Of a DNA stretch of 64,000 bases, positions 1 through 64,000 are shown one piece after another. The DNA lies in assembly GCF_004011865.1 (NCBI RefSeq), contig NZ_RKLP01000009.1:124001-188000 (forward strand), read 5' to 3'. A program made the position numbers and the translations under genes. Every line of letters starts with the position of its first letter. The first letter of the stretch is position 1. Origin of the DNA: Prescottella agglutinans. Its GTDB lineage: Bacteria > Actinomycetota > Actinomycetes > Mycobacteriales > Mycobacteriaceae. Under the pieces are notes generated by a model, which did not search any database, was not told where the DNA came from, and saw only the letters and a program-made list of their open reading frames with translations.

Positions 1-1
1 C

Positions 2-2758
2 GGGCGCGTGCTGCTGCCGGGTGTGCTGGTTCCTGCCGACGGAAGCCGAGACGGCGCGCTCGCGATCGACACCGCGTTCCACGCGGCGGACATCGCACTG
101 CTGCGCCAACTTGGCGCCTCCTCGGAACCTCCCGTCGGGGTGCCCGACAAGGAGGAACAGTGGTTCGCGGACTGGACTGAGGCCGCACGTTCGGCCTACG
201 TCGAGTGGCAGTCAGGGCGCGGCGTGAAGGTCACCGCGTCGAAGATCCGGATCTCGGCCGGCACGACCGTGTGCGGCCTCGACGTTGCGGCGCAGCTAAG
301 TGAGGATGGGCGTGCGGCGCTGACGACGTATGTGCTTCGGACGTCGACGACGCCGTGGAGGCTCGACTCCACCAGCAGTGCAGACGGTTCCGTCATGTCC
401 TTCGCGAACCCCGCGGTGTGGTGGTTGAAGCGGCATGGTGTGCTCGAAACCGCCTACGGCCGTCGTTCGGTGACGGATGCTGTCGCCTCGATCCCTGGGA
501 TTCCCGACGACCTGATTCCGGTGGCGCGTGTCACCCCGGAACATGCCAGTGCGCTCGAGCTTGCGGAGGACATCGACGCGCGTCGGTGGGCCCGCATCCT
601 CGTGAACCCGTGGCGGTTCCTCGACCAGGAGCATGTCAATCGGCTGTACGGCTATGCGGCGGAAGCGGGTGCACCCACCCCCGATGAGCTCGGGGTCACG
701 CCGTCGTCCGGAGCGACCTTGGCGGCGCCGTCCGAGACTTACGTGACGTGCACTTCCGCCGACTACGACGCCTTGGTCGACAACGGCTACCCGGCGGTGT
801 TGGTCGAGAACGATCGGCATGTCGTGATGCTCATCGAGCGCTGGGGCTTGATCGACGCGCGCGCCGTCATCAGCCGGAAGGTCCTCACGGCGGCATCGGG
901 TGAGCCTGTCGCACTTGCGGACAAGTTCCCGGGTATCCGTGCCTTCGTCACCTCGCCGCAAGACGTAGATCTCGTTCCCTGTTCGGCGATTTCGGTCGAG
1001 CTCGGAACGGGGGACAGCGCTGGGGTCACCGTGACCGACCACGATCTTCTTCGGGACGGTGAGCGGTGCGTGTACTTCCGCGACGACATGTCGGACGAGG
1101 TGCTGCTCGAACGTCTGGCTCGCGAGCTCCGGCTCTCGCTGTCCGCGGCAGACCAGACGAAGGTTCATCAGATCGGGGTCCGAGGCGCCGCGAGCCAGCT
1201 CCGCCGGAAGGTTCAGGCGGAGAAGGACGAGAACCGCAAGTTCGTAATGTTGGCCGGCGTCGATGCGCTGGAGAAGGAGATTCCGGCCGGTGCCAAGGCG
1301 CTGGCGGAACGTCGTCGCGGAAAGAAGCTGACACCCGACGAGATCGCAGGCATGGCCCGCGCCTCCCGCGGTGCTAGCTTGCTCAGTCGCCTCGCCCCGG
1401 CGATCGAGGAAAAGGGCGTCGTTCTTCCGAAGCTGTCGGGTGGCGTTCAGGCCTCCACCGCGGTCAAGGAGCTGGGGCTGTCGCCGGACTACGCGGGTGC
1501 ACGTGTCGCCGCGCCGGCCGCTCGGTTCCAGGTGATCGGTCCGGTCGCGCTGCCGCCGCTGCACGACTATCAGGAACGGGTCGTGACGAACGTTCTCGAG
1601 CTGCTGAAGTCGGGTGGCAAGAACCGTGGGATCGTCGCGTTGCCGACGGGTTCGGGCAAGACGCGGGTGGCGGTCGAATCGCTGATCCGTTTCGTGAAGG
1701 AGTCCGAGACCGAGCCGCTCATCATCTGGATCGCGCAGTCCGAGGAACTGTGCGAGCAGGCTGTCGACACCTGGTCGTACACGTGGTCGGCGCTGGCGCC
1801 TGCCGGTGCGCGTCTGACCATCAGTCGGCTCTGGGGAGCGAACGACGCCGCACCTGCAGAGGACGGTGCTCACCTCGTGGTGGCAACTGACGCCAAGCTG
1901 TTGTCGTTGGCGCGCAAGGGCAATCACGAGTGGCTGACCAACGCCGAAGTCGTCCTGGTCGACGAGGCACACACCTCGATCAGCAAGACGTACACCGAGC
2001 TGTTCAAGTGGCTCAAGCGGGGCGCCAAGGAACGTGACCGGGCTTTGCTCGGATTGTCGGCCAGCCCGTACCGCGGCCACAACGAGGAGCAGACCAAGGG
2101 CCTGATCAACCGCTACGACGCCAATCTGCTGACCGACGGTGTCTTCGACGGGGACCCCCACGAGGTCCTACAGGAGATGGGGATCCTGGCGCGGGTCAAG
2201 CACCTCGAGCTCGACGGCATGATGTTGACTCCAGAGAAGGCCCGTAAGACGTCGGAGGCAGAGTCGATGCACCTCGACGACTACCGCATCGACCTCAAGG
2301 CAGTCGCGGCAGACCATGACCGGAACAAGGGGATCCTTGATTCCCTGGAGAAGCTGCCGACGGACATGACGGCCCTCGTGTTCTCTGCTTCCGTCCAGCA
2401 CGCCCAGGTCCTCGCTGCGGTGCTGGCGAACGGGGGCATCCCCGCAGCGTCGATCGACGGCTACACCCCCGCCCCGGAGCGGCGGAGGTTGATCCAGAAG
2501 TTCCGGACGGGTGAAATTCGGGTCTTGACGAACTACAACGTTCTGTCGCAGGGCTTCGACGCCCCTAAGGTTGGTGCCGTCTACGTTGCGCGACCGACGT
2601 TCAGCCCCAACCGATATCAGCAGATGATCGGCCGCGGGCTGCGCGGCCCCGCGAACGGTGGCTCCGAGGAAGTGCTCATCGTGAACGTGAAAGACAACAT
2701 CGACGCGTTCGGCACCCAGTTGGCGTTCCATCACTTCGATGGGCTGTGGAGGCGATAA
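2..2758 (+). CDS. SF2 DEAH helicase of a DISARM-like island, 5' end outside window
   Basis: The reading frame is open to the left edge. The first possible start (GTG at 8) has no ribosome-binding site, so the protein probably begins upstream. Numbered from that GTG, 916 residues are visible. Residues 1-510 resemble nothing I can name. The C-terminal half is a complete SF2 helicase: Walker A LPTGSGKT at about 545-552, DEAH at 652-655, a SAS-type motif III near 682, and motif VI QQMIGRGLR at 871-879. Family knowledge makes it an ATP-driven DNA translocase or helicase; its substrate is unknown. The stop lies two bases before the UvrD-like gene, whose GGAGG ribosome-binding site sits inside this gene, so the two are surely co-transcribed. 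Helicases of this type often carry a long N-terminal ATPase or sacsin-like part, which may lie outside the window. Confidence 0.85.
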   Translation, partial: GRVLLPGVLVPADGSRDGALAIDTAFHAADIALLRQLGASSEPPVGVPDKEEQWFADWTEAARSAYVEWQSGRGVKVTASKIRISAGTTVCGLDVAAQLSEDGRAALTTYVLRTSTTPWRLDSTSSADGSVMSFANPAVWWLKRHGVLETAYGRRSVTDAVASIPGIPDDLIPVARVTPEHASALELAEDIDARRWARILVNPWRFLDQEHVNRLYGYAAEAGAPTPDELGVTPSSGATLAAPSETYVTCTSADYDALVDNGYPAVLVENDRHVVMLIERWGLIDARAVISRKVLTAASGEPVALADKFPGIRAFVTSPQDVDLVPCSAISVELGTGDSAGVTVTDHDLLRDGERCVYFRDDMSDEVLLERLARELRLSLSAADQTKVHQIGVRGAASQLRRKVQAEKDENRKFVMLAGVDALEKEIPAGAKALAERRRGKKLTPDEIAGMARASRGASLLSRLAPAIEEKGVVLPKLSGGVQASTAVKELGLSPDYAGARVAAPAARFQVIGPVALPPLHDYQERVVTNVLELLKSGGKNRGIVALPTGSGKTRVAVESLIRFVKESETEPLIIWIAQSEELCEQAVDTWSYTWSALAPAGARLTISRLWGANDAAPAEDGAHLVVATDAKLLSLARKGNHEWLTNAEVVLVDEAHTSISKTYTELFKWLKRGAKERDRALLGLSASPYRGHNEEQTKGLINRYDANLLTDGVFDGDPHEVLQEMGILARVKHLELDGMMLTPEKARKTSEAESMHLDDYRIDLKAVAADHDRNKGILDSLEKLPTDMTALVFSASVQHAQVLAAVLANGGIPAASIDGYTPAPERRRLIQKFRTGEIRVLTNYNVLSQGFDAPKVGAVYVARPTFSPNRYQQMIGRGLRGPANGGSEEVLIVNVKDNIDAFGTQLAFHHFDGLWRR

Positions 2759-2760
2759 CA

Positions 2761-4572
2761 ATGGCAGAACCGTTGGAACTGAACGACGAGCAGCGCGCCG
2801 TCGTCGAGGCTCCCATCGACGAGCGCCTCGTGGTGATCGCCGGTGCCGGCCAGGGCAAGACCGAGGTGGTTGCGGCACGGATCGGGTTCCTCGTCGAGGA
2901 GGAGCAGCTGTCGGCGTCCACCGAGGTGCTGGTGCTGAGCTTCTCCCGCGCCGCGGTGTCCGCGGTGCGGACGCGCCTGGAGTTGCGTGAGGTCGCCGCC
3001 GCGAACGTGCGCACCTTCGACTCGTTCGCCGGCCAGATTCTGCTCGACGCGGACATCGAGCCGATGGGTTCCTACGAGGCGCGGATCCGGCAGGCCACCA
3101 AGGTGCTTGACGAATCCGACGAGGTGCCCTTCGAGGTCGAGGACCTTCGTCACATCGTGATGGACGAGGTGCAGGACCTCGTCGGCGACCGGGCGGATTT
3201 CGTGCTGGCACTCCTGCGTCGGCTGGAACCGGACGTCGGTATCACCGCGCTGGGCGATCCGCTCCAGGGCATTTACGATTTCCAGCTTGGCGACTCGAAG
3301 AGCAAGACTTCCTCGCAGCAGGTCTTCGAGGCTTTGCGGTCGGAGTTCGGCGCGACGACGGTCGGTCTCGGCGAGAACTACCGGGCGCGGGGTGCCGATC
3401 CCCAGAAGGTCGTCGAGTTGGGTAACCAGCTGCGCGGTATGTCGGATGCGAGCGAAGCCGCAGACGCACTGGACGAGTTCGAGTCGAGTTTGCTCGAGCT
3501 GGGGGAGATCGAGGAATGGGCCGAGATGCTGTCGGTCGACGGTGTGACGACCGCGGTCCTGTGCGCAACGAACGGTGAGGTGCTCAGGGTTTCGAAGTAC
3601 CTCAACGAGAACGGTATTCGTCATGCGGTCCGGCGTCAGGCGCAGGACTTCGGTGCCGCGAAGTGGGTGGCGCAGGCTCTGGGCTCACTGGACGGCACGG
3701 TCGTTCGACGGTCCGAGGTCGAAGAAGCCCTCCAGCGGATCCTCGGCGAGGAGCGCGGTGACGACGCTTGGTACCTGCTCAAGGCGGCGGAGGGTGATGC
3801 GCGCCGTTTCGATGCGCTCAACCTTGCTCGGATCAGGTCTTTGGTGAAATCGGGCACCGTTCCACTAACTCTGACCGAGCCCGACTCGAGCAACGTCATC
3901 GTCTCCACGGTCCACAGGGCCAAAGGTCTCGAGTTCGACCGGGTCTTCCTCGTCGACCGTGCGTTCACATGGGAGGACGAGGATCCCTGGGCGGTCGTCC
4001 GGGCGCGGTACGTGGCGCTGAGCCGCGCCCGGGACACGATCTTCCGGTGCGAGCTGCCGAAGACCTATGCGTTGTACCAGGACATGCACTGGTTGCCCGG
4101 TCGCATCCTGGAGCGTGTCAACAAATGGAAGTCGACGAAGAAGCGCACGAAAGCCGTCGAGTTCAAGTGCGGAGACGTCGAGGTCGACGTACCGGTCACG
4201 ATCGCGAGCGACGCGCACGTCGTGCAGGCGAACCTCTATGCCCCGGATCTCGTGGGCGCACCGCTTGAGGCGGTCCTCGATATAGAGCGCTCGACGCAAG
4301 ACCTGCCCTCGTACGTTCTCAGCACGGAAGATGGACGGGCGGTCGGGCGGACGAGCGAGGCGTTCAACGAGTCGTTCGTCAAGGCGTTCAGCATGCGGGG
4401 CGGATCGTGGCCGGCGTCGTTGTCCGGCTTGTCGCTGGTCTCTGTCGAGACCGTTGCCGGCGATCCGCGACGCTCCCAGGAATTGGATGTCAGCTTTTCC
4501 GGACTGTGGCTCGCACCGCGAGTCATAGGTCTGGCACAACCTGATTGGTCGAACATGGAGGAGATTTCGTGA
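2761..4572 (+). CDS. UvrD/PcrA-like SF1 helicase
   Basis: This 603-residue protein has the SF1A (UvrD/Rep) helicase motifs in order: a Q-motif glutamine at 11, Walker A AGAGQGKT at 27-34, Walker B/motif II DEVQD from 135, motif V-like STVHRAKGLEF at 382-392 and motif VI YVALSRAR at 417-424. About 180 further residues follow the motor and match no domain I recognise. It should use ATP to unwind or translocate along DNA. The ATG at 2761 was chosen because GGAGG lies eight bases upstream. The gene sits between the DEAH helicase (two-base gap) and drmA (GTGA overlap), so it is translationally coupled into the DISARM-like operon. A housekeeping repair role is possible but less likely in this setting. 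Confidence 0.88.
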   Translation: MAEPLELNDEQRAVVEAPIDERLVVIAGAGQGKTEVVAARIGFLVEEEQLSASTEVLVLSFSRAAVSAVRTRLELREVAAANVRTFDSFAGQILLDADIEPMGSYEARIRQATKVLDESDEVPFEVEDLRHIVMDEVQDLVGDRADFVLALLRRLEPDVGITALGDPLQGIYDFQLGDSKSKTSSQQVFEALRSEFGATTVGLGENYRARGADPQKVVELGNQLRGMSDASEAADALDEFESSLLELGEIEEWAEMLSVDGVTTAVLCATNGEVLRVSKYLNENGIRHAVRRQAQDFGAAKWVAQALGSLDGTVVRRSEVEEALQRILGEERGDDAWYLLKAAEGDARRFDALNLARIRSLVKSGTVPLTLTEPDSSNVIVSTVHRAKGLEFDRVFLVDRAFTWEDEDPWAVVRARYVALSRARDTIFRCELPKTYALYQDMHWLPGRILERVNKWKSTKKRTKAVEFKCGDVEVDVPVTIASDAHVVQANLYAPDLVGAPLEAVLDIERSTQDLPSYVLSTEDGRAVGRTSEAFNESFVKAFSMRGGSWPASLSGLSLVSVETVAGDPRRSQELDVSFSGLWLAPRVIGLAQPDWSNMEEIS

Positions 4573-7500
4573 GTTCGCGGGACACATCCCTGGACGAGAA
4601 GTACCGGTTCAGGACGGAGATGGTCGAGGAGCTGGCGCGCGACGTCATAGGCCCTGGCGGTGGTGAGCACGAGATCATCTCGGAGGCACCGCTCGACCGG
4701 TACATAGTGGGCACGCTGTGGCCGATCGACGATCGGCCACAGGAGGCACCCGACCCGGACGGTGCCGACGCCGACGGTGAGGCGACAGAGGACAGCCCTG
4801 TCGCGCAGGCACTGATGCGGTACCCGTCGTCGGTCGGTTTGACCTTTTCGGTCCGGCTCGCCGATGCGACTGAGATCTCGATCGGGCTCAAGGGTGCGAG
4901 CTACACCAGAGTTGTGGTCGAAGGTGACGACGACGAAGCGAAGAAGACCCGAACGGATGACTGGCGGCGGATCCCGCTGGCGCTCGATCCGATTCCGGTG
5001 TCGGTCGCTGAGCCGGGGGTGTGGGGGCCGACGGAAGAGGTCGTCGACGGGCTCGAGCTGTACGTGTACGTCCGCCCTCCGCGTGATGGCGTCTCGACCG
5101 TCTCTGTTGCTTTGCGCAACACGAAGCCAGCGGTCAAAGGTGAGCTCCGGGATGACAAGTCATGGTTCCAGGTTGGAATCAGCGTTTCGACGGTGGTGCC
5201 GGCGATTGTCGACCGGAGTAACCACGTTAACGTCGGGCACGACGACGACCTCGACACGTCGGCTCTGCTCTATCGGAACAAACGGACCTTCGCGATTGGT
5301 CACGGATGCGCAGCCGAGTGGAACACTTCATCGGTTGGTGAGGCCGTGGACCACGTGGCGACGACGTTCCTTCCAACATACGAGGTGTATCGGGCCAGGC
5401 CGGGTCTCCTCGACGATTCCGTCAACTTGCGGATGTCGTTCTTGGCGAACGCTTCCGATGAAGAGGTCGTCGCCGGCCTGCGGGGCCTGGCGGGGCGCTA
5501 CCGCGAGTGGATCAAGCAGCTCGAGAGCGCCCTGACGTCCGGGGACGCGGATGTCCAAGACAAGTTGCTGGAGACGGCTCAGGATCACGTGAAGGCTGCG
5601 CGGACCGCAGCAGATCGCATCGAGGCCGGCATCGACCTGCTGCGCGACGACCCGGTGAGCATGAGGGCGTTCCGACTCTCGAATCAGGCCATGCAGTTGC
5701 AGCGTGCCCGTCAGGACTGGGTCCGCAAGGGAGCCAAGGGAACGGTCGGTGACGGCGCCGAGGACCGGTGGTACCCGTTCCAGATCGCCTACATTCTGCT
5801 GAACCTGCCCGGTTTGGCCGACCGACATCACCCGGATCGAGGCATCGCGGATCTGTTGTGGTTCCCTACCGGCGGTGGAAAGACTGAAGCGTATTTGGGG
5901 TTGGTGGCGTTTTCGATCCTGCACCGCAGGCTGAAGGATCCTGAGGCTCGAGGTGTAGCCGTGATTATGCGCTACACCCTTCGATTGCTGACGATCCAGC
6001 AGTTCGAGCGCGCAACAATGCTGATGTGCTCCCTGGAGACGGTCCGCAGGACAAACCAAGATCTTGGTGATCGCCGCTTCTCGATCGGACTGTGGGTTGG
6101 AAGTGCGGGTACGCCGAACACTTGGGACGACGCTCGGAAATCGTTGCTCAAACTCAAGGACGGGCAAGAGCTGCAGGAAAAGAATCCAGTTCAGCTCACT
6201 CAGTGCCCATGGTGTGGGGCCTTGTTGGATCACCGCAACTACAAGGCCGTGCGACACCCGGAGCGCTACCTTCACATCCAGTGCGGAACAACTGGTTGCG
6301 ATTTCGCGAACGGTCTCCCAGTGCATGTGGTCGACGACGACATCTACCGGGAGCGACCCGAGCTGATCCTGGGCACAGTTGACAAGTTTGCGAACATGGC
6401 GTGGAAGGAAGATGTCGGCAAGCTCTTCGCCCGCGACGGTATCGGCTATCCTCCGAATCTGATCATCCAGGATGAGCTGCACTTGATTTCGGGGCCGCTG
6501 GGGTCGATGGTCGGGCTGTACGAAACCGCTGTTGACGCGGCGTGCTCGGTGGATCCGCTCGGGGAGGTTGTAGACCGCGGCCGGCCGAAGGTGATTGCGT
6601 CAACTGCGACGATTCGGCGGGCCGAGAAGCAGATCCGCTCGGTGTTCGCGCGGACGGCTGCGCAGTTCCCGCCGCCGGGTATCAATCCTGACGAGTCGTT
6701 CTTCGCCGAACCCGCGCCACGCGATACGCACGGCACCCGGCAGTACGTCGGAATCATGTCGCCGGCAACGAGCCACGCGACCCTTCTCGTACGCGTATAC
6801 GCAGCGCTACTGCAGGCAGCCAAGGACATCGAGGGTGGTGACGAAACCCGTGATCCGTACTGGACGCTTCTCGGCTACTTCAACAGCCTTCGCGTGCTCG
6901 GAAGCGCCTACCTTCAGGTGGAGGGTGACGTTCGTGAGCGTTTGCAGGTGGTGTCGAACCGTCAAGGCACGGTGGCGCGCGAGTTGAATTTGGTTAACGA
7001 GCTCACCAGCCGTGTGGCGTCTTCGGACATTCCAAACCGTCTGAAGCAATTGGAGACCTCTCTGGAAGCAGGCAGGCCGGACGATGTCGTGTTGGCAACC
7101 AACATGATCTCGGTGGGGGTCGACATCGACCGGCTTGGGTTGATGACCGTAATGGGGCAGCCTCAGTCGAGCTCCGAGTACATCCAGGCAACCAGCCGGG
7201 TCGGCCGCAAGTTTCCCGGGCTTGTAGTGACGATCTTCAATGCGGCGCGGTCGCGTGACCGTTCGCATTACGAGAGCTTCGTCCCGTACCACCAGGCTCT
7301 GTATCGGGCGGTGGAAGCGACGAGCGCGACTCCGTTCGCGGCCCGGGCCCGTGACCGTGGTCTGCACGGGGTGCTGGTGTCGCTCGCTCGGCTTCTCGTC
7401 CCAGGCCTCGCGCCGGATACTTCGGCGTACTTGGCGGCGCAGAACTGGGATGACCTCTGCATGATCGGCGATTTGGTTGCGAAGCGTGCTGAAGCGGTGC

Positions 7501-7793
7501 TCACGGATCCCATCAACGGGCGGGACGACGAAAGCGACCGAGAGTGTGACGCAACAGCGGCGCAGGTAGGTGACCTGCTGGAGGTTTGGTCACAGGCTGG
7601 TGAGGTGAAGCCGCACATGCGCTACCAGAACGTCCGGAATCTCGATGCGGCCCTGCTGGTCGACCCAGCCGCGGCCCTGACAGATGACCACATCGAATAT
7701 TCCCAGAAGGAGGCTCCATGGCCGACGATGCGCAGTATGCGTGAAGTCGACGCCGAGAGCGGCCTGTTCGAGATTGCGATGAAGAGGAAGTAA
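4569..7793 (+). CDS. drmA: DISARM helicase DrmA
   Basis: DrmA is the SF2 helicase of DISARM, a defence system that restricts incoming phage DNA; with DrmB it forms a DNA-binding complex. This 1074-residue copy has Walker A TGGGKT at 434-439, a zinc site with CPWC at 546-549 and a second Cys pair near 576-581, the motif II variant DELHLISGPLGS from 635, and motif VI QATSRVGR at 873-880. DELHLISGPLGS is very typical of DrmA. The GTG at 4569 was chosen because GGAGGAG lies just upstream and it overlaps the preceding stop as GTGA. The gene ends TAATG, sharing one base with drmB. Base composition looks lower in GC than the later genes of the operon. Confidence 0.9.
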   Translation: MSSRDTSLDEKYRFRTEMVEELARDVIGPGGGEHEIISEAPLDRYIVGTLWPIDDRPQEAPDPDGADADGEATEDSPVAQALMRYPSSVGLTFSVRLADATEISIGLKGASYTRVVVEGDDDEAKKTRTDDWRRIPLALDPIPVSVAEPGVWGPTEEVVDGLELYVYVRPPRDGVSTVSVALRNTKPAVKGELRDDKSWFQVGISVSTVVPAIVDRSNHVNVGHDDDLDTSALLYRNKRTFAIGHGCAAEWNTSSVGEAVDHVATTFLPTYEVYRARPGLLDDSVNLRMSFLANASDEEVVAGLRGLAGRYREWIKQLESALTSGDADVQDKLLETAQDHVKAARTAADRIEAGIDLLRDDPVSMRAFRLSNQAMQLQRARQDWVRKGAKGTVGDGAEDRWYPFQIAYILLNLPGLADRHHPDRGIADLLWFPTGGGKTEAYLGLVAFSILHRRLKDPEARGVAVIMRYTLRLLTIQQFERATMLMCSLETVRRTNQDLGDRRFSIGLWVGSAGTPNTWDDARKSLLKLKDGQELQEKNPVQLTQCPWCGALLDHRNYKAVRHPERYLHIQCGTTGCDFANGLPVHVVDDDIYRERPELILGTVDKFANMAWKEDVGKLFARDGIGYPPNLIIQDELHLISGPLGSMVGLYETAVDAACSVDPLGEVVDRGRPKVIASTATIRRAEKQIRSVFARTAAQFPPPGINPDESFFAEPAPRDTHGTRQYVGIMSPATSHATLLVRVYAALLQAAKDIEGGDETRDPYWTLLGYFNSLRVLGSAYLQVEGDVRERLQVVSNRQGTVARELNLVNELTSRVASSDIPNRLKQLETSLEAGRPDDVVLATNMISVGVDIDRLGLMTVMGQPQSSSEYIQATSRVGRKFPGLVVTIFNAARSRDRSHYESFVPYHQALYRAVEATSATPFAARARDRGLHGVLVSLARLLVPGLAPDTSAYLAAQNWDDLCMIGDLVAKRAEAVLTDPINGRDDESDRECDATAAQVGDLLEVWSQAGEVKPHMRYQNVRNLDAALLVDPAAALTDDHIEYSQKEAPWPTMRSMREVDAESGLFEIAMKRK

Positions 7794-9526
7794 TGACGAC
7801 CGGAGCGAAGGCCCGTAGGGGTCAACTTCTCAGCACTTACGGGATCGGCGGCCTGTTCCCGTCGGAGACGACCAGCTACATGATCGTTGGCTTGGACGAA
7901 TGGAACGAGAATCGTGCTCGCCCGGTCAGCGAGCCACGGCTTGCGCGTTCGCTGCATGTGAGCGAGCTCAAGTCACCTCCTGCGGGCACGACACGTGACG
8001 TGCCCGTAATCCGGTTCCCTCTGACCCAGGTGTGTCCCAACCCGAAATGTCGCCGGATCGGCTCGTTGTTCGAGCTGTCCAAGGATTGGAACGTCGCCAA
8101 ATGTGCACAGTGCAAGGAAAAGGCGGAGCTGACGCCGTTCCGACTCATCGTCGCGTGTGCGAAGGGCCACATCGACGAGTTCCCGTACAAGTGGTGGCTC
8201 CACAAGGGCACGCCGGTTGTCGAAGGAGTCGAACACGAGATGAAGCTGAAGTCGCTCGGCCGCACGTCGTCGTTGGCGGATCTTGTGCTGACGTGCAGTT
8301 GTGGAGTTCCTCCCAAGTCCTTGGACGGGACTTTTGGCCCGAAGGCGCTCGCTGATCACGGGGCCTGCAATGGCGCTCGTATCTGGCTGGGAGCTCAGGC
8401 CAGGGAGACCTGTTCGGAGACGCCTCGAGTGCTCCAGCGAGGTGCGTCGAACGTGTGGTTCCCCGCGGTGCGGTCGGCCATCTCTATTCCGCCGTACTCG
8501 GAGGCGCTGGCGAAGTTCGTCGACAAGCACTGGATCTCGTTGGCAGACCCGGATGCGGTGACGCCGAGGCTGATCGAGAACATCGCTAAGTCTTCCAACG
8601 GCAAGCACTCGGCCGAGGCAATCACAGCGGAGCTTGAGCGTCGCCGCGGCGAGGAGACGGACGCGGACTTGAGTGAGGCCGCACTGCGTCGCGACGAGTT
8701 CAGTGCGCTGTTGGCGGGCCGTGAGGAGAACGGCGTCGACTCGGATTTCGTGTGCCTGCCGATGCGCTTGGATTCGTCGCTGCCGAAGCTGGTCACCGAG
8801 GTGCGCAAGGTGACGCGCCTGCGTGAGGTACGGGCCTTGTATGGGTTCTCCCGGCTTAGTGGTGTGGCTGAACTTGGCGCCGAGGGCCTGTGCGACTTGT
8901 CTCATGCTCGGCAGCACTGGCTGCCTGCAGTCGAGGTGATCGGCGAAGGTGTATTCGTCGCGCTGGACCGGGGTGAACTCACGAACTGGTCCAAGATGCC
9001 GTTTGCGCAGCGGCGCCGCAAGCTGCTTCAGGCGGCCGCCGACCGACGGGCGGCCGAGTTCGGCCGGCCGGCGCCGCATGTCGATATCGTGCAGGTGGCC
9101 GTACACACTCTCGCGCATGTCCTCATCGATCAGCTGTCGCTGGATGCGGGTTACCCGGCCTCGTCGTTGCGCGAGCGCCTCTACGTCGACGACGACATGG
9201 CCGGCATTCTCGTGTACACGGCGAGCTCGGACTCGGCGGGCAGCCTCGGTGGCGTGGCGTCTCAGGCATCACCGGACGGCTTCGCTGGCGCGCTCCGTGA
9301 GGGGCTGAGGCGACTCTCATGGTGCTCGTCCGACCCGGTATGTATCGAATCGACGGCGTCCGGCACAGATGCGCTCAACCTGGCAGCCTGCCACGCCTGC
9401 GTGCTGGTGCCGGAAACGTCTTGCGAGCTGAACAACACCTTCCTCGACCGGGCACTTCTGTTCGGTACCCATGAGAGGGACGAGGAGTTCGAGGGCCTGT
9501 TCAGCACGTTCGTCGCTGCAGGCTGA
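7793..9526 (+). CDS. drmB: DISARM protein DrmB (DUF1998)
   Basis: DrmB is the DUF1998-bearing partner of DrmA in DISARM. The N-terminus has the family opening (RGQLLSTYGIGGLF). It is followed by two cysteine pairs, C81/C86 and C104/C107, likely to bind zinc, and a CSCG further on. The DUF1998 part fills roughly residues 430-570, with HTLAH at 438-442, a GSLGGVAS segment, and C-terminal cysteines (CSSDPVC, CHACVLVP) as in MrfB/DrmB proteins. At 577 residues it has the expected length. It starts on the ATG overlapping the drmA stop by one base, so DrmA and DrmB should be made in a fixed ratio. A 126-base gap with a hairpin follows it, the only real break in the operon. Confidence 0.9.
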   Translation: MTTGAKARRGQLLSTYGIGGLFPSETTSYMIVGLDEWNENRARPVSEPRLARSLHVSELKSPPAGTTRDVPVIRFPLTQVCPNPKCRRIGSLFELSKDWNVAKCAQCKEKAELTPFRLIVACAKGHIDEFPYKWWLHKGTPVVEGVEHEMKLKSLGRTSSLADLVLTCSCGVPPKSLDGTFGPKALADHGACNGARIWLGAQARETCSETPRVLQRGASNVWFPAVRSAISIPPYSEALAKFVDKHWISLADPDAVTPRLIENIAKSSNGKHSAEAITAELERRRGEETDADLSEAALRRDEFSALLAGREENGVDSDFVCLPMRLDSSLPKLVTEVRKVTRLREVRALYGFSRLSGVAELGAEGLCDLSHARQHWLPAVEVIGEGVFVALDRGELTNWSKMPFAQRRRKLLQAAADRRAAEFGRPAPHVDIVQVAVHTLAHVLIDQLSLDAGYPASSLRERLYVDDDMAGILVYTASSDSAGSLGGVASQASPDGFAGALREGLRRLSWCSSDPVCIESTASGTDALNLAACHACVLVPETSCELNNTFLDRALLFGTHERDEEFEGLFSTFVAAG

Positions 9527-9534
9527 TCCGCATG

Positions 9535-9568
9535 GGCGGCGGGGCGGAGCAACTCTCGTCCCGCCGCC
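9535..9568 (+). terminator. GC-rich hairpin between drmB and drmD
   Basis: The arms GGCGGCGGG (9535-9543) and CCCGCCGCC (9560-9568) are perfectly complementary, with a 16-base loop. The hairpin lies just after the drmB stop and 85 bases before the drmD start. No U-tract follows, so it is either a weak or factor-dependent terminator or an mRNA-processing or stabilising hairpin. It may let the two halves of the operon be expressed at different levels. Confidence 0.4.
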
Positions 9569-9652
9569 TCTCCACGGTGGGAGCCTGCGCTGCCGCGGCC
9601 CGTCCGGAGACTAATCTGACCCCCGATAGTTCAATGTTCGAAGGAGTCCTGA

Positions 9653-12451
9653 GTGGCAGACATCGCCGCTGGTGAGCGCGTTGTGGTCCGTGACGAGGAG
9701 TGGCTCGTGCGGTCGGTGCGGACCACCGAGCGTGACGGCACGCGCGTCGAGGTGACCGGAATCGGCGAGCTGGTCCGCGACCAGGACGCCGTCTTCTTCG
9801 ACTCCCTCGACACGATCGACCGGCTCGACCCGCGTGACGGCAAGCTGGTGCTCGACGACTCGGCGGGCTTCCGGCGCTCCCGGCTGTGGCTCGAGTCTGT
9901 CCGTCGCAGCAGCCCGGTGCCCGCCGCCGAGACGCGCATCGCGGTCGGCCACCGTGGTCTCCTCGACCGGATGGACTACCAGCTCCGCCCCGCAGCACAG
10001 GCACTGCAGAATCTGCGTCCGCGGATCCTGATCGGCGACGCCGTCGGTCTCGGTAAGACGCTGGAGATCGGCATCCTGCTGTCGGAGCTGATTCGACGCG
10101 GGCGGGGCGAACGCATCCTGGTGGTCACCCCCCGCGCCGTCCTGGAGCAGTTCCAGCACGAGTTGTGGACGCGGTTCGCGATCCCACTCGTGCGGTTGGA
10201 CTCGGGCGGCATCCAGAAGGTCAAGCAGACCTTGCCGAGTTCCCGAAACCCGTTCAGCTACTACAAGCGGGTGATCGTCTCGATCGACACCCTCAAGAAC
10301 CCGGCGAAGTACAAGCACCACCTGAAGAACCACAAGTGGGATGCCGTCGTGATCGACGAGTGCCACAACCTGATCAATCGTGGAACCCAGAACAACGAAC
10401 TCGCGAAACTGCTTGCCGCGCAGACCGATGCGCTGATTCTCGCCAGCGCCACCCCGCACAATGGCAAGCCCGAGTCGTTCGCCGAGCTCGTGAACCTGCT
10501 CGACCCCACCGCCATCGCCGACCGGACCGAATACACCGCCAAGGACATCGAACACCTGTACGTCCGTCGGCACCGGAACTCTCCCGACGTCAAGCTCGAC
10601 GTCGCGCACAAGTGGAAGCAGCGGCGGACCCCGAAGGTGGTCGAGGTGGTGCCCAATGCCGCGGAGATCGCGGTGCTGCGGGAGCTCGAGGACACCTGGC
10701 TGCATCCCGACGGCGATTCGGTTGTGACGGGCCAGGGCCGTCAGCTGTTCCCGTGGACACTGTTCAAGGCTTTCCTGTCCTCGCCGAAGGCGCTGCGGGC
10801 GAGTGTCGAGCGCCGCCTCAAGACCCTGGACTCCACGACGTCCGCGGAGGCCCGGGCGCTGCTGCGGCTCGATGAGCTGGCCGAGGAGGCGGACGCGAAG
10901 ACGCCCTCCAAGCTGGTGAAGTTGATCGACCACCTCGCCGAGGCGGGGGTCGGCAAGGGCTCACCGACCCGCGCGGTCGTCTTCTCCGAGCGAATCGACA
11001 CCCTCACCTGGCTCGAGGCCGAGGTGGCCAAACGGCTCAAGCTGCCGGTCAAGGCGGTGCAGGTGCTCCACGCTGGACTGCCGGACGAGAAGGTGCAGGC
11101 CGTGGTGGAGAGCTTCGGGCAGGCCAGCTCCGACATCCGCATCCTGCTGGCCTCCGACATGGCCTCCGAAGGACTCAACCTGCACAAGGAATGTCACCAA
11201 CTGGTCCACTATGACCTGCCGTGGTCGTTCATCCGGATCCAGCAGCGCAACGGCCGCATCGATCGGTACGGGCAGATGCACGAGCCGCAGATTGCGGCCC
11301 TGGCCCTCGCCAGCGACGCCGACGACGTCCCCAGCGATCTGCGGGTGGTCACCAAGTTGCTGCAGAAGGAGTACGAGGCCAACCAGGCTCTCGGCGACGC
11401 GGGTGTTCTTCTCGACGTGCACGACGCGGAGATCGAGGAGAAGACGGTCATGCAGGCCATCCGTGATGGCAAGGATCTCGATGAGGTGGTTCCGGAGGCG
11501 ACTCCGGCGGCCCTGAAGAACCCGTTTGCCAACCTGATGGCCACGGGCGGCGGACACGAGGGAGACCCGACACCGGAGGAGGTGCCGCGGCGGTCGCTGT
11601 TCAAGGACGATGACAACTACCTCGCCGACGCGCTCAAGGACGTCGAGGCCGAGGCCGGCGGCCACGCGCTGGACGTGACCCGCGACGAAGACAAGGACAT
11701 GATCGCCTTTAACCCGCCGGCCGATCTGGTGCCGCGGTTCCGGGACCTGCCGTCCGAGTACCTCGACGAGCAGAAGATCGCGGACCGGCTGCGGCTGTCC
11801 GGGAGCAACGAGTTCTCCGAAGACCGTCTCGACAGGGCGCGTAAGTCGACGGACAGCGCGTGGCCGGATGTGCACTTCCTCGCGCCCATTCATCCCGTGC
11901 TGGACTGGGCGGCGGACCGATCGATTTCGCGGTTCGGGCGCAACGAGATTCCCGTCCTGTCCGGCAATGTGAGCGAACCCGTGTTCCTAACCCAGGCGGT
12001 GTGGTCGAACTCGCTCGGTCAACCCGCGATCGCGCACTGGGGTGCAGTGCGGGGCCTTCCCGACCACCCCGAGGTCGGGGACTTCGACGAGACCCTCGAT
12101 CAGGCCGGCATCCGGGAGGGTGCAGAGAACGCCGGGTTCGCGGACGTCGACCTCGACGCACTGCAGTACCGCGTGGGCGCCGCGGTAGGCGCCGCCACCG
12201 AACACATCCGGGATCGCCGCGACGACTTCGAGGCCGATCTCCTCCGCCGCATCGACGACTACCGCAGTGGGCTGAAGGGCTGGGAGCAGACAGCACTCGG
12301 CATCGTCACCGACAGCGGCCGCCGCACCGGATCAAGACTGGATATCGAGGCGACTGTCGACCGGTCGACCGCCCTCATCGATGCACTCGCCGCCAGCGGC
12401 GACCCCTTCGTTCGCGTCGTCGCCGTGATCGTGCCGAAAGCAGGTAGCTGA
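9653..12451 (+). CDS. drmD: DISARM SNF2-like helicase DrmD
   Basis: DrmD is the SNF2-family ATPase of class 1 DISARM. The 932-residue product shows SNF2/RapA-type motifs: Walker A GDAVGLGKT (Lys at 135), motif II DECH at 235-238, a SATPHN motif III, and motif VI QQRNGRIDRYGQ from 530. The C-terminal 350 residues carry no motif I recognise. The GTG at 9653 follows AAGGAG seven bases upstream and is the first start after a real intergenic gap, so this gene may have its own promoter. Three bases separate it from the methylase gene, the usual drmD-drmMI pairing. RapA-like bacterial SNF2 proteins are the main alternative, but the neighbourhood argues for DrmD. Confidence 0.86.
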   Translation: MADIAAGERVVVRDEEWLVRSVRTTERDGTRVEVTGIGELVRDQDAVFFDSLDTIDRLDPRDGKLVLDDSAGFRRSRLWLESVRRSSPVPAAETRIAVGHRGLLDRMDYQLRPAAQALQNLRPRILIGDAVGLGKTLEIGILLSELIRRGRGERILVVTPRAVLEQFQHELWTRFAIPLVRLDSGGIQKVKQTLPSSRNPFSYYKRVIVSIDTLKNPAKYKHHLKNHKWDAVVIDECHNLINRGTQNNELAKLLAAQTDALILASATPHNGKPESFAELVNLLDPTAIADRTEYTAKDIEHLYVRRHRNSPDVKLDVAHKWKQRRTPKVVEVVPNAAEIAVLRELEDTWLHPDGDSVVTGQGRQLFPWTLFKAFLSSPKALRASVERRLKTLDSTTSAEARALLRLDELAEEADAKTPSKLVKLIDHLAEAGVGKGSPTRAVVFSERIDTLTWLEAEVAKRLKLPVKAVQVLHAGLPDEKVQAVVESFGQASSDIRILLASDMASEGLNLHKECHQLVHYDLPWSFIRIQQRNGRIDRYGQMHEPQIAALALASDADDVPSDLRVVTKLLQKEYEANQALGDAGVLLDVHDAEIEEKTVMQAIRDGKDLDEVVPEATPAALKNPFANLMATGGGHEGDPTPEEVPRRSLFKDDDNYLADALKDVEAEAGGHALDVTRDEDKDMIAFNPPADLVPRFRDLPSEYLDEQKIADRLRLSGSNEFSEDRLDRARKSTDSAWPDVHFLAPIHPVLDWAADRSISRFGRNEIPVLSGNVSEPVFLTQAVWSNSLGQPAIAHWGAVRGLPDHPEVGDFDETLDQAGIREGAENAGFADVDLDALQYRVGAAVGAATEHIRDRRDDFEADLLRRIDDYRSGLKGWEQTALGIVTDSGRRTGSRLDIEATVDRSTALIDALAASGDPFVRVVAVIVPKAGS

Positions 12452-12454
12452 GCC

Positions 12455-15400
12455 ATGTTCGACTCCATCTCCAACGTCAACGACTACCTGTCGGAGCACT
12501 GGCTCGCGGAGGTCTTCCCCGCCAAGCTCAAGGACCTCGGGAAGGACTGGAAGGAACGCGCCACCCAGGGCAAGGACACCCCGCTCAAGGGGCTCGTCTC
12601 GGTCAGTGGCAGCTACCTCCGCGCGCTCGGCCAACTGCCCGACCCGGCAAATCCGGACTACGCAGCGGTCGTCACCGAGATGCATCGGGACCTGTTGCGC
12701 GCAGCAGGGTTCGAGACGAGCGAGACGACCCTGGAGACCTTCCAGGGGGAGACTCCGATCGCCGTCCCGCTGATCGCGCGATTCACGGGCGCCGCCGACA
12801 CCGACGCACTGCACATCCTGCAGGCCGTACCGGCCGCCGATGCCGACTCCCTGTTCTCCGACGACGCCGAGCTGCTGCACCCGCTGCGGTTGACGATCAC
12901 CAGCGAGAAGACCGAGCTGCTCGCGTCGGTGTCCAAGGCGATCACCCAGCTTTTCGTGAGCGACCACGCACCGCGCTACCTCCTGCTCGTCGCCGGCGGC
13001 ACCGTGCTGCTCACCGACGCCGCCCGCTGGTCGGAGGGCCGCTACCTCGCCTTCGATGTCGCGACGGCACTCGACCGCCGCGACGAGAAGGCTGCGGGCG
13101 AGCTCTCTCATCACGCCGGACTGTGGTCCGCGGACGTGCTGCTGCCCAACGACGACGGCAAGGCAGCCCTCGACGCGTTCACCGAGGACTCCGAGAAGCA
13201 CGCAGTCGGCGTCAGCGAGGATCTCCGCGAGGGCCTGCGTATCTCGATCGAGAAGGTCGCCAACGAGGTACTTGAACAGCGCCGCGTTGCTGGCCTGCCG
13301 GTCGAGGGCATCCCGGAACTCCCGAAGGATCTGACGATCCAGTCGCTGCGGTTCCTGTACCGAATCCTGTTCCTGCTCTTCGCCGAAGCCCGCCCGGAGC
13401 TGGGCATTCTTCCTGTGGGCGCACCCGAGTACGGGTCCGGCTACGGCCTCGACCGACTGCGGGAGATCATCCAGGTACCCCTCACCGGACGCTCCGCGGA
13501 CGGGCACCACCTGCACGAATCGCTGGACCTGCTGTTCCGTCTCGTCAACGACGGCCACGGCGCAGGCACCGAGGACGGCGACGGGCTGGTGTTCGAGGCG
13601 ATGCGCTCGGACCTGTTCGACCCCAAACGCACCCCGCTGATCGACGAGACGCGGATCAGCAACCGGGTGCTGCAGGAGGTGCTCACCCTGCTGCTGCTGT
13701 CGAAGCCGTCGAAGAACAAGAACAAGCAGCGCGGCTACATCTCCTACGCACAGCTCGGCATCAACCAGCTCGGCGCCGTGTACGAGGGGTTGATGTCGTA
13801 CTCCGGTCTGATCGCCGACGACGACATGGTCGAGGTCGCGAAGGACGGCAACGCCGACAAGGGCTCGTGGTTGGTGCCATCCACCAAGTCGGGCGACTAC
13901 GCCGCCGAGGACATCGTGTGGCGTGAGGACCGGCTGACCGGACGTAAGGACATCGTCCGGCATGCCAAGGGCAGCTTCGTGTTTCGTCTCTCGGGCCGCG
14001 ACCGCCAGCGCAGCGCCTCCTACTACACGCCCGAGGTCCTCACCAAGACCGTCGTCAAGCACGCGCTCGCGGAACTGATCACCGACGAGACGACTGCCGC
14101 CCAGATTCTGGAGTACCGGATCTGCGAGCCGGCGCTCGGCAGCGGCGCCTTCCTCAACGAGGCGATCAATCAGCTCGCCGCCGAGTACCTGGTCCGCAGG
14201 CAGAACGAGCTGGGGGAGCGGATCGAGCCGGAGCAGTACACCACCGAGTTGCAGAAGGTGAAGGCCTACCTGGCGCTGCACCGCGCCTACGGTGTCGACC
14301 TCAATGCCACGGCTGTGGAGCTCGCGGAGGTGTCATTGTGGCTCAACGTGATGCATCGTGGACTGCAGGCCCCGTGGTTCGGCCTGCACCTGCGCCGCGG
14401 CAACTCGTTGATCGGTGCCCGCCGCGCCACCTACGACTTCACCTCGCTCGGCAAGGCGAAGAAGAGCTGGCTCACGACCCCGCCCACCGAGCGGCCGCTG
14501 TCCGAGGGGTCGATCGGTGACGGCGAGATCCACCACTTCCTCCTGCCTGCCAGCGGCTGGGCAGCTGTCGCTGATGCGAAGCAGGCCAAGGAGTTGATGC
14601 CGGAAGCGGTTGAAGCGCTCAAGAAGTGGCGTAAAGAGGTGACGAAGAAGCCGGACAAGAAGCAGCTCGATCGGCTGAGGGCTCTGTCACGCCGTGTTGA
14701 GCGCCTGTGGGACTTGACGCTGCGCCGACTCATGATCAGCGAGCGTGAAGTGTCTCGCCAGATCGATGTGTGGGGTTCAGACCTTCCCGTCGTCGAAACC
14801 GCAGTTCCGCGTGAGCAGGTCGAGTCAGAGCTCCTGGACCCCGAGGGTCCCTACATGCGGCTACGGCTCGCGATGGACACCTGGTGCGCCATGTGGTTCT
14901 GGTCGCTGACCGGACCGGTCGAGAACTCTGACGACGATGACGACAACCACCCGGGCCCGCCGAATCTCGACGAGTGGATCAAGACCCTCGAAGGACTGCT
15001 GGGCTTCGACGGCGTCCGTAAGGGCGAGGCCGACCAGGCGATGTTCCACGAGACCGTCGACAGCTTCGATCAATTGTCGAAGATGGACGACCTCGAACGC
15101 GATTTCTATGGCATGAGCCCGGTGTGGAAGCTGGTGTCGAAGCATCAGTGGCTTGGCGCAGCACGAGGCATCGCGGATGAGCAAGGATTCTTCCACTGGG
15201 ATCTCGACTTTGCGCAGATCTTCCAGCGTGGAGGGTTCGACCTGCAGGTGGGTAATCCACCGTGGGTGCGGCCCGACTGGAAGGATGACATTGCGCTCGC
15301 CGAGTACGATCCGTACTTCAGTCTGCAGGAGAAGATCCCGGAGAGGACATTCACCGTACGACGCAACCAGGTTCTCGACGTGGCGCTGGCTCGGCTGCAG

Positions 15401-17179
15401 TACCTTGACGAACTAACCTCGTGGGCGGGTGGTGTCGAACATTTTGGTTCTTCGGTTGATCACCCGGTGCTCGATGGTGTCCGAACGAACTTGTATATGA
15501 ATTTCATGGAGTTGGTTTGGAGAAACTCCCAAACCGGCGGGGTGTCGGCGCTCCTTCATCCGGAGACCCACTTCACCGATCCGAAGGCTGGTGCTTTGCG
15601 AGCAGCAACCTATTCGAGGCTGCGACGCCATTGGCAGTTTGTGAACGAATTGATGCTATTTGCAGAGATCGGGCACCCGGTTACCTATGGCATTCATGTC
15701 TACGGGCGACTGCAGTCGAGTATCCAGTTTGTGCAGATCGCGTCGGTTTTGACGCCCTATACGGTCGATGCGTCCGTGGAGGAATCGGGCACTGGTGAAG
15801 TCCCGGGAATTCAGTATCCGTGGGGCGGTTGGGATCTTCGTCCGCACAAGTCGCGAGTCGCCGAAATTGATTCATCGACATTGTCGGATTGGGCATTACT
15901 CTTCGATCCTCCAGGCACACCTGGAAGTGAGGCAAGGTTGCTTAGGCCTCTGACCCGAGAGCATGTAGAGATACTAGGGGTTCTGGCGCAGCAGTCAGTG
16001 AGGCTCGCAGACCTTGGATATCGGTGGTCTAGCCTATGGAACGAAAAGGTGGCCAAACAAGATGGATATATTGAGTGGCGGACTGAGTGCCCGGACGACT
16101 GGCGTGAAGTGGTGTACCAAGGACCGCACTTCACCGTTGCGACGCCGTTCGCGAAGGAGCCCAACGAAAACTGCAAGAGCAAGGGCGATTACACCGCGTG
16201 GGATTTTGAGGAGCTCCCGGAAGCGCTGATTCCACGTACAAACTATCAGCGTGCCTGTGATCGTGAAGATTACAGTGCGGGGATCCCGCAGTGGGATGGC
16301 GTTCCAGCGGTGGACTACTGGCGTATCGCGTGGCGTCGGATGACTCAGCCGGGATTGGAGCGGTCACTGCACGCCGCGATTGTTCCACCGGGGGTAGCGC
16401 ACGTTCATACTGTCCATACGTGTGCGGTGTCGACGCGCAGCGCGCTGACCCGTGCGTCATCTGGGCTATCGACTGGGGCCACAGATTCGCTGAATACAGT
16501 TTTGGTTGCAGGTCTATGGGCCTCGCTTCCGTTCGACTATCTGGTCAAAGTGAGCGGGAAGTCAGATGTGAACGCCGACTTGATTGACCGCTTCCCGGCC
16601 CCGATCGACCATCCTTCGGCGGCGGCGCTCTTGCTGCGTACCCTGCGGCTGAACTGCCTCACCCGCGACTATGCACCGCTGTGGGACGACCTATACCAAG
16701 AATCATTCGTGAATGACTCGTGGTCTTCGAACTTCGCGATTTACTCAGAGCTGGGTGTCGCTCAGCGGGAATGGACTATGGATGTCCCCCTGCGTTCTGA
16801 CTTCGATCGTCGGGCTGCGTTGGTCGAGATTGATGCGCTCGCGGCGCTGATGCTCGGCCTTTCAGCAGATCATTTGGCTCTGATGTTCCGTTCCCAATTC
16901 CCGGTACTTCGTAAGTACGAGTACGGCATGTACTTCGACGCGCGCGGTCGGAAGATCACGAAGGACCACCAGGCTCAAGGAGTTAAGCAGCAGAAAGACG
17001 ACTACAAGCTCCTACAGGCATACCTCGAAGGTGAGGAATGCGGCGACCTGCTCGACCGCTACACGCCGTTCCCGCCTGACGAGAACCACGACGAGCCGTG
17101 GTTCTACAAGCCCGACCGTGAGGCCGAGATGCGCACCGCCTATGCAGAGTTCGAGCGGAGGCTCGGTCTGAATGGGTGA
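12455..17179 (+). CDS. drmMI: DISARM adenine-specific DNA methylase DrmMI-type
   Basis: This 1574-residue N6-adenine DNA methylase resembles PglX, Eco57I and DrmMI enzymes. In DISARM the methylase marks host DNA so that it is spared. Visible motifs are YYTPEVLT from 523, the SAM-binding motif EPALGSGAF at 558-566 and the catalytic motif IV NPPW at 934-937. The roughly 370 residues between the last two are an insertion typical of large single-chain methylases. Residues of about 990-1400 should form the target-recognition part. Their DNA is much lower in GC than the rest: the 60 bases from 16021 hold 29 G+C, against 41 for those from 13441. This suggests exchange of the specificity region. The gene starts three bases after drmD and overlaps the next gene by eight bases. 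Confidence 0.88.
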   Translation: MFDSISNVNDYLSEHWLAEVFPAKLKDLGKDWKERATQGKDTPLKGLVSVSGSYLRALGQLPDPANPDYAAVVTEMHRDLLRAAGFETSETTLETFQGETPIAVPLIARFTGAADTDALHILQAVPAADADSLFSDDAELLHPLRLTITSEKTELLASVSKAITQLFVSDHAPRYLLLVAGGTVLLTDAARWSEGRYLAFDVATALDRRDEKAAGELSHHAGLWSADVLLPNDDGKAALDAFTEDSEKHAVGVSEDLREGLRISIEKVANEVLEQRRVAGLPVEGIPELPKDLTIQSLRFLYRILFLLFAEARPELGILPVGAPEYGSGYGLDRLREIIQVPLTGRSADGHHLHESLDLLFRLVNDGHGAGTEDGDGLVFEAMRSDLFDPKRTPLIDETRISNRVLQEVLTLLLLSKPSKNKNKQRGYISYAQLGINQLGAVYEGLMSYSGLIADDDMVEVAKDGNADKGSWLVPSTKSGDYAAEDIVWREDRLTGRKDIVRHAKGSFVFRLSGRDRQRSASYYTPEVLTKTVVKHALAELITDETTAAQILEYRICEPALGSGAFLNEAINQLAAEYLVRRQNELGERIEPEQYTTELQKVKAYLALHRAYGVDLNATAVELAEVSLWLNVMHRGLQAPWFGLHLRRGNSLIGARRATYDFTSLGKAKKSWLTTPPTERPLSEGSIGDGEIHHFLLPASGWAAVADAKQAKELMPEAVEALKKWRKEVTKKPDKKQLDRLRALSRRVERLWDLTLRRLMISEREVSRQIDVWGSDLPVVETAVPREQVESELLDPEGPYMRLRLAMDTWCAMWFWSLTGPVENSDDDDDNHPGPPNLDEWIKTLEGLLGFDGVRKGEADQAMFHETVDSFDQLSKMDDLERDFYGMSPVWKLVSKHQWLGAARGIADEQGFFHWDLDFAQIFQRGGFDLQVGNPPWVRPDWKDDIALAEYDPYFSLQEKIPERTFTVRRNQVLDVALARLQYLDELTSWAGGVEHFGSSVDHPVLDGVRTNLYMNFMELVWRNSQTGGVSALLHPETHFTDPKAGALRAATYSRLRRHWQFVNELMLFAEIGHPVTYGIHVYGRLQSSIQFVQIASVLTPYTVDASVEESGTGEVPGIQYPWGGWDLRPHKSRVAEIDSSTLSDWALLFDPPGTPGSEARLLRPLTREHVEILGVLAQQSVRLADLGYRWSSLWNEKVAKQDGYIEWRTECPDDWREVVYQGPHFTVATPFAKEPNENCKSKGDYTAWDFEELPEALIPRTNYQRACDREDYSAGIPQWDGVPAVDYWRIAWRRMTQPGLERSLHAAIVPPGVAHVHTVHTCAVSTRSALTRASSGLSTGATDSLNTVLVAGLWASLPFDYLVKVSGKSDVNADLIDRFPAPIDHPSAAALLLRTLRLNCLTRDYAPLWDDLYQESFVNDSWSSNFAIYSELGVAQREWTMDVPLRSDFDRRAALVEIDALAALMLGLSADHLALMFRSQFPVLRKYEYGMYFDARGRKITKDHQAQGVKQQKDDYKLLQAYLEGEECGDLLDRYTPFPPDENHDEPWFYKPDREAEMRTAYAEFERRLGLNG

Positions 17180-20100
17180 CATCGCGGCGCCTACCTTCCC
17201 GTCCCTGCTGGCCGAGGAAACGAAGGACTCGATCACCGAGTACCTGTCCACCACCTTCGCTCTCGCCGATCCGAACGCAGGATCGGCCCTCAGCGAGTTC
17301 CTGCGGCACCCGGAGACCGGGATTTTCCGCGGCCCCTACCTGAAGGTGCGCACGCCCTATCAGCAGGTGCCGGGGAAGTGGACCTCGCCACTGGAATGGA
17401 TGCCGAAGGGGTTCCGTCCCTTTCGGCATCAGGCGACCGCGTTCGAGCGCCTCTCCACCCGAAGCGGTGCCGCGCAGCCGACGATCGTGACGACCGGAAC
17501 CGGTTCGGGTAAGACGGAGTCGTTTCTCGTCCCGCTCCTCGACCATGCGCGCAGGGCGGCCGCGCGCGGCGAGGAGGGGATCAAGGCGATCATCCTGTAC
17601 CCGATGAACGCGCTCGTCACCGACCAGGCGCGGCGTCTCGCGAACTACCTGCACGACGACCCGCAGCTGAGCGAGGTCACCGCCGGCGTCTACATCGGTG
17701 GCCAGGGTCGGCGCCGGACCCCCACGCGCAACCAGCTCGTCGACAACCGCGACGAGCTGCGCAAGAACCCGCCCGACATCCTGCTCACGAACTACAAGAT
17801 GCTCGACCTGCTGCTCCTTCGGGCCGGCGACAACCCGTTGTGGGACAACGCGGCATCCACCCTGCAGTACCTGGTACTCGACGAGTTCCACACCTACGAC
17901 GGTGCGCAGGGCACCGACGTCGCCATGCTCATCCGGCGGCTCGGCGCGCGCATCGGCGTCTCCGAGGCCGGGCGCCCGCTGGGCCGAGTCACCCCGGTCG
18001 CTACCTCCGCGACGCTCGGCGGAGGCAGCCGGTCGAGCGAACTGCGTGACTTCGCCGAGACCATTTTCGGAACCGAGTTCTCACCCGAATCCCTCGTCGC
18101 CGAGACGTCGTTGACCGCCGCCGATGTCGTCCCGCACGTCGACTTCGGCCTCGACATTCCGGCGGTCGATGTCATTCTCGAGGCGCCGACCCCCGACGCG
18201 GCGGTGGAGGGCTCCTGGGAGCCGCTGGCGCGCGCCGTTCTCGAGCCCGCGACCGAACCCGGCGTCCACGCCGCGGACATCGACTACGCCGACCCGGTCG
18301 AGATCGGTGACGCGCTGCGCACCCACTTCCTCACCCGAGCCGTCATCGACGCCCTCAGCGGTGAGCCCCTCACCCCCGCCGAGGCCGTCACCCGCATCAC
18401 CCAGGCCGGTGTCCTGCCGTGGGGCGTCCACAACGCCAGCCGACCCGCGGAGGTACAGCAGGCCCTGCTGAAGTTCCTCGCACTCCTGTCCGTCGCCCGC
18501 GTCCGCGACGACCACGGCTCGCTCCGTCCCCTGCTCAACGTGCAGGTGCAGCTGTGGGTGCGGGAGTTGACCCGGATGCTGCGCCAGGTATCCCAGGATC
18601 CGGGTTTCGATTGGTGGCACGACGGCCCGCCCGCCGACGGCACCCACCTGCCCGCGGTGCACTGCCGGGTGTGCGGGCACTCGGGGTGGATGACCTCCAC
18701 CACCGAGCTCGGGGATTCCTTCGCCCACGAGCCGCAGGCGATCTGGCGCGACAGTGCACGCCTCGCCGATCGGCGAAAGACCCGCACGCTGCTCCTGGCC
18801 GACGCCGCCGACCAGGGCGTTACGCTCATCGACGCGGACACCCTCGAGGTCGCCTCCACGCCGAACGAGAACACCATCGCGGTGCACTGCACTCCCGACG
18901 AGGAGCAGGCGGTCGAGCAGACGTGCCCGGCGTGCGGTGCGCGAAACGCGATCCGCTTCCTCGGATCCAGCGTCGCCACCCTACTCAGCGTCGGCCTCAC
19001 TAGTGAGTTCGGTTCTCCGCTTCTCGCCGACGGCGAGAAGAAGACGCTCGTCTTCACCGACTCGGTGCAGGACGCGGCTCACCGAGCTGCGTTCATCGAG
19101 GGCCGTGCCTTCCAGTTCAACTTCCGTTCCGCGCTCCTCGCGGCCACAAGCGGCGAACGCACCACGCTCCAGGCCGCGGCGGAAAGGCTGTTCTCCGACA
19201 CCCCGACAGCACAGCTGTACTCGATCACCCCACCCGACTTCGTGCGGCGCACCGGCGTCGAAGGCGCCTGGCTCGACCACGATTCCGAAGGATGGCTGCG
19301 CGATCTGCTGGACGTACGTATCGCATTCCAGGCGCACCTCGAAACCGGCCTGAACGCTCGCATGGGTCGCACGTTGGAACTTACCGGGGCGGTGGCCGTC
19401 GACATCGATATCGACCTCGACCACTTTGCTTCCCTGGCCCGCGACATCCACCAGAACCTGCCGCAACTCAGCCTCACCCTGAGCCGAGGCCCCGCCGAGC
19501 AGCTGAGCCTCGACGTGCCGGACGATCGAGCAAAGCAGCTCGCGATCGACATCGACGCGTATGCCGGCCCGCGCTACGACATCTGGATCCTCGGACTGGT
19601 GGAGCAGCTGCGAACGACGGGTGGCATTCACCACCGGTGGCTCGCGCGATACATCCGCGACGAGGGTAAGCGGTGGTCCATCTGGGGTGGCAGCGCCGAG
19701 GGCATGCCGAAGTTCCCCGCCGGGCGTCCCGCCCCCGGCTTCCTCACCACCGGCGCGGCCGGCGACACCGACTTCATCGCGCTGGGCCCGCGCGGCGAAT
19801 CACGGCTCACCGACTGGACCCGCCGATGCCTCGGCGTCACCGCTTCTGAAGCGCGTGCCCTCCTCGCCGACGTCGTCGACGTCCTCGCGGGCGAAGACGG
19901 TCCCCTCGAACGGCGCGCCGGCGAAAAGGGATCCAAGGTCTACGGTCTCACGGCCGACCGCATCATCCTGGATCCCACCGGGATCGCACGCCTTCAGTGC
20001 CCGGTCTGCCACCACGTGCAACCCACGACCTCCAACCGGACGGCGCTCTGGGACGGCGCACCCTGCCCGCGGATGCGCTGCCCCGGAACCCTGGCGCCGG

Positions 20101-23100
20101 TCGAGATCGAACCGGCGAACTTCTACCGGACCATGTACCGGTCCGGCCGCATCCGGCGCATCGTAAGCGAGGAGCACACGGGCCTGCTCGACCGCGAGGA
20201 GCGTGAGGAAGTCGAGGCACGCTTCAAGATGGGCGGTTCGCCCGTCGACCCGAACATCCTCGCCTGCACGCCCACCCTCGAACTCGGTATCGACATCGGT
20301 GATTTGAGTACGGTCGCGCTCGCGTCGTTGCCGCGGTCCACCGCGAACTACCTCCAGCGGATCGGTCGCGCCGGACGATCCACCGGCAACGCGTTCGTCC
20401 TCGCCGCCGTCCCGAGCTCGCCGCGGGACCTCTACTACTTCGCGGAACCGACCCACCTGCTGGCCGGTGAGGTGCTGCCGCCCGGCGCCTACCTCAACGC
20501 CACCGAGCTGCTGCACCGCCAGTTCTTCGCCTTCGCGCTCGACCGCCTCGCCGCCGGCGGGCTCGGCACCCTCCCGGCGATGCCGTCGAAACTCGGCGGT
20601 GCACTCGGCGGGGGCATGGACGACGGCGCGTGGCTCCGATCCGTGGTCGACGCGGTCACCGCGGACGCGGACGCGCTGAGCACCGATTTCCTCGTGCTGT
20701 TCGGGAACAACCTTGTTTCCGAGGCGCAGCAGGCGGTGCGGGCATTCGCTGAGGCCGGCCTGCGGGACGAAGCCGCGCGGGTGGCGCTGGCCTGGCAGAC
20801 CGAGACCGACGAGATCCGGAAGCGGCTCAACGAACTCGCCCAGACCGTCGCCGAACTCGACAGGCACGGCCACCTCGACGACCAACAGAAGGACGACCGC
20901 AAGCGCTGCATGGGGGAGTCGCGGGCGCTCGGTGACCAACTGCGCGAGCGCGGCCGCCAGGAGACCCTGACCGGGCTGAGCGGCGTCGGTCTGCTTCCCA
21001 ATTACAACCTCCTCGACGACGCGACCACCCTGGACGTGCACCTGTGGTGGACTGCGAACGAGGGGAGCCAGTCGCCCGAACCGCAGGCCCTCGACCTCAC
21101 GTACGAGCGCAGCAGCAGCACCGCGCTCACCGAACTCGCGCCGGGCGCGTACTTCTACGCCAACGGCAAACGCGTCCAGGTCGACGCCGTCGACGCCGGC
21201 CCGCTTTCCCAGCCGCTGTGGTCCCGGACCCGGCTCTGCCCGTCCTGCGGGTGGGGCACCACCAACGCGGATGCGCCGTTGACCGCCTGCCCCCGCTGTC
21301 ACAGCGGCGCGGTCACCGACTCCGGTGCCGTCCACAAGGTGCTTCCGCTGCAGAAGGTCTCGGCGGTGCACCGGCTCGACGACGTACTCATCGACGACGA
21401 CGCGGACGACCGCACCCGCACGTTCTTCACGAAGGTCACGGGCGTCGACATCGACCCCGCCGACATCGTCGACGCATGGAAGCTGAAGGCGACGGTGTTC
21501 GGGGCGGAGTACGCGCGCTCCGCGGTCATCCGCTCGCTCAACGTCGGGCTCGGCGACGCCCCGGGCAGCGAGGCGATCATCGCGGGGGAGACGGTGGCCG
21601 CCGCCGGGTTCACCACCTGCTCGCACTGCGGTGTCGTCGCCACACGGCCGACGGAGAAGGACCGTACCCGGCATCGGGGCTACTGCGCCACCCGCCGCGG
21701 CACCGCCGAGAAGTGGGAGCGCCTGCTGCTCTCCCACGAGCTGCGCACCCAGGCCGTCCGGTTGCTGCTGCCAGTGTCGCTGCTGCACTTCGAGACGACG
21801 ATGACGTCGTTCAAGGGTGCGTTGCTGCTGGGGCTGCGCCGCGACTTCGGCGGCGACCCGCAGCATCTCGCCGTCGTCGCGTCCAGCATGAGCGACGGCT
21901 CCGGATCGGTGCGCCGGTTCCTGGTCCTTCACGACACCGTCCCCGGCGGTACCGGATACCTCGATCGGTTCGGTCAGCCCGACCGGTTGCGCGGCATCCT
22001 CACCCTCGCCCGCGACGTGCTCGCCACCTGCCCGTGCCGACTCGAGGGACGCGCGGCGTGCCACCGATGCCTCTACGGCGTCCTGTCCTCCCGCGAAATT
22101 CCCCACGCCTCCCGCGAGTCCGCGCTCAGGTTGCTGGACGAGTTCCTCGGTGGCTGGGAGGTGGAGACCATCCCGACGGTCAGCACCGTCGACATCGCGA
22201 AGGTGCAGCTGAGCGAGCTCGAGCTGCAGTTCCGGGAGGCGATCAAGGATCACATCGCGAGCCGGGACGGATGGTCCGTGGAGGCCGCCGTCGGGTCGAA
22301 GGGGGAGGAACTCGACCTTCGGCTCGCGAACCCCAACGGCGAGCCGCGCCGTTGGCGGATGCGTCCCTTGGTGGACCTCAAGGCCGGCTCGATCACCACA
22401 CAGCCCGACTTCCTGTTCACGCGCAGTGATGCACAGGGATGCGATGTCGCGGTCTACCTCGACGGCCAGAAGTACCACGCCAGTGTCGAGCACAACATCA
22501 CCGACGACGACGCCCGGAAGCGGGATGCGTTGCGCCGGGACGGTCGCCGCGTGTGGTCGATCGCCTGGGACGACGTCCAGTCGTTCGTGTCGAAGTCGCT
22601 CAAGGCGGCGGTGCCTGATCTGCTTCACCAGCAGATGCAGAACACCGCGAGCGCCGGTATCGACGACCCGCGCTTGAAGACATTGTGGGGCAATCCCATC
22701 GACTTCCTCATCGAGTATCTGGCCGATCCCGATGCCGACGTGTGGGGCGCCGGTGCGAACGGGACCGTGCTCGCCATCGTCAACCCGGGCAAGCACGGAT
22801 CCGAGGCGCCGATCATGCTCGCGCCCGGCTCGCTCGTGGCCGGCCTGAACTCCTTCCTGGCCGGGCAGACGCCAGCGTCCGATCCCACCGGGTCGGTGAT
22901 GGTGGTGCCACGTACCGGCCTGAGCGGTCTGCCGCTCGTGATCGTCGCCGACCCGAACGATCATGTGTCGACCCTCGGTGTGCTGTGCGTCCTCGACGAC
23001 CGCCCATCCGAGGTCGGCGGCCCGTCACACGTCGCGCACTGGCGTGACTGGCTGCGGTGGTCGAATGTCCTGCAGTTCCTCACTCGCCCCCGATTCGGGC

Positions 23101-23525
23101 TCGACCTACCGATGCGCATGGTCGAGATATGGACACGGCGTTCGGACGACCCGTTCGCCGGCACGATGATCCCGTTGGCGGGCTCGCTGCCCGGCAAGGC
23201 GGAGGATGCAGCGATCGAGCTGACCCCCGAGTGGTCGCTCGTGCGCGACTACACCGACCCCGTTCTCGCGCAGCTCATCGCGATCATGGCGCGGGAGGGC
23301 GTCGACGCGCCCGAGGCGGGCGCCGAGGTCGGACCCGACGAGTCCGTCTGGCAGGTCGAGCTGGCGTGGCCGGACACGAAGGTCGCGGTCGTCGTCGACA
23401 TCGATGCCGACCGTGACGAGTGGCTCGAGAAGCACGGGTGGACGGTGGCCTCCGCGGAGGGAGCGTTCGAGCCGGATACTCTTGCACGCGAGATCGAGGA
23501 TGCGGTGAAGGGGAGTACGCAGTGA
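17172..23525 (+). CDS. Giant SF2 helicase with DUF1998 and C-terminal Vsr-like nuclease fold
   Basis: This 2117-residue protein resembles the MrfA/YprA family but is far longer. Walker A GTGSGKT ends at 115, motif II is DEFH at 237-240, and motif VI is QRIGRAGR at 1062-1069. At least five CxxC zinc knuckles are scattered between about 500 and 1640. A DUF1998 region lies near 1520-1640, with DTVPGGTGY and a CPC...CHRCLYG cluster. Near the end, PDF (D1746) and YLDGQKYH (D1764, K1767, H1769), then ...RRDGRRVWSIAWDD, match the Vsr-like endonuclease fold. I infer a DNA translocase tied to a nuclease, possibly a one-chain counterpart of DrmA plus DrmB. It starts inside the methylase gene (8-base overlap) and ends in a GTGA overlap. 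About 400 residues after the nuclease match nothing I know. Confidence 0.82.
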   Translation: MGDIAAPTFPSLLAEETKDSITEYLSTTFALADPNAGSALSEFLRHPETGIFRGPYLKVRTPYQQVPGKWTSPLEWMPKGFRPFRHQATAFERLSTRSGAAQPTIVTTGTGSGKTESFLVPLLDHARRAAARGEEGIKAIILYPMNALVTDQARRLANYLHDDPQLSEVTAGVYIGGQGRRRTPTRNQLVDNRDELRKNPPDILLTNYKMLDLLLLRAGDNPLWDNAASTLQYLVLDEFHTYDGAQGTDVAMLIRRLGARIGVSEAGRPLGRVTPVATSATLGGGSRSSELRDFAETIFGTEFSPESLVAETSLTAADVVPHVDFGLDIPAVDVILEAPTPDAAVEGSWEPLARAVLEPATEPGVHAADIDYADPVEIGDALRTHFLTRAVIDALSGEPLTPAEAVTRITQAGVLPWGVHNASRPAEVQQALLKFLALLSVARVRDDHGSLRPLLNVQVQLWVRELTRMLRQVSQDPGFDWWHDGPPADGTHLPAVHCRVCGHSGWMTSTTELGDSFAHEPQAIWRDSARLADRRKTRTLLLADAADQGVTLIDADTLEVASTPNENTIAVHCTPDEEQAVEQTCPACGARNAIRFLGSSVATLLSVGLTSEFGSPLLADGEKKTLVFTDSVQDAAHRAAFIEGRAFQFNFRSALLAATSGERTTLQAAAERLFSDTPTAQLYSITPPDFVRRTGVEGAWLDHDSEGWLRDLLDVRIAFQAHLETGLNARMGRTLELTGAVAVDIDIDLDHFASLARDIHQNLPQLSLTLSRGPAEQLSLDVPDDRAKQLAIDIDAYAGPRYDIWILGLVEQLRTTGGIHHRWLARYIRDEGKRWSIWGGSAEGMPKFPAGRPAPGFLTTGAAGDTDFIALGPRGESRLTDWTRRCLGVTASEARALLADVVDVLAGEDGPLERRAGEKGSKVYGLTADRIILDPTGIARLQCPVCHHVQPTTSNRTALWDGAPCPRMRCPGTLAPVEIEPANFYRTMYRSGRIRRIVSEEHTGLLDREEREEVEARFKMGGSPVDPNILACTPTLELGIDIGDLSTVALASLPRSTANYLQRIGRAGRSTGNAFVLAAVPSSPRDLYYFAEPTHLLAGEVLPPGAYLNATELLHRQFFAFALDRLAAGGLGTLPAMPSKLGGALGGGMDDGAWLRSVVDAVTADADALSTDFLVLFGNNLVSEAQQAVRAFAEAGLRDEAARVALAWQTETDEIRKRLNELAQTVAELDRHGHLDDQQKDDRKRCMGESRALGDQLRERGRQETLTGLSGVGLLPNYNLLDDATTLDVHLWWTANEGSQSPEPQALDLTYERSSSTALTELAPGAYFYANGKRVQVDAVDAGPLSQPLWSRTRLCPSCGWGTTNADAPLTACPRCHSGAVTDSGAVHKVLPLQKVSAVHRLDDVLIDDDADDRTRTFFTKVTGVDIDPADIVDAWKLKATVFGAEYARSAVIRSLNVGLGDAPGSEAIIAGETVAAAGFTTCSHCGVVATRPTEKDRTRHRGYCATRRGTAEKWERLLLSHELRTQAVRLLLPVSLLHFETTMTSFKGALLLGLRRDFGGDPQHLAVVASSMSDGSGSVRRFLVLHDTVPGGTGYLDRFGQPDRLRGILTLARDVLATCPCRLEGRAACHRCLYGVLSSREIPHASRESALRLLDEFLGGWEVETIPTVSTVDIAKVQLSELELQFREAIKDHIASRDGWSVEAAVGSKGEELDLRLANPNGEPRRWRMRPLVDLKAGSITTQPDFLFTRSDAQGCDVAVYLDGQKYHASVEHNITDDDARKRDALRRDGRRVWSIAWDDVQSFVSKSLKAAVPDLLHQQMQNTASAGIDDPRLKTLWGNPIDFLIEYLADPDADVWGAGANGTVLAIVNPGKHGSEAPIMLAPGSLVAGLNSFLAGQTPASDPTGSVMVVPRTGLSGLPLVIVADPNDHVSTLGVLCVLDDRPSEVGGPSHVAHWRDWLRWSNVLQFLTRPRFGLDLPMRMVEIWTRRSDDPFAGTMIPLAGSLPGKAEDAAIELTPEWSLVRDYTDPVLAQLIAIMAREGVDAPEAGAEVGPDESVWQVELAWPDTKVAVVVDIDADRDEWLEKHGWTVASAEGAFEPDTLAREIEDAVKGSTQ

Positions 23526-25711
23526 AGGCCGAAGTGCGGATGCACGACCTGTTCGACAGCTCGTACGACCGACTCGAGGGCAGCGTTAAGCAGCGCGTCG
23601 TGGACTTCATTATGAAGATCCAGCGGGACCCCGAGGCGCCCGGACTCGACTTCAAGATCCCGAAGCTGGCGCAGAACAACCGGGTGCGCACGGCACGCGT
23701 GACGGACCACTATCGCGCCGTGCTGGTCGCGGCGGGCGAGGACGACGGCACCAGCATCCTGTACCTCGTGGCGGTCAAGAAGCACGACGCCGCCTACGAC
23801 TACGCGAGCAAGCTCACTCTCCAGGTCAACGCCAAGACCGGTGCCGCCGAACTCTTCGACGCCATCGCGCTCGAGGAGGCGGTCGACAAGGCCCGCAATG
23901 CGGAGGCCGCCGAGCCGACCGCGAAGCCGATCATGCCGGCGAAGGTCAGGCAGAAGGACCTAGAGCGGTTCGGTGTCGATCCCGAGATCGCCGAGCAGCT
24001 CAAGAAGATCGCCGACGACGACGATCTGATGGCGATCGTCGGCGCACTCCCGTCCTCTCAGGGCAATGCTGTCCTCGACCTCGCCTACGGCAAGAGTCCC
24101 GACGAGGTGTGGGCCGACCTGGTGATCGAGGATCCGGGCGAGGTCGACGTCGACGACATCGAGGCGGCGCTGCAGCGCCCGCTGTCGCGACTCAGCTTCA
24201 CCACTTACGAGGGTGAGAACGAGGAAGAGCTCCGCGCCGTCCTCGAGGGTGACTTCGCGAAGTGGCGGGTGTGGCTGCATCCGTTGCAGCGCAAGCTCGC
24301 CCAACACTCAGGCTGGAACGGGCCGTTCCGCGTGACCGGTGGTGCGGGCACCGGAAAGACGGTGACCGCGATCCACCGGGCACGTCACCTGGCCCGCCGG
24401 CTCGACGCGGACTCGTCCACGCAGAAGGTGCTGTTCACGACCTTCACCAAGAACCTGTCCCGCGCGATCGAGTCTCAGCTGAAGCAGCTGGCGGGACCGA
24501 AGATCGTCGAGCGGGTCGACGTCGTCAACATCGACTCGTTGGCCCGGCGCGTGGTCACCGCGTCGGACGCGCGCCGCAAGGCCGTCAGTTCCGTCAAGTT
24601 CGTTGCGGCCGACGCCGACGAGGTGCGCGATCTCTGGTCGAGCGCCGCGTTGGTCGCGGTCGGCCAGTGGGACACGGCATTCCTCGCTGACGAGTGGTCG
24701 CAGGTGGTTCTCGGCAACGCGATCGTGGACGAGGCTGGCTACCTCCGTGTCACCCGCAGCGGCCGCAGCCAGCGCCTCACCCGGCCGCAGCGTGCGGATG
24801 TGTGGCAGGTGATCGAGCAGTTCGAACGCCTGATGCGGTCGCAGGGACTGATGACCTTCACCCAGCTCGCCTCACAGGCGGCCGCGATGCTGGTCGCCGA
24901 CCCGTCGCTGCGTGATCAGCTCGGATACCGGCACGCGGTGATCGACGAGGCTCAGGATCTGCATCCTGCGCACTGGAAGCTGTTGCGCGCCCTCATCGCG
25001 CCCGGGACGGACGATCTCTTCATCGTCGGCGACGCGCACCAGCGGATCTACGGTCGCCCCACCCCGTTGTCCCGCTACGGGATCGAGACGCGCGGCCGCT
25101 CCCGGAGGCTCACTGTCAATTACCGGACCTCCAGGGAGATCCTGCAGTGGTGCCTGCAGGTCGTCGATCCCGACGTCGACGACCTCGACCTCTCGGCCGA
25201 CACTCTCGCCGGCGCGCGATCCGTCTTCGGCGGCCCCGATCCCGAAGCGCGCGAGTTCAAGTCGATCGCCGACGAGGACAAGGGACTTGCCGAGCAGATC
25301 AGCACCTGGATCGGTGAGGGCATCGGCGCCTCGGACATCGCTGTCTTCGCGTTCGATCGGAAAGCGGTGAACGACATCGCCGATTCGCTCGGTGACAGTG
25401 GAATCGTCACCGTGGTCGTCACCGATCGGTCGGATGAGGACAAGCTCGGCGACGCCGTCCGCGTGATGACGATGCACCGCGCGAAAGGCCTCGAGTTCCG
25501 TGCCGTTGCGCTCGCTCGCGTCGGCGCCGAGTCCTTCCCTCCGTACTACGTGCAGAAGATGACTGGGCCCGAGCGGGAACAGGAAGAGCGCAAGATCCGC
25601 AACGTCCTGTACGTCGCGGGGTCGAGGGCTCGGGAACGGCTGGCGGTGGTGTGGACGAAGGAGCTGTCCGTGCTCGCCGCGGTGCCTCAGCAGGCCGTCG
25701 AACCAGCCTGA
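23522..25711 (+). CDS. UvrD-like SF1 helicase with N-terminal RelE/ParE-like domain
   Basis: This 729-residue protein joins a small toxin-fold domain to an SF1 helicase. Residues 1-95 look like RelE/ParE (HDLFDSSYDRL, then ...KIPKLAQNNRVRTARVTDHY, then LVAVKKHDAAYDYA). The motor shows Walker A GAGTGKT at 274-280, motif II DEAQD at 475-479, MTMHRAKGLEF from 649 and RNVLYVAGSRAR near the end. I cannot tell from sequence whether the toxin-like part cuts RNA or only binds protein or DNA. The GTG at 23522 overlaps the previous stop as GTGA, which fixes the start and couples translation to the giant helicase. It is the last gene of the plus-strand defence operon; palindromes follow the stop. Confidence 0.85.
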   Translation: MKAEVRMHDLFDSSYDRLEGSVKQRVVDFIMKIQRDPEAPGLDFKIPKLAQNNRVRTARVTDHYRAVLVAAGEDDGTSILYLVAVKKHDAAYDYASKLTLQVNAKTGAAELFDAIALEEAVDKARNAEAAEPTAKPIMPAKVRQKDLERFGVDPEIAEQLKKIADDDDLMAIVGALPSSQGNAVLDLAYGKSPDEVWADLVIEDPGEVDVDDIEAALQRPLSRLSFTTYEGENEEELRAVLEGDFAKWRVWLHPLQRKLAQHSGWNGPFRVTGGAGTGKTVTAIHRARHLARRLDADSSTQKVLFTTFTKNLSRAIESQLKQLAGPKIVERVDVVNIDSLARRVVTASDARRKAVSSVKFVAADADEVRDLWSSAALVAVGQWDTAFLADEWSQVVLGNAIVDEAGYLRVTRSGRSQRLTRPQRADVWQVIEQFERLMRSQGLMTFTQLASQAAAMLVADPSLRDQLGYRHAVIDEAQDLHPAHWKLLRALIAPGTDDLFIVGDAHQRIYGRPTPLSRYGIETRGRSRRLTVNYRTSREILQWCLQVVDPDVDDLDLSADTLAGARSVFGGPDPEAREFKSIADEDKGLAEQISTWIGEGIGASDIAVFAFDRKAVNDIADSLGDSGIVTVVVTDRSDEDKLGDAVRVMTMHRAKGLEFRAVALARVGAESFPPYYVQKMTGPEREQEERKIRNVLYVAGSRARERLAVVWTKELSVLAAVPQQAVEPA

Positions 25712-25733
25712 TCGCTACTTAATTGACTGATGC

Positions 25734-25767
25734 GCGGGCCCGCCTGAGCACTCCCGATCGGGAGTGC
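25734..25767. terminator. Palindromic bidirectional terminator candidate between convergent defence blocks
   Basis: The 107-base gap between the two convergent operons holds two perfect palindromes: GCGGGCCCGC at 25734-25743 and the 20-base GCACTCCCGATCGGGAGTGC at 25748-25767. The longer one can form a hairpin read from either strand. Its position after both terminal genes fits a shared terminator. No long T-tract follows on either strand. Confidence 0.55.
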
Positions 25768-25817
25768 CCAGGCCGCTGAACATCGCCGCCCCGGCCCTAC
25801 ACTTTGGCTTTGAACCG

Positions 25818-26456
25818 TCATGGCTGCGAGTTTCCCGCAGATGGCTGCTGCCTGGCCTTGAACTGGTCGAACCTCGCCCGTAGGACGTACAAGTGGTCGA
25901 CAAGGGCTTCAGCGAAGTCAAGAGCATCCTCGGCGTCTTGCGCTGTCACATCCTTTCCGAAATGTGCTCCAGCGTTGCCTGTTATGCGGAGAAGGTTTGC
26001 CCATTCAGCCAGGACTCCGTCGATCTTGCCCTGTTCCTTCATTTCCGCGAGGTTAGCTGCCAAGGTCTTTTTCGTCGCGCCCTGATCTAGGCAAGTTCCC
26101 TCCAGCGTCCGGCGCACCATGACCACGGTTGCGCGGTAAGCCTTTGCATCGAAGCACCTTCGGGCTTCTGTGAACTCGGCTTGTATGTCTCGCGGAACGA
26201 CGATGCTGAATCGACGCGGGGACGGGTAGTAAATCCCAGGAGGGTCGGCATCGTAGCCGGCCCCGAAGTCTTCACGCACCTGGACAATCGGTGCTGCACA
26301 GGTGTCATGGTCGCACTGCAGGAACACGAACTCGGCTGGTGGACCATCTTCTGGGATGTAATGCTCGATCCGCCCGTGGATGTCACTCTTGGTTGGTTCT
26401 CCACACACTGGGCAGAGGAAAGCTCTGGCTTGTCCGGGCTTGCCGTTCGTACTCAT
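25818..26456 (-). CDS. DUF4145 protein with N-terminal zinc ribbon
   Basis: The 212-residue protein has an N-terminal zinc-ribbon-like part (CPVC, then CDHDTC) and a C-terminal helical DUF4145 domain. The conserved DUF4145 segments are visible: ARRCFDAKAYRATVVMVRRTLE, split here by residues typical of the family, and LLRITGNAGAHFG. DUF4145 domains are often found beside or fused to restriction enzymes, and I recall them being grouped with HEPN-like helical folds. The R...N...H arrangement would fit that, but I do not claim RNase activity. The gene is lower in GC than its surroundings. It is last in the minus-strand defence block, 155 bases after the preceding stop, so it may have its own promoter. 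Confidence 0.75.
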   Translation of the reverse strand: MSTNGKPGQARAFLCPVCGEPTKSDIHGRIEHYIPEDGPPAEFVFLQCDHDTCAAPIVQVREDFGAGYDADPPGIYYPSPRRFSIVVPRDIQAEFTEARRCFDAKAYRATVVMVRRTLEGTCLDQGATKKTLAANLAEMKEQGKIDGVLAEWANLLRITGNAGAHFGKDVTAQDAEDALDFAEALVDHLYVLRARFDQFKARQQPSAGNSQP

Positions 26457-26611
26457 TGGTCAGTTCCTATTCAGAGGTGTTGAATGGGTTTGGCGGACAC
26501 GCGCGAGTCGTAGTTGTGAGATCGGCCTAGGCGCGGGCGACCCGGCGGTTGTGGGTCGTGACGACTGTCGCTAGGTAAGCGTCAGTAAACTGATGCTCGT
26601 GACTGAGCAAG

Positions 26612-27508
26612 CTAGACAACGGATTTTTGCTTAGCTTCATCCTCATGACTAGCCGCCGCTCTGCGTCGGGCAGATCGTGTGTCTAGCCGTTCGGCCGCCG
26701 CGTGCGCATACTCCCACCCGCGCTCAGCAAGGACTCGCGCACCGGCTAATGACAAGAGAGATGTGTCTGCACATGGCGGGCCAACCGGTAGTTCGTGCCA
26801 GTCGACCGGCGACGTCGCGCCGCCGCGGACCCACGTCTGCAGGTTGCGAAAATCGTCGCGCTGGAAGTTCGTCCGCACCTCCGGTGGCGAGCCGGCTGTG
26901 ACGAGGTTGAGCACGCGAGCAAGGTCGTTGACGTCGTCGGCCGATAGCGCCGTCTCTCCGTCCTCAGGCGAGATCACGTCGACGAGGGCAAGTGCGAGCG
27001 AACGACACCGGACCAGCGGGCGATGGAGATAGCTGTTCGGCAGGTCCTGGCGGATGAACGCGCGTACGACGGGGCCGTAGTCGGCGCCGTTACGGAACAA
27101 CTCGGCGCCCCACCACAGTCGTGCGAACGCCTGCTTGTGAATCTCTCCGCGCCAACGGTTCTCGACGATTCCCTTGCGACCTTCCCAGCGCCACTCGACG
27201 TACCAGTGGAATCGAACCGCCAGCCACGCCCACACGTCGGGATCGGAGGCTTCCGCCCGCGTCAGGCGCAGGGCGTAGTGGAGTCGCGGCGCCAACCATC
27301 CGTCACTGGTCGACGGATCACGCCACGTGTCGAGACGCGCAGAGAACTCCTCCATGAGGCCTGCGAGGACATCGATTCCGATCGCCGCTCCGCCGCGCCG
27401 GGTGACGTTCTCGGAATCGCTGAGCCACGCGTTGTCCGCGATGAGCTGCGATCGGGTAGCAGGGTCGAGGCGGCGGACGTAGCGCCGCAAGGTTTCGTGG
27501 TCAGCCAC
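26612..27508 (-). CDS. Uncharacterised protein, possibly DUF6339-like
   Basis: This 298-residue protein has no motif I can tie to a reaction. It is rich in Trp and Arg (WLAVRFHWYVEWRWEG near the middle), has no membrane segment, and ends in a charged tail. From memory it resembles the actinobacterial DUF6339 family, but I hold this loosely. The GTG at 27508 follows GAGGAG and overlaps the upstream gene by eight bases, so its translation is coupled to that gene and, through it, to the GHKL ATPase. The three genes are probably one functional unit. A 155-base gap separates it from the DUF4145 gene. Confidence 0.7.
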   Translation of the reverse strand: MADHETLRRYVRRLDPATRSQLIADNAWLSDSENVTRRGGAAIGIDVLAGLMEEFSARLDTWRDPSTSDGWLAPRLHYALRLTRAEASDPDVWAWLAVRFHWYVEWRWEGRKGIVENRWRGEIHKQAFARLWWGAELFRNGADYGPVVRAFIRQDLPNSYLHRPLVRCRSLALALVDVISPEDGETALSADDVNDLARVLNLVTAGSPPEVRTNFQRDDFRNLQTWVRGGATSPVDWHELPVGPPCADTSLLSLAGARVLAERGWEYAHAAAERLDTRSARRRAAASHEDEAKQKSVV

Positions 27509-28460
27509 GGCGGATCTCCTCGGTCACCATCGCCAGTGTGTTCGGTACACCCGCAAGGACGTCGATCGCGACGTCGATGTGGGTCCACAACTCCGCGGAT
27601 TCGGCACGCTTGCCGTGTGAGTCGTGTAGGCGTTGGTACAGTTCGTCGACGGATGCGAAGTGGGGGATCGTATCGGCGACCGCCTCACACACCTGACGGA
27701 ACAGCGGGTCGGAGGGCGGCGACGGCTCGTCGTCCTCGCTCGCGATCTCCACTGCCGCGGCACGGAACATCGTCGCCAGGGTGTACCTCGCGATCTGCGA
27801 ACCGAGAAGCTCCCGGGTCCGCCGGCGCTCCAGTTTCGCCGTCTCCGACGACAGCAGATCCTGGAACCCCGGAATCGCACTGTTCAGCAGCAGCATTGGC
27901 CGCGTGCCGGACAGATCCAGCACCGCCGGAGCGTCGGGGCTCTGTCGTGCGACCAGCGGAGAGTCCGACGCACCGAAGTCGATCCACGATTGGGAGATGG
28001 GTGGCTGTCCCGGCTTGACGGGCGCGGCCCCCGGTTCGACGACGATCGTCCAAGGGATCGAGCGTCCCACGACCCGGGGAGTGCCGCCGTGGTCCGACGC
28101 GACCTCGGCGACGAGCGTCGCGGTGCCCGCCAGGTCGTCGCGGGAGATGTCGACGGTTCCGCGTAGCTCGTTCGGCCTTGCGCCGCTCGGGGCGAGCGGG
28201 AACGGTATCCGGACGCTGGTGGAACTGCACGACAGCAGGGCGTAGCCGCTCAGCTCGGCGTCGAGTCCGGTGGGGCGTTTCTCGTCGGTCCGTGCGGTGA
28301 GTGTGAAGGACAGCGTCGACCAGTCGCCCACGTCCGCGAGGCTCATCCGGAACGTTTCGGTGTCGACCGACGGCAGGGTGCCGGGCAGGTCGGACTCGAC
28401 TTCGGTGATCTCGCACAACCATTCGCCGGCGAAGGTCGGCCACGGGTAGCGCACGCTCAT
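27501..28460 (-). CDS. Uncharacterised protein of the GHKL cassette
   Basis: I do not recognise this 319-residue protein. The N-terminal half looks beta-rich (short alternating segments, many Ser/Thr/Val), and the C-terminal half is predicted helical and acidic, so two domains are likely. No zinc, nucleotide-binding or nuclease motif is visible. The ATG at 28460 overlaps the stop of the GHKL ATPase as ATGA, and its own stop overlaps the next gene by eight bases. This three-gene coupling suggests a complex with fixed proportions. A longer reading frame running upstream to 28655 is only an artefact of overlap with the ATPase gene. Confidence 0.7.
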   Translation of the reverse strand: MSVRYPWPTFAGEWLCEITEVESDLPGTLPSVDTETFRMSLADVGDWSTLSFTLTARTDEKRPTGLDAELSGYALLSCSSTSVRIPFPLAPSGARPNELRGTVDISRDDLAGTATLVAEVASDHGGTPRVVGRSIPWTIVVEPGAAPVKPGQPPISQSWIDFGASDSPLVARQSPDAPAVLDLSGTRPMLLLNSAIPGFQDLLSSETAKLERRRTRELLGSQIARYTLATMFRAAAVEIASEDDEPSPPSDPLFRQVCEAVADTIPHFASVDELYQRLHDSHGKRAESAELWTHIDVAIDVLAGVPNTLAMVTEEIRRG

Positions 28461-30376
28461 GCCGTGCCGCCCTTCGACTGGGTGGTGGTCACGTTTCGAA
28501 GCTGGACGTCGACGGCGGCGTCGGCGGCGGGGATGGGCAGGTCTGCGGTCGACACCCCGGTCACCACTGCCTGAACGAATCGGCCCCGTTCCTGGTGCTC
28601 CAGGAGCACGGTGCCGTCCTCGACCTTGGCATCCTCCGAGTGGAGATCCTCCCACTCGACTTCCTGCCCGCGACCGTCCAAACCGACGAAGTACAGTGCG
28701 GGGCTCAGCGCCCAGCCGCCCGGCTGGTTACGGGCCTTGATGCGGAAGGTCAGGTGCCAGCGGCCGTCGAGGACCTTCCAGTCGGTGATATCCACCGCCG
28801 GTTTGCGGGTCGCGGTTCCGGTGGACGCGCCGGCCCCGGGCTCGCCGCGCAGGAAGCTGAGGTGTTTGAACACCGCCGTCGGCGGCTTGCTGTCCGCCGG
28901 TGGGGGAGCACCGAACAACTCGATCAGCTTCGCGGCGACGTCCTTCTCGATCGCCTGCAGGTTCGGTACCCACGGGGCGACGTAGTGTGCGCTCAGGCTC
29001 GACTGCGAGCTCTTGTTGCGACCGCCCCTCGGGATCCACTGGTCGTGGGCGGGCGGCTCTGCGAACCGCAGGAAGTCGTCCGCCCACCGGTCTTCGGCGG
29101 ACGACGAATCCGGGCTGACCGCGCCACCGGCAAGCAGAAACGCGTGGTAGGTGTGGTTCTCGAACGTCCGGTCCAGTGTCTGGACGACCATCTCCGGCTG
29201 ACGCAGCAGGCACACCTTGTTCTCGAGCGGGTCCTTCTGCTTGTCTGACTTGGTGACGACCAGTTTCGCGTTGTGTACGAACTTCGGGTGACCCGATCCT
29301 GACTTGCGCTTGGCGATCGCGATCGGGATGTCCCGCGCGACAACCGAATACGTCTTATCGAGCGTCTCGTCGAGGTCACCCTCGTCGAACCGTCGCAGCG
29401 CGCGCACGAGTTCCGTGTACGTGTCCTCGGGATCGACGACGGTGTCGAGCTCACGAACCCCGTCGTTGATCACCTCGATCCGCACCTGCAGTCGCCGTCG
29501 GGCGAGAAGCGGCCAGAAGCTCTCCTCGATTCCGGCCCGCAGGTCCTCGGCCATCTTGACCAGGCCGTCGACGGTGTGACCGCGCTCGGGCTCGTCGGGG
29601 TCGTAGAAGCCCACGATCATCGCCGAGGTACCTGGTCGGCTTCCGTCGCGGCGCAGGTGGAGCGTCTCGACGAGGTCCTCGGTCGCCCACGTCGAGGTGA
29701 CGTTGCCCTTCGTCCCGGCGACGCCGAAATAGCCTCGCCCCTGGTACGACTGCTCGCCCAGCCGGTGCACCACGCCCTGATTGACACCGAACAACCGGTT
29801 GCGGGTCTGACCGTCGACCGCGTCGCTCTCTGCGACAACCGAATTGAACAGCACGGTCTGGATACGCGAGAACCGCCAGTAGACCGCCTTGCCGAGACCG
29901 AAGCTGCCACCGGAGGTCTCGTTCTTCCCGCTGAACAGGTCGAGCCGACACAACTTGATGAAGTTGCCGAAGTCCGCCGAGTCGATGTCGGAGAACTCCG
30001 GTCCGGTGAGCCCTCGGCATCCGTAGTCGGAGACCTTCAACAGCACGAGTGGGTCCGGGTGCGACAGGGCCTCGAGGCCGGTCTTGATGTGGCCGGCGGT
30101 GACGGCGCCGGTCGACTCGCTGCTCATCGCGCGCAGGTGCGGCTCGAGCTCCTCGGACCAGTTCAGGGCGCGCAGGAAGTCTGCGCGTGCCTGCCCGCTG
30201 AGCCGGATGAACGAGTAGACGAGGCTTGGGTTCTCCTCCGAGCGAGCATCGTTGGTGTTCTGCGTGCTCTCCCGGGCGAGGGAGGCCAGCCCGGCATTCA
30301 CCGTCCACTGGTTGGCGTTGCCGTAATTGCCGTAGGTACTGCTCTGCTTGTCCCATTGCCAGGCCAACTCGGCCAC
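28457..30376 (-). CDS. GHKL (Hsp90/MutL/MORC-type) ATPase
   Basis: The N-terminal 180 residues carry the Bergerat-fold ATP-binding motifs. Counted from the GTG at 30376, these are the N-box LARESTQNTNDA (E36, N40), the G1 box VSDYGCRGL (D117, G119) and the G2 box GGSFGLGKA at 156-164. In GHKL proteins ATP binding closes a dimer clamp, as in MutL and MORC. About 450 residues follow without a recognised domain, and no histidine-kinase phosphoacceptor or receiver part is visible. The GTG start is preferred because GAGGGAG lies four bases upstream; a TTG at 30394 would add six residues. It is coupled by ATGA to the next gene. Its place in the island suggests a sensor or DNA clamp, which is inference. 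Confidence 0.8.
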   Translation of the reverse strand: MAELAWQWDKQSSTYGNYGNANQWTVNAGLASLARESTQNTNDARSEENPSLVYSFIRLSGQARADFLRALNWSEELEPHLRAMSSESTGAVTAGHIKTGLEALSHPDPLVLLKVSDYGCRGLTGPEFSDIDSADFGNFIKLCRLDLFSGKNETSGGSFGLGKAVYWRFSRIQTVLFNSVVAESDAVDGQTRNRLFGVNQGVVHRLGEQSYQGRGYFGVAGTKGNVTSTWATEDLVETLHLRRDGSRPGTSAMIVGFYDPDEPERGHTVDGLVKMAEDLRAGIEESFWPLLARRRLQVRIEVINDGVRELDTVVDPEDTYTELVRALRRFDEGDLDETLDKTYSVVARDIPIAIAKRKSGSGHPKFVHNAKLVVTKSDKQKDPLENKVCLLRQPEMVVQTLDRTFENHTYHAFLLAGGAVSPDSSSAEDRWADDFLRFAEPPAHDQWIPRGGRNKSSQSSLSAHYVAPWVPNLQAIEKDVAAKLIELFGAPPPADSKPPTAVFKHLSFLRGEPGAGASTGTATRKPAVDITDWKVLDGRWHLTFRIKARNQPGGWALSPALYFVGLDGRGQEVEWEDLHSEDAKVEDGTVLLEHQERGRFVQAVVTGVSTADLPIPAADAAVDVQLRNVTTTQSKGGTA

Positions 30377-30433
30377 GATGCTCCCTCGGGTCAACTCGTC
30401 TAAGTTCGGAATGTCGTCGTATGTGTCGGTCGA

Positions 30434-32059
30434 CTAGACCAGCTTCACGTTGTCGAAATACTCCGAATGGCCGGCGACCTTCGCAGAGACATCCCGGTCC
30501 TTGACGTTCGGGTACTTGCAGTCGAATCCGCGCAGGCCGACGGCGACGCTTCCGGCCTGCGCCGCGGCGTACATGTACTTGAGGACTCCGTCGTTGGTCG
30601 AGTAGTAGTTGTTCACCGTTCCTGTCACCGCCTCGCTGAGTGGTCGCCAGTCGGCCTTCTTGCCCTCTGCGGCGCCGAGGAGGTGCATTGCCTCGATCTT
30701 CGGGGCATCCTTGCTCGTCCCCAGGGTCTCCGCTGCTGTGATCATCGCGCGGGCGCCGAGGCTGTGGCCGACGAGTATGTAGCGCGCAACCTTGGTACGG
30801 GCCAGGATCCCGGCGAGTGCGACGCCGGTGCGGTCCGCGCGGACCACCGCCGTGTGCCAGGGATTCTTGGCGAGGTCGCCGATCAACAGCGCGGGTGCGA
30901 TCGGCGCGAGCTTCTTCGCGGCCATCTTGCCTGCCTTCGCTGCCGCGCCGCCCACGGCGGCCAGAGCCTGATTCGCGCCCACGTTCTTCACGGCCAGGGC
31001 CGCGAGATTGCCGAGCTCCTTGCTACCCCAGCGCAGCCGATAGATCGGTGAATCCGGGTACCGTTCCTCGACCATCTGCATGGCCGATTTCCAGTTCTGG
31101 TCCTTCTCCGTCGTGAACCCCCGCGCCACGATGACCGGTGTACCGGGCCCGTCCCGGAACTTCTCGATGGCGAACGATTTGTCCTCGCTGACATAGGCGT
31201 TGGTGATGTTGGCTCCCAGCGCGCCTCCCAGCGCGGCTCCGGCCGCGGCGACGACATAGGTACCGCCGACCATGCCGAGCCCGCCGGCAGCCACCGAGCC
31301 GCCACCGAGCAAGGCCAGCCCATAGCTGGTGGCGGCAGCGCCCGTGTAGCCGCCGACCAGGGTGCCGATAGCGCCGCCGACCGCCGGTGCGGCCATCAGA
31401 CCACCCGTCCCGACCACGCCGGCGGCGAACACACCGGCCAGCGCGTACTTCGAACCACGACTCAGGTTGCTCTTGTCGAACACGCGGAGCTGCTCGTAAT
31501 CGTCGACCGTGTCGATCTTGGCGGTAGCACGCTCGAAGCTGGGAAGCTCGTGGCGATGCTCAGCGCAGAACCTTGGGATTCGCACCGACCCGGAACCACG
31601 TGTCGCCATGTTGTCGCACTGCGGAGCCGCGCAAGTGAGCGTCGGCGCGCCGCACGTTGCACACAGGTAGGCAGGGACAGAAATCCGTCCGGTCTTCACC
31701 TTGCGGTGATCGGTGTGGGCGTAACACGCCGAGCACCAGCCAGTTCGAGTGTCGTCACCGATCCCGTCGATCAGCTTTGCGATCTCCGCCGCGACGTCCG
31801 CGTGCGCATCGGCCTGCTTGCGGTGACTTTCCTTCTTCTTCTCATCCTTGAAGCGGCGAAAGAGCTTCTCGTTCTTCGCGTACGCCCAGGCGTTGTGGAT
31901 CAGCGCCGGGTTCGAAGTCATCGGGCTGTCGCCCTCGACCGTCGGTTCGACAGCCGTGATGGTCCCGGTGAGCCGCAGAAGAAGCCCCAGCGGCGAGCGC
32001 ACCTCGCAGATCATACCGTCGTGTGATACCGGCGTGAAGCTCACGGCATCGCTTGTCAC
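30434..32059 (-). CDS. DUF726-type alpha/beta hydrolase with zinc ribbons and hydrophobic segments
   Basis: The 541-residue protein has three parts. Near the N-terminus are cysteine pairs (CSACYAH, CATC, CAAPQC) that look like zinc ribbons. Next, a very Gly/Ala-rich hydrophobic stretch of about 90 residues could span or insert into membrane. The C-terminal part is a DUF726/TMCO4-like alpha/beta hydrolase with the nucleophile elbow GHSLGA (Ser 433), preceded by the family's TPVIVARGF and YRLRWGSKEL. The substrate is unknown; a lipid or ester is a reasonable guess. The GTG at 32059 was chosen because AGGGGG precedes it. It lies 57 bases before the GHKL gene and 144 bases after the DUF4011 helicase, on the same strand. 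As an island member it could be a membrane-damaging effector, which is inference. Confidence 0.78.
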   Translation of the reverse strand: MTSDAVSFTPVSHDGMICEVRSPLGLLLRLTGTITAVEPTVEGDSPMTSNPALIHNAWAYAKNEKLFRRFKDEKKKESHRKQADAHADVAAEIAKLIDGIGDDTRTGWCSACYAHTDHRKVKTGRISVPAYLCATCGAPTLTCAAPQCDNMATRGSGSVRIPRFCAEHRHELPSFERATAKIDTVDDYEQLRVFDKSNLSRGSKYALAGVFAAGVVGTGGLMAAPAVGGAIGTLVGGYTGAAATSYGLALLGGGSVAAGGLGMVGGTYVVAAAGAALGGALGANITNAYVSEDKSFAIEKFRDGPGTPVIVARGFTTEKDQNWKSAMQMVEERYPDSPIYRLRWGSKELGNLAALAVKNVGANQALAAVGGAAAKAGKMAAKKLAPIAPALLIGDLAKNPWHTAVVRADRTGVALAGILARTKVARYILVGHSLGARAMITAAETLGTSKDAPKIEAMHLLGAAEGKKADWRPLSEAVTGTVNNYYSTNDGVLKYMYAAAQAGSVAVGLRGFDCKYPNVKDRDVSAKVAGHSEYFDNVKLV

Positions 32060-32203
32060 TGGGTCCCCCTGTCCGTTTCGTTGCAGATGCATCAGAATGC
32101 CCGGTGCGGGCGCACGTCACCTTCAATTTGCCCAGTTGTGCAGAGCTGCAACGATATTCGAGATCGTCTGCCTGGGGCTTGAAGGGCGGATATATGTCTC
32201 CGG

Positions 32204-35200
32204 CTACGCTCCAGCGCGAATCCACTCACCGTTCCGAATCAGTAGCCCGTTCTTCAGCGCGAGGTCGAGGCACGCTTCGAGGCGGTCTCGGCTCGGCCCG
32301 GTCAGCCGAGTCTGATTGAAGACAGCCATCGTCTCGCGCATCAGTGGTTCGACCTCGAGTTCGCGCCCCCGGCACACCGCGTTCATCGCGTTGACGATCT
32401 CCTCCGACGCGATGTCGCCCAGCGAGCGGGTGACGCTTTCGGGAGTGGTGCGGTATCCGCGCCACTCGGCCCGGTCGATCTCACGCGGCCACACGAAGCT
32501 CCCCAGCGGAGTGGCGTGCACCAGCTCGGCCGGCACGCACTCGATGACGAAACTCTTGCGGGCCGCCGGAACACGGTCGAATCCGAAGCGGCGTCCCACA
32601 TCTCGCGCGAGGCGATCTAGTTCGATCGGGCCCTCGATCTCCACCGTCTCACGAACGGCCGCAGTGATCCGCGACCGTACGGACGGGGACGTCAGGCGGT
32701 CGAGATCCTCGCGGTCACCGATCGCGGTGGTCGGTGCGCACTGGTACTCGACTCCTCGGCCGTGCCAGTCCCGTCCCGTCGCTGTGGGGGCGTTCATACT
32801 TGCGACGTCGACGGCCGAGACCGGAACCGGCGTCGTGGTAGAAGCGATCAGCGCGGGGAATGCATCATCGTCAGTCTCGTCCGACTCGGCCGAGGCAGAT
32901 CCCCAGGACAGTTCAACGTCCTCCGAGGTCTCCTCCTCGTCGTCTTCGATGATGCCTCGTGCCTCGAGCTCGGCGATTTCGGCGGCCCGCTTCGCGGCTG
33001 CCGCGTCCAGTTGAGCCTGGAAGCGCTCCTGCCTCTCGCGTGCAACGGCGACCGCCGCATCGACGCGCTCGAGCACCTTCTCGGGTGTGTCGATCCAGTC
33101 CGGAAGCCACACCCGCAGTGACGATCCCCAGTTCATGATCGCCTCGAGGAGTTGCGGGGTGGAGTCCCGGTCGGCAACCGTCGCGCGGTCGGCCCAACGT
33201 GGTCCGTCCAGCAGCAGGGCGACCTGCCAGCGCTCGCAACCCGGCTCGCGCACGACGATGTCGAGGACGAACTCGGAGAGGCCGTAGTTCGCCTCCACCT
33301 CGTAGCCGCGATTGCGGAGCGCGGCACACACGGAATCCTGGATGGCATCTGTGTCGTCAGTGGTCGCGGCCCGATCGGAGGCCGCACCGTCGGCGGCAAG
33401 CTCGAGATAGCCGCGCAGGTGCTTCAAGCCGACCGAGTTGGTGCGGTCCAGGTCGATATCGGCCGGATCGAACGACGTGATGATCACGACCTTCCGGCGG
33501 GCCCGGGTGATCGCGACGTTGAATCGCTTCTCCCCGCCGGACCGGCCCAGCGGCCCGAAATTCAACGGCAGCTTCGGGTCTCCCGGCTTCTTCGAGAACG
33601 CCGTGCTGAACAGGATCACGTCACGCTCGTCGCCCTGCACGTTCTCGAGGTTCTTGACGAAGATGCCTTCCTCCGCGTCCGGCCGAAGCTGTTCGCGAAC
33701 CAGCGGGTCGTCGCATTCGTCGAGCAGATCCTGCACCAGCGTGCGCTGCTGGGTGTTGAACGTGACGACACCGATGCTCTGCCCGGCGAGGTGCGGAGTC
33801 GCCAACCGCGAGCGGATCTCGGCGACGATCGCCTCCGCCTCCACGCGGTTGGTGCGGAACTCGCGTTTCTTGTTCTCGCGGTTGAAGTGCCCCTCGACGC
33901 GCCGCCATTCGACGCCGGCAGTGACATCCCCGCCGGGGGAGGGCAGGCTCGCAAGACGGCCCTCGTAGTAGTGCCGGTTGGAGAAGTTGATCAGCGACTC
34001 GTCCTGGCTGCGGTAGTGCCACGACAGCCAGAGCCGCGGGACGCCCGAATCGACGCACTCGGTGAGGATGCTCTCCGCATCCTCGGGAGCGAGCAAGCCG
34101 TCCTCGTCCTCCTCATCGTCGTCAGAGGTGGAGGTCTGGCCGAACGATGTGGGAGGCATCTGTTGCGAATCGCCGACGATCACGGCCGATCGGCCGCGTC
34201 CGAGCGCACCGATCGCCTGGGCGACGGTGACCTGGGACGCCTCGTCGAAGACGACGAGGTCGAAGGTGGCGGAACCGGGTGGAATGAACTGCGCCAGCGA
34301 GCCGGGGCTGACGAACACACACGGCGCCGCGGCAAGGATGTGCTCCCCATAGCGGGCCATCAATTGACGGAACGTGGCGCCGCCGCGCTTACGGTCGAGC
34401 AGTCGGCGCAGTTCACCGACGTCGCCGCGCAGAGCGCCGGCCTGGAACGGGCGTCGTGCCAGCAGTGCTGCCGGCAGGGCACGGACCTGCTCAGCGCGCA
34501 GGACGTCCGCGGCCGCGATGAAGTCGTCCACCTCGCCGTCGCGCAATGCGGTGTCGAAATCGGCGAGACCGGTGGCACGGCGTCGCTCGTGGATCGATGC
34601 GTGTGCCACGCCGCGGATGAAGGCATTCGGCGCGTCCATCGCTGAGATGCGTCCGGTCAGCAGATCGTCGACGAACTCGGTGAGCCCGGCCTGACGCAGC
34701 GGATCGAGGAAGCCCGACAGGCGAGACCACGTCAGGAACCTGCGGGAAGCGCCGTTCCTGGCCTCGTCGACCCACGCGGCGCTGTCGCGTTCCCCGGCGT
34801 CGAGCCAATGCGCACCGTTGCGCCACCGGGTCGACGACTCGTCGTCGGCGCCGAGGCTGTCGTTCCAGCCCTCCCACGCTGCCGAGACTTCGTCGAGCAG
34901 GGCGATCTCGTCGGCAGTGGGGAAGCCGTTCGATTCGAGCAGCTGCCACACGGCCGGGTTGGAGTCGACGAACGCGACGGTCGCAGTGAGGTACTCGAGC
35001 ACCGGCGCCAGCTCGGCGGCACTGTTCGGCGCCAACGGGTTCCAGGCCGCGGGCGCGAACGGGCCGATGAGGTGCCGGACCAGGTCACGGATGCGGGCCA
35101 CATGCTCGCGGGCTCCCGGAATCGCGCGCAGCAACGGCAGCACGCGGTCCGGCGACAGATCCGCGCCCGGAACGGCGAACGGTTCGATGCTCCGCTGGAA

Positions 35201-38200
35201 CTGCTCGGCCTTCTTCTTCTTGCCGAAGATGCCCTTGCCGGCGTTCTCCGCCTCGGCCACGAAGGCCGTGATGTCGCCGGCCTCGACGAACATCGGATTG
35301 AACGTCGACAACAGAGGTGCGCAGTACTCGTGGAGGCGTCGAATCTCCGCCTGGAGGGCGTCGCGTTCCTCGGCGAACTGTTGCCCGCGCACCCACGCGA
35401 GGATCTGCGCGTCCGGGACCGGCCGTCCGAGTTGCCGCGCCGCGGGCTCACGAACGACGGCGATGTCAGCGGGGTCGTCGAGACGTTCGAGTAGCGACCG
35501 CACTCGCGGATGTGCCCGGACGGCGTTCAGGGCTGCGGCCAGGCGGTCCGCGATGGAAACCAGGTGCGCTTCATCTGCGGTCTCGGACAGACGGCCGACG
35601 ATCGACCACGGACTGCCCTCCTGGATCGGCAGAGACCGACCCAGCCGCGAGAACTGGGTGAGAGCCTCCTCCAGCACCTTGCGGGCAACCGGAGGTGACG
35701 CGACGAACGCGGTCGGGATGGGCGCCGTGACGCCGTCGCCGACGTTGAGCAGATCGTCGTACGACACCCACAGCGACTGGTCGAAGCCGTTGCGGCCGTG
35801 GATCTTCGCGGGGTAGTCCTCCAACGGGGCGTGGCGGGTCCGGAAGTCGGCGTGCTTCGCGGTCCAGCTGTGCTCGTTGTAGCGAACAGTATGGTCGATC
35901 GCGGTGCGGAGTTGCTCGCGGATCGCGTTGGGGCTCTGATTCTTCCCGTGCAGGTCGAGGGTGAACTCGCCCAGCCCCACGCGGCCCAGCCGCTTCTTCA
36001 CGACGTCGAGTGCCGCCTGCTTCTCGGCGACGAACAGCACCGTCTTGCCGATGTCGAGGGCATGCGCGATCAGGTTCGTGATCGTCTGCGACTTGCCGGT
36101 GCCGGGCGGCCCCTCGAGGACGAACGTGCGGCCCTGCGCCGCGGCCACGACCGCATGCAACTGGGATCCGTCGGCCGGGATCGGGACGGCCACATCCGCT
36201 TCGTTCACGACGATGTCGCCGAGCTCGAGCCCGTCGGCGGCCTGCGGGTCGACGAACGACTGCCCGGCGTGATGGGTCAGGTGTCGGACGATGGGACTCT
36301 GCTCGAGGACATCCCAGTGCTCGCTGAGGTCCTTCCACATCCCGAAGGTGCCGAACTGGCAGATCGAGACCGTCGCGACCTCGTCGATACGCAGGTCGAT
36401 CTTGTTGTCGACCAGTGCCGCTCGAATGCCCTGCAGGGCATGGTCGATGTCAAGACCGCTGTCGTCGAGCTTCGGAGTCTCGAGGGCGTCGATCGACACG
36501 TTGTGCTTGAGCCGAAGCCATTCGACCAGACAGTAGTTCGGGGTCGCGACTTCCGTTGCATCGACGACAATCTGGTACGGGCTGCGTCCGGTTCCGCCGA
36601 CGATCTTCACCGGCAGCAGGAACAGCGGGGCTCTCGCCTCCGCTCCACTCGACGTGTGATGGATCAGTGCGCCCAGCGTCAGGTAGAGATTGGAGCTGCC
36701 GGTCTCCTCGAACAGGGTCCGTGCGGTGCGGGCCAGCTCTTTGAATCGTCGAACGTAGAGGTCGCGGGACACGGCCGCATACACCGTGTGATCGGCGGAC
36801 AGGCCGTCGCGCAGCAGCTCTGCGTCGAGCTCGGCGGCGAGCCGTGCGCCCTGCAACTGGTGAATCGACGACAGCTCGTCGTGAGGGAGCATCGTGATCG
36901 ACTTGCCGGCATGGATGATGTCGTCGAGCACCGGCAGCCCCGACTTCGGGATGTGCAGGTCGACCACCTGCGCCGAGCGCCGCAGATTCAGCAGACGGTT
37001 CCTGGTGCTGAGATCGAGCAGCGACCTCTTCCACTTGCGTACCCGGGCGGGAGCATTGTCGGCGGTGTCGAGGACGGTATCGGCATCGGTATCACGCGCC
37101 TTGAGATGATCCGGCAGTTCAAGCACGCTGTCGGCGAGCGGGATCGGCTCGTCCGAACGCTCGAACACAACTTCGTCGGAACTGGGAAGCGGTGTGAGGC
37201 CGTCCCGTCGGGCGCCACTGATACTCACGACGCCGCGCAGGTTCTCCGGCTGTGCGAAGTGGCGGCGGCCCGCGGCCACGGCGGCGGCAAAGTTTCCGTC
37301 GGGTGTGTCGCGGTAGTAGATGGCCTCGACCGGGACGGCAATGCCGGACTCGACGAGGTTCACGAGGGCGTTCTGCTCTGTCAGTGTGGCTCGGACGATC
37401 TTGGCGTTGTCGTCGCGAAGGAAGCCCGCGAACGCGTGGCCCTTCACGAGCCAGACGAGGGGATGAAGCCCGGCAGCTTCCATGCATGCCGCATAGGCGA
37501 CTGCGAGGTCGATGCAGGTGCCGAACCGGTCCTCGAGGACCTGGGAGGTGGTCCGCACCTTTTGGCCGGTGCGTTCGAACGACGCGGGCGGCTCGATGTA
37601 TCGGATGCGCCGCGACCGAAGCGACTCGTACACGGCCGCTGCGATCTGCGCGGCACGCTCGGGTCCACCCTGGTAGCCGTCGATCGCTGCGCTATCGGTG
37701 TTGCGGCCCAGGATCTCCGACGCCCCGTCGAGGACGGACAGGACGGCCCGCGTGTTGGGTTGGACGAAGGCTCCGAGGGCCTCGTAGTAGATCGGTGCGT
37801 TGTACCACTCGTTATGGGCAAGGACTCGGATGGGCGTGGCCAGTTCCGCTTTGTCCGCCCACAGTCGAGTGACGGTCACGGTGATCGAAGCAGGATGGCT
37901 CTCGTTCAGGCCCTTGAGATAGTCGACCGGCGGCATGAAAGCGGCGAAGTCGCTCCACGACACCTCGGCTTCCGCCTCCAGGACGCCGTCGTGGGTACGC
38001 GACCATGCCGGTGCGAGTTCACGACCGTTGCCGTGTAGTTGCACGGTGACGGTCACGTCGGTCATGGGCTGTCCGGACGTATTGGTCACCGAGAGTTCAC
38101 TGATCAACGGGACCCCGTTGTGAGCCAACGCCAGGTTCACCGCCGGCTGCCCGAGTAGACGGACCTCGAGCCCGTCGGACTCCATGACAACACCTTGCTC

Positions 38201-38212
38201 CAGCGAACTCAT
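32204..38212 (-). CDS. Giant transglutaminase-like/DUF4011/SF1 helicase/Vsr/DUF3320 protein
   Basis: From the ATG at 38212 this is 2002 residues. The N-terminal 370 residues include a transglutaminase-like core (TCIDLAVAYAACMEAAG with C233; KGHAF with H259). DUF4011 follows (KWKRSLLDLSTRNRLLNL, Trp 394). The SF1 helicase shows Walker A GPPGTGKS at 701-708, DEAS at 1323-1326 and GDSQQMPP. A Vsr-like nuclease fold follows (D1651, then LLLDGPRW with D1669), and then DUF3320 at about 1830-1960. I recall the same DUF4011-helicase-Vsr-DUF3320 order for the single-gene Hhe defence protein. It leads the minus-strand block and may act alone or with the genes behind it. Another start at 38185 is possible; the frame continues to 38374 without a better one. 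Confidence 0.85.
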   Translation of the reverse strand: MSSLEQGVVMESDGLEVRLLGQPAVNLALAHNGVPLISELSVTNTSGQPMTDVTVTVQLHGNGRELAPAWSRTHDGVLEAEAEVSWSDFAAFMPPVDYLKGLNESHPASITVTVTRLWADKAELATPIRVLAHNEWYNAPIYYEALGAFVQPNTRAVLSVLDGASEILGRNTDSAAIDGYQGGPERAAQIAAAVYESLRSRRIRYIEPPASFERTGQKVRTTSQVLEDRFGTCIDLAVAYAACMEAAGLHPLVWLVKGHAFAGFLRDDNAKIVRATLTEQNALVNLVESGIAVPVEAIYYRDTPDGNFAAAVAAGRRHFAQPENLRGVVSISGARRDGLTPLPSSDEVVFERSDEPIPLADSVLELPDHLKARDTDADTVLDTADNAPARVRKWKRSLLDLSTRNRLLNLRRSAQVVDLHIPKSGLPVLDDIIHAGKSITMLPHDELSSIHQLQGARLAAELDAELLRDGLSADHTVYAAVSRDLYVRRFKELARTARTLFEETGSSNLYLTLGALIHHTSSGAEARAPLFLLPVKIVGGTGRSPYQIVVDATEVATPNYCLVEWLRLKHNVSIDALETPKLDDSGLDIDHALQGIRAALVDNKIDLRIDEVATVSICQFGTFGMWKDLSEHWDVLEQSPIVRHLTHHAGQSFVDPQAADGLELGDIVVNEADVAVPIPADGSQLHAVVAAAQGRTFVLEGPPGTGKSQTITNLIAHALDIGKTVLFVAEKQAALDVVKKRLGRVGLGEFTLDLHGKNQSPNAIREQLRTAIDHTVRYNEHSWTAKHADFRTRHAPLEDYPAKIHGRNGFDQSLWVSYDDLLNVGDGVTAPIPTAFVASPPVARKVLEEALTQFSRLGRSLPIQEGSPWSIVGRLSETADEAHLVSIADRLAAALNAVRAHPRVRSLLERLDDPADIAVVREPAARQLGRPVPDAQILAWVRGQQFAEERDALQAEIRRLHEYCAPLLSTFNPMFVEAGDITAFVAEAENAGKGIFGKKKKAEQFQRSIEPFAVPGADLSPDRVLPLLRAIPGAREHVARIRDLVRHLIGPFAPAAWNPLAPNSAAELAPVLEYLTATVAFVDSNPAVWQLLESNGFPTADEIALLDEVSAAWEGWNDSLGADDESSTRWRNGAHWLDAGERDSAAWVDEARNGASRRFLTWSRLSGFLDPLRQAGLTEFVDDLLTGRISAMDAPNAFIRGVAHASIHERRRATGLADFDTALRDGEVDDFIAAADVLRAEQVRALPAALLARRPFQAGALRGDVGELRRLLDRKRGGATFRQLMARYGEHILAAAPCVFVSPGSLAQFIPPGSATFDLVVFDEASQVTVAQAIGALGRGRSAVIVGDSQQMPPTSFGQTSTSDDDEEDEDGLLAPEDAESILTECVDSGVPRLWLSWHYRSQDESLINFSNRHYYEGRLASLPSPGGDVTAGVEWRRVEGHFNRENKKREFRTNRVEAEAIVAEIRSRLATPHLAGQSIGVVTFNTQQRTLVQDLLDECDDPLVREQLRPDAEEGIFVKNLENVQGDERDVILFSTAFSKKPGDPKLPLNFGPLGRSGGEKRFNVAITRARRKVVIITSFDPADIDLDRTNSVGLKHLRGYLELAADGAASDRAATTDDTDAIQDSVCAALRNRGYEVEANYGLSEFVLDIVVREPGCERWQVALLLDGPRWADRATVADRDSTPQLLEAIMNWGSSLRVWLPDWIDTPEKVLERVDAAVAVARERQERFQAQLDAAAAKRAAEIAELEARGIIEDDEEETSEDVELSWGSASAESDETDDDAFPALIASTTTPVPVSAVDVASMNAPTATGRDWHGRGVEYQCAPTTAIGDREDLDRLTSPSVRSRITAAVRETVEIEGPIELDRLARDVGRRFGFDRVPAARKSFVIECVPAELVHATPLGSFVWPREIDRAEWRGYRTTPESVTRSLGDIASEEIVNAMNAVCRGRELEVEPLMRETMAVFNQTRLTGPSRDRLEACLDLALKNGLLIRNGEWIRAGA

Positions 38213-38560
38213 TGGCCTCTCCCACGCCCTGCACGCCACCGGCGGTCGAAGCCGGTGTGCCGGCCGCAAATGCGGACCGTCCGGACGGAATCGTACGACC
38301 AGCGCCAACAGGCTCGGCGGCAGACCGGCAGTTTCGATGGTTGGTGAATCGAGTGCACCCCGAATCCACGTCACAGAACGTCAGGAATCGAGGAAGGCCT
38401 GGAGTGGTTCTGCCTCCGGCGAATCTCTCGCAGCGCTAGTACCCCGCCGAGGGTGAACCGCACGGCTCGGGCCTTCCGGCCCCATTCGTTTGGAGTAGCC
38501 TCTTCGAGGCCGAGTCCGATGGGGGCATCGTGACGGTTCGGCTTCAAGAGGGGGGAGAGT
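38213..38560. promoter_or_regulatory. Divergent intergenic region between defence block and T7SS-like cassette
   Basis: The 348 bases separate the minus-strand DUF4011 helicase from the plus-strand SAV_915-like gene, so promoters for both should lie here. GGGAGAGG precedes the helicase start (minus strand) and GGGGGAGAGT immediately precedes the GTG at 38561. I see no convincing -35/-10 pair, operator, tRNA or integrase site. The short minus-strand frame reaching 38374 adds nothing recognisable. Confidence 0.4.
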
Positions 38561-38854
38561 GTGGCTTCGAGACCAATTCCGGCGGAGTTTCCGCCGGTCG
38601 TTTATCTGCCTTGTGCGCAGAACGTTGCAGATCCTGAGCAGGCAGAGATCGAGTTGCGCCGGACTCGGGACGGTCGAATGGCGCTGCTCGCGTACTCGGC
38701 ACTCGACCGACTCCATACGTGCTGTGGTGCCAACCAACCCTGGATCGTGGTGGGGACACCGTCGCTCGATCTCATCATGAGATCACAGCCGTTCGATTTG
38801 CTGCTCCTGGACGTTGTCATTCCCGAGGCTGAGCAGCGAGGGCTGTCCCGGTGA
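38561..38854 (+). CDS. SAV_915-family-like small protein
   Basis: The 97-residue protein has the pattern of SAV_915/SseB-like proteins seen beside actinobacterial type VII secretion genes: a VYLPCAQN start, ELRRTRDGRMALLAYSALDRL in the middle (two conserved pieces), CCGANQPW, then a hydrophobic LLLLDVVIP end. Its function is unknown. A GTG start with GGGGGAGAG immediately upstream fits. It overlaps the next gene as GTGA, so it belongs to the four-gene cassette that includes the WXG-like protein, and an accessory or chaperone-like role is inferred. Confidence 0.7.
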   Translation: MASRPIPAEFPPVVYLPCAQNVADPEQAEIELRRTRDGRMALLAYSALDRLHTCCGANQPWIVVGTPSLDLIMRSQPFDLLLLDVVIPEAEQRGLSR

Positions 38855-39132
38855 CTCTCTTTGTCGACAGCGATGCCCTGGACCGAATCGCCAGCACGCT
38901 CGCCGCTGCGGGATCGGAAATCGACGGCGTCGCCACATCAGCGCCGTCGGGGGTCGATGCGGGTGATGCGACCGCGGCCCTCCTCGGGATTCTCGCGAAG
39001 TTGACCGAGAATGCGGCACAGTTGGTCGATGCTCTGACGGCTGCGAGTGTGGCTGTCGCACAAGCGAATGCCCGCTACCGTGAGCAAGACGTCGCGTCTG
39101 CGGACGCGATGATCGCTGCGTGGGCGGAGTAG
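38851..39132 (+). CDS. Small helical T7SS-associated protein (EspC-like)
   Basis: This 93-residue, mostly helical, alanine-rich protein starts with LFVDSDALDRIASTLAAAG and ends near a Trp. Size, helical pattern and position before a WXG-like gene resemble the EspC/DUF2580 proteins that accompany T7SS substrates. It has no signal peptide. It is coupled by GTGA to the gene before it and lies two bases before the gene after it. I infer a secretion partner or chaperone of the downstream protein; the family assignment rests on pattern only. Confidence 0.65.
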   Translation: MTLFVDSDALDRIASTLAAAGSEIDGVATSAPSGVDAGDATAALLGILAKLTENAAQLVDALTAASVAVAQANARYREQDVASADAMIAAWAE

Positions 39133-39134
39133 CG

Positions 39135-40301
39135 ATGTCGATCGATACGCGAGTCGATGGGAACCCCGAGAGCATTCGCGGCGCCGCGACGTGGCTACGC
39201 GCGACTCTCGCGCCTGCGGTGTCGGCAGGCGTTGACGATCTATACCGGGCTCGGACAACAGCGCAGGCCGGGTGGGAGGGCACTGCGGGCGAAGGCTTTG
39301 CCTCCCGCGCTGGGTCATCGGCCGCGAAGGCCGAGGAACTGTCAGAGGCCGTGACTCGGTACGCGCAGGAATTCGACAACGCCGCAGCCGAATTGCAGCG
39401 GACGCAGGACCGGATGCGCGAGATCCGGCAAGCCGCGTCTACTGCGGGTCTGCGGGTTTCGGGCGATGCGATCGAAGAGCCAGGACCTGCGCCGGCGAAT
39501 CCCGGTTCGCCACCGACCGGTTCAGCCGCGACAACGGTCGCGATCGAGTCTTACAACCTAGCGGTCGCTGCAGTCGATCGGCACGCGGACCTCGTGAGGG
39601 CGTACGAAGCGGCCCAGCGGGACACAAGTGCCGCGCGTGAGCTCTGGGCTTTCACATTGCAGACACTGGCCAACGTCTGGTCGGACATCACTGGTAAATG
39701 GTTCTTCATCGTCGCTGATCTCGTGAACGGTGCCGCAGGTTACCTCGCTGACCGGCATGTCGTCGCCCTCGCGGAGCAATCGAAGTTCCTCGCCAAAGAG
39801 GCAGACAAGTTCCTCGAGCTCGCGCGTACAGCGCCTGCAGGATCGCCCGCCTCCGTCGTTTATCGAGATCTCGACCTGTCCAGAGTCTTGAGGGAAGGGG
39901 CCGACGAGGCGGCTGCATCGGCCATCAAGTCTGAGGCGAGTGCGGGACGGATCGGCCTCAGGGTGGGTGGGGCGCTGAGTGCCGCGGGTGTCGCGTACGA
40001 CATCTATAACGGCAAGCCCGTCGAGCAAGCCGTCGTGTCGGGTGCGGGAGGATTCGGGGCATCACTCGCGGCCGGCGCGCTGGCCGGGGCGGCAATCGGA
40101 TCGACCGTGCCGGGGCTCGGGACAGCGGTGGGAGCAGTCGTAGGTGTGGGCGCAGGGTTGTTCACGTCGGGCGCGATCGACTCCCTTTACCAAAATGGCG
40201 GTGACGTCAGTGACGCGATCGGTGCGGGGGTCGACGCCATCGGGGATGCCGGCGCGGCTGTCGGCGGACTGGCGAAGGGTGCGTGGAATGCGATCTTCTG
40301 A
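39135..40301 (+). CDS. WXG/LXG-like T7SS substrate with glycine-rich hydrophobic C-terminus
   Basis: This 388-residue protein begins with a four-helix WXG100-like domain (residues 1-100) with a WEG turn and conserved-looking flanking helices. A Pro/Ala-rich linker (EPGPAPANPGSPPTG) and another helical part follow. The last 110 residues are very rich in Gly and Ala with small-residue repeats (GASLAAGALAGAAIGS, GTAVGAVVGVGAGLF), able to insert into membranes. Known LXG toxins such as staphylococcal TspA have comparable glycine-zipper ends that depolarise membranes. I therefore infer a possible pore-forming toxin. The ATG at 39135 lies two bases after the upstream stop. The next gene overlaps it by 14 bases and encodes a membrane protein. 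No enzymatic toxin domain is visible. Confidence 0.7.
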   Translation: MSIDTRVDGNPESIRGAATWLRATLAPAVSAGVDDLYRARTTAQAGWEGTAGEGFASRAGSSAAKAEELSEAVTRYAQEFDNAAAELQRTQDRMREIRQAASTAGLRVSGDAIEEPGPAPANPGSPPTGSAATTVAIESYNLAVAAVDRHADLVRAYEAAQRDTSAARELWAFTLQTLANVWSDITGKWFFIVADLVNGAAGYLADRHVVALAEQSKFLAKEADKFLELARTAPAGSPASVVYRDLDLSRVLREGADEAAASAIKSEASAGRIGLRVGGALSAAGVAYDIYNGKPVEQAVVSGAGGFGASLAAGALAGAAIGSTVPGLGTAVGAVVGVGAGLFTSGAIDSLYQNGGDVSDAIGAGVDAIGDAGAAVGGLAKGAWNAIF

Positions 40302-41115
40302 TCAGATGCAACGACCGGTGGAGTGGCCGGACAACGGAATCTCTCTGCGAGAGAAGATGTCGGTCGGTCTACTCGCTGCGATCGGTTGTGTTGCAGTGTT
40401 CGTAGGCATCGTCGGCGGAATGGAGGGCCAACCCGGCGCACTTCGATACGGCCTCGCCTTCGGTTTCCTCGTCTTCCTTGTCGCGGCCTTCGGCGTGGTC
40501 AGACATTCGGGTGGCCGGGACGCGATTCGAGGCGTAACCATCGAGTCCGGTCGACGATCCGCTACCGAGATCAGACAGTCCCGACGCCTGTGGACAGTGC
40601 TGGTCGCGATGACGGTGTGTTGCACGGTTCTCACTGCAGGTCCCGCCATCGAGATCTACCTCAACGCGCCGACCTCAGGAGTGCCCGGGGCGACCGTCAT
40701 CTTCAGTGTGCTCGGGATCTTGTTTGCGTCCTTCCTCGTCCTGGTTGTGTCGCGTTTGGTTCGACCAGGCGCGGTTCTGCTCACGCCCGACGGGATTCGG
40801 CACCGGGGCTGGAGCTTCGAGTCCTACCTGCCGTGGGAATCGGTGGCGGGCGCCAAGCCGGCCTACAACGGGTATCGGATGATCCTGCTGATCGGATTCG
40901 CGAACGCGCACTGGACCCGCCGATACACCACCCCGATCTGGCGGATCGACAAGCTGCCGCCGGTTCCGATGATCGAGCTCGACTGCCGCAAGTTCGCGAT
41001 GGACGATGTGCTGCTGCTCCACTTCGTCAGCTTCTACGCGAACAATCCAGCGATGCGCGCCGAGTTGGGGACCGATGCTGCGCGAGTCCGTTTCGAGTCA
41101 CGCGCCTTCACGTGA
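40288..41115 (+). CDS. Four-helix membrane protein with PH-like C-terminal part, candidate immunity protein
   Basis: The 275-residue protein has four predicted membrane segments in its first half (VGLLAAIGCVAVFVGIVGG, YGLAFGFLVFLVAAFGVV, VLVAMTVCCTVLTAG, VIFSVLGILFASFLVLVV) and a soluble second half starting LLTPDGIRHRGWSF, which looks like a bacterial PH-type domain. The ATG at 40288 was chosen because GAAGGG lies eight bases upstream; it overlaps the preceding gene by 14 bases. Immunity proteins for membrane-active T7SS toxins are usually small integral membrane proteins made right after the toxin, so that role is proposed here. A general transport or stress role cannot be excluded. Confidence 0.65.
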   Translation: MRSSDQMQRPVEWPDNGISLREKMSVGLLAAIGCVAVFVGIVGGMEGQPGALRYGLAFGFLVFLVAAFGVVRHSGGRDAIRGVTIESGRRSATEIRQSRRLWTVLVAMTVCCTVLTAGPAIEIYLNAPTSGVPGATVIFSVLGILFASFLVLVVSRLVRPGAVLLTPDGIRHRGWSFESYLPWESVAGAKPAYNGYRMILLIGFANAHWTRRYTTPIWRIDKLPPVPMIELDCRKFAMDDVLLLHFVSFYANNPAMRAELGTDAARVRFESRAFT

Positions 41116-41382
41116 CGCCGGATCGGAGAAGCACTGCGCCCGGATCCCGTTGAGCTCGCGGCGGCCTGGATCAGCGGGCTCAGCGAGGGTCAGGACGGTT
41201 CACGTCTCGGAATCCGGTCGTCGTGATCTGGCGGACGCGCCGCACCGTTGTCGTTTGTCGGCCCGGGCCTCCTCGAATCCGTAATCACTCTGCCAATCCG
41301 GGTGCCACAGGCGGTTTGGCGACCACTTCTTGTGTCGTCGGGGATGAGGTCCGAGCGTCTGGACAGATACCCCCAGTACGAC
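41116..41382. other. Intergenic stretch upstream of pnuC
   Basis: The region from the end of the membrane-protein gene to pnuC is 316 bases, and this is its first part. The only signal I find in the whole gap is the palindrome just before pnuC, listed separately. Frames here are short and lack ribosome-binding sites. A longer frame starting at 41248 is only an out-of-frame extension ahead of nadR. Confidence 0.4.
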
Positions 41383-41402
41383 TTAGCGCAAATATGCGCT
41401 AA
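41383..41402. promoter_or_regulatory. 20-base palindromic operator candidate upstream of pnuC
   Basis: TTAGCGCA and TGCGCTAA are perfect inverted arms around AATA, ending 29 bases before the pnuC ATG and 16 bases before its AAGGAGGGG ribosome-binding site. Length, symmetry and place fit a repressor operator over the promoter of a vitamin-salvage operon. NAD-pathway repressors such as NrtR or NiaR are candidates, but I cannot match the arms to a known consensus with certainty. Confidence 0.6.
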
Positions 41403-41431
41403 TGTCTTCGGTGTTGAGTCAAGGAGGGGCG

Positions 41432-42058
41432 ATGATCGATTTCCTGAACTCGACGGCGTTCACTGCATTCGGTGCGCCGACGAGTTGGGCGGAGGTGCTG
41501 GGCTTCGTGACCGGGGCCTGGTGCGTGTGGTTGGTGGGCCGGCAGTCGGTGTGGAACTGGCCGATCGGGATCGCCAACAACCTGGTGTGGATCCTGCTGT
41601 TCGCTACCGCTGGACTTTTCGCGGACTCGGCGCTGCAGGTGGTCTACATCGCGCTCGCCGTGTGGGGGTGGCGCAACTGGGTGCAGGGGAGCGCGGGGGA
41701 CACGTTGCCGGTCACCGGCACGACCGGGACCGAATGGGTGTGGCTCGCCGCCGCGGGCATCGCCGGAACCGGCGCGCTGACGCTGTTCCTCGACGCCGCG
41801 ACGTCGTCGACGGTCCCGTTCTGGGACGCGGTCACCACGGTTCTGTCGCTGCTCGCGACGTGGGGGCAGGCGACCAAGCGGTGGGAGTCGTGGCTGCTGT
41901 GGATCGCCGCCGATCTGATCTATATCCCGCTGTACCTGCACAAGGGACTGACGCTGACCGCCCTGCTTTACGCCGGGTTCCTGCTGCTGTGCGTTCGCGG
42001 GCTGCTCGCGTGGCGGCGCAGTCGTGCAACCGAGCCCGTGCTGGCGGTGGCACAGTGA
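41432..42058 (+). CDS. pnuC: Nicotinamide riboside transporter PnuC
   Basis: PnuC imports nicotinamide riboside by facilitated diffusion; phosphorylation inside the cell traps the substrate. The 208-residue protein has about seven membrane segments and the family's signature around WNWPIGIANNLVW, followed by a second Trp-rich motif, VWGWRNW. The ATG at 41432 has AAGGAGGGG just upstream. The next gene, nadR, overlaps its stop as GTGA, so transporter and kinase/adenylyltransferase are made together. The palindrome directly upstream suggests repression when NAD is plentiful. Confidence 0.88.
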   Translation: MIDFLNSTAFTAFGAPTSWAEVLGFVTGAWCVWLVGRQSVWNWPIGIANNLVWILLFATAGLFADSALQVVYIALAVWGWRNWVQGSAGDTLPVTGTTGTEWVWLAAAGIAGTGALTLFLDAATSSTVPFWDAVTTVLSLLATWGQATKRWESWLLWIAADLIYIPLYLHKGLTLTALLYAGFLLLCVRGLLAWRRSRATEPVLAVAQ

Positions 42059-43143
42059 CCGCGATGTACCGGCATGCCCTGGTGATCGGCAAGTTCTATC
42101 CGCCGCACCGCGGACACCACCACCTGGTGCGGTCGGCCGCGCGGATCGCGGATCGGGTGACGGTCGTGGTGATGGCGTCGGCGGCGGAGTCGATCCCTCT
42201 CGCCGACCGCGTGTCCTGGATGCAACAGACCCATGCAGGCGATACGACGGTGCGGGTCACCGGAATCGCCTGCGACGCACCGATGGACCTGGTATCGACC
42301 GCAGTGTGGGCGGCGCAGGTCGCCTGTATGCGCGCGGCCGTCCGGCAGGTCGACGCCACACCGATCGACGCCGTGGTGTCGAGCGAGAAGTACGGCGACG
42401 AACTAGCGCAGTGGTTCGGGGCCACCCATGTGTGCGTCGACCCCGACCGGGTCGCGCACCCCGTGTCGGGAACCGGGTGTCGCGCCGACCTCGCCGGCCA
42501 GTGGGACCAGCTCGACGAGGCCGCGCGGGCCGGGCTGACGACCCGCATCGTGGTGCTCGGTGCGGAGTCGACCGGGACCACGACGGTCAGTCGCGCACTG
42601 GCGCACCGCTACCGGGACCGCGGCGGCGTGTGGTCGCGGACCGGATGGGTGCCCGAATACGGGCGCCAGGCCACCCACGACAAGCTGGCCCGGCTGCGCG
42701 CGGTGCGCCCCGACGCCGCCGTGGAGGAGCTGACCTGGACCGGTGACGACTTCGCGCACATCGCCGCGGAGCAGGCGCGGATCGAGGAAGCCGGCGCCCG
42801 CACCGGCTCACCGGTGCTGATCTGCGACACCGACAGTTTCGCCACCACCGTCTGGGAGCGGCGCTACCTCGGTACCGGCAGCGGGCGGGCCTGGGAAAGC
42901 GTCGTCGACCGGCCGGCGCTCTACCTGCTCACCGATCACACCGGCGTGCCCTTCGTGCAGGACGGCATCCGCGACGGCGAGCACGTGCGGGCCGAGATGA
43001 CGCGGTGGTTCGAGGACGCGCTGACCGCGACCGGGCGGTCGTGGGTGCTGCTCACCGGACCGCTGCCCGACCGGGTGGATCTCGCGGAGCGGGTGGCCGA
43101 TCTTGCCCTGGCGCAACGGTCGTCGTTCGGGGCGCCGCTGTAG
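42055..43143 (+). CDS. nadR: NadR-like NMN adenylyltransferase / ribosylnicotinamide kinase
   Basis: The 362-residue protein has the two enzyme parts of NadR without its DNA-binding domain. The N-terminal nucleotidyltransferase carries GKFYPPHRGHHH (HxGH at 18-21), which would make NAD from NMN. The C-terminal kinase part would phosphorylate nicotinamide riboside. Its P-loop reads GAESTGTTT from 169, with Thr at 175 where Lys normally stands. I recall this variant in other actinobacterial homologues, so it need not be dead. Translation probably starts at the GTG overlapping the pnuC stop; an ATG three codons later is possible. Its stop lies nine bases from the end of the convergent oxidase gene. 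Confidence 0.85.
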   Translation: MTAMYRHALVIGKFYPPHRGHHHLVRSAARIADRVTVVVMASAAESIPLADRVSWMQQTHAGDTTVRVTGIACDAPMDLVSTAVWAAQVACMRAAVRQVDATPIDAVVSSEKYGDELAQWFGATHVCVDPDRVAHPVSGTGCRADLAGQWDQLDEAARAGLTTRIVVLGAESTGTTTVSRALAHRYRDRGGVWSRTGWVPEYGRQATHDKLARLRAVRPDAAVEELTWTGDDFAHIAAEQARIEEAGARTGSPVLICDTDSFATTVWERRYLGTGSGRAWESVVDRPALYLLTDHTGVPFVQDGIRDGEHVRAEMTRWFEDALTATGRSWVLLTGPLPDRVDLAERVADLALAQRSSFGAPL

Positions 43144-43152
43144 GGGCCGGGG

Positions 43153-44532
43153 TCAGGACAGGACGGCACCGGGATTGAGGATCCCCAGCGGATCGAGCGC
43201 GGTCTTGATCCGCCGGTTCAGCTCCATGACGTCCTCGCCGAGCTGGCCGGGCAGCCAGTCCCGCTTGAGTCGCCCGACGCCGTGCTCGCCGGAGATGGTG
43301 CCGCCCAGGGCGATCGCGAGGTCCATGACGCGGCTGAACGCGATGCGGGCGCGGTCGGTCATGTCGGGGTCGGTGGGGTCGAACACGATCAGTGGATGGG
43401 TGTTGCCGTCGCCGGCGTGGGCGACGGTGCAGATGAGGACGTCGCAGTCCTCGGCGATCGCCTCGACACCCGTGATGAGCGCGGGCAGCTGCTGCAGGGG
43501 CACCCCGACGTCCTCGAGCAGCAGGCTGCCCATCGCCTGCACGGCGGGGAACACGGATCGGCGTGCGGCGGTGAAGGCCTCGCCCTCGGCGGCGTCGTCG
43601 GTCGCGAACACCTCGGTGGCACCGTGCTTCTCGCACGCCGCGACGATGGTCTCGATCTCCTGCGCGCCGGCGGCACCGGGGGCGTCGGACTGGGCGAGGA
43701 GTAGCGCGCGGGCGTTGCGGTCCAGGCCCATGCGGACCGAGTCCTCGACGGCGTTGATGCTCGCGTGGTCCATGAACTCGAGCATCGCCGGACGCATCTC
43801 CCGCGTGATCGCGAGGACGGCGTCGGCCGCCGACTCGACCGACTCGAACGAGGCGACCACCGTCGACGCCGGCGGCTGCGCCGGAATGAGCCGCAGCGTC
43901 AACTCGGTGATGATGCCGAGTGTGCCCTCGCTGCCGACGAACAGCTTGGTCAGCGACAGCCCGGCGACGTCCTTGAGCAGCGGACCGCCGAGCCGGACGG
44001 CGGTGCCGTCGGCGAGCACCACCTGCATGCCGAGCACGTAGTCGGTGGTCACCCCGTATTTGACGCAGCACAGCCCGCCGGCGTTGGTGGCGGCGTTGCC
44101 GCCGATCGAGCAGATCTCGTACGACGACGGGTCCGGCGGATACCAGAGCCCGTGCTCGGCGGCGGCCTTCTTCACCTCGGCGTTGAGCAGCCCGGGCTGG
44201 GTGACGGCGACCCGCGTGACGGGGTCGACGGTGATCTCGCGCATCCTCTCGGTGCTCAGCACGATCCCGCCGTCGACGGCGCTCGACCCGCCGGACAGCC
44301 CGGAGCCCGCGCCGCGCGGCACCACCGCGATCCGATGCTCGGACGCCCACCGCACCGCCGCCTGCACGTCCTCGGTGCAGGTCGCGCGGACCACCGCGAT
44401 CGGGGTGCCGGCGTTCGGGTCGGCGGCCCAGTCCTGGCGATACCCGGCGATCATGTCGGGGTCGGTGAGCACCGCGCCGTCGGGCAGTGCGCCGATGAGT
44501 TGATCGAGTACAGCCGGGTCCACTTTCGTCAT
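43153..44532 (-). CDS. FAD-linked oxidase of the GlcD/D-lactate dehydrogenase family
   Basis: The 459-residue flavoprotein belongs to the VAO/PCMH family. PRGAGSGLSGG around 72-82 forms the FAD pyrophosphate loop, and the second FAD segment is SIGGNAATNAGG. The C-terminal FAD-oxidase domain has HAGDGNTHP and GEHGVGRLKRDW. Such enzymes oxidise D-2-hydroxy acids such as glycolate or D-lactate; the exact substrate cannot be read. The ATG at 44532 gives the usual family length, and a frame running on to 45693 is antisense to the next genes. It converges on nadR with nine bases between the stops. Confidence 0.88.
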   Translation of the reverse strand: MTKVDPAVLDQLIGALPDGAVLTDPDMIAGYRQDWAADPNAGTPIAVVRATCTEDVQAAVRWASEHRIAVVPRGAGSGLSGGSSAVDGGIVLSTERMREITVDPVTRVAVTQPGLLNAEVKKAAAEHGLWYPPDPSSYEICSIGGNAATNAGGLCCVKYGVTTDYVLGMQVVLADGTAVRLGGPLLKDVAGLSLTKLFVGSEGTLGIITELTLRLIPAQPPASTVVASFESVESAADAVLAITREMRPAMLEFMDHASINAVEDSVRMGLDRNARALLLAQSDAPGAAGAQEIETIVAACEKHGATEVFATDDAAEGEAFTAARRSVFPAVQAMGSLLLEDVGVPLQQLPALITGVEAIAEDCDVLICTVAHAGDGNTHPLIVFDPTDPDMTDRARIAFSRVMDLAIALGGTISGEHGVGRLKRDWLPGQLGEDVMELNRRIKTALDPLGILNPGAVLS

Positions 44533-44625
44533 GTGTCCATCATCCTCTGGATGCCCGATTTTCGGACGAAGGCGGACCCGGGCCGATAGCGTCGAGGCGA
44601 CGGTACGTCGACGGAGGGGGTTGGA

Positions 44626-45249
44626 GTGTCGGACTTCGAGCAGGACCGGGATCTGCTGATTCGGTTGTGGCGGATGTGGGCGAAGCGGGCCGCGGAACTG
44701 TCGGACGACCAGTGGACGGCCGAGACCCGTCTGCCGGGCTGGACGGTGCGGGACGTGTACGTGCACGTCACCCCGGACGTGATGATCGCGATGCTCGCCG
44801 CGCCCGCCGCCGCCGGTGACGCCAAGGTCACCAGCGCCGCGCAGATGCTCCGGATCTTCAACGCCGACCCGGCCGCCATGGAACCGATGCACGCGCAGCT
44901 CGCCGAGATGGTCCGTCAGCTGGCCGCCGACGTCGATCGCGGAACCATCGTCGAGCGCTTCGACACGGAGCTGCCCGAGGCGTTCGAACGGCTCACCGGA
45001 CTGAGTCGTGACAGCGTCATTCCGCACCCGATTCTGGAGTCGGTGTCGCTCGGCGCCTTCCTCGACATGGCGATCATGGAGGCGACGATCCACTGGCTCG
45101 ACGTCATCGACGTGGTCGGTGGCCCCGAGCCGGAGCCGATGGCCCTCGAACGTGCGCGGGACGTCCTCGCCGCGGTGGCCGATCCGCTGGCGTTCGTCGA
45201 GGCGGCGTCGGGGCGGTCGGCCAGCCAGGTGTTGCCGGTGATGCGCTGA
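44626..45249 (+). CDS. MDMPI-fold (mycothiol-dependent maleylpyruvate isomerase-like) protein
   Basis: The 207-residue protein has the DinB/MDMPI four-helix bundle pattern: [15 protein letters not shown] near the N-terminus, with a His likely to bind metal, and IMEATIHWLDVID further on. Family members bind a metal and often use mycothiol as thiol cofactor, in isomerisation or detoxification. The specific reaction is unknown. It starts with GTG behind GGAGGGGG and is followed closely by the DUF429 gene. Confidence 0.75.
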   Translation: MSDFEQDRDLLIRLWRMWAKRAAELSDDQWTAETRLPGWTVRDVYVHVTPDVMIAMLAAPAAAGDAKVTSAAQMLRIFNADPAAMEPMHAQLAEMVRQLAADVDRGTIVERFDTELPEAFERLTGLSRDSVIPHPILESVSLGAFLDMAIMEATIHWLDVIDVVGGPEPEPMALERARDVLAAVADPLAFVEAASGRSASQVLPVMR

Positions 45250-45268
45250 GGAGCGATAGCCTCGGGGC

Positions 45269-46009
45269 ATGAGGACCGTCGGCATCGACCTTTCGGCCGA
45301 ACCCGCGAAAACTGCTGTCGCCACTCTCGATTGGGGCGATGGTGCGGCTCGCGTCGTCGGGTTGCGGCTCGGAGCGACGGATGAGGACCTGGTCGAGGCG
45401 GTCCTCGGGGCCGACAAGTCTGGGATCGATGCCCCGTTCGGGTGGCCGGATGCTTTCGTCGACTTCGTTGTCGCGCATCGCTCCGGGGCGCCGCAGCGTG
45501 AACTCGAGCTGAGCAATCGTGCCGGACGGCTCCCGCTGGTCAGGCGTCGGACCGACCGCGTGGTGCACGACGTGACCGGGATCGTGCCGCTCAGTGTGTC
45601 GGCGGACCTGATCGCGCACGTCGCGCTGCGGTGCGCCGGGTTGTTGGCGCGGCTCGAGGTGGCAGGGGCGGATGTGGATCGCGTCGACGGCACCGTGGTC
45701 GAGGTGTATCCGGCGGCGGCGCTGCAGCAGTGGGGGCTGCCGTTCCGTGGCTACAAGGGTTCGGTGAACCGCCCGAACCTGCAGACCCTGGTTGCGGGGT
45801 TTGATGCGGGGATCGGCGGCCTGGAGTTCGGCGACTTCCGCGAATCGTGTGAGTCCTCGGACGACGCGTTCGACGCCGTCGTCGCGGCGGTGATCGCGCG
45901 AGCCGCGGCGTTCGGCCGGACGCGGATGCCGCAGCCGGTGGATGAAGACGTGACGCGGCGCGAGGGTTGGATTCACCTACCGGAGGCGGGGCTCGCGACC
46001 CTTGTGTGA
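45269..46009 (+). CDS. DUF429 protein
   Basis: The 246-residue protein matches DUF429, an uncharacterised family with an RNase H-like fold: VGIDLSAEPAKTAVATLDW at the start, GIDAPFGWPD, EVYPAAALQQWG, and DAFDAVVAAVIARAAA near the end. The acidic residues in these blocks would lie in the presumed active site. Its role is unknown. It begins 19 bases after the previous stop and may be co-transcribed with it. Confidence 0.8.
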   Translation: MRTVGIDLSAEPAKTAVATLDWGDGAARVVGLRLGATDEDLVEAVLGADKSGIDAPFGWPDAFVDFVVAHRSGAPQRELELSNRAGRLPLVRRRTDRVVHDVTGIVPLSVSADLIAHVALRCAGLLARLEVAGADVDRVDGTVVEVYPAAALQQWGLPFRGYKGSVNRPNLQTLVAGFDAGIGGLEFGDFRESCESSDDAFDAVVAAVIARAAAFGRTRMPQPVDEDVTRREGWIHLPEAGLATLV

Positions 46010-46122
46010 GTCTCTGGTCTGCACTGCTGTGGCCGGAGAAAATGACGGAACGAAGGGAACCGAATCGGCCCGTCCTGCGTCTGTTTAGGGTGGAGCGGTC
46101 TGGAACGAGGGAGGAGTGCCGG

Positions 46123-46644
46123 ATGCGGGTGGCTGCTGTTTTCGGTCTGTTCGGCGCTGGGCTGCTGTTGGTGGGGTGCGGGTCGGGGGACGTGACCGGT
46201 GAGGCCGCTCCGGAGAGCGTTTCGGCGGGGGAGCCGGTGTTCAGTCCGTGCGATGACATACCTGCCGAAGTGTTGCGCGAGGTGGGTGTGGATCCCGCGT
46301 CACCCGACCGCGATTTCGGCGGGGTCGAATACCCGGGGTGGAATCGGTGTCGCTGGCCAGGAACGGTCAATTCGGTCTCGGTGCTCGTGACGACGCTGTC
46401 GCTCGAAGAGATTCGTTCCAGCGACAACACCGCGGATTTGGCGGATCACGAGATCGACGGACGCGCCGTGTTGGTCTACCAGGATCCGGGTGACGTGCGG
46501 CGTGAGCGCTGCAATGTTGCGATGGGCACTGGGAACGGGGCGTCGATCGTGCGGGTGAGTGTCTATCACGTGGATGAGGGGCCAGTGCCATGCACTTTGG
46601 CGATGCAGACGGCGACTGCACTCAGCCCAGCGATCCCGAAGTAG
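46123..46644 (+). CDS. DUF3558 lipoprotein, copy 1
   Basis: The 173-residue secreted lipoprotein has a short signal peptide and the lipobox LVGC, with lipidated Cys 19. The mature part shows the DUF3558 pattern: FSPCDDIP, then PGWNRCRW, and a late Cys pair (RRERCNVA, VPCTLAM) that could form disulfides on the outer face of the membrane. The function of this family is unknown. The ATG at 46123 lies behind GGAGG in the repeated leader. It is followed 12 bases later by its small partner gene. Confidence 0.85.
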   Translation: MRVAAVFGLFGAGLLLVGCGSGDVTGEAAPESVSAGEPVFSPCDDIPAEVLREVGVDPASPDRDFGGVEYPGWNRCRWPGTVNSVSVLVTTLSLEEIRSSDNTADLADHEIDGRAVLVYQDPGDVRRERCNVAMGTGNGASIVRVSVYHVDEGPVPCTLAMQTATALSPAIPK

Positions 46645-46656
46645 AGGGGCGGCACG

Positions 46657-47037
46657 GTGGCGGATTCGGGTTGGGCGGTGCTGAAAAGTGCTGTTGCGGC
46701 GGGTGATCTAGTTCTCGAACGCGGATTGGCGGAGCGATGCGCGACCCGTTGTGACCAGTCTATCGGCGACCTCAGGGAGCTGAGGGATCGAGCGGTGGAC
46801 CTCGCCGTGGTTGAGGGGTTCGGCGACAAGTTGCCATCCGGCGTCGCACTCGCAGCGAAGTTCGGACGCAAAGCCTCAGGCGGCGACTACTCATTGGACA
46901 CGGCAATCGGCGACCACATCACGGTGGTCGAGCAGATGCGAGATGTGTTCCTCCAGATCGAGGCTCGCTACGCTGCAGCGGAGGAAGCGAACACCGCAGC
47001 GATGACGGTGGTTGAGTCGCGGATCAACTCAGACTGA
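46657..47037 (+). CDS. Small helical partner protein, copy 1
   Basis: This 126-residue, largely helical cytosolic protein has no signal peptide. The conserved features in all three copies are a LERG..RC...C start, DGFG-like SLPSG, LAAKFGRKASGGDYSLD, and a heptad-like ending VEQMRDVFLQIEARY...AEEANTAA. Size and helical pattern recall ESX-type small proteins, but the WXG motif is absent. It starts with GTG behind AGAGGGG. Always paired with a DUF3558 lipoprotein, it probably works with it; the function is unknown. Confidence 0.7.
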   Translation: MADSGWAVLKSAVAAGDLVLERGLAERCATRCDQSIGDLRELRDRAVDLAVVEGFGDKLPSGVALAAKFGRKASGGDYSLDTAIGDHITVVEQMRDVFLQIEARYAAAEEANTAAMTVVESRINSD

Positions 47038-47202
47038 GCGTGCCGCGGCGTGGTGGGTGGGCCCGAACGCACGTGGTGTGATCGAATACCGAGTCTTTCG
47101 CATGCTTGCCTCGCACAGCTCATGCGAAATCGAGGGAACAAGAATCGGCCCGTCTGCGTCTGTTTGGGGTGGAGCGGTCTGGAACGAGGGGAGGAGTGCC
47201 GG

Positions 47203-47727
47203 ATGCGGGTGGGTGCCGTGATCGGTCTGATCGGTGCTGGGCTGCTGCTGGCCGGTTGTGGGTCGGGCGACGTGACGGGTGAGGCTTCTCCGGAGGGCGT
47301 CGCGGCGGGGGAGCCGGTGTTCAGTCCGTGCGATGCAATACCTGACGAAGCGCTGATTGAGCTTGGCCTCGACCCTGCGACGGAGTCCCCGGACATCATG
47401 GGGGTAGCGCAGCCGGGCTGGAAGATATGCAAGTGGCAAGGGTCGGGCCCAGCGCTCGGTGTCGCCGCGACGACGCACACGATGGACGATGTGCAGGAGA
47501 ACAAGCGCAACATTGATTTCAATCCCGTCGAAATCGCCGGCAGACAGGGCTTTACCTACCGAGAGACGACAGACAGAGATCGTCGCAACTGCGATGTCGC
47601 GCTCGCGTCAGGCAACGGCGCTGTGATCATCTCAGTTGCGTATCTGGGCGTTGATCAGGTTCTCGAGGAGCCTTGCTCGGTGGTTGTTCGGCGAGCTGCA
47701 CATATCGCTCAGTACATTCCCGATTAG
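47203..47727 (+). CDS. DUF3558 lipoprotein, copy 2
   Basis: The second copy has 174 residues, with the signal peptide ending in LAGC (Cys 19). DUF3558 landmarks are FSPCDAIP, PGWKICKW and late cysteines (RNCDVALA, EEPCSVVV). The signal peptide is almost the same as in copy 1, while the exposed middle differs, suggesting changed binding. The ATG and its GGAGGAG site sit in the repeated leader. The partner gene begins 27 bases downstream. Confidence 0.85.
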   Translation: MRVGAVIGLIGAGLLLAGCGSGDVTGEASPEGVAAGEPVFSPCDAIPDEALIELGLDPATESPDIMGVAQPGWKICKWQGSGPALGVAATTHTMDDVQENKRNIDFNPVEIAGRQGFTYRETTDRDRRNCDVALASGNGAVIISVAYLGVDQVLEEPCSVVVRRAAHIAQYIPD

Positions 47728-47753
47728 CTTGCAACCATGACGGAAGGGGAACA

Positions 47754-48128
47754 GTGGAAAGTGCCAGTTGGAAACAGCTTGGCGACGCTGTTGGTGCAGG
47801 GGAGCTCTATCTCGAGCCGGGGACGGCTCGGCGATGCGCCGATCGTTGCGATGAGCTTGTCGCGCGGTTGAAAGACATTCACTACGAGTCGGCTTGGTTG
47901 GCGAAGGTCGACGGGTTTGGTGACCAACTCCCGTCGGGCCGCGCTTTGGCTGCGAAGTTCGAGCGCAAGGCTTCGGGCGGTGAGTACTCGTTGGACCACG
48001 CGATTGCGGATCACATAGCGGTCGTCGAGCAGATGCGCGACGCCTTCCTCCAAATCGAGGACCGCTACAACGCGGCGGAGGAAGCGAACACCGTGGCGAC
48101 GACGGCGGTTGGGTCGCAGATCAACTAG
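47754..48128 (+). CDS. Small helical partner protein, copy 2
   Basis: The second 124-residue partner has the same blocks as copy 1: GTARRCADRCDELV, VDGFGDQLPSGRALAAKF, ASGGEYSLDHAIADHI, and the ending EEANTVATTAVGSQIN. I chose the GTG at 47754, with GGAAGGGGA a few bases upstream. The frame also runs back to 47673 inside the lipoprotein gene, but that part is not conserved in the other copies. Confidence 0.7.
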   Translation: MESASWKQLGDAVGAGELYLEPGTARRCADRCDELVARLKDIHYESAWLAKVDGFGDQLPSGRALAAKFERKASGGEYSLDHAIADHIAVVEQMRDAFLQIEDRYNAAEEANTVATTAVGSQIN

Positions 48129-48317
48129 CAGGTGTTGCAGTGCGGAGGGCTCCTCGAGCGTGCGCCAAATTAGCTTGGACATCGAAGATCGAATGTCTCG
48201 CGCTGGCGTGTATCTCTCCTGCTGCGCGTAGCCCCTGTGAAATAGCAGGGAACCGAATCGGCAGTGCCTGCGTCTGATTAAGTTGGGAGCGGTCTGGAAC
48301 GAGGGGAGGAGTGCCGG

Positions 48318-48848
48318 ATGCGGGTGGCGGCCGTGGTCGGTCTGGTCGGCGCTGGGCTGCTGTTGGCGGGGTGCGGGTCGGGGGATGTGGCGGGCAACGC
48401 CGCTCCTGTCGACGGTACCGCGAAGGAGTCAGTGTTCAACCCGTGTGATGACATTCCCGACGAGGTAGTTAACGCCCTTGCCGTCGATCTCGCGACCGAA
48501 GAGCGGGACATCATCGGAGTCAAGCAGCCGGGGTGGAACGTCTGCGGGTGGCGCGGTTCTGAGTACTCGCTGAGCGTCTTTGCAACTACGCGGACTCTCG
48601 ACGAGGTACGAACGAACGACCGGAACGAGGACTTCGCTCCAGTAGACCTCGACGGTCGGTCTGCTTTCACGTACCGAGAGGTAACGAACGTCGCTCGCGA
48701 CTCCTGTGACGTTGCGATGGGTTCTGCGGACGGCGCTGTCCTGGTGTCAATTGGGTTCCACGTGCTGACACCCCCCAGCGGACCGAATGAACCGTGCGAG
48801 ATCGCCGTGGAGGCAGCACGGTCAATCAGCCAGTATGTGCCGAGATGA
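48318..48848 (+). CDS. DUF3558 lipoprotein, copy 3
   Basis: The third copy has 176 residues, again with a lipobox ending at Cys 19 (LAGC). It has FNPCDDIP, PGWNVCGW and the late pair RDSCDVAM / NEPCEIAV of DUF3558. The start of the mature chain (SGDVAGNAAPVDG) has diverged from copies 1 and 2. The leader with GGAGGAG is repeated here too, from about 48255. Confidence 0.85.
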   Translation: MRVAAVVGLVGAGLLLAGCGSGDVAGNAAPVDGTAKESVFNPCDDIPDEVVNALAVDLATEERDIIGVKQPGWNVCGWRGSEYSLSVFATTRTLDEVRTNDRNEDFAPVDLDGRSAFTYREVTNVARDSCDVAMGSADGAVLVSIGFHVLTPPSGPNEPCEIAVEAARSISQYVPR

Positions 48849-48872
48849 CGCCCCAACGGGAAACGAGGTGAG

Positions 48873-49250
48873 GTGGTGAACACGGAGTCGGTCTGGTCGG
48901 GACTTGGCGTTGCCGCTCAGAGCGGCAACCTCGTTCTCGAGCGCGGAACAGCATCGAGATGCGCGACCAAATGCGGGGAACTCATCGACCAACTGGACGG
49001 ACTGCGGGACTCCGCGGTTCGCTTGGCGAAGATCGACGGATTTGGATCCCTGCCATCAGGGCTGGCACTCGCCGCCAAGTTTGAGCGTAAAGCTTCTGGC
49101 GGAGACTATGCGCTTGACCAGGCGATCGCTGACCACATTCGCACAGTGGCAGAGATCCGCGACGTCTTCCTCCAAATCGAGGCCCGCTACACCGAAGCGG
49201 AGGAAGCGAACACCGCAGCGACGACGGCGGTGGGGTCGCAGATCAACTGA
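48873..49250 (+). CDS. Small helical partner protein, copy 3
   Basis: The third partner has 125 residues. It keeps LERGTASRCATKCGELID, DGFGSLPSGLALAAKF, ASGGDYALDQAIADHI and the ending EEANTAATTAVGSQIN, the last nearly identical to copy 2. Two adjacent GTG codons (48873, 48876) could each start it. It is followed by a 94-base gap and the glycine-rich T7SS-like gene. Confidence 0.7.
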   Translation: MVNTESVWSGLGVAAQSGNLVLERGTASRCATKCGELIDQLDGLRDSAVRLAKIDGFGSLPSGLALAAKFERKASGGDYALDQAIADHIRTVAEIRDVFLQIEARYTEAEEANTAATTAVGSQIN

Positions 49251-49344
49251 GACTGCCGGCTCAGCGGCACTGCGGGGACGGTGCGGCATCGGAATCTGCA
49301 GCTGATCACCTGAACGGAACGCACGACAAGAGGGGGACGGGGAC

Positions 49345-50838
49345 ATGGATCTGCAAGGCTTGGCAATGGTGGGTAAGGCCGCGGCGGTGGTGGGTGGCAA
49401 GGTGGTCGACTTCGCCGTCGACAAGGGGAACGATGTCGTCGAGCTCGTCACCGGAACCGACTACAAGGAACGGGACCGTGTCCGCGACGAGCAGGCCGCC
49501 GGCAACGCCGAACGCTCCGACATCTACCGCGAGCAGGCGGGGCTCTACAACCAGGTGGGCCAGGACTTCGACGCTCCGGTCCTCGGGTCGCCGGAGGCGT
49601 TCGAGGCCATGTCGCACGAGGCGATCAAGTCGGCCGTCGACGCCATGAACGGGGAGGCGCTCCGCGCCAGCGCGGAAGGCTGGAAGAAGATCGGTCAATC
49701 GCTCGAACAGTCCCTCAACGACTTCCGAGACTTCATGGGAAACACGATCAAGGAACGCGCCTGGGAGGGGATCGCCGCGAACAGTGCCAAACAAGCGACC
49801 GCCAACTACGCACAGGACTCGAACCGGTTGGCGGCCGCCGGCAAGCTCGTCGGCACCAAGATCGAGGAAGCCGCCACCGCGATCGACCAGGTGAAATCCA
49901 CCGTCCCACCGGTCTCGAAGAGATCGATCGGCGAGGCCTTCCTCGACGCAGTGTTGCCGCCGGTGGGGTTGTACAAGAGCATCGTCCACGAGCAGGATGA
50001 GGCCCACAAAGAGGCCATCCAGATCATGCGGACCGTCTACACCCCGGTGATGCAGCAGTCCGACACGAACGTTCCGACGCTGCCGCCGCCCGTGCAGGTG
50101 GGTACGCCCCCGACGCCTCCAGACCAGCGGAACCAGGGTGGGGGCACTCGAGGAGACGGGGCGCCCGGATACACGCCGTACACCGCACCGAACGCGGGAT
50201 CGCCGGGCCCGAACGGGGGCCTTCCTGGCGGCACCCCGGGAAGCGGGAACGCGCCGGGTGCCGACACCGCCGGCCCCGACGCGCTCGGACCCGATGCCAC
50301 CGGACAGAACCCCTTCGCCCCCGGCAACGGCGGCGCATCCACCGGCAACCCGAACACCGTTGACGCGCAGACCAACCCGGCCTCCGCGTGGACGGCACCG
50401 GCCGCGGCTAATGGAGCCGAAGCCACCCGCTACGGCCAGACCGGCCTGGGCCCGCTCGGCACGGGTGCCGGCGGCTACGGCGGTGCCTCCGGTACGGGCG
50501 GCGGCTTCGGCGGCGGGGGTGGCTCCACCGGATCCGGTGCGGGCGGCGGCTACGCCCCCGGCGGATTCCTGAGCGGCGGCAGCGGAGGTGGTGCCGGCGG
50601 CCTCGGCGCCGGCGGAGCGTCCCCATCGGCCGCGGCCGGCGGAACCGGTGGCGCCTCGGCGGCCGGCCGACCCGGCGCCGCCGGCGGCACCGGGATGATG
50701 CCCGGCGCGGGCGGCGCGCGCGGCCGCGGCGAGGACGACAGCGAGCACAAGACGCCCGGCTACCTCGTCAACGTCGACAACGGCAACGAACTGATCGGCA
50801 AGCTCCCGCTCGCCGCACCGCCGGTCATCGGATCCTGA
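49345..50838 (+). CDS. T7SS-like protein with Gly/Pro-rich C-terminal half
   Basis: The 497-residue protein has a helical first half of about 230 residues. It contains a WEG turn (KERAWEGIAAN) and PE/PPE- or EspA-like helices, with no signal peptide. The second half is low complexity, rich in Gly, Pro, Ala, Ser and Asn, and ends in an ordered segment (TPGYLVNVDNGNELIG). The layout fits a secreted or cell-surface T7SS substrate. The neighbouring lipoprotein/partner copies may belong to the same surface system. The start codon ATG follows GAGGGGGACGGGGAC. A strong inverted repeat comes directly after the stop. Confidence 0.7.
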   Translation: MDLQGLAMVGKAAAVVGGKVVDFAVDKGNDVVELVTGTDYKERDRVRDEQAAGNAERSDIYREQAGLYNQVGQDFDAPVLGSPEAFEAMSHEAIKSAVDAMNGEALRASAEGWKKIGQSLEQSLNDFRDFMGNTIKERAWEGIAANSAKQATANYAQDSNRLAAAGKLVGTKIEEAATAIDQVKSTVPPVSKRSIGEAFLDAVLPPVGLYKSIVHEQDEAHKEAIQIMRTVYTPVMQQSDTNVPTLPPPVQVGTPPTPPDQRNQGGGTRGDGAPGYTPYTAPNAGSPGPNGGLPGGTPGSGNAPGADTAGPDALGPDATGQNPFAPGNGGASTGNPNTVDAQTNPASAWTAPAAANGAEATRYGQTGLGPLGTGAGGYGGASGTGGGFGGGGGSTGSGAGGGYAPGGFLSGGSGGGAGGLGAGGASPSAAAGGTGGASAAGRPGAAGGTGMMPGAGGARGRGEDDSEHKTPGYLVNVDNGNELIGKLPLAAPPVIGS

Positions 50839-50840
50839 AC

Positions 50841-50905
50841 GGGGCCAAGTGTTCTGAGTCAGGAATCTGAAAACGTACTTCCTGACTCAGAACACTAGAG
50901 GCCCC
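50841..50905. terminator. Long perfect stem-loop between convergent genes
   Basis: AGTGTTCTGAGTCAGGAA (50848-50865) pairs perfectly with TTCCTGACTCAGAACACT (50879-50896) around a 13-base loop. GGGGCC (50841-50846) can also pair with GGCCCC (50900-50905). It serves the plus-strand gene ending at 50838 and overlaps the stop codon of the minus-strand gene, so it is a bidirectional terminator. Confidence 0.8.
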
Positions 50906-51311
50906 AGGTGTGTCGGCCGTGCACCCGGTACTCGTAGTAGAGGACGTTGGTGCGGGCCGAGATGTACCCGCACAACCCGCACGTCAACGCGATATCGAGG
51001 CTGCTGGGCAGCTGCAGCAGCATGCTGGCGATCCCGAGTGCGACACCGATGGCGAACGTCGTCAGGGCCTTGCGCCACAGACCTAGATGCAGCAGGTAGA
51101 AACAGCCGAAGAAGAATGCGAAGGTGTTGGAGGACACGGTCATTCGAGTCTTGAATGGCAAAGCCCGGAACGCCTCTTGATAGGACTTGCTGGGCTTCCA
51201 CATTCCGGGAACACCGTTTGCCTGGAAGAACTGGAATCGGATCCGCCACGCCTCGGAGAGATCGGTCATCTCTCCCAGACTCACAGCATCCGAACTGACA
51301 TCAGATGTCAT
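50895..51311 (-). CDS. DUF2628-like small membrane protein
   Basis: The 138-residue protein has an N-terminal soluble part ending in KSYQEAFRALPFKTRMTVSS, then two to three hydrophobic segments (NTFAFFFGCFYLLHLGLW, KALTTFAIGVALGIASMLL) and a C-terminal NVLYYEYRVHG. This is the DUF2628 arrangement; the function is unknown. I chose the ATG at 51311. Its stop lies inside the right arm of the terminator stem. A gap of about 140 bases separates it from the HAD/PlsC gene on the same strand. Confidence 0.72.
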   Translation of the reverse strand: MTSDVSSDAVSLGEMTDLSEAWRIRFQFFQANGVPGMWKPSKSYQEAFRALPFKTRMTVSSNTFAFFFGCFYLLHLGLWRKALTTFAIGVALGIASMLLQLPSSLDIALTCGLCGYISARTNVLYYEYRVHGRHTWGL

Positions 51312-51449
51312 CCCCACCCCTTGAACAAATCCCCCGACCACGGTCACGTAGCCGGCCCATTGTGTCCCACTGGAGTGGACGGATACCAATCGCCATGGAG
51401 CTGCTCTGGAGCAACCCCGTCCGCTTACATGGTTCTGGCCACGGCCCCG

Positions 51450-52889
51450 CTACGCCTTCACCGGCCCCGCCCGCAGCACGTCGTCGAACTGTTCCCGCAC
51501 CTCGGCGATGTGCTTGTCGAGATCCTTGACCTTCCAGCCCTCGGTGCTGATCGGTTCGAGGACATCGACGTAGACGGTGCCGGGATGGGCGACGAACGAG
51601 TTGCGCCACATCAGGTCTCCGGCGTTGTGGATGACGATCGGCACGATCGGCACCTGCGCCTGCATCGCCAGATGGAACCCGCCCTTCTTGAATCGCCCCA
51701 ATCGTGGTGTGGGGGAGCGGGTTCCCTCCGGGGCGATCGCGATCGACGTGCCGTTCTCGAGCTTCTCTACCGCGGGCCCCAGCGCGGCGCGCGCCTGCGT
51801 GCTGTCCGACCGGTCCACGTACGCCACGTCCAGCAGCGCCCCCACCGCCGCGAACCGCGGATCGTGCGCCGCCTCCTTCTTCGCCACTCCCGTCGCATCC
51901 CGGCGAACCACCTTGCCCACCAGCAACAGGTCCAGCGAACTCTGGTGGTTGAACATGAACACCGCGGGACGGTCCTGCCACGCGTTGTCCTCGCCGGTGA
52001 TCCTCACGTCGATCCCGCAGATCGTCAGCGCCAGATCCGGGCCCACCGCGCCCACGATGTTCGCGGCGGTCCTCCTACTGCCCGTCAACACCCCCGCCCC
52101 GAGACCGGCAGCGGTCGCGACCGTCAGCGCCCCCAGCGCCGTCGCAGTGCGTAACGTCGCGACCGGCGTCGCCCCCCGCTCGGGCTTGCGCAGGTTCACC
52201 GACAGCCACCCCTCGTCGTGTGCGATCCCCGCCAGCCGTCGATCCGGGTTCAACGCCACCGGACGTCCCACCGAATCGAGCATCGGAACATCCTCGACGC
52301 CATTGGAATACGCGAACGCCTCCGACAGCGGCGCCCCGACCTCGTCGGCGAACTCCCGCAGCGCCTTCGCCTTCGCCGGCCCCCACAGCGCCGGCGCGGC
52401 CAACTCGCCGGTCAGCATCCCGTCGACCACCTCCGGCCGACTGCACAGCACGTCCTCGATCCCGAGGTCGTCGGCGAGGTACTGCGCCTGATACGTCGTC
52501 GCCGACGTCGCCATCACGATCCGATGCCCGGCGCGGCGGTGCGCGTCGAGCAGTCGCCGCACGTCCGGGTAGATCATCGACGCGACCTCCTGGCGGAACA
52601 GACGCTGGCTCCACTCCCACAGTTCGTCCTCGCGCCGCCCCGCCAGCCCGGTGACCGCGATCTCCATCAGCCGCCCGACGTCGGCGCCCCGGAACTGCGT
52701 GTCGAACGCGGCCCCCGTGGTGCGCAGCAGTTCGGCGAGGCTGATGTCGAAGCGGCGCAGCCGATCCCGGTACACGACGCTCGCGGTGTACCCGGTGATG
52801 AGGGTGCCGTCCAGGTCAAAGGCGGCCAGCGTCGTCGGGCCCTCCGGGGCGGCGGCGATCGCGGCGTACAGATCCTTCAGGCGGTTCAT
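51450..52889 (-). CDS. plsC: HAD phosphatase fused to PlsC 1-acylglycerol-3-phosphate acyltransferase
   Basis: The 479-residue fusion protein has two enzymes. The N-terminal HAD-IB phosphatase has the nucleophile motif DLDGT (D25, D27), a TSATTYQ motif and GVEDVPML. The C-terminal PlsC-type acyltransferase has NHQSSLD (HX4D), EGTRSPT and VPIVPIVI. A hydrophobic stretch joins them. It would acylate lysophosphatidic acid to phosphatidate, and the phosphatase part might then act on phosphatidate or a related ester; that last step is inference. The same fusion is known from mycobacteria (Rv2483c type). It overlaps plsB by four bases (ATGA), third in a storage-lipid operon. Confidence 0.87.
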   Translation of the reverse strand: MNRLKDLYAAIAAAPEGPTTLAAFDLDGTLITGYTASVVYRDRLRRFDISLAELLRTTGAAFDTQFRGADVGRLMEIAVTGLAGRREDELWEWSQRLFRQEVASMIYPDVRRLLDAHRRAGHRIVMATSATTYQAQYLADDLGIEDVLCSRPEVVDGMLTGELAAPALWGPAKAKALREFADEVGAPLSEAFAYSNGVEDVPMLDSVGRPVALNPDRRLAGIAHDEGWLSVNLRKPERGATPVATLRTATALGALTVATAAGLGAGVLTGSRRTAANIVGAVGPDLALTICGIDVRITGEDNAWQDRPAVFMFNHQSSLDLLLVGKVVRRDATGVAKKEAAHDPRFAAVGALLDVAYVDRSDSTQARAALGPAVEKLENGTSIAIAPEGTRSPTPRLGRFKKGGFHLAMQAQVPIVPIVIHNAGDLMWRNSFVAHPGTVYVDVLEPISTEGWKVKDLDKHIAEVREQFDDVLRAGPVKA

Positions 52890-55189
52890 CGGCCCGCCTC
52901 CGGGGACCCGTCGGCCGGTTCGGTGACCGAGTCGGGGCCCTTCACCTCGTCGAGCTTGGCGTGCGCCAGGCCGCGGATCTCCCGGACCCGCCGGACCAGC
53001 GTCCGGATCTCGGTCGCGAAGGCGCGTCGACGCTCGAGCACGGCCGGGTCGTCGGTCTCGACCAGCGTCCGGTTGCGCGCCAACTGCAGTGCGGTGCCGA
53101 ACAGTTCCGACGAGATCGACTCGCTGCTGGCGATCTGCTGCCGCAGCCTGCGTTGCTGCGCCAGCGCGAGGCACTCGGAGACGAAGGCCTTCTCGTCGAA
53201 ATCCCCGGACACCGGGACGTCCAGCAGGTGATCGGCCACCACCTCGTAGGACTCGAGGAACGGCTGGAAGACCCGGTGCGCGAAATAGGGACGGACCCGG
53301 GCCAGCACGTTCTGCACGTGTTCGGGATTGCCGAGGTCGTCCTCCCAGGTCGGGTCGATCAGGCTCAACTCCGCGCGCATCTCGTCGCGGAAGGTGTCCT
53401 TGTCGCTGAAGAAGAACTCGTACTTGAGCAGGTCCCGGATCCTCAGCGCCTCCCGCCAGCCGTCGGTGAGCGGGTCGGCGAACTTCTCGTCGACCGCGGC
53501 TTCCAGCACCATCTCGGCGATCGCCCGGACCAGCAGGAAGTGGATCATGTTGTTGCGGTAGAACGCCGCCACCAACCCCTGATCCTTGCCGAGGTAGTAG
53601 ACGCGTTCGTTGCCCTCGTCGAACCGCTTGAGCACCCCGGCGTCGACGTGGGTGAACAGGGCCCGGCGGATCACCTGCGGGTTCGTCAGGTCGGCGTCCC
53701 CGGCGGTGGGCAGCTTGCGGGAGGTGATGTAGTCCACCATCGGCCGCAGGATGAACTCGAGTTCGGGCACCGTCAGCGCCCGGTCCTCGATGCCGAGGAA
53801 CGCGAGCATCACGAGCGACGACGCGGTGATCGGGGTGACCTCGTTGATCCGGTGGCTGACCTCGATGCCGGTCTTCTGGATCGCCAGGCGCATGTCGCCT
53901 TCCTGCGCGAGCGAATCCCGAAGCGACAGTGGGCGTCCGATCGTCACATGTGCGACGCCGCGACGCTGCCCCTGCGCCCGGACGTAGCCGACCAGCCACC
54001 GGAAGCTCTCCTTGCGCTTGGCCGCGCCGTGCGCCTCCGCGGCCATCGCGCTCACCTCGTACAACTGGTCGTACACCAGCGACACCGGCACCAGGTAGAC
54101 GTCGGAGGCGTCGCTCTCCCGGAACGCCTGCGCCAGATAGGTGAGCAGCCCGTAGCGCGGCGGGCGCAGCTTCCCGGTGCGCGACCGGCCGCCCTCGATG
54201 TACCACTCGAGGTTGAAGCGCTTGTTCAGCAGGAACCGCATGTACTCGCGCAGCGTCCACTTGTAGATCTCGTCGCTGCCGAACTTGCGTCGGATGAACA
54301 CCGTGCCGGACCGTTTGCTGATCGGGCCGACCGGCCAGAAGCTGACGTTGAGCCCACCCATCACGTGGTTGAGCGGCAGATCGTTCGCGAGCAGCGCGGG
54401 CCGCAGCACCAGCGGGTCGAGGTACGACCGGTGGCTGGGTAGGAACACCAGCGAGTGCTCCCGGTTGAGCTCGCGCAGTTCCTCGAACCGGGTGGTGTCG
54501 ACGTCGAGCCGGTACGCGCGGGAGAAGTAGCGGCCCAACTGATCCCACAGGGCGATCGCCCGTCGGCTCTGCGCCGCCACCATCTCGTCGAGGTCGGCGC
54601 GGGCCCGCCGGTCGACGTCGGTGACGGTGAGATTGAGCTGGGCGGCGAGCCTCTTCACACCGGCCGTGAACCGGCTCGAGTCGGTGATCTCCTCGACCAC
54701 GAATCGCGACACCTTGTACTGCGTGCCGAGGAGTTTGCGTTCGGCGCGTTCGAGCGCGAGCGCGGCCTGCCGCCGGATGAAGTCGGGCAGCGAGCCGCCG
54801 CCCCGCTCCGCCAGTCGGTCGCGCAACTCGTTCAGCGGTGCCGCATCGCCCTCGATGACGCGGCAGCGCGCGGGATCGTTACGCAGCACCCGACGCTGCG
54901 CGCCGGCGCCGAGATGCAGCGGATCGCGCGCCGAGAGCGCCTCGCGCAGCCGGCGGGCGCGATGCCCGTCGGTGACGTCGGGCAGCCACACCACCCGCAC
55001 CGGCGTCAGCTCCGGGTCGTCGTCGCGCTGCGCCAGCGAGGTCAGCCCCTGATCGGTGGTCGTGACGGTGACGGTGGGCTCCCCGGTCTCGGCCTCGCGG
55101 CCCTGGAGCCACGTCCGCAGCACCCGGTCCTCGGTGTCGGTCATCGGCTCGGTGAGATAGACCCGCGTGTGATGGTTCGCGCTCGTCAT
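52886..55189 (-). CDS. plsB: Glycerol-3-phosphate acyltransferase PlsB
   Basis: The 767-residue membrane-associated enzyme makes the first step of glycerolipid synthesis, transferring an acyl chain to glycerol-3-phosphate. The acyltransferase blocks are plain: PSHRSYLDPLVL (H253, D258), the GTVFIRR block, IEGGRSRTGK, and YLVPVSLVYDQ. Its length is usual for PlsB. The C-terminal 400 residues match the family's helical part. The ATG overlaps the WS/DGAT stop as ATGA, and its own stop overlaps the HAD/PlsC start as ATGA, so three enzymes from glycerol-3-phosphate to triacylglycerol are translationally coupled. Confidence 0.88.
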   Translation of the reverse strand: MTSANHHTRVYLTEPMTDTEDRVLRTWLQGREAETGEPTVTVTTTDQGLTSLAQRDDDPELTPVRVVWLPDVTDGHRARRLREALSARDPLHLGAGAQRRVLRNDPARCRVIEGDAAPLNELRDRLAERGGGSLPDFIRRQAALALERAERKLLGTQYKVSRFVVEEITDSSRFTAGVKRLAAQLNLTVTDVDRRARADLDEMVAAQSRRAIALWDQLGRYFSRAYRLDVDTTRFEELRELNREHSLVFLPSHRSYLDPLVLRPALLANDLPLNHVMGGLNVSFWPVGPISKRSGTVFIRRKFGSDEIYKWTLREYMRFLLNKRFNLEWYIEGGRSRTGKLRPPRYGLLTYLAQAFRESDASDVYLVPVSLVYDQLYEVSAMAAEAHGAAKRKESFRWLVGYVRAQGQRRGVAHVTIGRPLSLRDSLAQEGDMRLAIQKTGIEVSHRINEVTPITASSLVMLAFLGIEDRALTVPELEFILRPMVDYITSRKLPTAGDADLTNPQVIRRALFTHVDAGVLKRFDEGNERVYYLGKDQGLVAAFYRNNMIHFLLVRAIAEMVLEAAVDEKFADPLTDGWREALRIRDLLKYEFFFSDKDTFRDEMRAELSLIDPTWEDDLGNPEHVQNVLARVRPYFAHRVFQPFLESYEVVADHLLDVPVSGDFDEKAFVSECLALAQQRRLRQQIASSESISSELFGTALQLARNRTLVETDDPAVLERRRAFATEIRTLVRRVREIRGLAHAKLDEVKGPDSVTEPADGSPEAGR

Positions 55190-56676
55190 CGTCGCGCTCC
55201 TTCCGATCCCTCAGCCTTCTCGCGCGCGTTCCCGAGCGCCACCACCTCGTCGAGCCCCTCCTGGAGGCAGCGCATGAACAGGGCGGGCTCGGTGACGGCG
55301 GCGGTGTCGAGGTTGACGCCGATGCAGCACACCCCCACGTGCGAGACCATCGTCGCCATCACCGCACACCCGGGCGCCGGCGCGAACGGGAACACCCGCT
55401 CGATCCGCGCGCCGGCCAGGTACACCGGGACCGGGACGCCGGCGACGTTCGACGCCTGCAGATCCAGGCCCTTCGACTGGGACAGGTACCACTCGGCCAG
55501 CAGCCGCGTGGGCAGCCGCACCAGCAGCGGCGACGCAGCCTCGACGATGTCGACCGCGGGTTCCTCGCGCAGCGCCAGCACGATGGCCCGCACCTTGCGG
55601 ATGCGCATCGCCGGATCCGCCTCGGTCGCCGGACCGGCGAACCGCACCGCCGCGAACCGGTTGCCACCGGACTGATCCGACGCCGCCCGCATGTTGATCG
55701 GCATGCCCATCGGCACCTTCCCGACCGACACCCCCATCTCCTCGTGGTAGCGCCGATACCCGCCGAGCAGCGCCGCGACGTACGCGTCGTTGACCGATCC
55801 GCCGGCGGCGTGCGCCGCGATGCGCAGTTCGTGCAGCCCCACCTCGAGCACCCCGAACCAGCGGCCGAGGCCGCGGTTGCGGAGCAGGGGGGACCCGGTC
55901 GCCGGCGGCGGCTGGATCACCCGGCGCAGCGAGTTCGCGTAGTCGAGGATCTCGCCGGTCGCGTCGAGCGGGCGCCGGACCGCGTCGAGCGCCAGTCGCA
56001 CCGACCCGGTCACCAGCCCGGCGATCCGGCTCGGCGCCCGCCGCGCCTCGGTGACCACCTCGCGGCCGAGCGCCGAGAGGTCGTTGAGGTGCTCGGGCGG
56101 CGCGGGCTCGCGATCCGGCTTGTCGGGGGTGGGCTCGGGCCGGCGGCTGTGCAGCAGCGTCATCATCTGGATGCCGCCCATCCCGTCGGTCATGCTGTGG
56201 TGCGTCTTGACGACGTACACCGCGCGGCCGTCGTCGATGCCCTCGATCAGCACCGCCATCCACGGCGGGCGGGCCTTGTCGAACGGCTCGGTCGCCAGGT
56301 GCCGGCACAGGCGCAGCGCGTGATCGAGATCGGCGGGCTCGGGCAGGCGCACGCGCCGCAGGTGGTAGTCCAGATCGAACTCGGGATCGACCGACCACAC
56401 CGGGTTGCCCAGCCCGAAAGCCGGTTCCACCGCCCGCATCCGGATGCGCGGAACGATGTGCGACGCCCACTCGTGGGCGCGGACCAGCCGGTCCCAGTCG
56501 GGTGCCTGGTCGAGGACGTCGACGGCGACGATCGGCGTGCGCAGTTCCGGCCGGACCTCCTCCATCCGCCACATACCGGTCTCGAAGTCCGACATGATCC
56601 GGCTCATGCCCCACCCGACCGCGGACAGGTCGACGTCCACCGCGCTCGGAGGGATGAACGGTTGTCCGTCGGCCAT
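55186..56676 (-). CDS. Wax ester synthase / diacylglycerol acyltransferase (WS/DGAT)
   Basis: This 496-residue enzyme makes triacylglycerol or wax esters as carbon store. The catalytic motif HHSMTDG stands at 159-165. Later blocks include the NDAYVAALLGGY segment and PINMRAAS. The ATG at 56676 is preferred because GAGGAG lies about eight bases upstream; a GTG two codons earlier is possible. It is first of the three-gene operon with PlsB and HAD/PlsC. The Rv2484c-Rv2482c cluster of mycobacteria holds the same three activities. The promoter should lie in the 200 bases before FmdB. Confidence 0.88.
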   Translation of the reverse strand: MADGQPFIPPSAVDVDLSAVGWGMSRIMSDFETGMWRMEEVRPELRTPIVAVDVLDQAPDWDRLVRAHEWASHIVPRIRMRAVEPAFGLGNPVWSVDPEFDLDYHLRRVRLPEPADLDHALRLCRHLATEPFDKARPPWMAVLIEGIDDGRAVYVVKTHHSMTDGMGGIQMMTLLHSRRPEPTPDKPDREPAPPEHLNDLSALGREVVTEARRAPSRIAGLVTGSVRLALDAVRRPLDATGEILDYANSLRRVIQPPPATGSPLLRNRGLGRWFGVLEVGLHELRIAAHAAGGSVNDAYVAALLGGYRRYHEEMGVSVGKVPMGMPINMRAASDQSGGNRFAAVRFAGPATEADPAMRIRKVRAIVLALREEPAVDIVEAASPLLVRLPTRLLAEWYLSQSKGLDLQASNVAGVPVPVYLAGARIERVFPFAPAPGCAVMATMVSHVGVCCIGVNLDTAAVTEPALFMRCLQEGLDEVVALGNAREKAEGSEGARR

Positions 56677-56876
56677 ACGCACGCTCCTCGGATCCGCGCT
56701 GACGAGATCGCTCTGGGGTGTCGCCTCAAGTGTGGACCCGCACGCGTGGACGCGTCACGGGATTCGGCGCTTCACCAGTGGGGACGATGCGGACAAGTCG
56801 TGTCGCGCGCGGTCCGGCCCGGTCTCCGATACCGTCTGAGGGACTTCGATCCTTGCCCCGGCGAAAGGACTCGGTC

Positions 56877-57164
56877 ATTCCCCTCTACCAGTTCCGGTGC
56901 GATCACTGCGGTCCCTTCGACCGCACCTTTCCGATGGCCGCCGTCCCCGAGACGAGCACCTGCCCCGACTGCGCGTCCGACGCGCGGCGGCAGATGACCG
57001 CGCCGCGCCTCGGCCACGGCGCATCGACACCGATGCGACTGCTCGACGCGACCGCGCGGTCCGCGAGCGAACCGGCCGTCGTGCAGGGCCCCCGTCCCGG
57101 CGCCCGCCGCACCACCCAGAAGGTCACCACCGACCCGCTCCACCGAAAGTTGCCCCGCCCCTGA
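56877..57164 (+). CDS. fmdB: FmdB-family zinc ribbon protein, possible ATT start
   Basis: The protein has the FmdB zinc ribbon: IPLYQFRCDHCG and later CPDCAS give two CxxC pairs, followed by a disordered, basic tail. FmdB proteins almost always begin M-P-x-Y, which would place the start at the ATT at 56877, with AAAGGA seven bases upstream (95 residues). No ATG, GTG or TTG stands there. The nearest standard start is TTG at 56853, preceded by GAGGGA, which adds eight residues. The gene lies 30 bases before the formamidase gene and is thought to be a regulator or accessory factor of it. Confidence 0.7.
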   Translation: MPLYQFRCDHCGPFDRTFPMAAVPETSTCPDCASDARRQMTAPRLGHGASTPMRLLDATARSASEPAVVQGPRPGARRTTQKVTTDPLHRKLPRP

Positions 57165-57194
57165 GTAAACCGACCATGTCGTGAGGAGCCCTGC

Positions 57195-58448
57195 ATGCCC
57201 GAGTTGCTGTTCCCGTTGGATTCCCGCAAGAAGTTCACCGAGCAGGAGAAGATCGGCCACAACCGGTGGCACCCCGACATCCCGGCCGCGGTGACCGTCA
57301 AACCGGGCGACTCGTTCCGGGTGCACTGCCGCGAATGGTTCGACGGTGCGATCCACAACGACGACTCGGCCGACGACATCCTGAACGCGCCGCTCACGAC
57401 GGTGCACACGCTCTCGGGCCCGTTCGCCGTCGAGGGCGCGAAGCCCGGCGACCTGCTGATCGTCGACATCCTCGACATCGGGCCCATCCCGCAGGAGGAT
57501 TCGGGGCCGCTCGCCGGCCAGGGCTGGGGCTACACCGGCATCTTCCCGCGCGACAACGGCGGCGGCTTCCTCACCGAGCAGTTCCCCGACGCGTACAAGG
57601 CGGTCTGGGACTTCGCCGGGCAGACCGCGACGTCGCGGCACGTGCCGCATGTGAAGTTCACCGGCATCGTCCACCCCGGCCTGATGGGGACGGCCCCGTC
57701 GCACGCGCTGCTCAACAAGTGGAACACCCGCGAGGCCGCGCTGATCGCGACCGACCCGGAGCGGGTGCCACCACTGGCGCTGCCGCCGGAACCGCGGGAC
57801 GCGATCCTCGGGACGCTCACCGGCGCCAACTTCGACCGGGTGGCCGCCGAGGCCGCGCGCACCGCGCCGCCCCGCGAGAACGGCGGCAACCAGGACATCA
57901 AGAACCTCACCAAGGGCAGTCGCGTCTTCTACCCGGTGTTCGTCGACGGCGGCAAGCTGTCGGTGGGCGACCTGCACTTCTCCCAGGGCGACGGCGAGAT
58001 CACGTTCTGCGGCGCGATCGAGATGGGCGGATTCATCGACCTGCGCGTCGATCTCATCAAGGGCGGCATGGAGACCTACGGTGTCGCCGAGAACGCGATC
58101 TTCATGCCCGGCAACACCGACCCGCAGTACTCCGAGTGGCTCGCCTTCTCGGGGACCTCTGTGACGCTCGACGGGGAACAGCGCTACCTGGACTCCCACC
58201 TGGCGTACCAGCGGGCGTGCCTGCACGCGATCGAGTACCTCACGAAGTTCGGCTACAGCCCGGAGCAGGCGTACCTGCTGCTCGGTGCCGCACCCATCGA
58301 GGGCCGGCTGTCCGGCGTCGTGGACATCCCGAACTCGTGCGCGACGGTGTACCTGCCGACGGCGATCTTCGACTTCCCGATCGCGCCGTCCGCGGCCGGT
58401 CCGGTGCAGATCGATCCGGGGATCGGTGCGCCGCACTCGGCGCGCTAG
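57195..58448 (+). CDS. fmdA: Formamidase FmdA
   Basis: The 417-residue enzyme of the acetamidase/formamidase family releases ammonia from formamide or short amides in the cytosol. Family blocks are seen throughout: HNRWHPDIP near the start, GAKPGDLLIVDILDIGP, HGTAPSHALL-like GTAPSHALLNKW, GGNQDIKNL, DLHFSQGDGEI, and SCATVYLP near the end. Length matches the family. It follows the FmdB gene by 30 bases and is probably in one operon with it. A nitrogen-scavenging role is implied. An inverted repeat lies 22 bases after the stop. Confidence 0.9.
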   Translation: MPELLFPLDSRKKFTEQEKIGHNRWHPDIPAAVTVKPGDSFRVHCREWFDGAIHNDDSADDILNAPLTTVHTLSGPFAVEGAKPGDLLIVDILDIGPIPQEDSGPLAGQGWGYTGIFPRDNGGGFLTEQFPDAYKAVWDFAGQTATSRHVPHVKFTGIVHPGLMGTAPSHALLNKWNTREAALIATDPERVPPLALPPEPRDAILGTLTGANFDRVAAEAARTAPPRENGGNQDIKNLTKGSRVFYPVFVDGGKLSVGDLHFSQGDGEITFCGAIEMGGFIDLRVDLIKGGMETYGVAENAIFMPGNTDPQYSEWLAFSGTSVTLDGEQRYLDSHLAYQRACLHAIEYLTKFGYSPEQAYLLLGAAPIEGRLSGVVDIPNSCATVYLPTAIFDFPIAPSAAGPVQIDPGIGAPHSAR

Positions 58449-58469
58449 GCGAACGAACGCTCGACCGGA

Positions 58470-58521
58470 CGGCACCGACGGATCGTCTCCTCCTTCGCGG
58501 GGCGGGCGGGCGTCGGTGCCG
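58470..58521 (+). terminator. Inverted repeat after fmdA
   Basis: CGGCACCGACG (58470-58480) and CGTCGGTGCCG (58511-58521) form an 11-base perfect stem with a 30-base loop, 22 bases after the fmdA stop. The loop is long and no T-tract follows, so this is a moderate terminator candidate. Confidence 0.45.
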
Positions 58522-58824
58522 CCGCGTGCGCGCGCGCATATTAGCAGCGCAAAGCATATTTTCGGCGTCCTTCGAATGTACTCGAGTCCAATAGTTTTGT
58601 CGCAGGTTTCGAGTGATGCGCGGCCGGGTGAACGCCGGGTTTCGTTATCCGATCGTGATGATCAAACAGTAACGCCCCCGTCTTTCGTCGCGTTAGCGTC
58701 GATTCCAATCGCCCGGCGCTATCGAAGCGTTACGCGATGTCACCATCATCAACATCCTTGTCGCCCGGAACGTGATGTCCGCCAGAACGAGGTCGGGCCG
58801 TCGGGGAGAAAGGGGCGCGGAGTA
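58522..58824 (+). promoter_or_regulatory. AT-richer intergenic region before the 119-residue gene
   Basis: The gap from fmdA to the next gene is 376 bases, and this part includes a stretch clearly lower in GC (about 58540-58760). That suggests a promoter region for the short gene downstream. GGAGAAAGGGG ends about 10 bases before its GTG start. Short repeats of CATCATC type are visible, but I see no convincing operator. Confidence 0.4.
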
Positions 58825-59184
58825 GTGAGCGCTTCGTCGAACTGCATCGAGGACTACGTCGCGGCGATGTTCGCGTACGAATTCATGGACGGAGGAGTCG
58901 ACTACGACTCACTCGACCGCATTCACCGCGGAGACGTGGGTGAGTGGGTGTCGGCCGTCGCCGGATCCGGACTCTTCACGAACTCGCAGGTCGAGCGGAT
59001 CGATGTGGCGTGGCGCCTCGAACCGAAGTCCCTGCTCGACACGCTGCTGTCCGAGGCCGACGAGATGACGGTCCGGCGCTGCGAGATGACGTGGGCCGCG
59101 CTGGACCGGCCGGAGCACTCCGAGGTGGCGGTCGGCGGCTACGACAGTGTCGCGGTGGCGTCGGCGTCCACCACGATCGCCTGA
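58825..59184 (+). CDS. Uncharacterised 119-residue acidic protein
   Basis: I do not recognise this protein. It is acidic and helical (EDYVAAMFAYEFMDGGVDYD at the start, LLDTLLSEADEMTVRRCEM in the middle), with no signal peptide, membrane segment or metal motif. The GTG at 58825 follows GGAGAAAGGGG and a long AT-richer upstream region, which supports a real gene. Its last 46 bases overlap the end of the convergent peptidase E gene, a little unusual. Its function is unknown. Confidence 0.55.
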   Translation: MSASSNCIEDYVAAMFAYEFMDGGVDYDSLDRIHRGDVGEWVSAVAGSGLFTNSQVERIDVAWRLEPKSLLDTLLSEADEMTVRRCEMTWAALDRPEHSEVAVGGYDSVAVASASTTIA

Positions 59185-59813
59185 TCATCGGTCAGACATC
59201 TGTACGGAACCCCGGCGGCACGGCAGGCCTCGATCATTCGGGCCGATTCGTCGCCGGGGTTCGCCGTGTCCGGCACCGGATCCTGCGGGTTCCCGCCGAC
59301 GGGTGGGCAGTGCGGCACGATCGCGAAGTCGACCAGTCCGAGCCCGTCCCATCGCGGCTCCACCCCGCACGTCGGCGCCACCTCTCCGGGGTTGTCAGCG
59401 CTGTCCACCCCGACCAGCGACGGCGCCATGACGCAGGCGCCCGCGCTGTACCCCGCATAGGCGAGCACGCCGGTGCGAAGCAGTCGCGGTAGCACCTCGT
59501 CGCCGCCGCTGCGCGCCAACTGGGCGCGCAACACGAACGTGTTGCCGCCCCGCACCCACACCGCGCGGAACGCCGACAGTGCGTCCGCCAACCGGTCGGG
59601 GGCGCCGACGTAGTCACGCAGATCCACCTCGGCCGGGGCGAACCCGAGTCGCCGCAACGGGACCACGTCGCTCACCACCGCCGACTCCCGCGCCCGGACC
59701 GGCCACGCGTCCGCGGCGTTCGCGATCACCGCGATCGGCCCGGGGCCTCCGACCAGATCCAGGAATCGGTCCACGTGCGCGCCGAAACGATACGACGACA
59801 GGAACAGTCGCAC
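59139..59813 (-). CDS. pepE: Peptidase E-like S51 serine peptidase
   Basis: The 224-residue protein belongs to peptidase family S51 (dipeptidase E, Asp-X dipeptides; cyanophycinase relatives). Landmarks are VWVRGGNTFVL (GGNT at 89-92), the nucleophile elbow GYSAGAC with Ser 123, and AIVPHCPP with His 168. Length fits dipeptidase E. It has no signal peptide, so it acts in the cytosol on peptides. It overlaps the convergent 119-residue gene by 46 bases and lies six bases after the MDMPI-fold gene, so it may be the last gene of that operon. Confidence 0.8.
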   Translation of the reverse strand: MRLFLSSYRFGAHVDRFLDLVGGPGPIAVIANAADAWPVRARESAVVSDVVPLRRLGFAPAEVDLRDYVGAPDRLADALSAFRAVWVRGGNTFVLRAQLARSGGDEVLPRLLRTGVLAYAGYSAGACVMAPSLVGVDSADNPGEVAPTCGVEPRWDGLGLVDFAIVPHCPPVGGNPQDPVPDTANPGDESARMIEACRAAGVPYRCLTDDQAIVVDADATATLS

Positions 59814-59819
59814 GCGCGG

Positions 59820-60641
59820 TCAGACCGTGTAGGCCAGGTGGTCGAGGATGCGCCGCCCCACCTCGCTGTCGCCGCCCAGTTCGAACTCCGACACGTGGTC
59901 CGCGGCGACGGTGCGTCCGCACGCCAGCCGGGTGAACAGACGCGAGTCCATCGCGATCGTCGACGTCGCCGGCCCGGACAGCGCCGGCACGACGGCGGCG
60001 CGGCCGTCGACCTCGACGTGGAGCGTGCGGGCGAGCGGACCGGACAGCTCGAACGTCACGCGGGCGCCGTCGGGCGCGTGCCCGAGCTTGCCGACGATGA
60101 AGCCGAGCGCCCCGGCGATCTCTTGGAACGCGAGATCGCCGCGCGAGCCGCCCTCGTCGCCGGCGGGGACGTCGAGGGCGTCACGGATGTCGTGCTCGTG
60201 GATCCAGCAGTCGAACAGCCGGATCCGCATGAAGCGGCCGTACGTCGCCGGCCCGGCCGGGGTCACGGTGGGCGCGTCGAAGTCGGCCTGCGTCATGGCG
60301 GACAGGGCCTCCTGCCGGGTGGAGGTGATCTCGCGGAACATCGCGAGGATCTGGTCCCCGGTGTGGGCCCGCAACCCTTCCACCCAGCGCTCGTTGTAGG
60401 CGCCGATCTCGTTGCGCACGTGGAGGAGTCCGTGAACGTCGATCGCGGTCTCCGGGGGTTCGAGTCCCGACAGCATCGACTCGGTCCCGATGATGTGCGA
60501 GACGATGTCGCGCACGGTCCAACCGGGCAGCGCGGTCGGCGTGATCCAGGCGTCGCCCTCGACGGTGGACAGCACGTCGTCGAGCACCGCCCACTGCTCG
60601 GACAGGGCGTCGACCAGCATGCCCTGGGGGAACTCGCTCAT
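59820..60641 (-). CDS. MDMPI-family mycothiol-dependent enzyme
   Basis: The 273-residue protein is of the maleylpyruvate-isomerase-like mycothiol family: an N-terminal DinB-type metal-binding bundle ([15 protein letters not shown] and [16 protein letters not shown] carry the likely His ligands) and a C-terminal domain resembling SCP2. The substrate is unknown. It overlaps the Rv2466c-like gene by four bases (ATGA), so two thiol-dependent proteins are coupled. This supports a mycothiol-making actinobacterium. Confidence 0.83.
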
Positions 60642-61363
60642 GTGTCGCTCTCCGTTTCCGCTACGGGGAGGTCGACGACCTCGCCTCGGTCGATGCTCTG
60701 CCAGTCACGGCCCCGCACGTACGGTTCGAGGGCGCGTCCGATGTCCGCGGCGTCCGACGGGCCCTTGACCCGCTGGATCTCGTAGACGTGCGGAAACTCC
60801 AGCAGTTCGGTCACCGTGTTCCACAGGCGGACCGCGGCCTCGCCGTCGGGCGGGTCGATCAGCACGGGGCCGAAGAACGCAGTGCCCTGGACGAACAGCG
60901 TCGGGACGCCGAACCCGCCCGACGCGACCACCCGGTCGTGGTCCGCGCGGACGTCGTCGTGCGTGGTGGGGTCGGCCAGCGCGACGTCGAGCAGGCCGGG
61001 GTCGAGACCGAGTCGGTCGAGCAGGTCGCGGGCCACCGCCGGGTCGTGCGGTTTGCCGCCGTCGACGTGCAGCAGGTGCCCGGTCGCGAAGTACCAGCGG
61101 TCCAGCAGGTCCATGCTCTCGCGGCGGAGCAGCGCGCCGATCCGCATCAGGGACCATCCGTACGACCACTCACGTTCCCACGGATGCTTCTGATCGTCGC
61201 GGCGGTTGATCTCCTCGAGGCTGAAGAAGCGCCACGCGACGTCGATTCCGGTCTCGGCGCGGACGTGCCGGATCCATCGGGACGCATGGAACGCGAACGG
61301 GCACATCGGGTCGAAGTGGAAATCGACCGACGTGATCGGCTCGGCGCGCGCGTCCGTGGTCAC
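60638..61363 (-). CDS. DsbA-like / Rv2466c-type mycothiol-dependent reductase
   Basis: The 241-residue protein has a thioredoxin fold with a helical insert, as in Rv2466c-type mycothiol-dependent nitroreductases. The active-site start is [12 protein letters not shown]21 is present, but the position of the second Cys of CxxC is Ala 24, so a monothiol mechanism is likely. GVPTLFV further on is the cis-proline loop. It has no signal peptide. It overlaps the MDMPI gene, and the promoter should lie in the 167-base gap to the divergent acyl-CoA synthetase. Confidence 0.82.
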
Positions 61364-61530
61364 CCTGTCACTCTATGACCGATCGCCGCCCGGAGCGACG
61401 ACTCGGACCGCAAACGTCGCGGCGAGTCGGTCTGCGAGCGATTCGGTCGAAATCACCCCGAAGTCGCGAACGGGGGTGGACCATCGACGCACACCGATCG
61501 TGCGAATCACCGTTCACATGAGGAGCCGCC

Positions 61531-63069
61531 GTGTTTCCCGGAAACTTCGTCGCATCCACGCCCGACAAGCCCGCGGTGATCCGACCCGCGACGGGCGAGC
61601 AACTCACGTATAGGCAGTTGGACGACCGTTCACTGCGGCTGGCCCGCTACCTGCAGTCGGTGGGTCTGCGCCCCGGCGACCACGTGGCCATCGTTGCCGG
61701 CAACGACCTGCGGGTGCTCGAGGTGTACTGGGCGGCGCTGCGATCCGGGCTTTACGTCACCGCGGTCAACTGGCATCTCACCCCGGCGGAGACGGCGTAC
61801 GTCGTGGACGACTGCGAGGCGTCGGCGCTCGTGGTGTCCGCGGACGCCGCGGCCGCGCTGCCCGCGGACGTGGGCGACCTGCCGAAGGTGCGGCACCGGT
61901 TGGTGTTCGGGGGAGCGGTCGACGGATACGACGACTACGACACCGTGCTCGCGGAACAGTCGCGCGAACCGCTCGCGTCGCAGCCGCGCGGCCAGGACAT
62001 GCTGTACTCGTCGGGAACCACCGGCCGCCCCAAGGGCATCAAGCCGAAGCTGCCGGACGGGCAGGTCCACCAGACGCTCGACCCGTACACCGCGGTGTTC
62101 TCGCCGATGTACGGGTTCGACTCCGACACCGTCTACCTGTGCCCGGCGCCGCTGTATCACGCAGCGCCCCTGCGCTTCTGCGGGACGATCAACTCCGTCG
62201 GCGGCACCGTGATCGTGATGGACCGCTTCGAACCTCGTGAGGCACTCGAGCTGATCCAGCGCTACCGCGTCACCCACAGCCAGTGGGTGCCGACGATGTT
62301 CGTGCGAATGCTCAAGCTGCCGACAGATGTTCGGGACCGCATCGACGTGTCGAGCATGCGGGTGGCGGTCCACGCGGCGGCGCCGTGCCCGCCGGACGTC
62401 AAGCGCGCGATGATCGACTGGTGGGGACCGGTGATCCACGAGTACTACGCCTCCACCGAGGGATCCGGGGTCACGTTCATCGACAGTGCGCAGGCGCTCG
62501 CGCATCCCGGATCCGTCGGTCGCGACGGTGTGGTCGGGATCGTCCACATCTGCGACGAGTCGGGACGTGAGTTGCCGACCGGGGAGATCGGCACCGTGTA
62601 CTGGGAGCGCGACGAACTGCCGTTCGAGTACCACAACGACCCCGACAAGACCGCGTCCGCGCAGCATCCGGACCATCCGACGTGGACCACCAGCGGGGAC
62701 ATCGGCTATATCGACGACGAGCGATACCTCTATCTCACCGATCGGGCCGCCTTCACGATCATCTCGGGCGGCGTCAACATCTACCCCCAGGAATCGGAGA
62801 ACGTGCTGACCCTGCATCCCAAGGTGCACGACGTCGCGGTGATCGGCGTGCCGCACGACGAGATGGGAGAAGAGGTCAAGGCCGTTGTCCAACTGGCGGA
62901 CGGTGTGACGGGAAACTCCGAGGTGGAGCGGGAGTTGCTCGACTACGTCCGCGACCGGGTCGCGCACTACAAGGCGCCGCGGTCGATCGACTTCACGGAC
63001 GAGCTCCCGCGCACACCCACCGGGAAGCTGATCAAGCACCGACTGCGTGCCCGATACGTCACGGTGTGA
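61531..63069 (+). CDS. Acyl-CoA synthetase (AMP-forming, FadD-like)
   Basis: The 512-residue AMP-forming enzyme activates a fatty or aromatic acid to its CoA thioester. Motif A3 SSGTTGRPKG starts near 160. The A5-type YYASTEGSG, A7-type TSGDIGYID and A10 PTGKLIKHRL with catalytic Lys 499 all follow. The substrate cannot be read with certainty; the overall pattern is that of mycobacterial and rhodococcal FadD enzymes. The GTG at 61531 has AGGAGCC upstream. It diverges from the Rv2466c-like gene and its stop is three bases from the convergent DUF488 gene. Confidence 0.88.
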   Translation: MFPGNFVASTPDKPAVIRPATGEQLTYRQLDDRSLRLARYLQSVGLRPGDHVAIVAGNDLRVLEVYWAALRSGLYVTAVNWHLTPAETAYVVDDCEASALVVSADAAAALPADVGDLPKVRHRLVFGGAVDGYDDYDTVLAEQSREPLASQPRGQDMLYSSGTTGRPKGIKPKLPDGQVHQTLDPYTAVFSPMYGFDSDTVYLCPAPLYHAAPLRFCGTINSVGGTVIVMDRFEPREALELIQRYRVTHSQWVPTMFVRMLKLPTDVRDRIDVSSMRVAVHAAAPCPPDVKRAMIDWWGPVIHEYYASTEGSGVTFIDSAQALAHPGSVGRDGVVGIVHICDESGRELPTGEIGTVYWERDELPFEYHNDPDKTASAQHPDHPTWTTSGDIGYIDDERYLYLTDRAAFTIISGGVNIYPQESENVLTLHPKVHDVAVIGVPHDEMGEEVKAVVQLADGVTGNSEVERELLDYVRDRVAHYKAPRSIDFTDELPRTPTGKLIKHRLRARYVTV

Positions 63070-63072
63070 GGA

Positions 63073-63438
63073 TCAGACCGACTCCTGCAGGAACTGCTGC
63101 AGCACCGCTGCATGACTGTGATCGACGTCCTGGGCCGCGGTCAGCAGGACGATCGGGCGGTCCTGCGCGAGCTCGAGAACCCGCTCGGCAGCGGTGCGCC
63201 CGTCCGGAGATTCCAACTCAGCGAGATAGCGGGAGCGAAACTCGGCAAACTCTGCTACGTCATGGCTGTACCACCGACGTAGTTCCGTCGACGGTGCGAG
63301 ATCCTTCGCCCAGTCGTCGTAGTGGAACGAATCCTTACGCAGTCCGCGCGGCCACAGCCGGTCGACGAAGACCCGAAATCCGGCCTCCGCGCCAGGGTGG
63401 TCGTACACACGTTCGATGTCGACGGCTCGAGTGTGCAT
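63073..63438 (-). CDS. DUF488 protein
   Basis: The 121-residue protein matches DUF488: VYDHPGAEAGFRVFVDRLWPRG near the start (in the family, two conserved blocks), WYSHDVAEFAEF and FRSRYLAEL, then VLLTAAQDVDHSHAAVL. Many DUF488 proteins are cytosolic and of unknown function. It lies convergent to the acyl-CoA synthetase and divergent from pntA, sharing the upstream region with it. Confidence 0.83.
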   Translation of the reverse strand: MHTRAVDIERVYDHPGAEAGFRVFVDRLWPRGLRKDSFHYDDWAKDLAPSTELRRWYSHDVAEFAEFRSRYLAELESPDGRTAAERVLELAQDRPIVLLTAAQDVDHSHAAVLQQFLQESV

Positions 63439-63494
63439 CTCCGAACCTCCGTTTCTTGGGCCTATTCGGCCGTCAAGTTACGTCCATGTGAATT

Positions 63495-63510
63495 AGTGAG
63501 CTGTATCACA
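63495..63510. promoter_or_regulatory. CRP/GlxR-type site upstream of pntA
   Basis: AGTGAGCTGTATCACA matches the actinobacterial cAMP-receptor pattern TGTGA-N6-TCACA at nine of ten arm positions, with the favoured T in the spacer. It lies 199 bases before the pntA start and 57 bases before the divergent DUF488 start, so it could serve either. No expression evidence is available. Confidence 0.5.
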
Positions 63511-63708
63511 AAATGTGTCTCTTACAGTGGTATACCTCTGTTCGGACTCGATTCAGACGGCATCGACGACTTGCGTGTGTTCCCTTGCTCACGGTAGTTC
63601 TGCTTACCATCGTGGACCACTTGCATCGATCGGGTCATCGTCCGTCGATCGCTCGATAGTTGCCGCCCGTCGCGGCAGGCACACCATCTACCGCAGGAAG
63701 TCGAAACA

Positions 63709-64000
63709 TTGGATACATCGAAGAGCGCGGCACAGGTGCGCCCATCGGTCGGTGTCGTTCGGGAGACGAGCGACGGCGAGCGACGGGTGGCGCTGGTGCC
63801 GAAGGTCGTGGCGTCCCTGGCCGCGAAGGGCGTCGACGTCGTCGTCGAGCCCGGTGCCGGACTGGGGGCCCTGATTCCGGACGAGCTGTACAAGGAGGCG
63901 GGCGCGACGATCGGGGACGCGTGGACCTCCGACGTCGTCGTCAAGGTCGCACCGCCGTCGGACTCCGAGGTCGGCAAGCTCCGGTCGGGGCAGACGCTGA
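63709..64000 (+). CDS. pntA: NAD(P) transhydrogenase alpha subunit PntA, 3' end outside window
   Basis: Only the first 97 residues are in the window. SVGVVRETSDGERRVALVP and VVVEPGAGLGALIPDELY are the opening blocks of the alanine dehydrogenase/PNT N-terminal domain. The enzyme passes hydride between NADH and NADP at the membrane. The TTG at 63709 is chosen because CAGGAAG lies eight bases upstream and no ATG or GTG fits. Alanine dehydrogenase is the other member of this fold, but the N-terminal extension and the RETSDGERRVALVPKV spacing favour PntA. Confidence 0.82.
   Translation, partial: MDTSKSAAQVRPSVGVVRETSDGERRVALVPKVVASLAAKGVDVVVEPGAGLGALIPDELYKEAGATIGDAWTSDVVVKVAPPSDSEVGKLRSGQTL

What the first reader, a model, noticed from the sequence alone, without database searches (positions are those of the whole stretch)
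26612..30376. Coupled three-gene GHKL cassette with unknown partners
A GHKL ATPase is joined by a 4-base overlap to an unfamiliar 319-residue gene, which overlaps an unfamiliar 298-residue gene by 8 bases. GHKL proteins are known in defence (for example MutL-like MzaA), but I know no system with these two partners. It could be a free-standing system.
Basis: partly seen in the sequence, partly recalled or inferred. Interest (0 to 1): 0.7.

Follow-up and report, generated by a model that had tools for sequence, protein, structure and literature searches.

The report
paraMORC2 ATPase trio of restriction-modification systems
Three tightly linked genes encode a MutL/MORC-like ATP-driven clamp protein with two dedicated partner proteins, a unit conserved from archaea to Streptomyces and almost always found beside a DNA cytosine methyltransferase and anti-phage helicase genes, so it is most likely a reusable module of phage-restricting defence systems; its ATPase family was predicted in 2008 and a related trio is already listed as an untested defence candidate.

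Summary
On the minus strand, A (GHKL, 639 aa, 30376-28457), B (319 aa, 28460-27501) and C (298 aa, 27508-26612) overlap by 4 and 8 bases. The trio is strongly conserved: A-B-C order recurs in actinobacteria, haloarchaea, cyanobacteria, planctomycetes and myxobacteria, with a 4-base A/B overlap in 61 of 66 loci. An independent search from C alone found an A gene two positions upstream in 13 of 13 loci. It is not unknown. A carries the published ExxxH signature of paraMORC2 (Iyer 2008; 90/93 homologues) and lacks the MORC motif. C is Pfam DUF6339. A sister trio is PADLOC candidate PDC-M33A/B/C, although the window B does not match that B model. It is probably not free-standing: 65/78 homologous loci carry a C5-cytosine methyltransferase within 3 kb (median gap 20 bp), plus Vsr and interchangeable DISARM-like or Mza-like (Z1 helicase/DUF4420 nuclease) genes. 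In this genome the C5 methyltransferase lies 29 kb away in the same island. Predicted B (Ig-like sandwich plus helices) and C (all-alpha, no PDB match) show no nuclease fold. Best reading: an ATP-gated DNA clamp plus two adaptors, serving a cytosine-methylation restriction system. Function is inferred, not shown.

The parts
28457..30376 (-). A: paraMORC2-type GHKL ATPase, 639 aa; N-box E36-N40-D43, D117, G-box GGSFGLGK 156-163, ExxxH 440-444
   Evidence: (PDC-M33A 1.1e-21)
27501..28460 (-). B: 319 aa; predicted Ig-like beta-sandwich (about 10-144) plus C-terminal helical domain (about 199-318); no family match
26612..27508 (-). C: DUF6339 protein, 298 aa; predicted all-alpha (pLDDT 94, pTM 0.91), no PDB fold match found
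2..2758 (+). putative partner (cluster 5): C-terminal part of a 1545-aa protein (starts at window -1879) with Tiamat/TmtA-like N-terminus and SF2 helicase; homologues flank the trio in 33/78 loci
2746..4572 (+). putative partner (cluster 7): UvrD-family helicase; homologues near the trio in 26/78 loci
4545..7793 (+). putative partner: DrmA-like helicase; homologues near the trio in 47/78 loci
7793..9526 (+). putative partner: DrmB-like (MZB/DUF1998); homologues near the trio in 18/78 loci

Best explanation
The trio encodes the ATPase-clamp module of a restriction-modification-like antiphage system based on 5-methylcytosine. Proposed working: (1) A, a paraMORC2 GHKL ATPase, dimerises on ATP binding and closes around DNA as MutL/MORC/gyrase-type GHKL proteins do. 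(2) B (Ig-like sandwich plus helices) and C (all-alpha DUF6339) are obligate adaptors that bind A and contact DNA or partner subunits. (3) Host DNA is marked by the companion C5 methyltransferase. (4) On DNA without the mark, the ATP-closed complex recruits or licenses a helicase/nuclease set (DrmA/DrmB/UvrD/SF2 helicase, or Z1 helicase + DUF4420 nuclease, sometimes Vsr) that destroys it. The trio is the constant part and the effector set is exchangeable. Here the likely partners are the C5 methyltransferase and the DISARM-like set 29 to 17 kb away in the same island. Shown: gene order, overlaps, motifs, conservation, adjacency to C5 methyltransferases, effector swapping on the tree. Inferred: clamp action, complex formation, methylation sensing, DNA destruction.
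For: Trio order conserved across phyla; an A gene two positions upstream of C in 13/13 loci found from DUF6339 alone. C5 methyltransferase within 10 kb in 65/78 loci, median gap 20 bp, 50/65 within 500 bp, against a background in which only 29/60 genomes of the class have any. paraMORC2 ExxxH signature in 90/93 A, 1/21 MzaB-type and 8/427 other proteins; paraMORCs were predicted to be R-M ATPases working with C5 methylases, Vsr, SFII helicases and RE-fold nucleases (PMC2292703). In divergent loci the trio forms one run of genes Vsr-Z1 helicase-DUF4420-A-B-C-C5MT or parts of it (L114, L119-L122). The tree needs at least 12 changes of DISARM-like and 6 of Mza-like partners. Own genome has an intact C5 methyltransferase at window -3189..-2092, 66% identical to one that follows the trio in Amycolatopsis. 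A paraMORC3 protein (VcSduA) was shown to need its GHKL ATPase for phage defence (PMC12137116), and a Z1-helicase R-M system (CglI) was shown biochemically (PMC4267653).
Against: No experiment on any paraMORC2, B or DUF6339 protein was found. In this window the C5 methyltransferase is not adjacent, and ARMADA-like genes lie between. 13/78 loci lack a C5 methyltransferase within 10 kb and 6/78 lack every scored partner (two of these, L031 and L069, lie on contigs of only 10 and 6 kb). No complex was modelled. Neighbourhood may reflect shared island residence rather than one machine.
Confidence: 0.6

Rival explanations
1. The trio is a self-contained three-gene defence system (the PDC-M33 reading): A senses infection by ATP-driven conformational change, and B/C carry an unrecognised effector activity, with C a possible new enzyme fold.
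For: PADLOC defines the sister lineage as a three-gene candidate. Six loci show no scored partner within 10 kb. C is a confidently predicted fold without a PDB match and keeps conserved charged residues (D69, R84, R107, R130) from archaea to actinobacteria.
Against: 65/78 loci place a C5 methyltransferase within 3 kb, usually within 500 bp. No catalytic motif was recognised in B or C. At least two of the six partner-less loci lie on short contigs.
Confidence: 0.18
2. The trio is a maintenance or repair companion of C5 methyltransferases, analogous to the Dcm-Vsr-MutL-UvrD repair of 5mC deamination, rather than a restriction component.
For: Adjacency to C5 methyltransferases (65/78), Vsr in 29/78 and UvrD-type helicases; MutL-like GHKL ATPase.
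Against: Vsr is present in only 29/78; DISARM-like or Mza-like restriction modules occur in 62/78 (47 + 22 - 7); no MutS-like partner was noticed; strong recombination of effector sets resembles defence modules.
Confidence: 0.1
3. A is mainly a regulator controlling expression of the island or of the methyltransferase.
For: Many homologues of A carry an N-terminal XRE-type helix-turn-helix, and a Streptomycetaceae group carries a whole sigma-70 (regions 2-4) plus XRE fusion.
Against: The window A and its clade start at the GHKL domain with no helix-turn-helix; all GHKL catalytic residues are nearly invariant, which a pure repressor would not need; the fusion is confined to one part of the tree.
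Confidence: 0.07
4. The trio here is a stranded remnant: formerly part of the C5MT-helicase-DrmA-DrmB unit, split by insertion of the ARMADA-like block and no longer functional with it.
For: Related loci have the same genes contiguous (L014: cluster 5, 7, DrmA, DrmB, A, B, C, Vsr, C5MT), whereas here 17 kb of ARMADA-like genes lie between and the trio is inverted.
Against: All three ORFs and their overlaps are intact with conserved residues kept; the C5 methyltransferase is intact.
Confidence: 0.05

Closest known systems
paraMORC2 GHKL ATPases in R-M operons (Iyer, Abhiman and Aravind 2008, PMC2292703)
   Same: ExxxH motif, intact GHKL motifs, no MORC motif, neighbours C5 methylase, Vsr, Z1 helicase and RE-fold (DUF4420) nuclease; occurs in cyanobacteria and Gram-positives
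   Different: The text read describes the ATPase and helicase/nuclease neighbours; it does not name the obligate B and DUF6339 partners (its figure was not available). The window copy has no adjacent methyltransferase
PADLOC candidate system PDC-M33 (M33A, M33B, M33C)
   Same: Same gene order; M33A matches A over residues 30-260 (E=1.1e-21) and M33C weakly matches C; sister trio in Paenarthrobacter and Deinococcus plasmids matches A and B strongly and C in Deinococcus, also beside C5 methyltransferases
   Different: Window B has no hit to M33B and profile comparison finds no similarity; the window subfamily is a distant relative and no experimental report was found
MzaABCDE / MORC-Z1-DUF4420 systems
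   Same: GHKL ATPase in a methylation-linked defence operon; Z1 (MzaC) and DUF4420 (MzaD) genes occur with the trio in 22/78 loci
   Different: MzaB-type GHKL has the MORC motif (21/21) and lacks ExxxH (20/21); A is the reverse; BLASTP finds no similarity
DISARM
   Same: DrmA/DrmB homologues and C5 methyltransferases accompany the trio (47/78 with DrmA)
   Different: The trio is not a defined DISARM component, and most such loci have DrmA without DrmB
Shedu VcSduA (paraMORC3)
   Same: GHKL ATPase required for phage defence (PMC12137116)
   Different: Single protein with fused Shedu nuclease domain; A has no nuclease domain detected and has two partner genes

Membership tests
paraMORC2 (Iyer 2008) | Intact GHKL ATP-binding motifs | tested here: met
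   E36, N40, D43, G122, G156, G157, G160, G162 at 100% and D117 at 98% in 83 homologues
paraMORC2 (Iyer 2008) | Conserved ExxxH motif in C-terminal part of S5 domain | tested here: met
   E440-PPA-H444; 90/93 A proteins, 1/21 MzaB-type, 8/427 background
paraMORC2 (Iyer 2008) | Lacks the MORC motif GhXhhpXXRhl | tested here: met
   absent in window A, 1/93 in family, 21/21 in MzaB-type
paraMORC2 (Iyer 2008) | S5-fold domain after the GHKL domain | not tested
paraMORC2 (Iyer 2008) | Neighbourhood with DNA methylase, Vsr, SFII helicase, RE-fold nuclease | tested here: met
   C5MT 65/78, Vsr 29/78, Z1 21/78, DUF4420 15/78; single gene runs in L114, L119, L121
PADLOC PDC-M33 | Match to M33A model | tested here: met
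   E=1.1e-21, residues 30-260 of a 627-position model
PADLOC PDC-M33 | Match to M33B model | tested here: not met
   no hit at E<=1; hhalign probability 0.4% against a two-sequence profile
PADLOC PDC-M33 | Match to M33C model | tested here: met
   weak, E=0.0019; 6.3e-7 for homologue L045
MORC / MzaB | MORC-specific motif | tested here: not met
Shedu (paraMORC3) | Fused Shedu/RE-fold nuclease domain | tested here: not met
   no Pfam hit in A
DISARM | Trio genes are defined DISARM components | tested here: not met
   no Drm model matches A, B or C
any | Anti-phage activity | not testable with these tools
   needs phage challenge

The most novel reading that the evidence does not exclude
The trio is a universal ATP-gated, methylation-sensing adaptor that has been re-paired many times with unrelated helicase/nuclease effector sets (DISARM-like, Mza-like, possibly ARMADA), with C (DUF6339) a new protein fold acting as sensor or coupling subunit: a plug-in chassis for restriction systems.
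Probability: 0.3. Interest if true: 0.72.

Novelty: new member of a known kind. Interest (0 to 1): 0.45.

Why it matters
MORC and paraMORC ATPases were proposed in 2008 to be the R-M ancestors of eukaryotic chromatin MORCs, yet among the paraMORC families the papers read here report an experiment only on a paraMORC3 protein (a Shedu). This locus defines the compact conserved unit of the paraMORC2 branch (ATPase + Ig-like adaptor + DUF6339) and its near-constant companion, a C5 methyltransferase, which makes a direct test simple: three genes, with and without the methyltransferase and effector set. If the trio proves to be an exchangeable chassis, it would help explain how large helicase-based defence islands recombine. 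Uncharacterised DUF6339 would also gain a role.

Tried and rejected
Searching phage and viral collections for A: IMG/VR gave no confirmed relative; one weak match in a 6-kb unannotated 'Bacteriophage sp.' record, not pursued. PDB sequence profiles for A, B and C gave nothing meaningful (the ClpC1 hits for B are at E>0.1). Fold searches: C gave no Foldseek match at E<0.001, and the best second-look match was Z 3.7 over 63 residues to cyclin H, within noise; B matched many Ig-like sandwiches at Z<8, read only as 'Ig-like', not as kinship. Homology of window B to PDC-M33B could not be shown; a phylum search for M33B found no match even in controls, so it is uninformative. MzaB/MORC identity for A was rejected by the motif test. 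My first reading of 9653-25711 as DISARM class 1 was dropped: gene order fits ARMADA type II (PMC12458937). Papers naming PDC-M33 or DUF6339: none in the held library.
Full report
Observation. The three ORFs are present exactly as described: A 30376-28457 (639 aa), B 28460-27501 (319 aa), C 27508-26612 (298 aa), all minus strand, overlapping by 4 and 8 bases. Codon-position G+C supports all three as real genes.

What the proteins are. A has no Pfam or NCBIfam hit but carries all GHKL motifs: E36-x3-N40-x2-D43, D117, G122 and GGSFGLGK 156-163, nearly invariant in 83 homologues. It matches PADLOC candidate PDC-M33A (E=1.1e-21). Iyer, Abhiman and Aravind (2008, PMC2292703) defined paraMORC2 by a strongly conserved ExxxH motif at the end of the S5 domain and by lack of the MORC motif. 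Both hold here: E440-PPA-H444, with the pattern in 90/93 A proteins against 1/21 MzaB-type and 8/427 other proteins, and the MORC motif in 1/93 A against 21/21 MzaB-type. C is DUF6339. B matches no family. AlphaFold models are confident. C (pLDDT 94, pTM 0.91) is almost all helix with no recognisable PDB match. B (pLDDT 93.7, pTM 0.70) is an Ig-like beta-sandwich plus a helical C-terminal domain. Neither resembles a nuclease. The absence of a match for C shows neither a new fold nor a function.

Conservation. A scan of 84,980 genomes found 271 relatives of A, of which the best 78 loci were kept. With my own gene calls and profiles, B and C follow A in nearly all loci with enough sequence. The A/B overlap is 4 nt in 61/66, the B/C overlap 4 nt in 42/59 and 8 nt in 7/59. 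Plasmid relatives in haloarchaea, Synechococcus, Paenarthrobacter and Deinococcus keep the order; C is broken up in the Paenarthrobacter record. An independent search started from DUF6339 in 297 genomes of the class gave 13 other loci, and every one has an A-type gene two positions upstream with a gene between.

Company. 65/78 loci carry a C5-cytosine methyltransferase within 10 kb; the gap to the trio is at most 3 kb in all 65, at most 500 bp in 50, median 20 bp. For comparison, 29 of 60 genomes of the class hold any such gene, so a chance meeting in a 20-kb stretch should be rare. Further neighbours are DrmA-like helicases (47), a Tiamat-like/SF2 helicase (33), Vsr nucleases (29), UvrD helicases (26), Z1 helicases (21), MORC-type MzaB (21), DrmB (18) and DUF4420 RE-fold proteins (15). 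In divergent loci the trio lies in one run of genes with Z1 helicase and DUF4420, often with Vsr and C5 methyltransferase (L114, L119, L121), which is the operon type predicted for paraMORC2. On a tree of A the partner sets change repeatedly, at least 12 times for DISARM-like and 6 for Mza-like by well-supported branches alone, while the trio stays. The nearest relatives of the window copy illustrate this: Gordonia has Mza-type partners, Williamsia has DISARM-type.

This window. The trio sits in a defence island: C5 methyltransferase (window -3189..-2092, just outside; intact, 66% identical to one following the trio in Amycolatopsis), a 1545-aa helicase, UvrD helicase, DrmA, DrmB; then 9653-25711, whose order (BrxHII/SNF2-type helicase, PglX-like methylase, YprA/DruE-like helicase, GajB-like helicase) fits ARMADA type II (PMC12458937) and includes homologues of genes next to the trio in Mycolicibacterium L017 and Williamsia L020; then a DUF4145 gene, the trio, a DUF726 gene and a DUF4011/MTES_1575 helicase-nuclease. 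The first five match, in content and largely in order, genes contiguous with the trio in Actinoplanes L014. The window copy therefore looks like that unit with an ARMADA block between its halves and the trio inverted (inference).

Mechanism (inferred). GHKL proteins of the MutL/gyrase/MORC type close as ATP-bound dimers on DNA; B and C, always co-encoded, are best read as obligate adaptors. The constant company of C5 methyltransferases suggests self/non-self discrimination by 5mC, and the changing helicase/nuclease sets suggest exchangeable effectors. Precedents: VcSduA, a paraMORC3-type Shedu, needs its GHKL ATPase for phage defence (PMC12137116), and the Z1-helicase R-M system CglI couples ATP hydrolysis to cleavage near unmethylated sites (PMC4267653). 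No step has been shown for paraMORC2.

Known or new. A belongs to a family predicted in 2008, a sister trio is already catalogued as PDC-M33, and C has a Pfam number; no paper on PDC-M33 or DUF6339 was found. What this work adds is that the trio is the invariant unit, that window-type B is not recognised by the M33B model, the near-constant adjacency to C5 methyltransferases, the repeated re-pairing, and confident models of B and C. I file it as a new member of a known kind.

Limits. Gene calls are heuristic; the 78 loci are the best-scoring of 271 and heavy in Streptomyces; counts are not corrected for relatedness; flanks are 10 kb at most; the overlap counts use start codons chosen as nearest to the previous stop; the tree is a quick search; A was not modelled; the S5 domain is taken from the family description.

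Noticed in passing
window 9653-25711 (+): Four consecutive genes (SNF2/BrxHII-type helicase, Eco57I/PglX-type methylase, 2117-aa YprA/DruE-like helicase, UvrD/GajB-like helicase with an N-terminal extension) match the order of the recently described ARMADA type II defence system rather than DISARM class 1; the RelE-like N-terminal domain expected for the last one was not tested.
   Followed up: partly
L038:8195-11854 (also L002, L043, L044, L047, L051, L062, L063, L065, L070, L073, L075, L080): In a group of Streptomycetaceae, A is a roughly 1200-aa fusion of a complete sigma-70 factor (regions 2, 3, 4), an XRE helix-turn-helix and the paraMORC2 ATPase, with DrmA/DrmB/NERD-helicase genes divergently upstream. 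Pfam-confirmed for L038; read from sequence for L002; the others by length and tree position.
   Followed up: partly
L045:4573-9249 and window -1879..2758: The 1545-1590-aa helicase that accompanies the trio has a Sacsin/Tiamat(TmtA)-like N-terminus, possibly a second GHKL ATPase, fused to an SF2 helicase.
   Followed up: no
window 30434-32092 (-): DUF726 alpha/beta-hydrolase gene with zinc-finger-like N-terminus ends 57 bp before A on the same strand; not found with the trio elsewhere, function in a defence island unclear.
   Followed up: no
window 25818-26456 (-): DUF4145 protein weakly matching the PADLOC PD-T7-4 model, 155 bp downstream of C.
   Followed up: no
window 32204-38374 (-): 2056-aa DUF4011/AAA/MTES_1575/DUF3320 helicase-nuclease, strong PADLOC PDC-S37 and Hhe matches: another defence gene in the island.
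   Followed up: no
L012:9823-11493: In the Paenarthrobacter plasmid the C (DUF6339) gene appears split by a frameshift in the deposited sequence.
   Followed up: no
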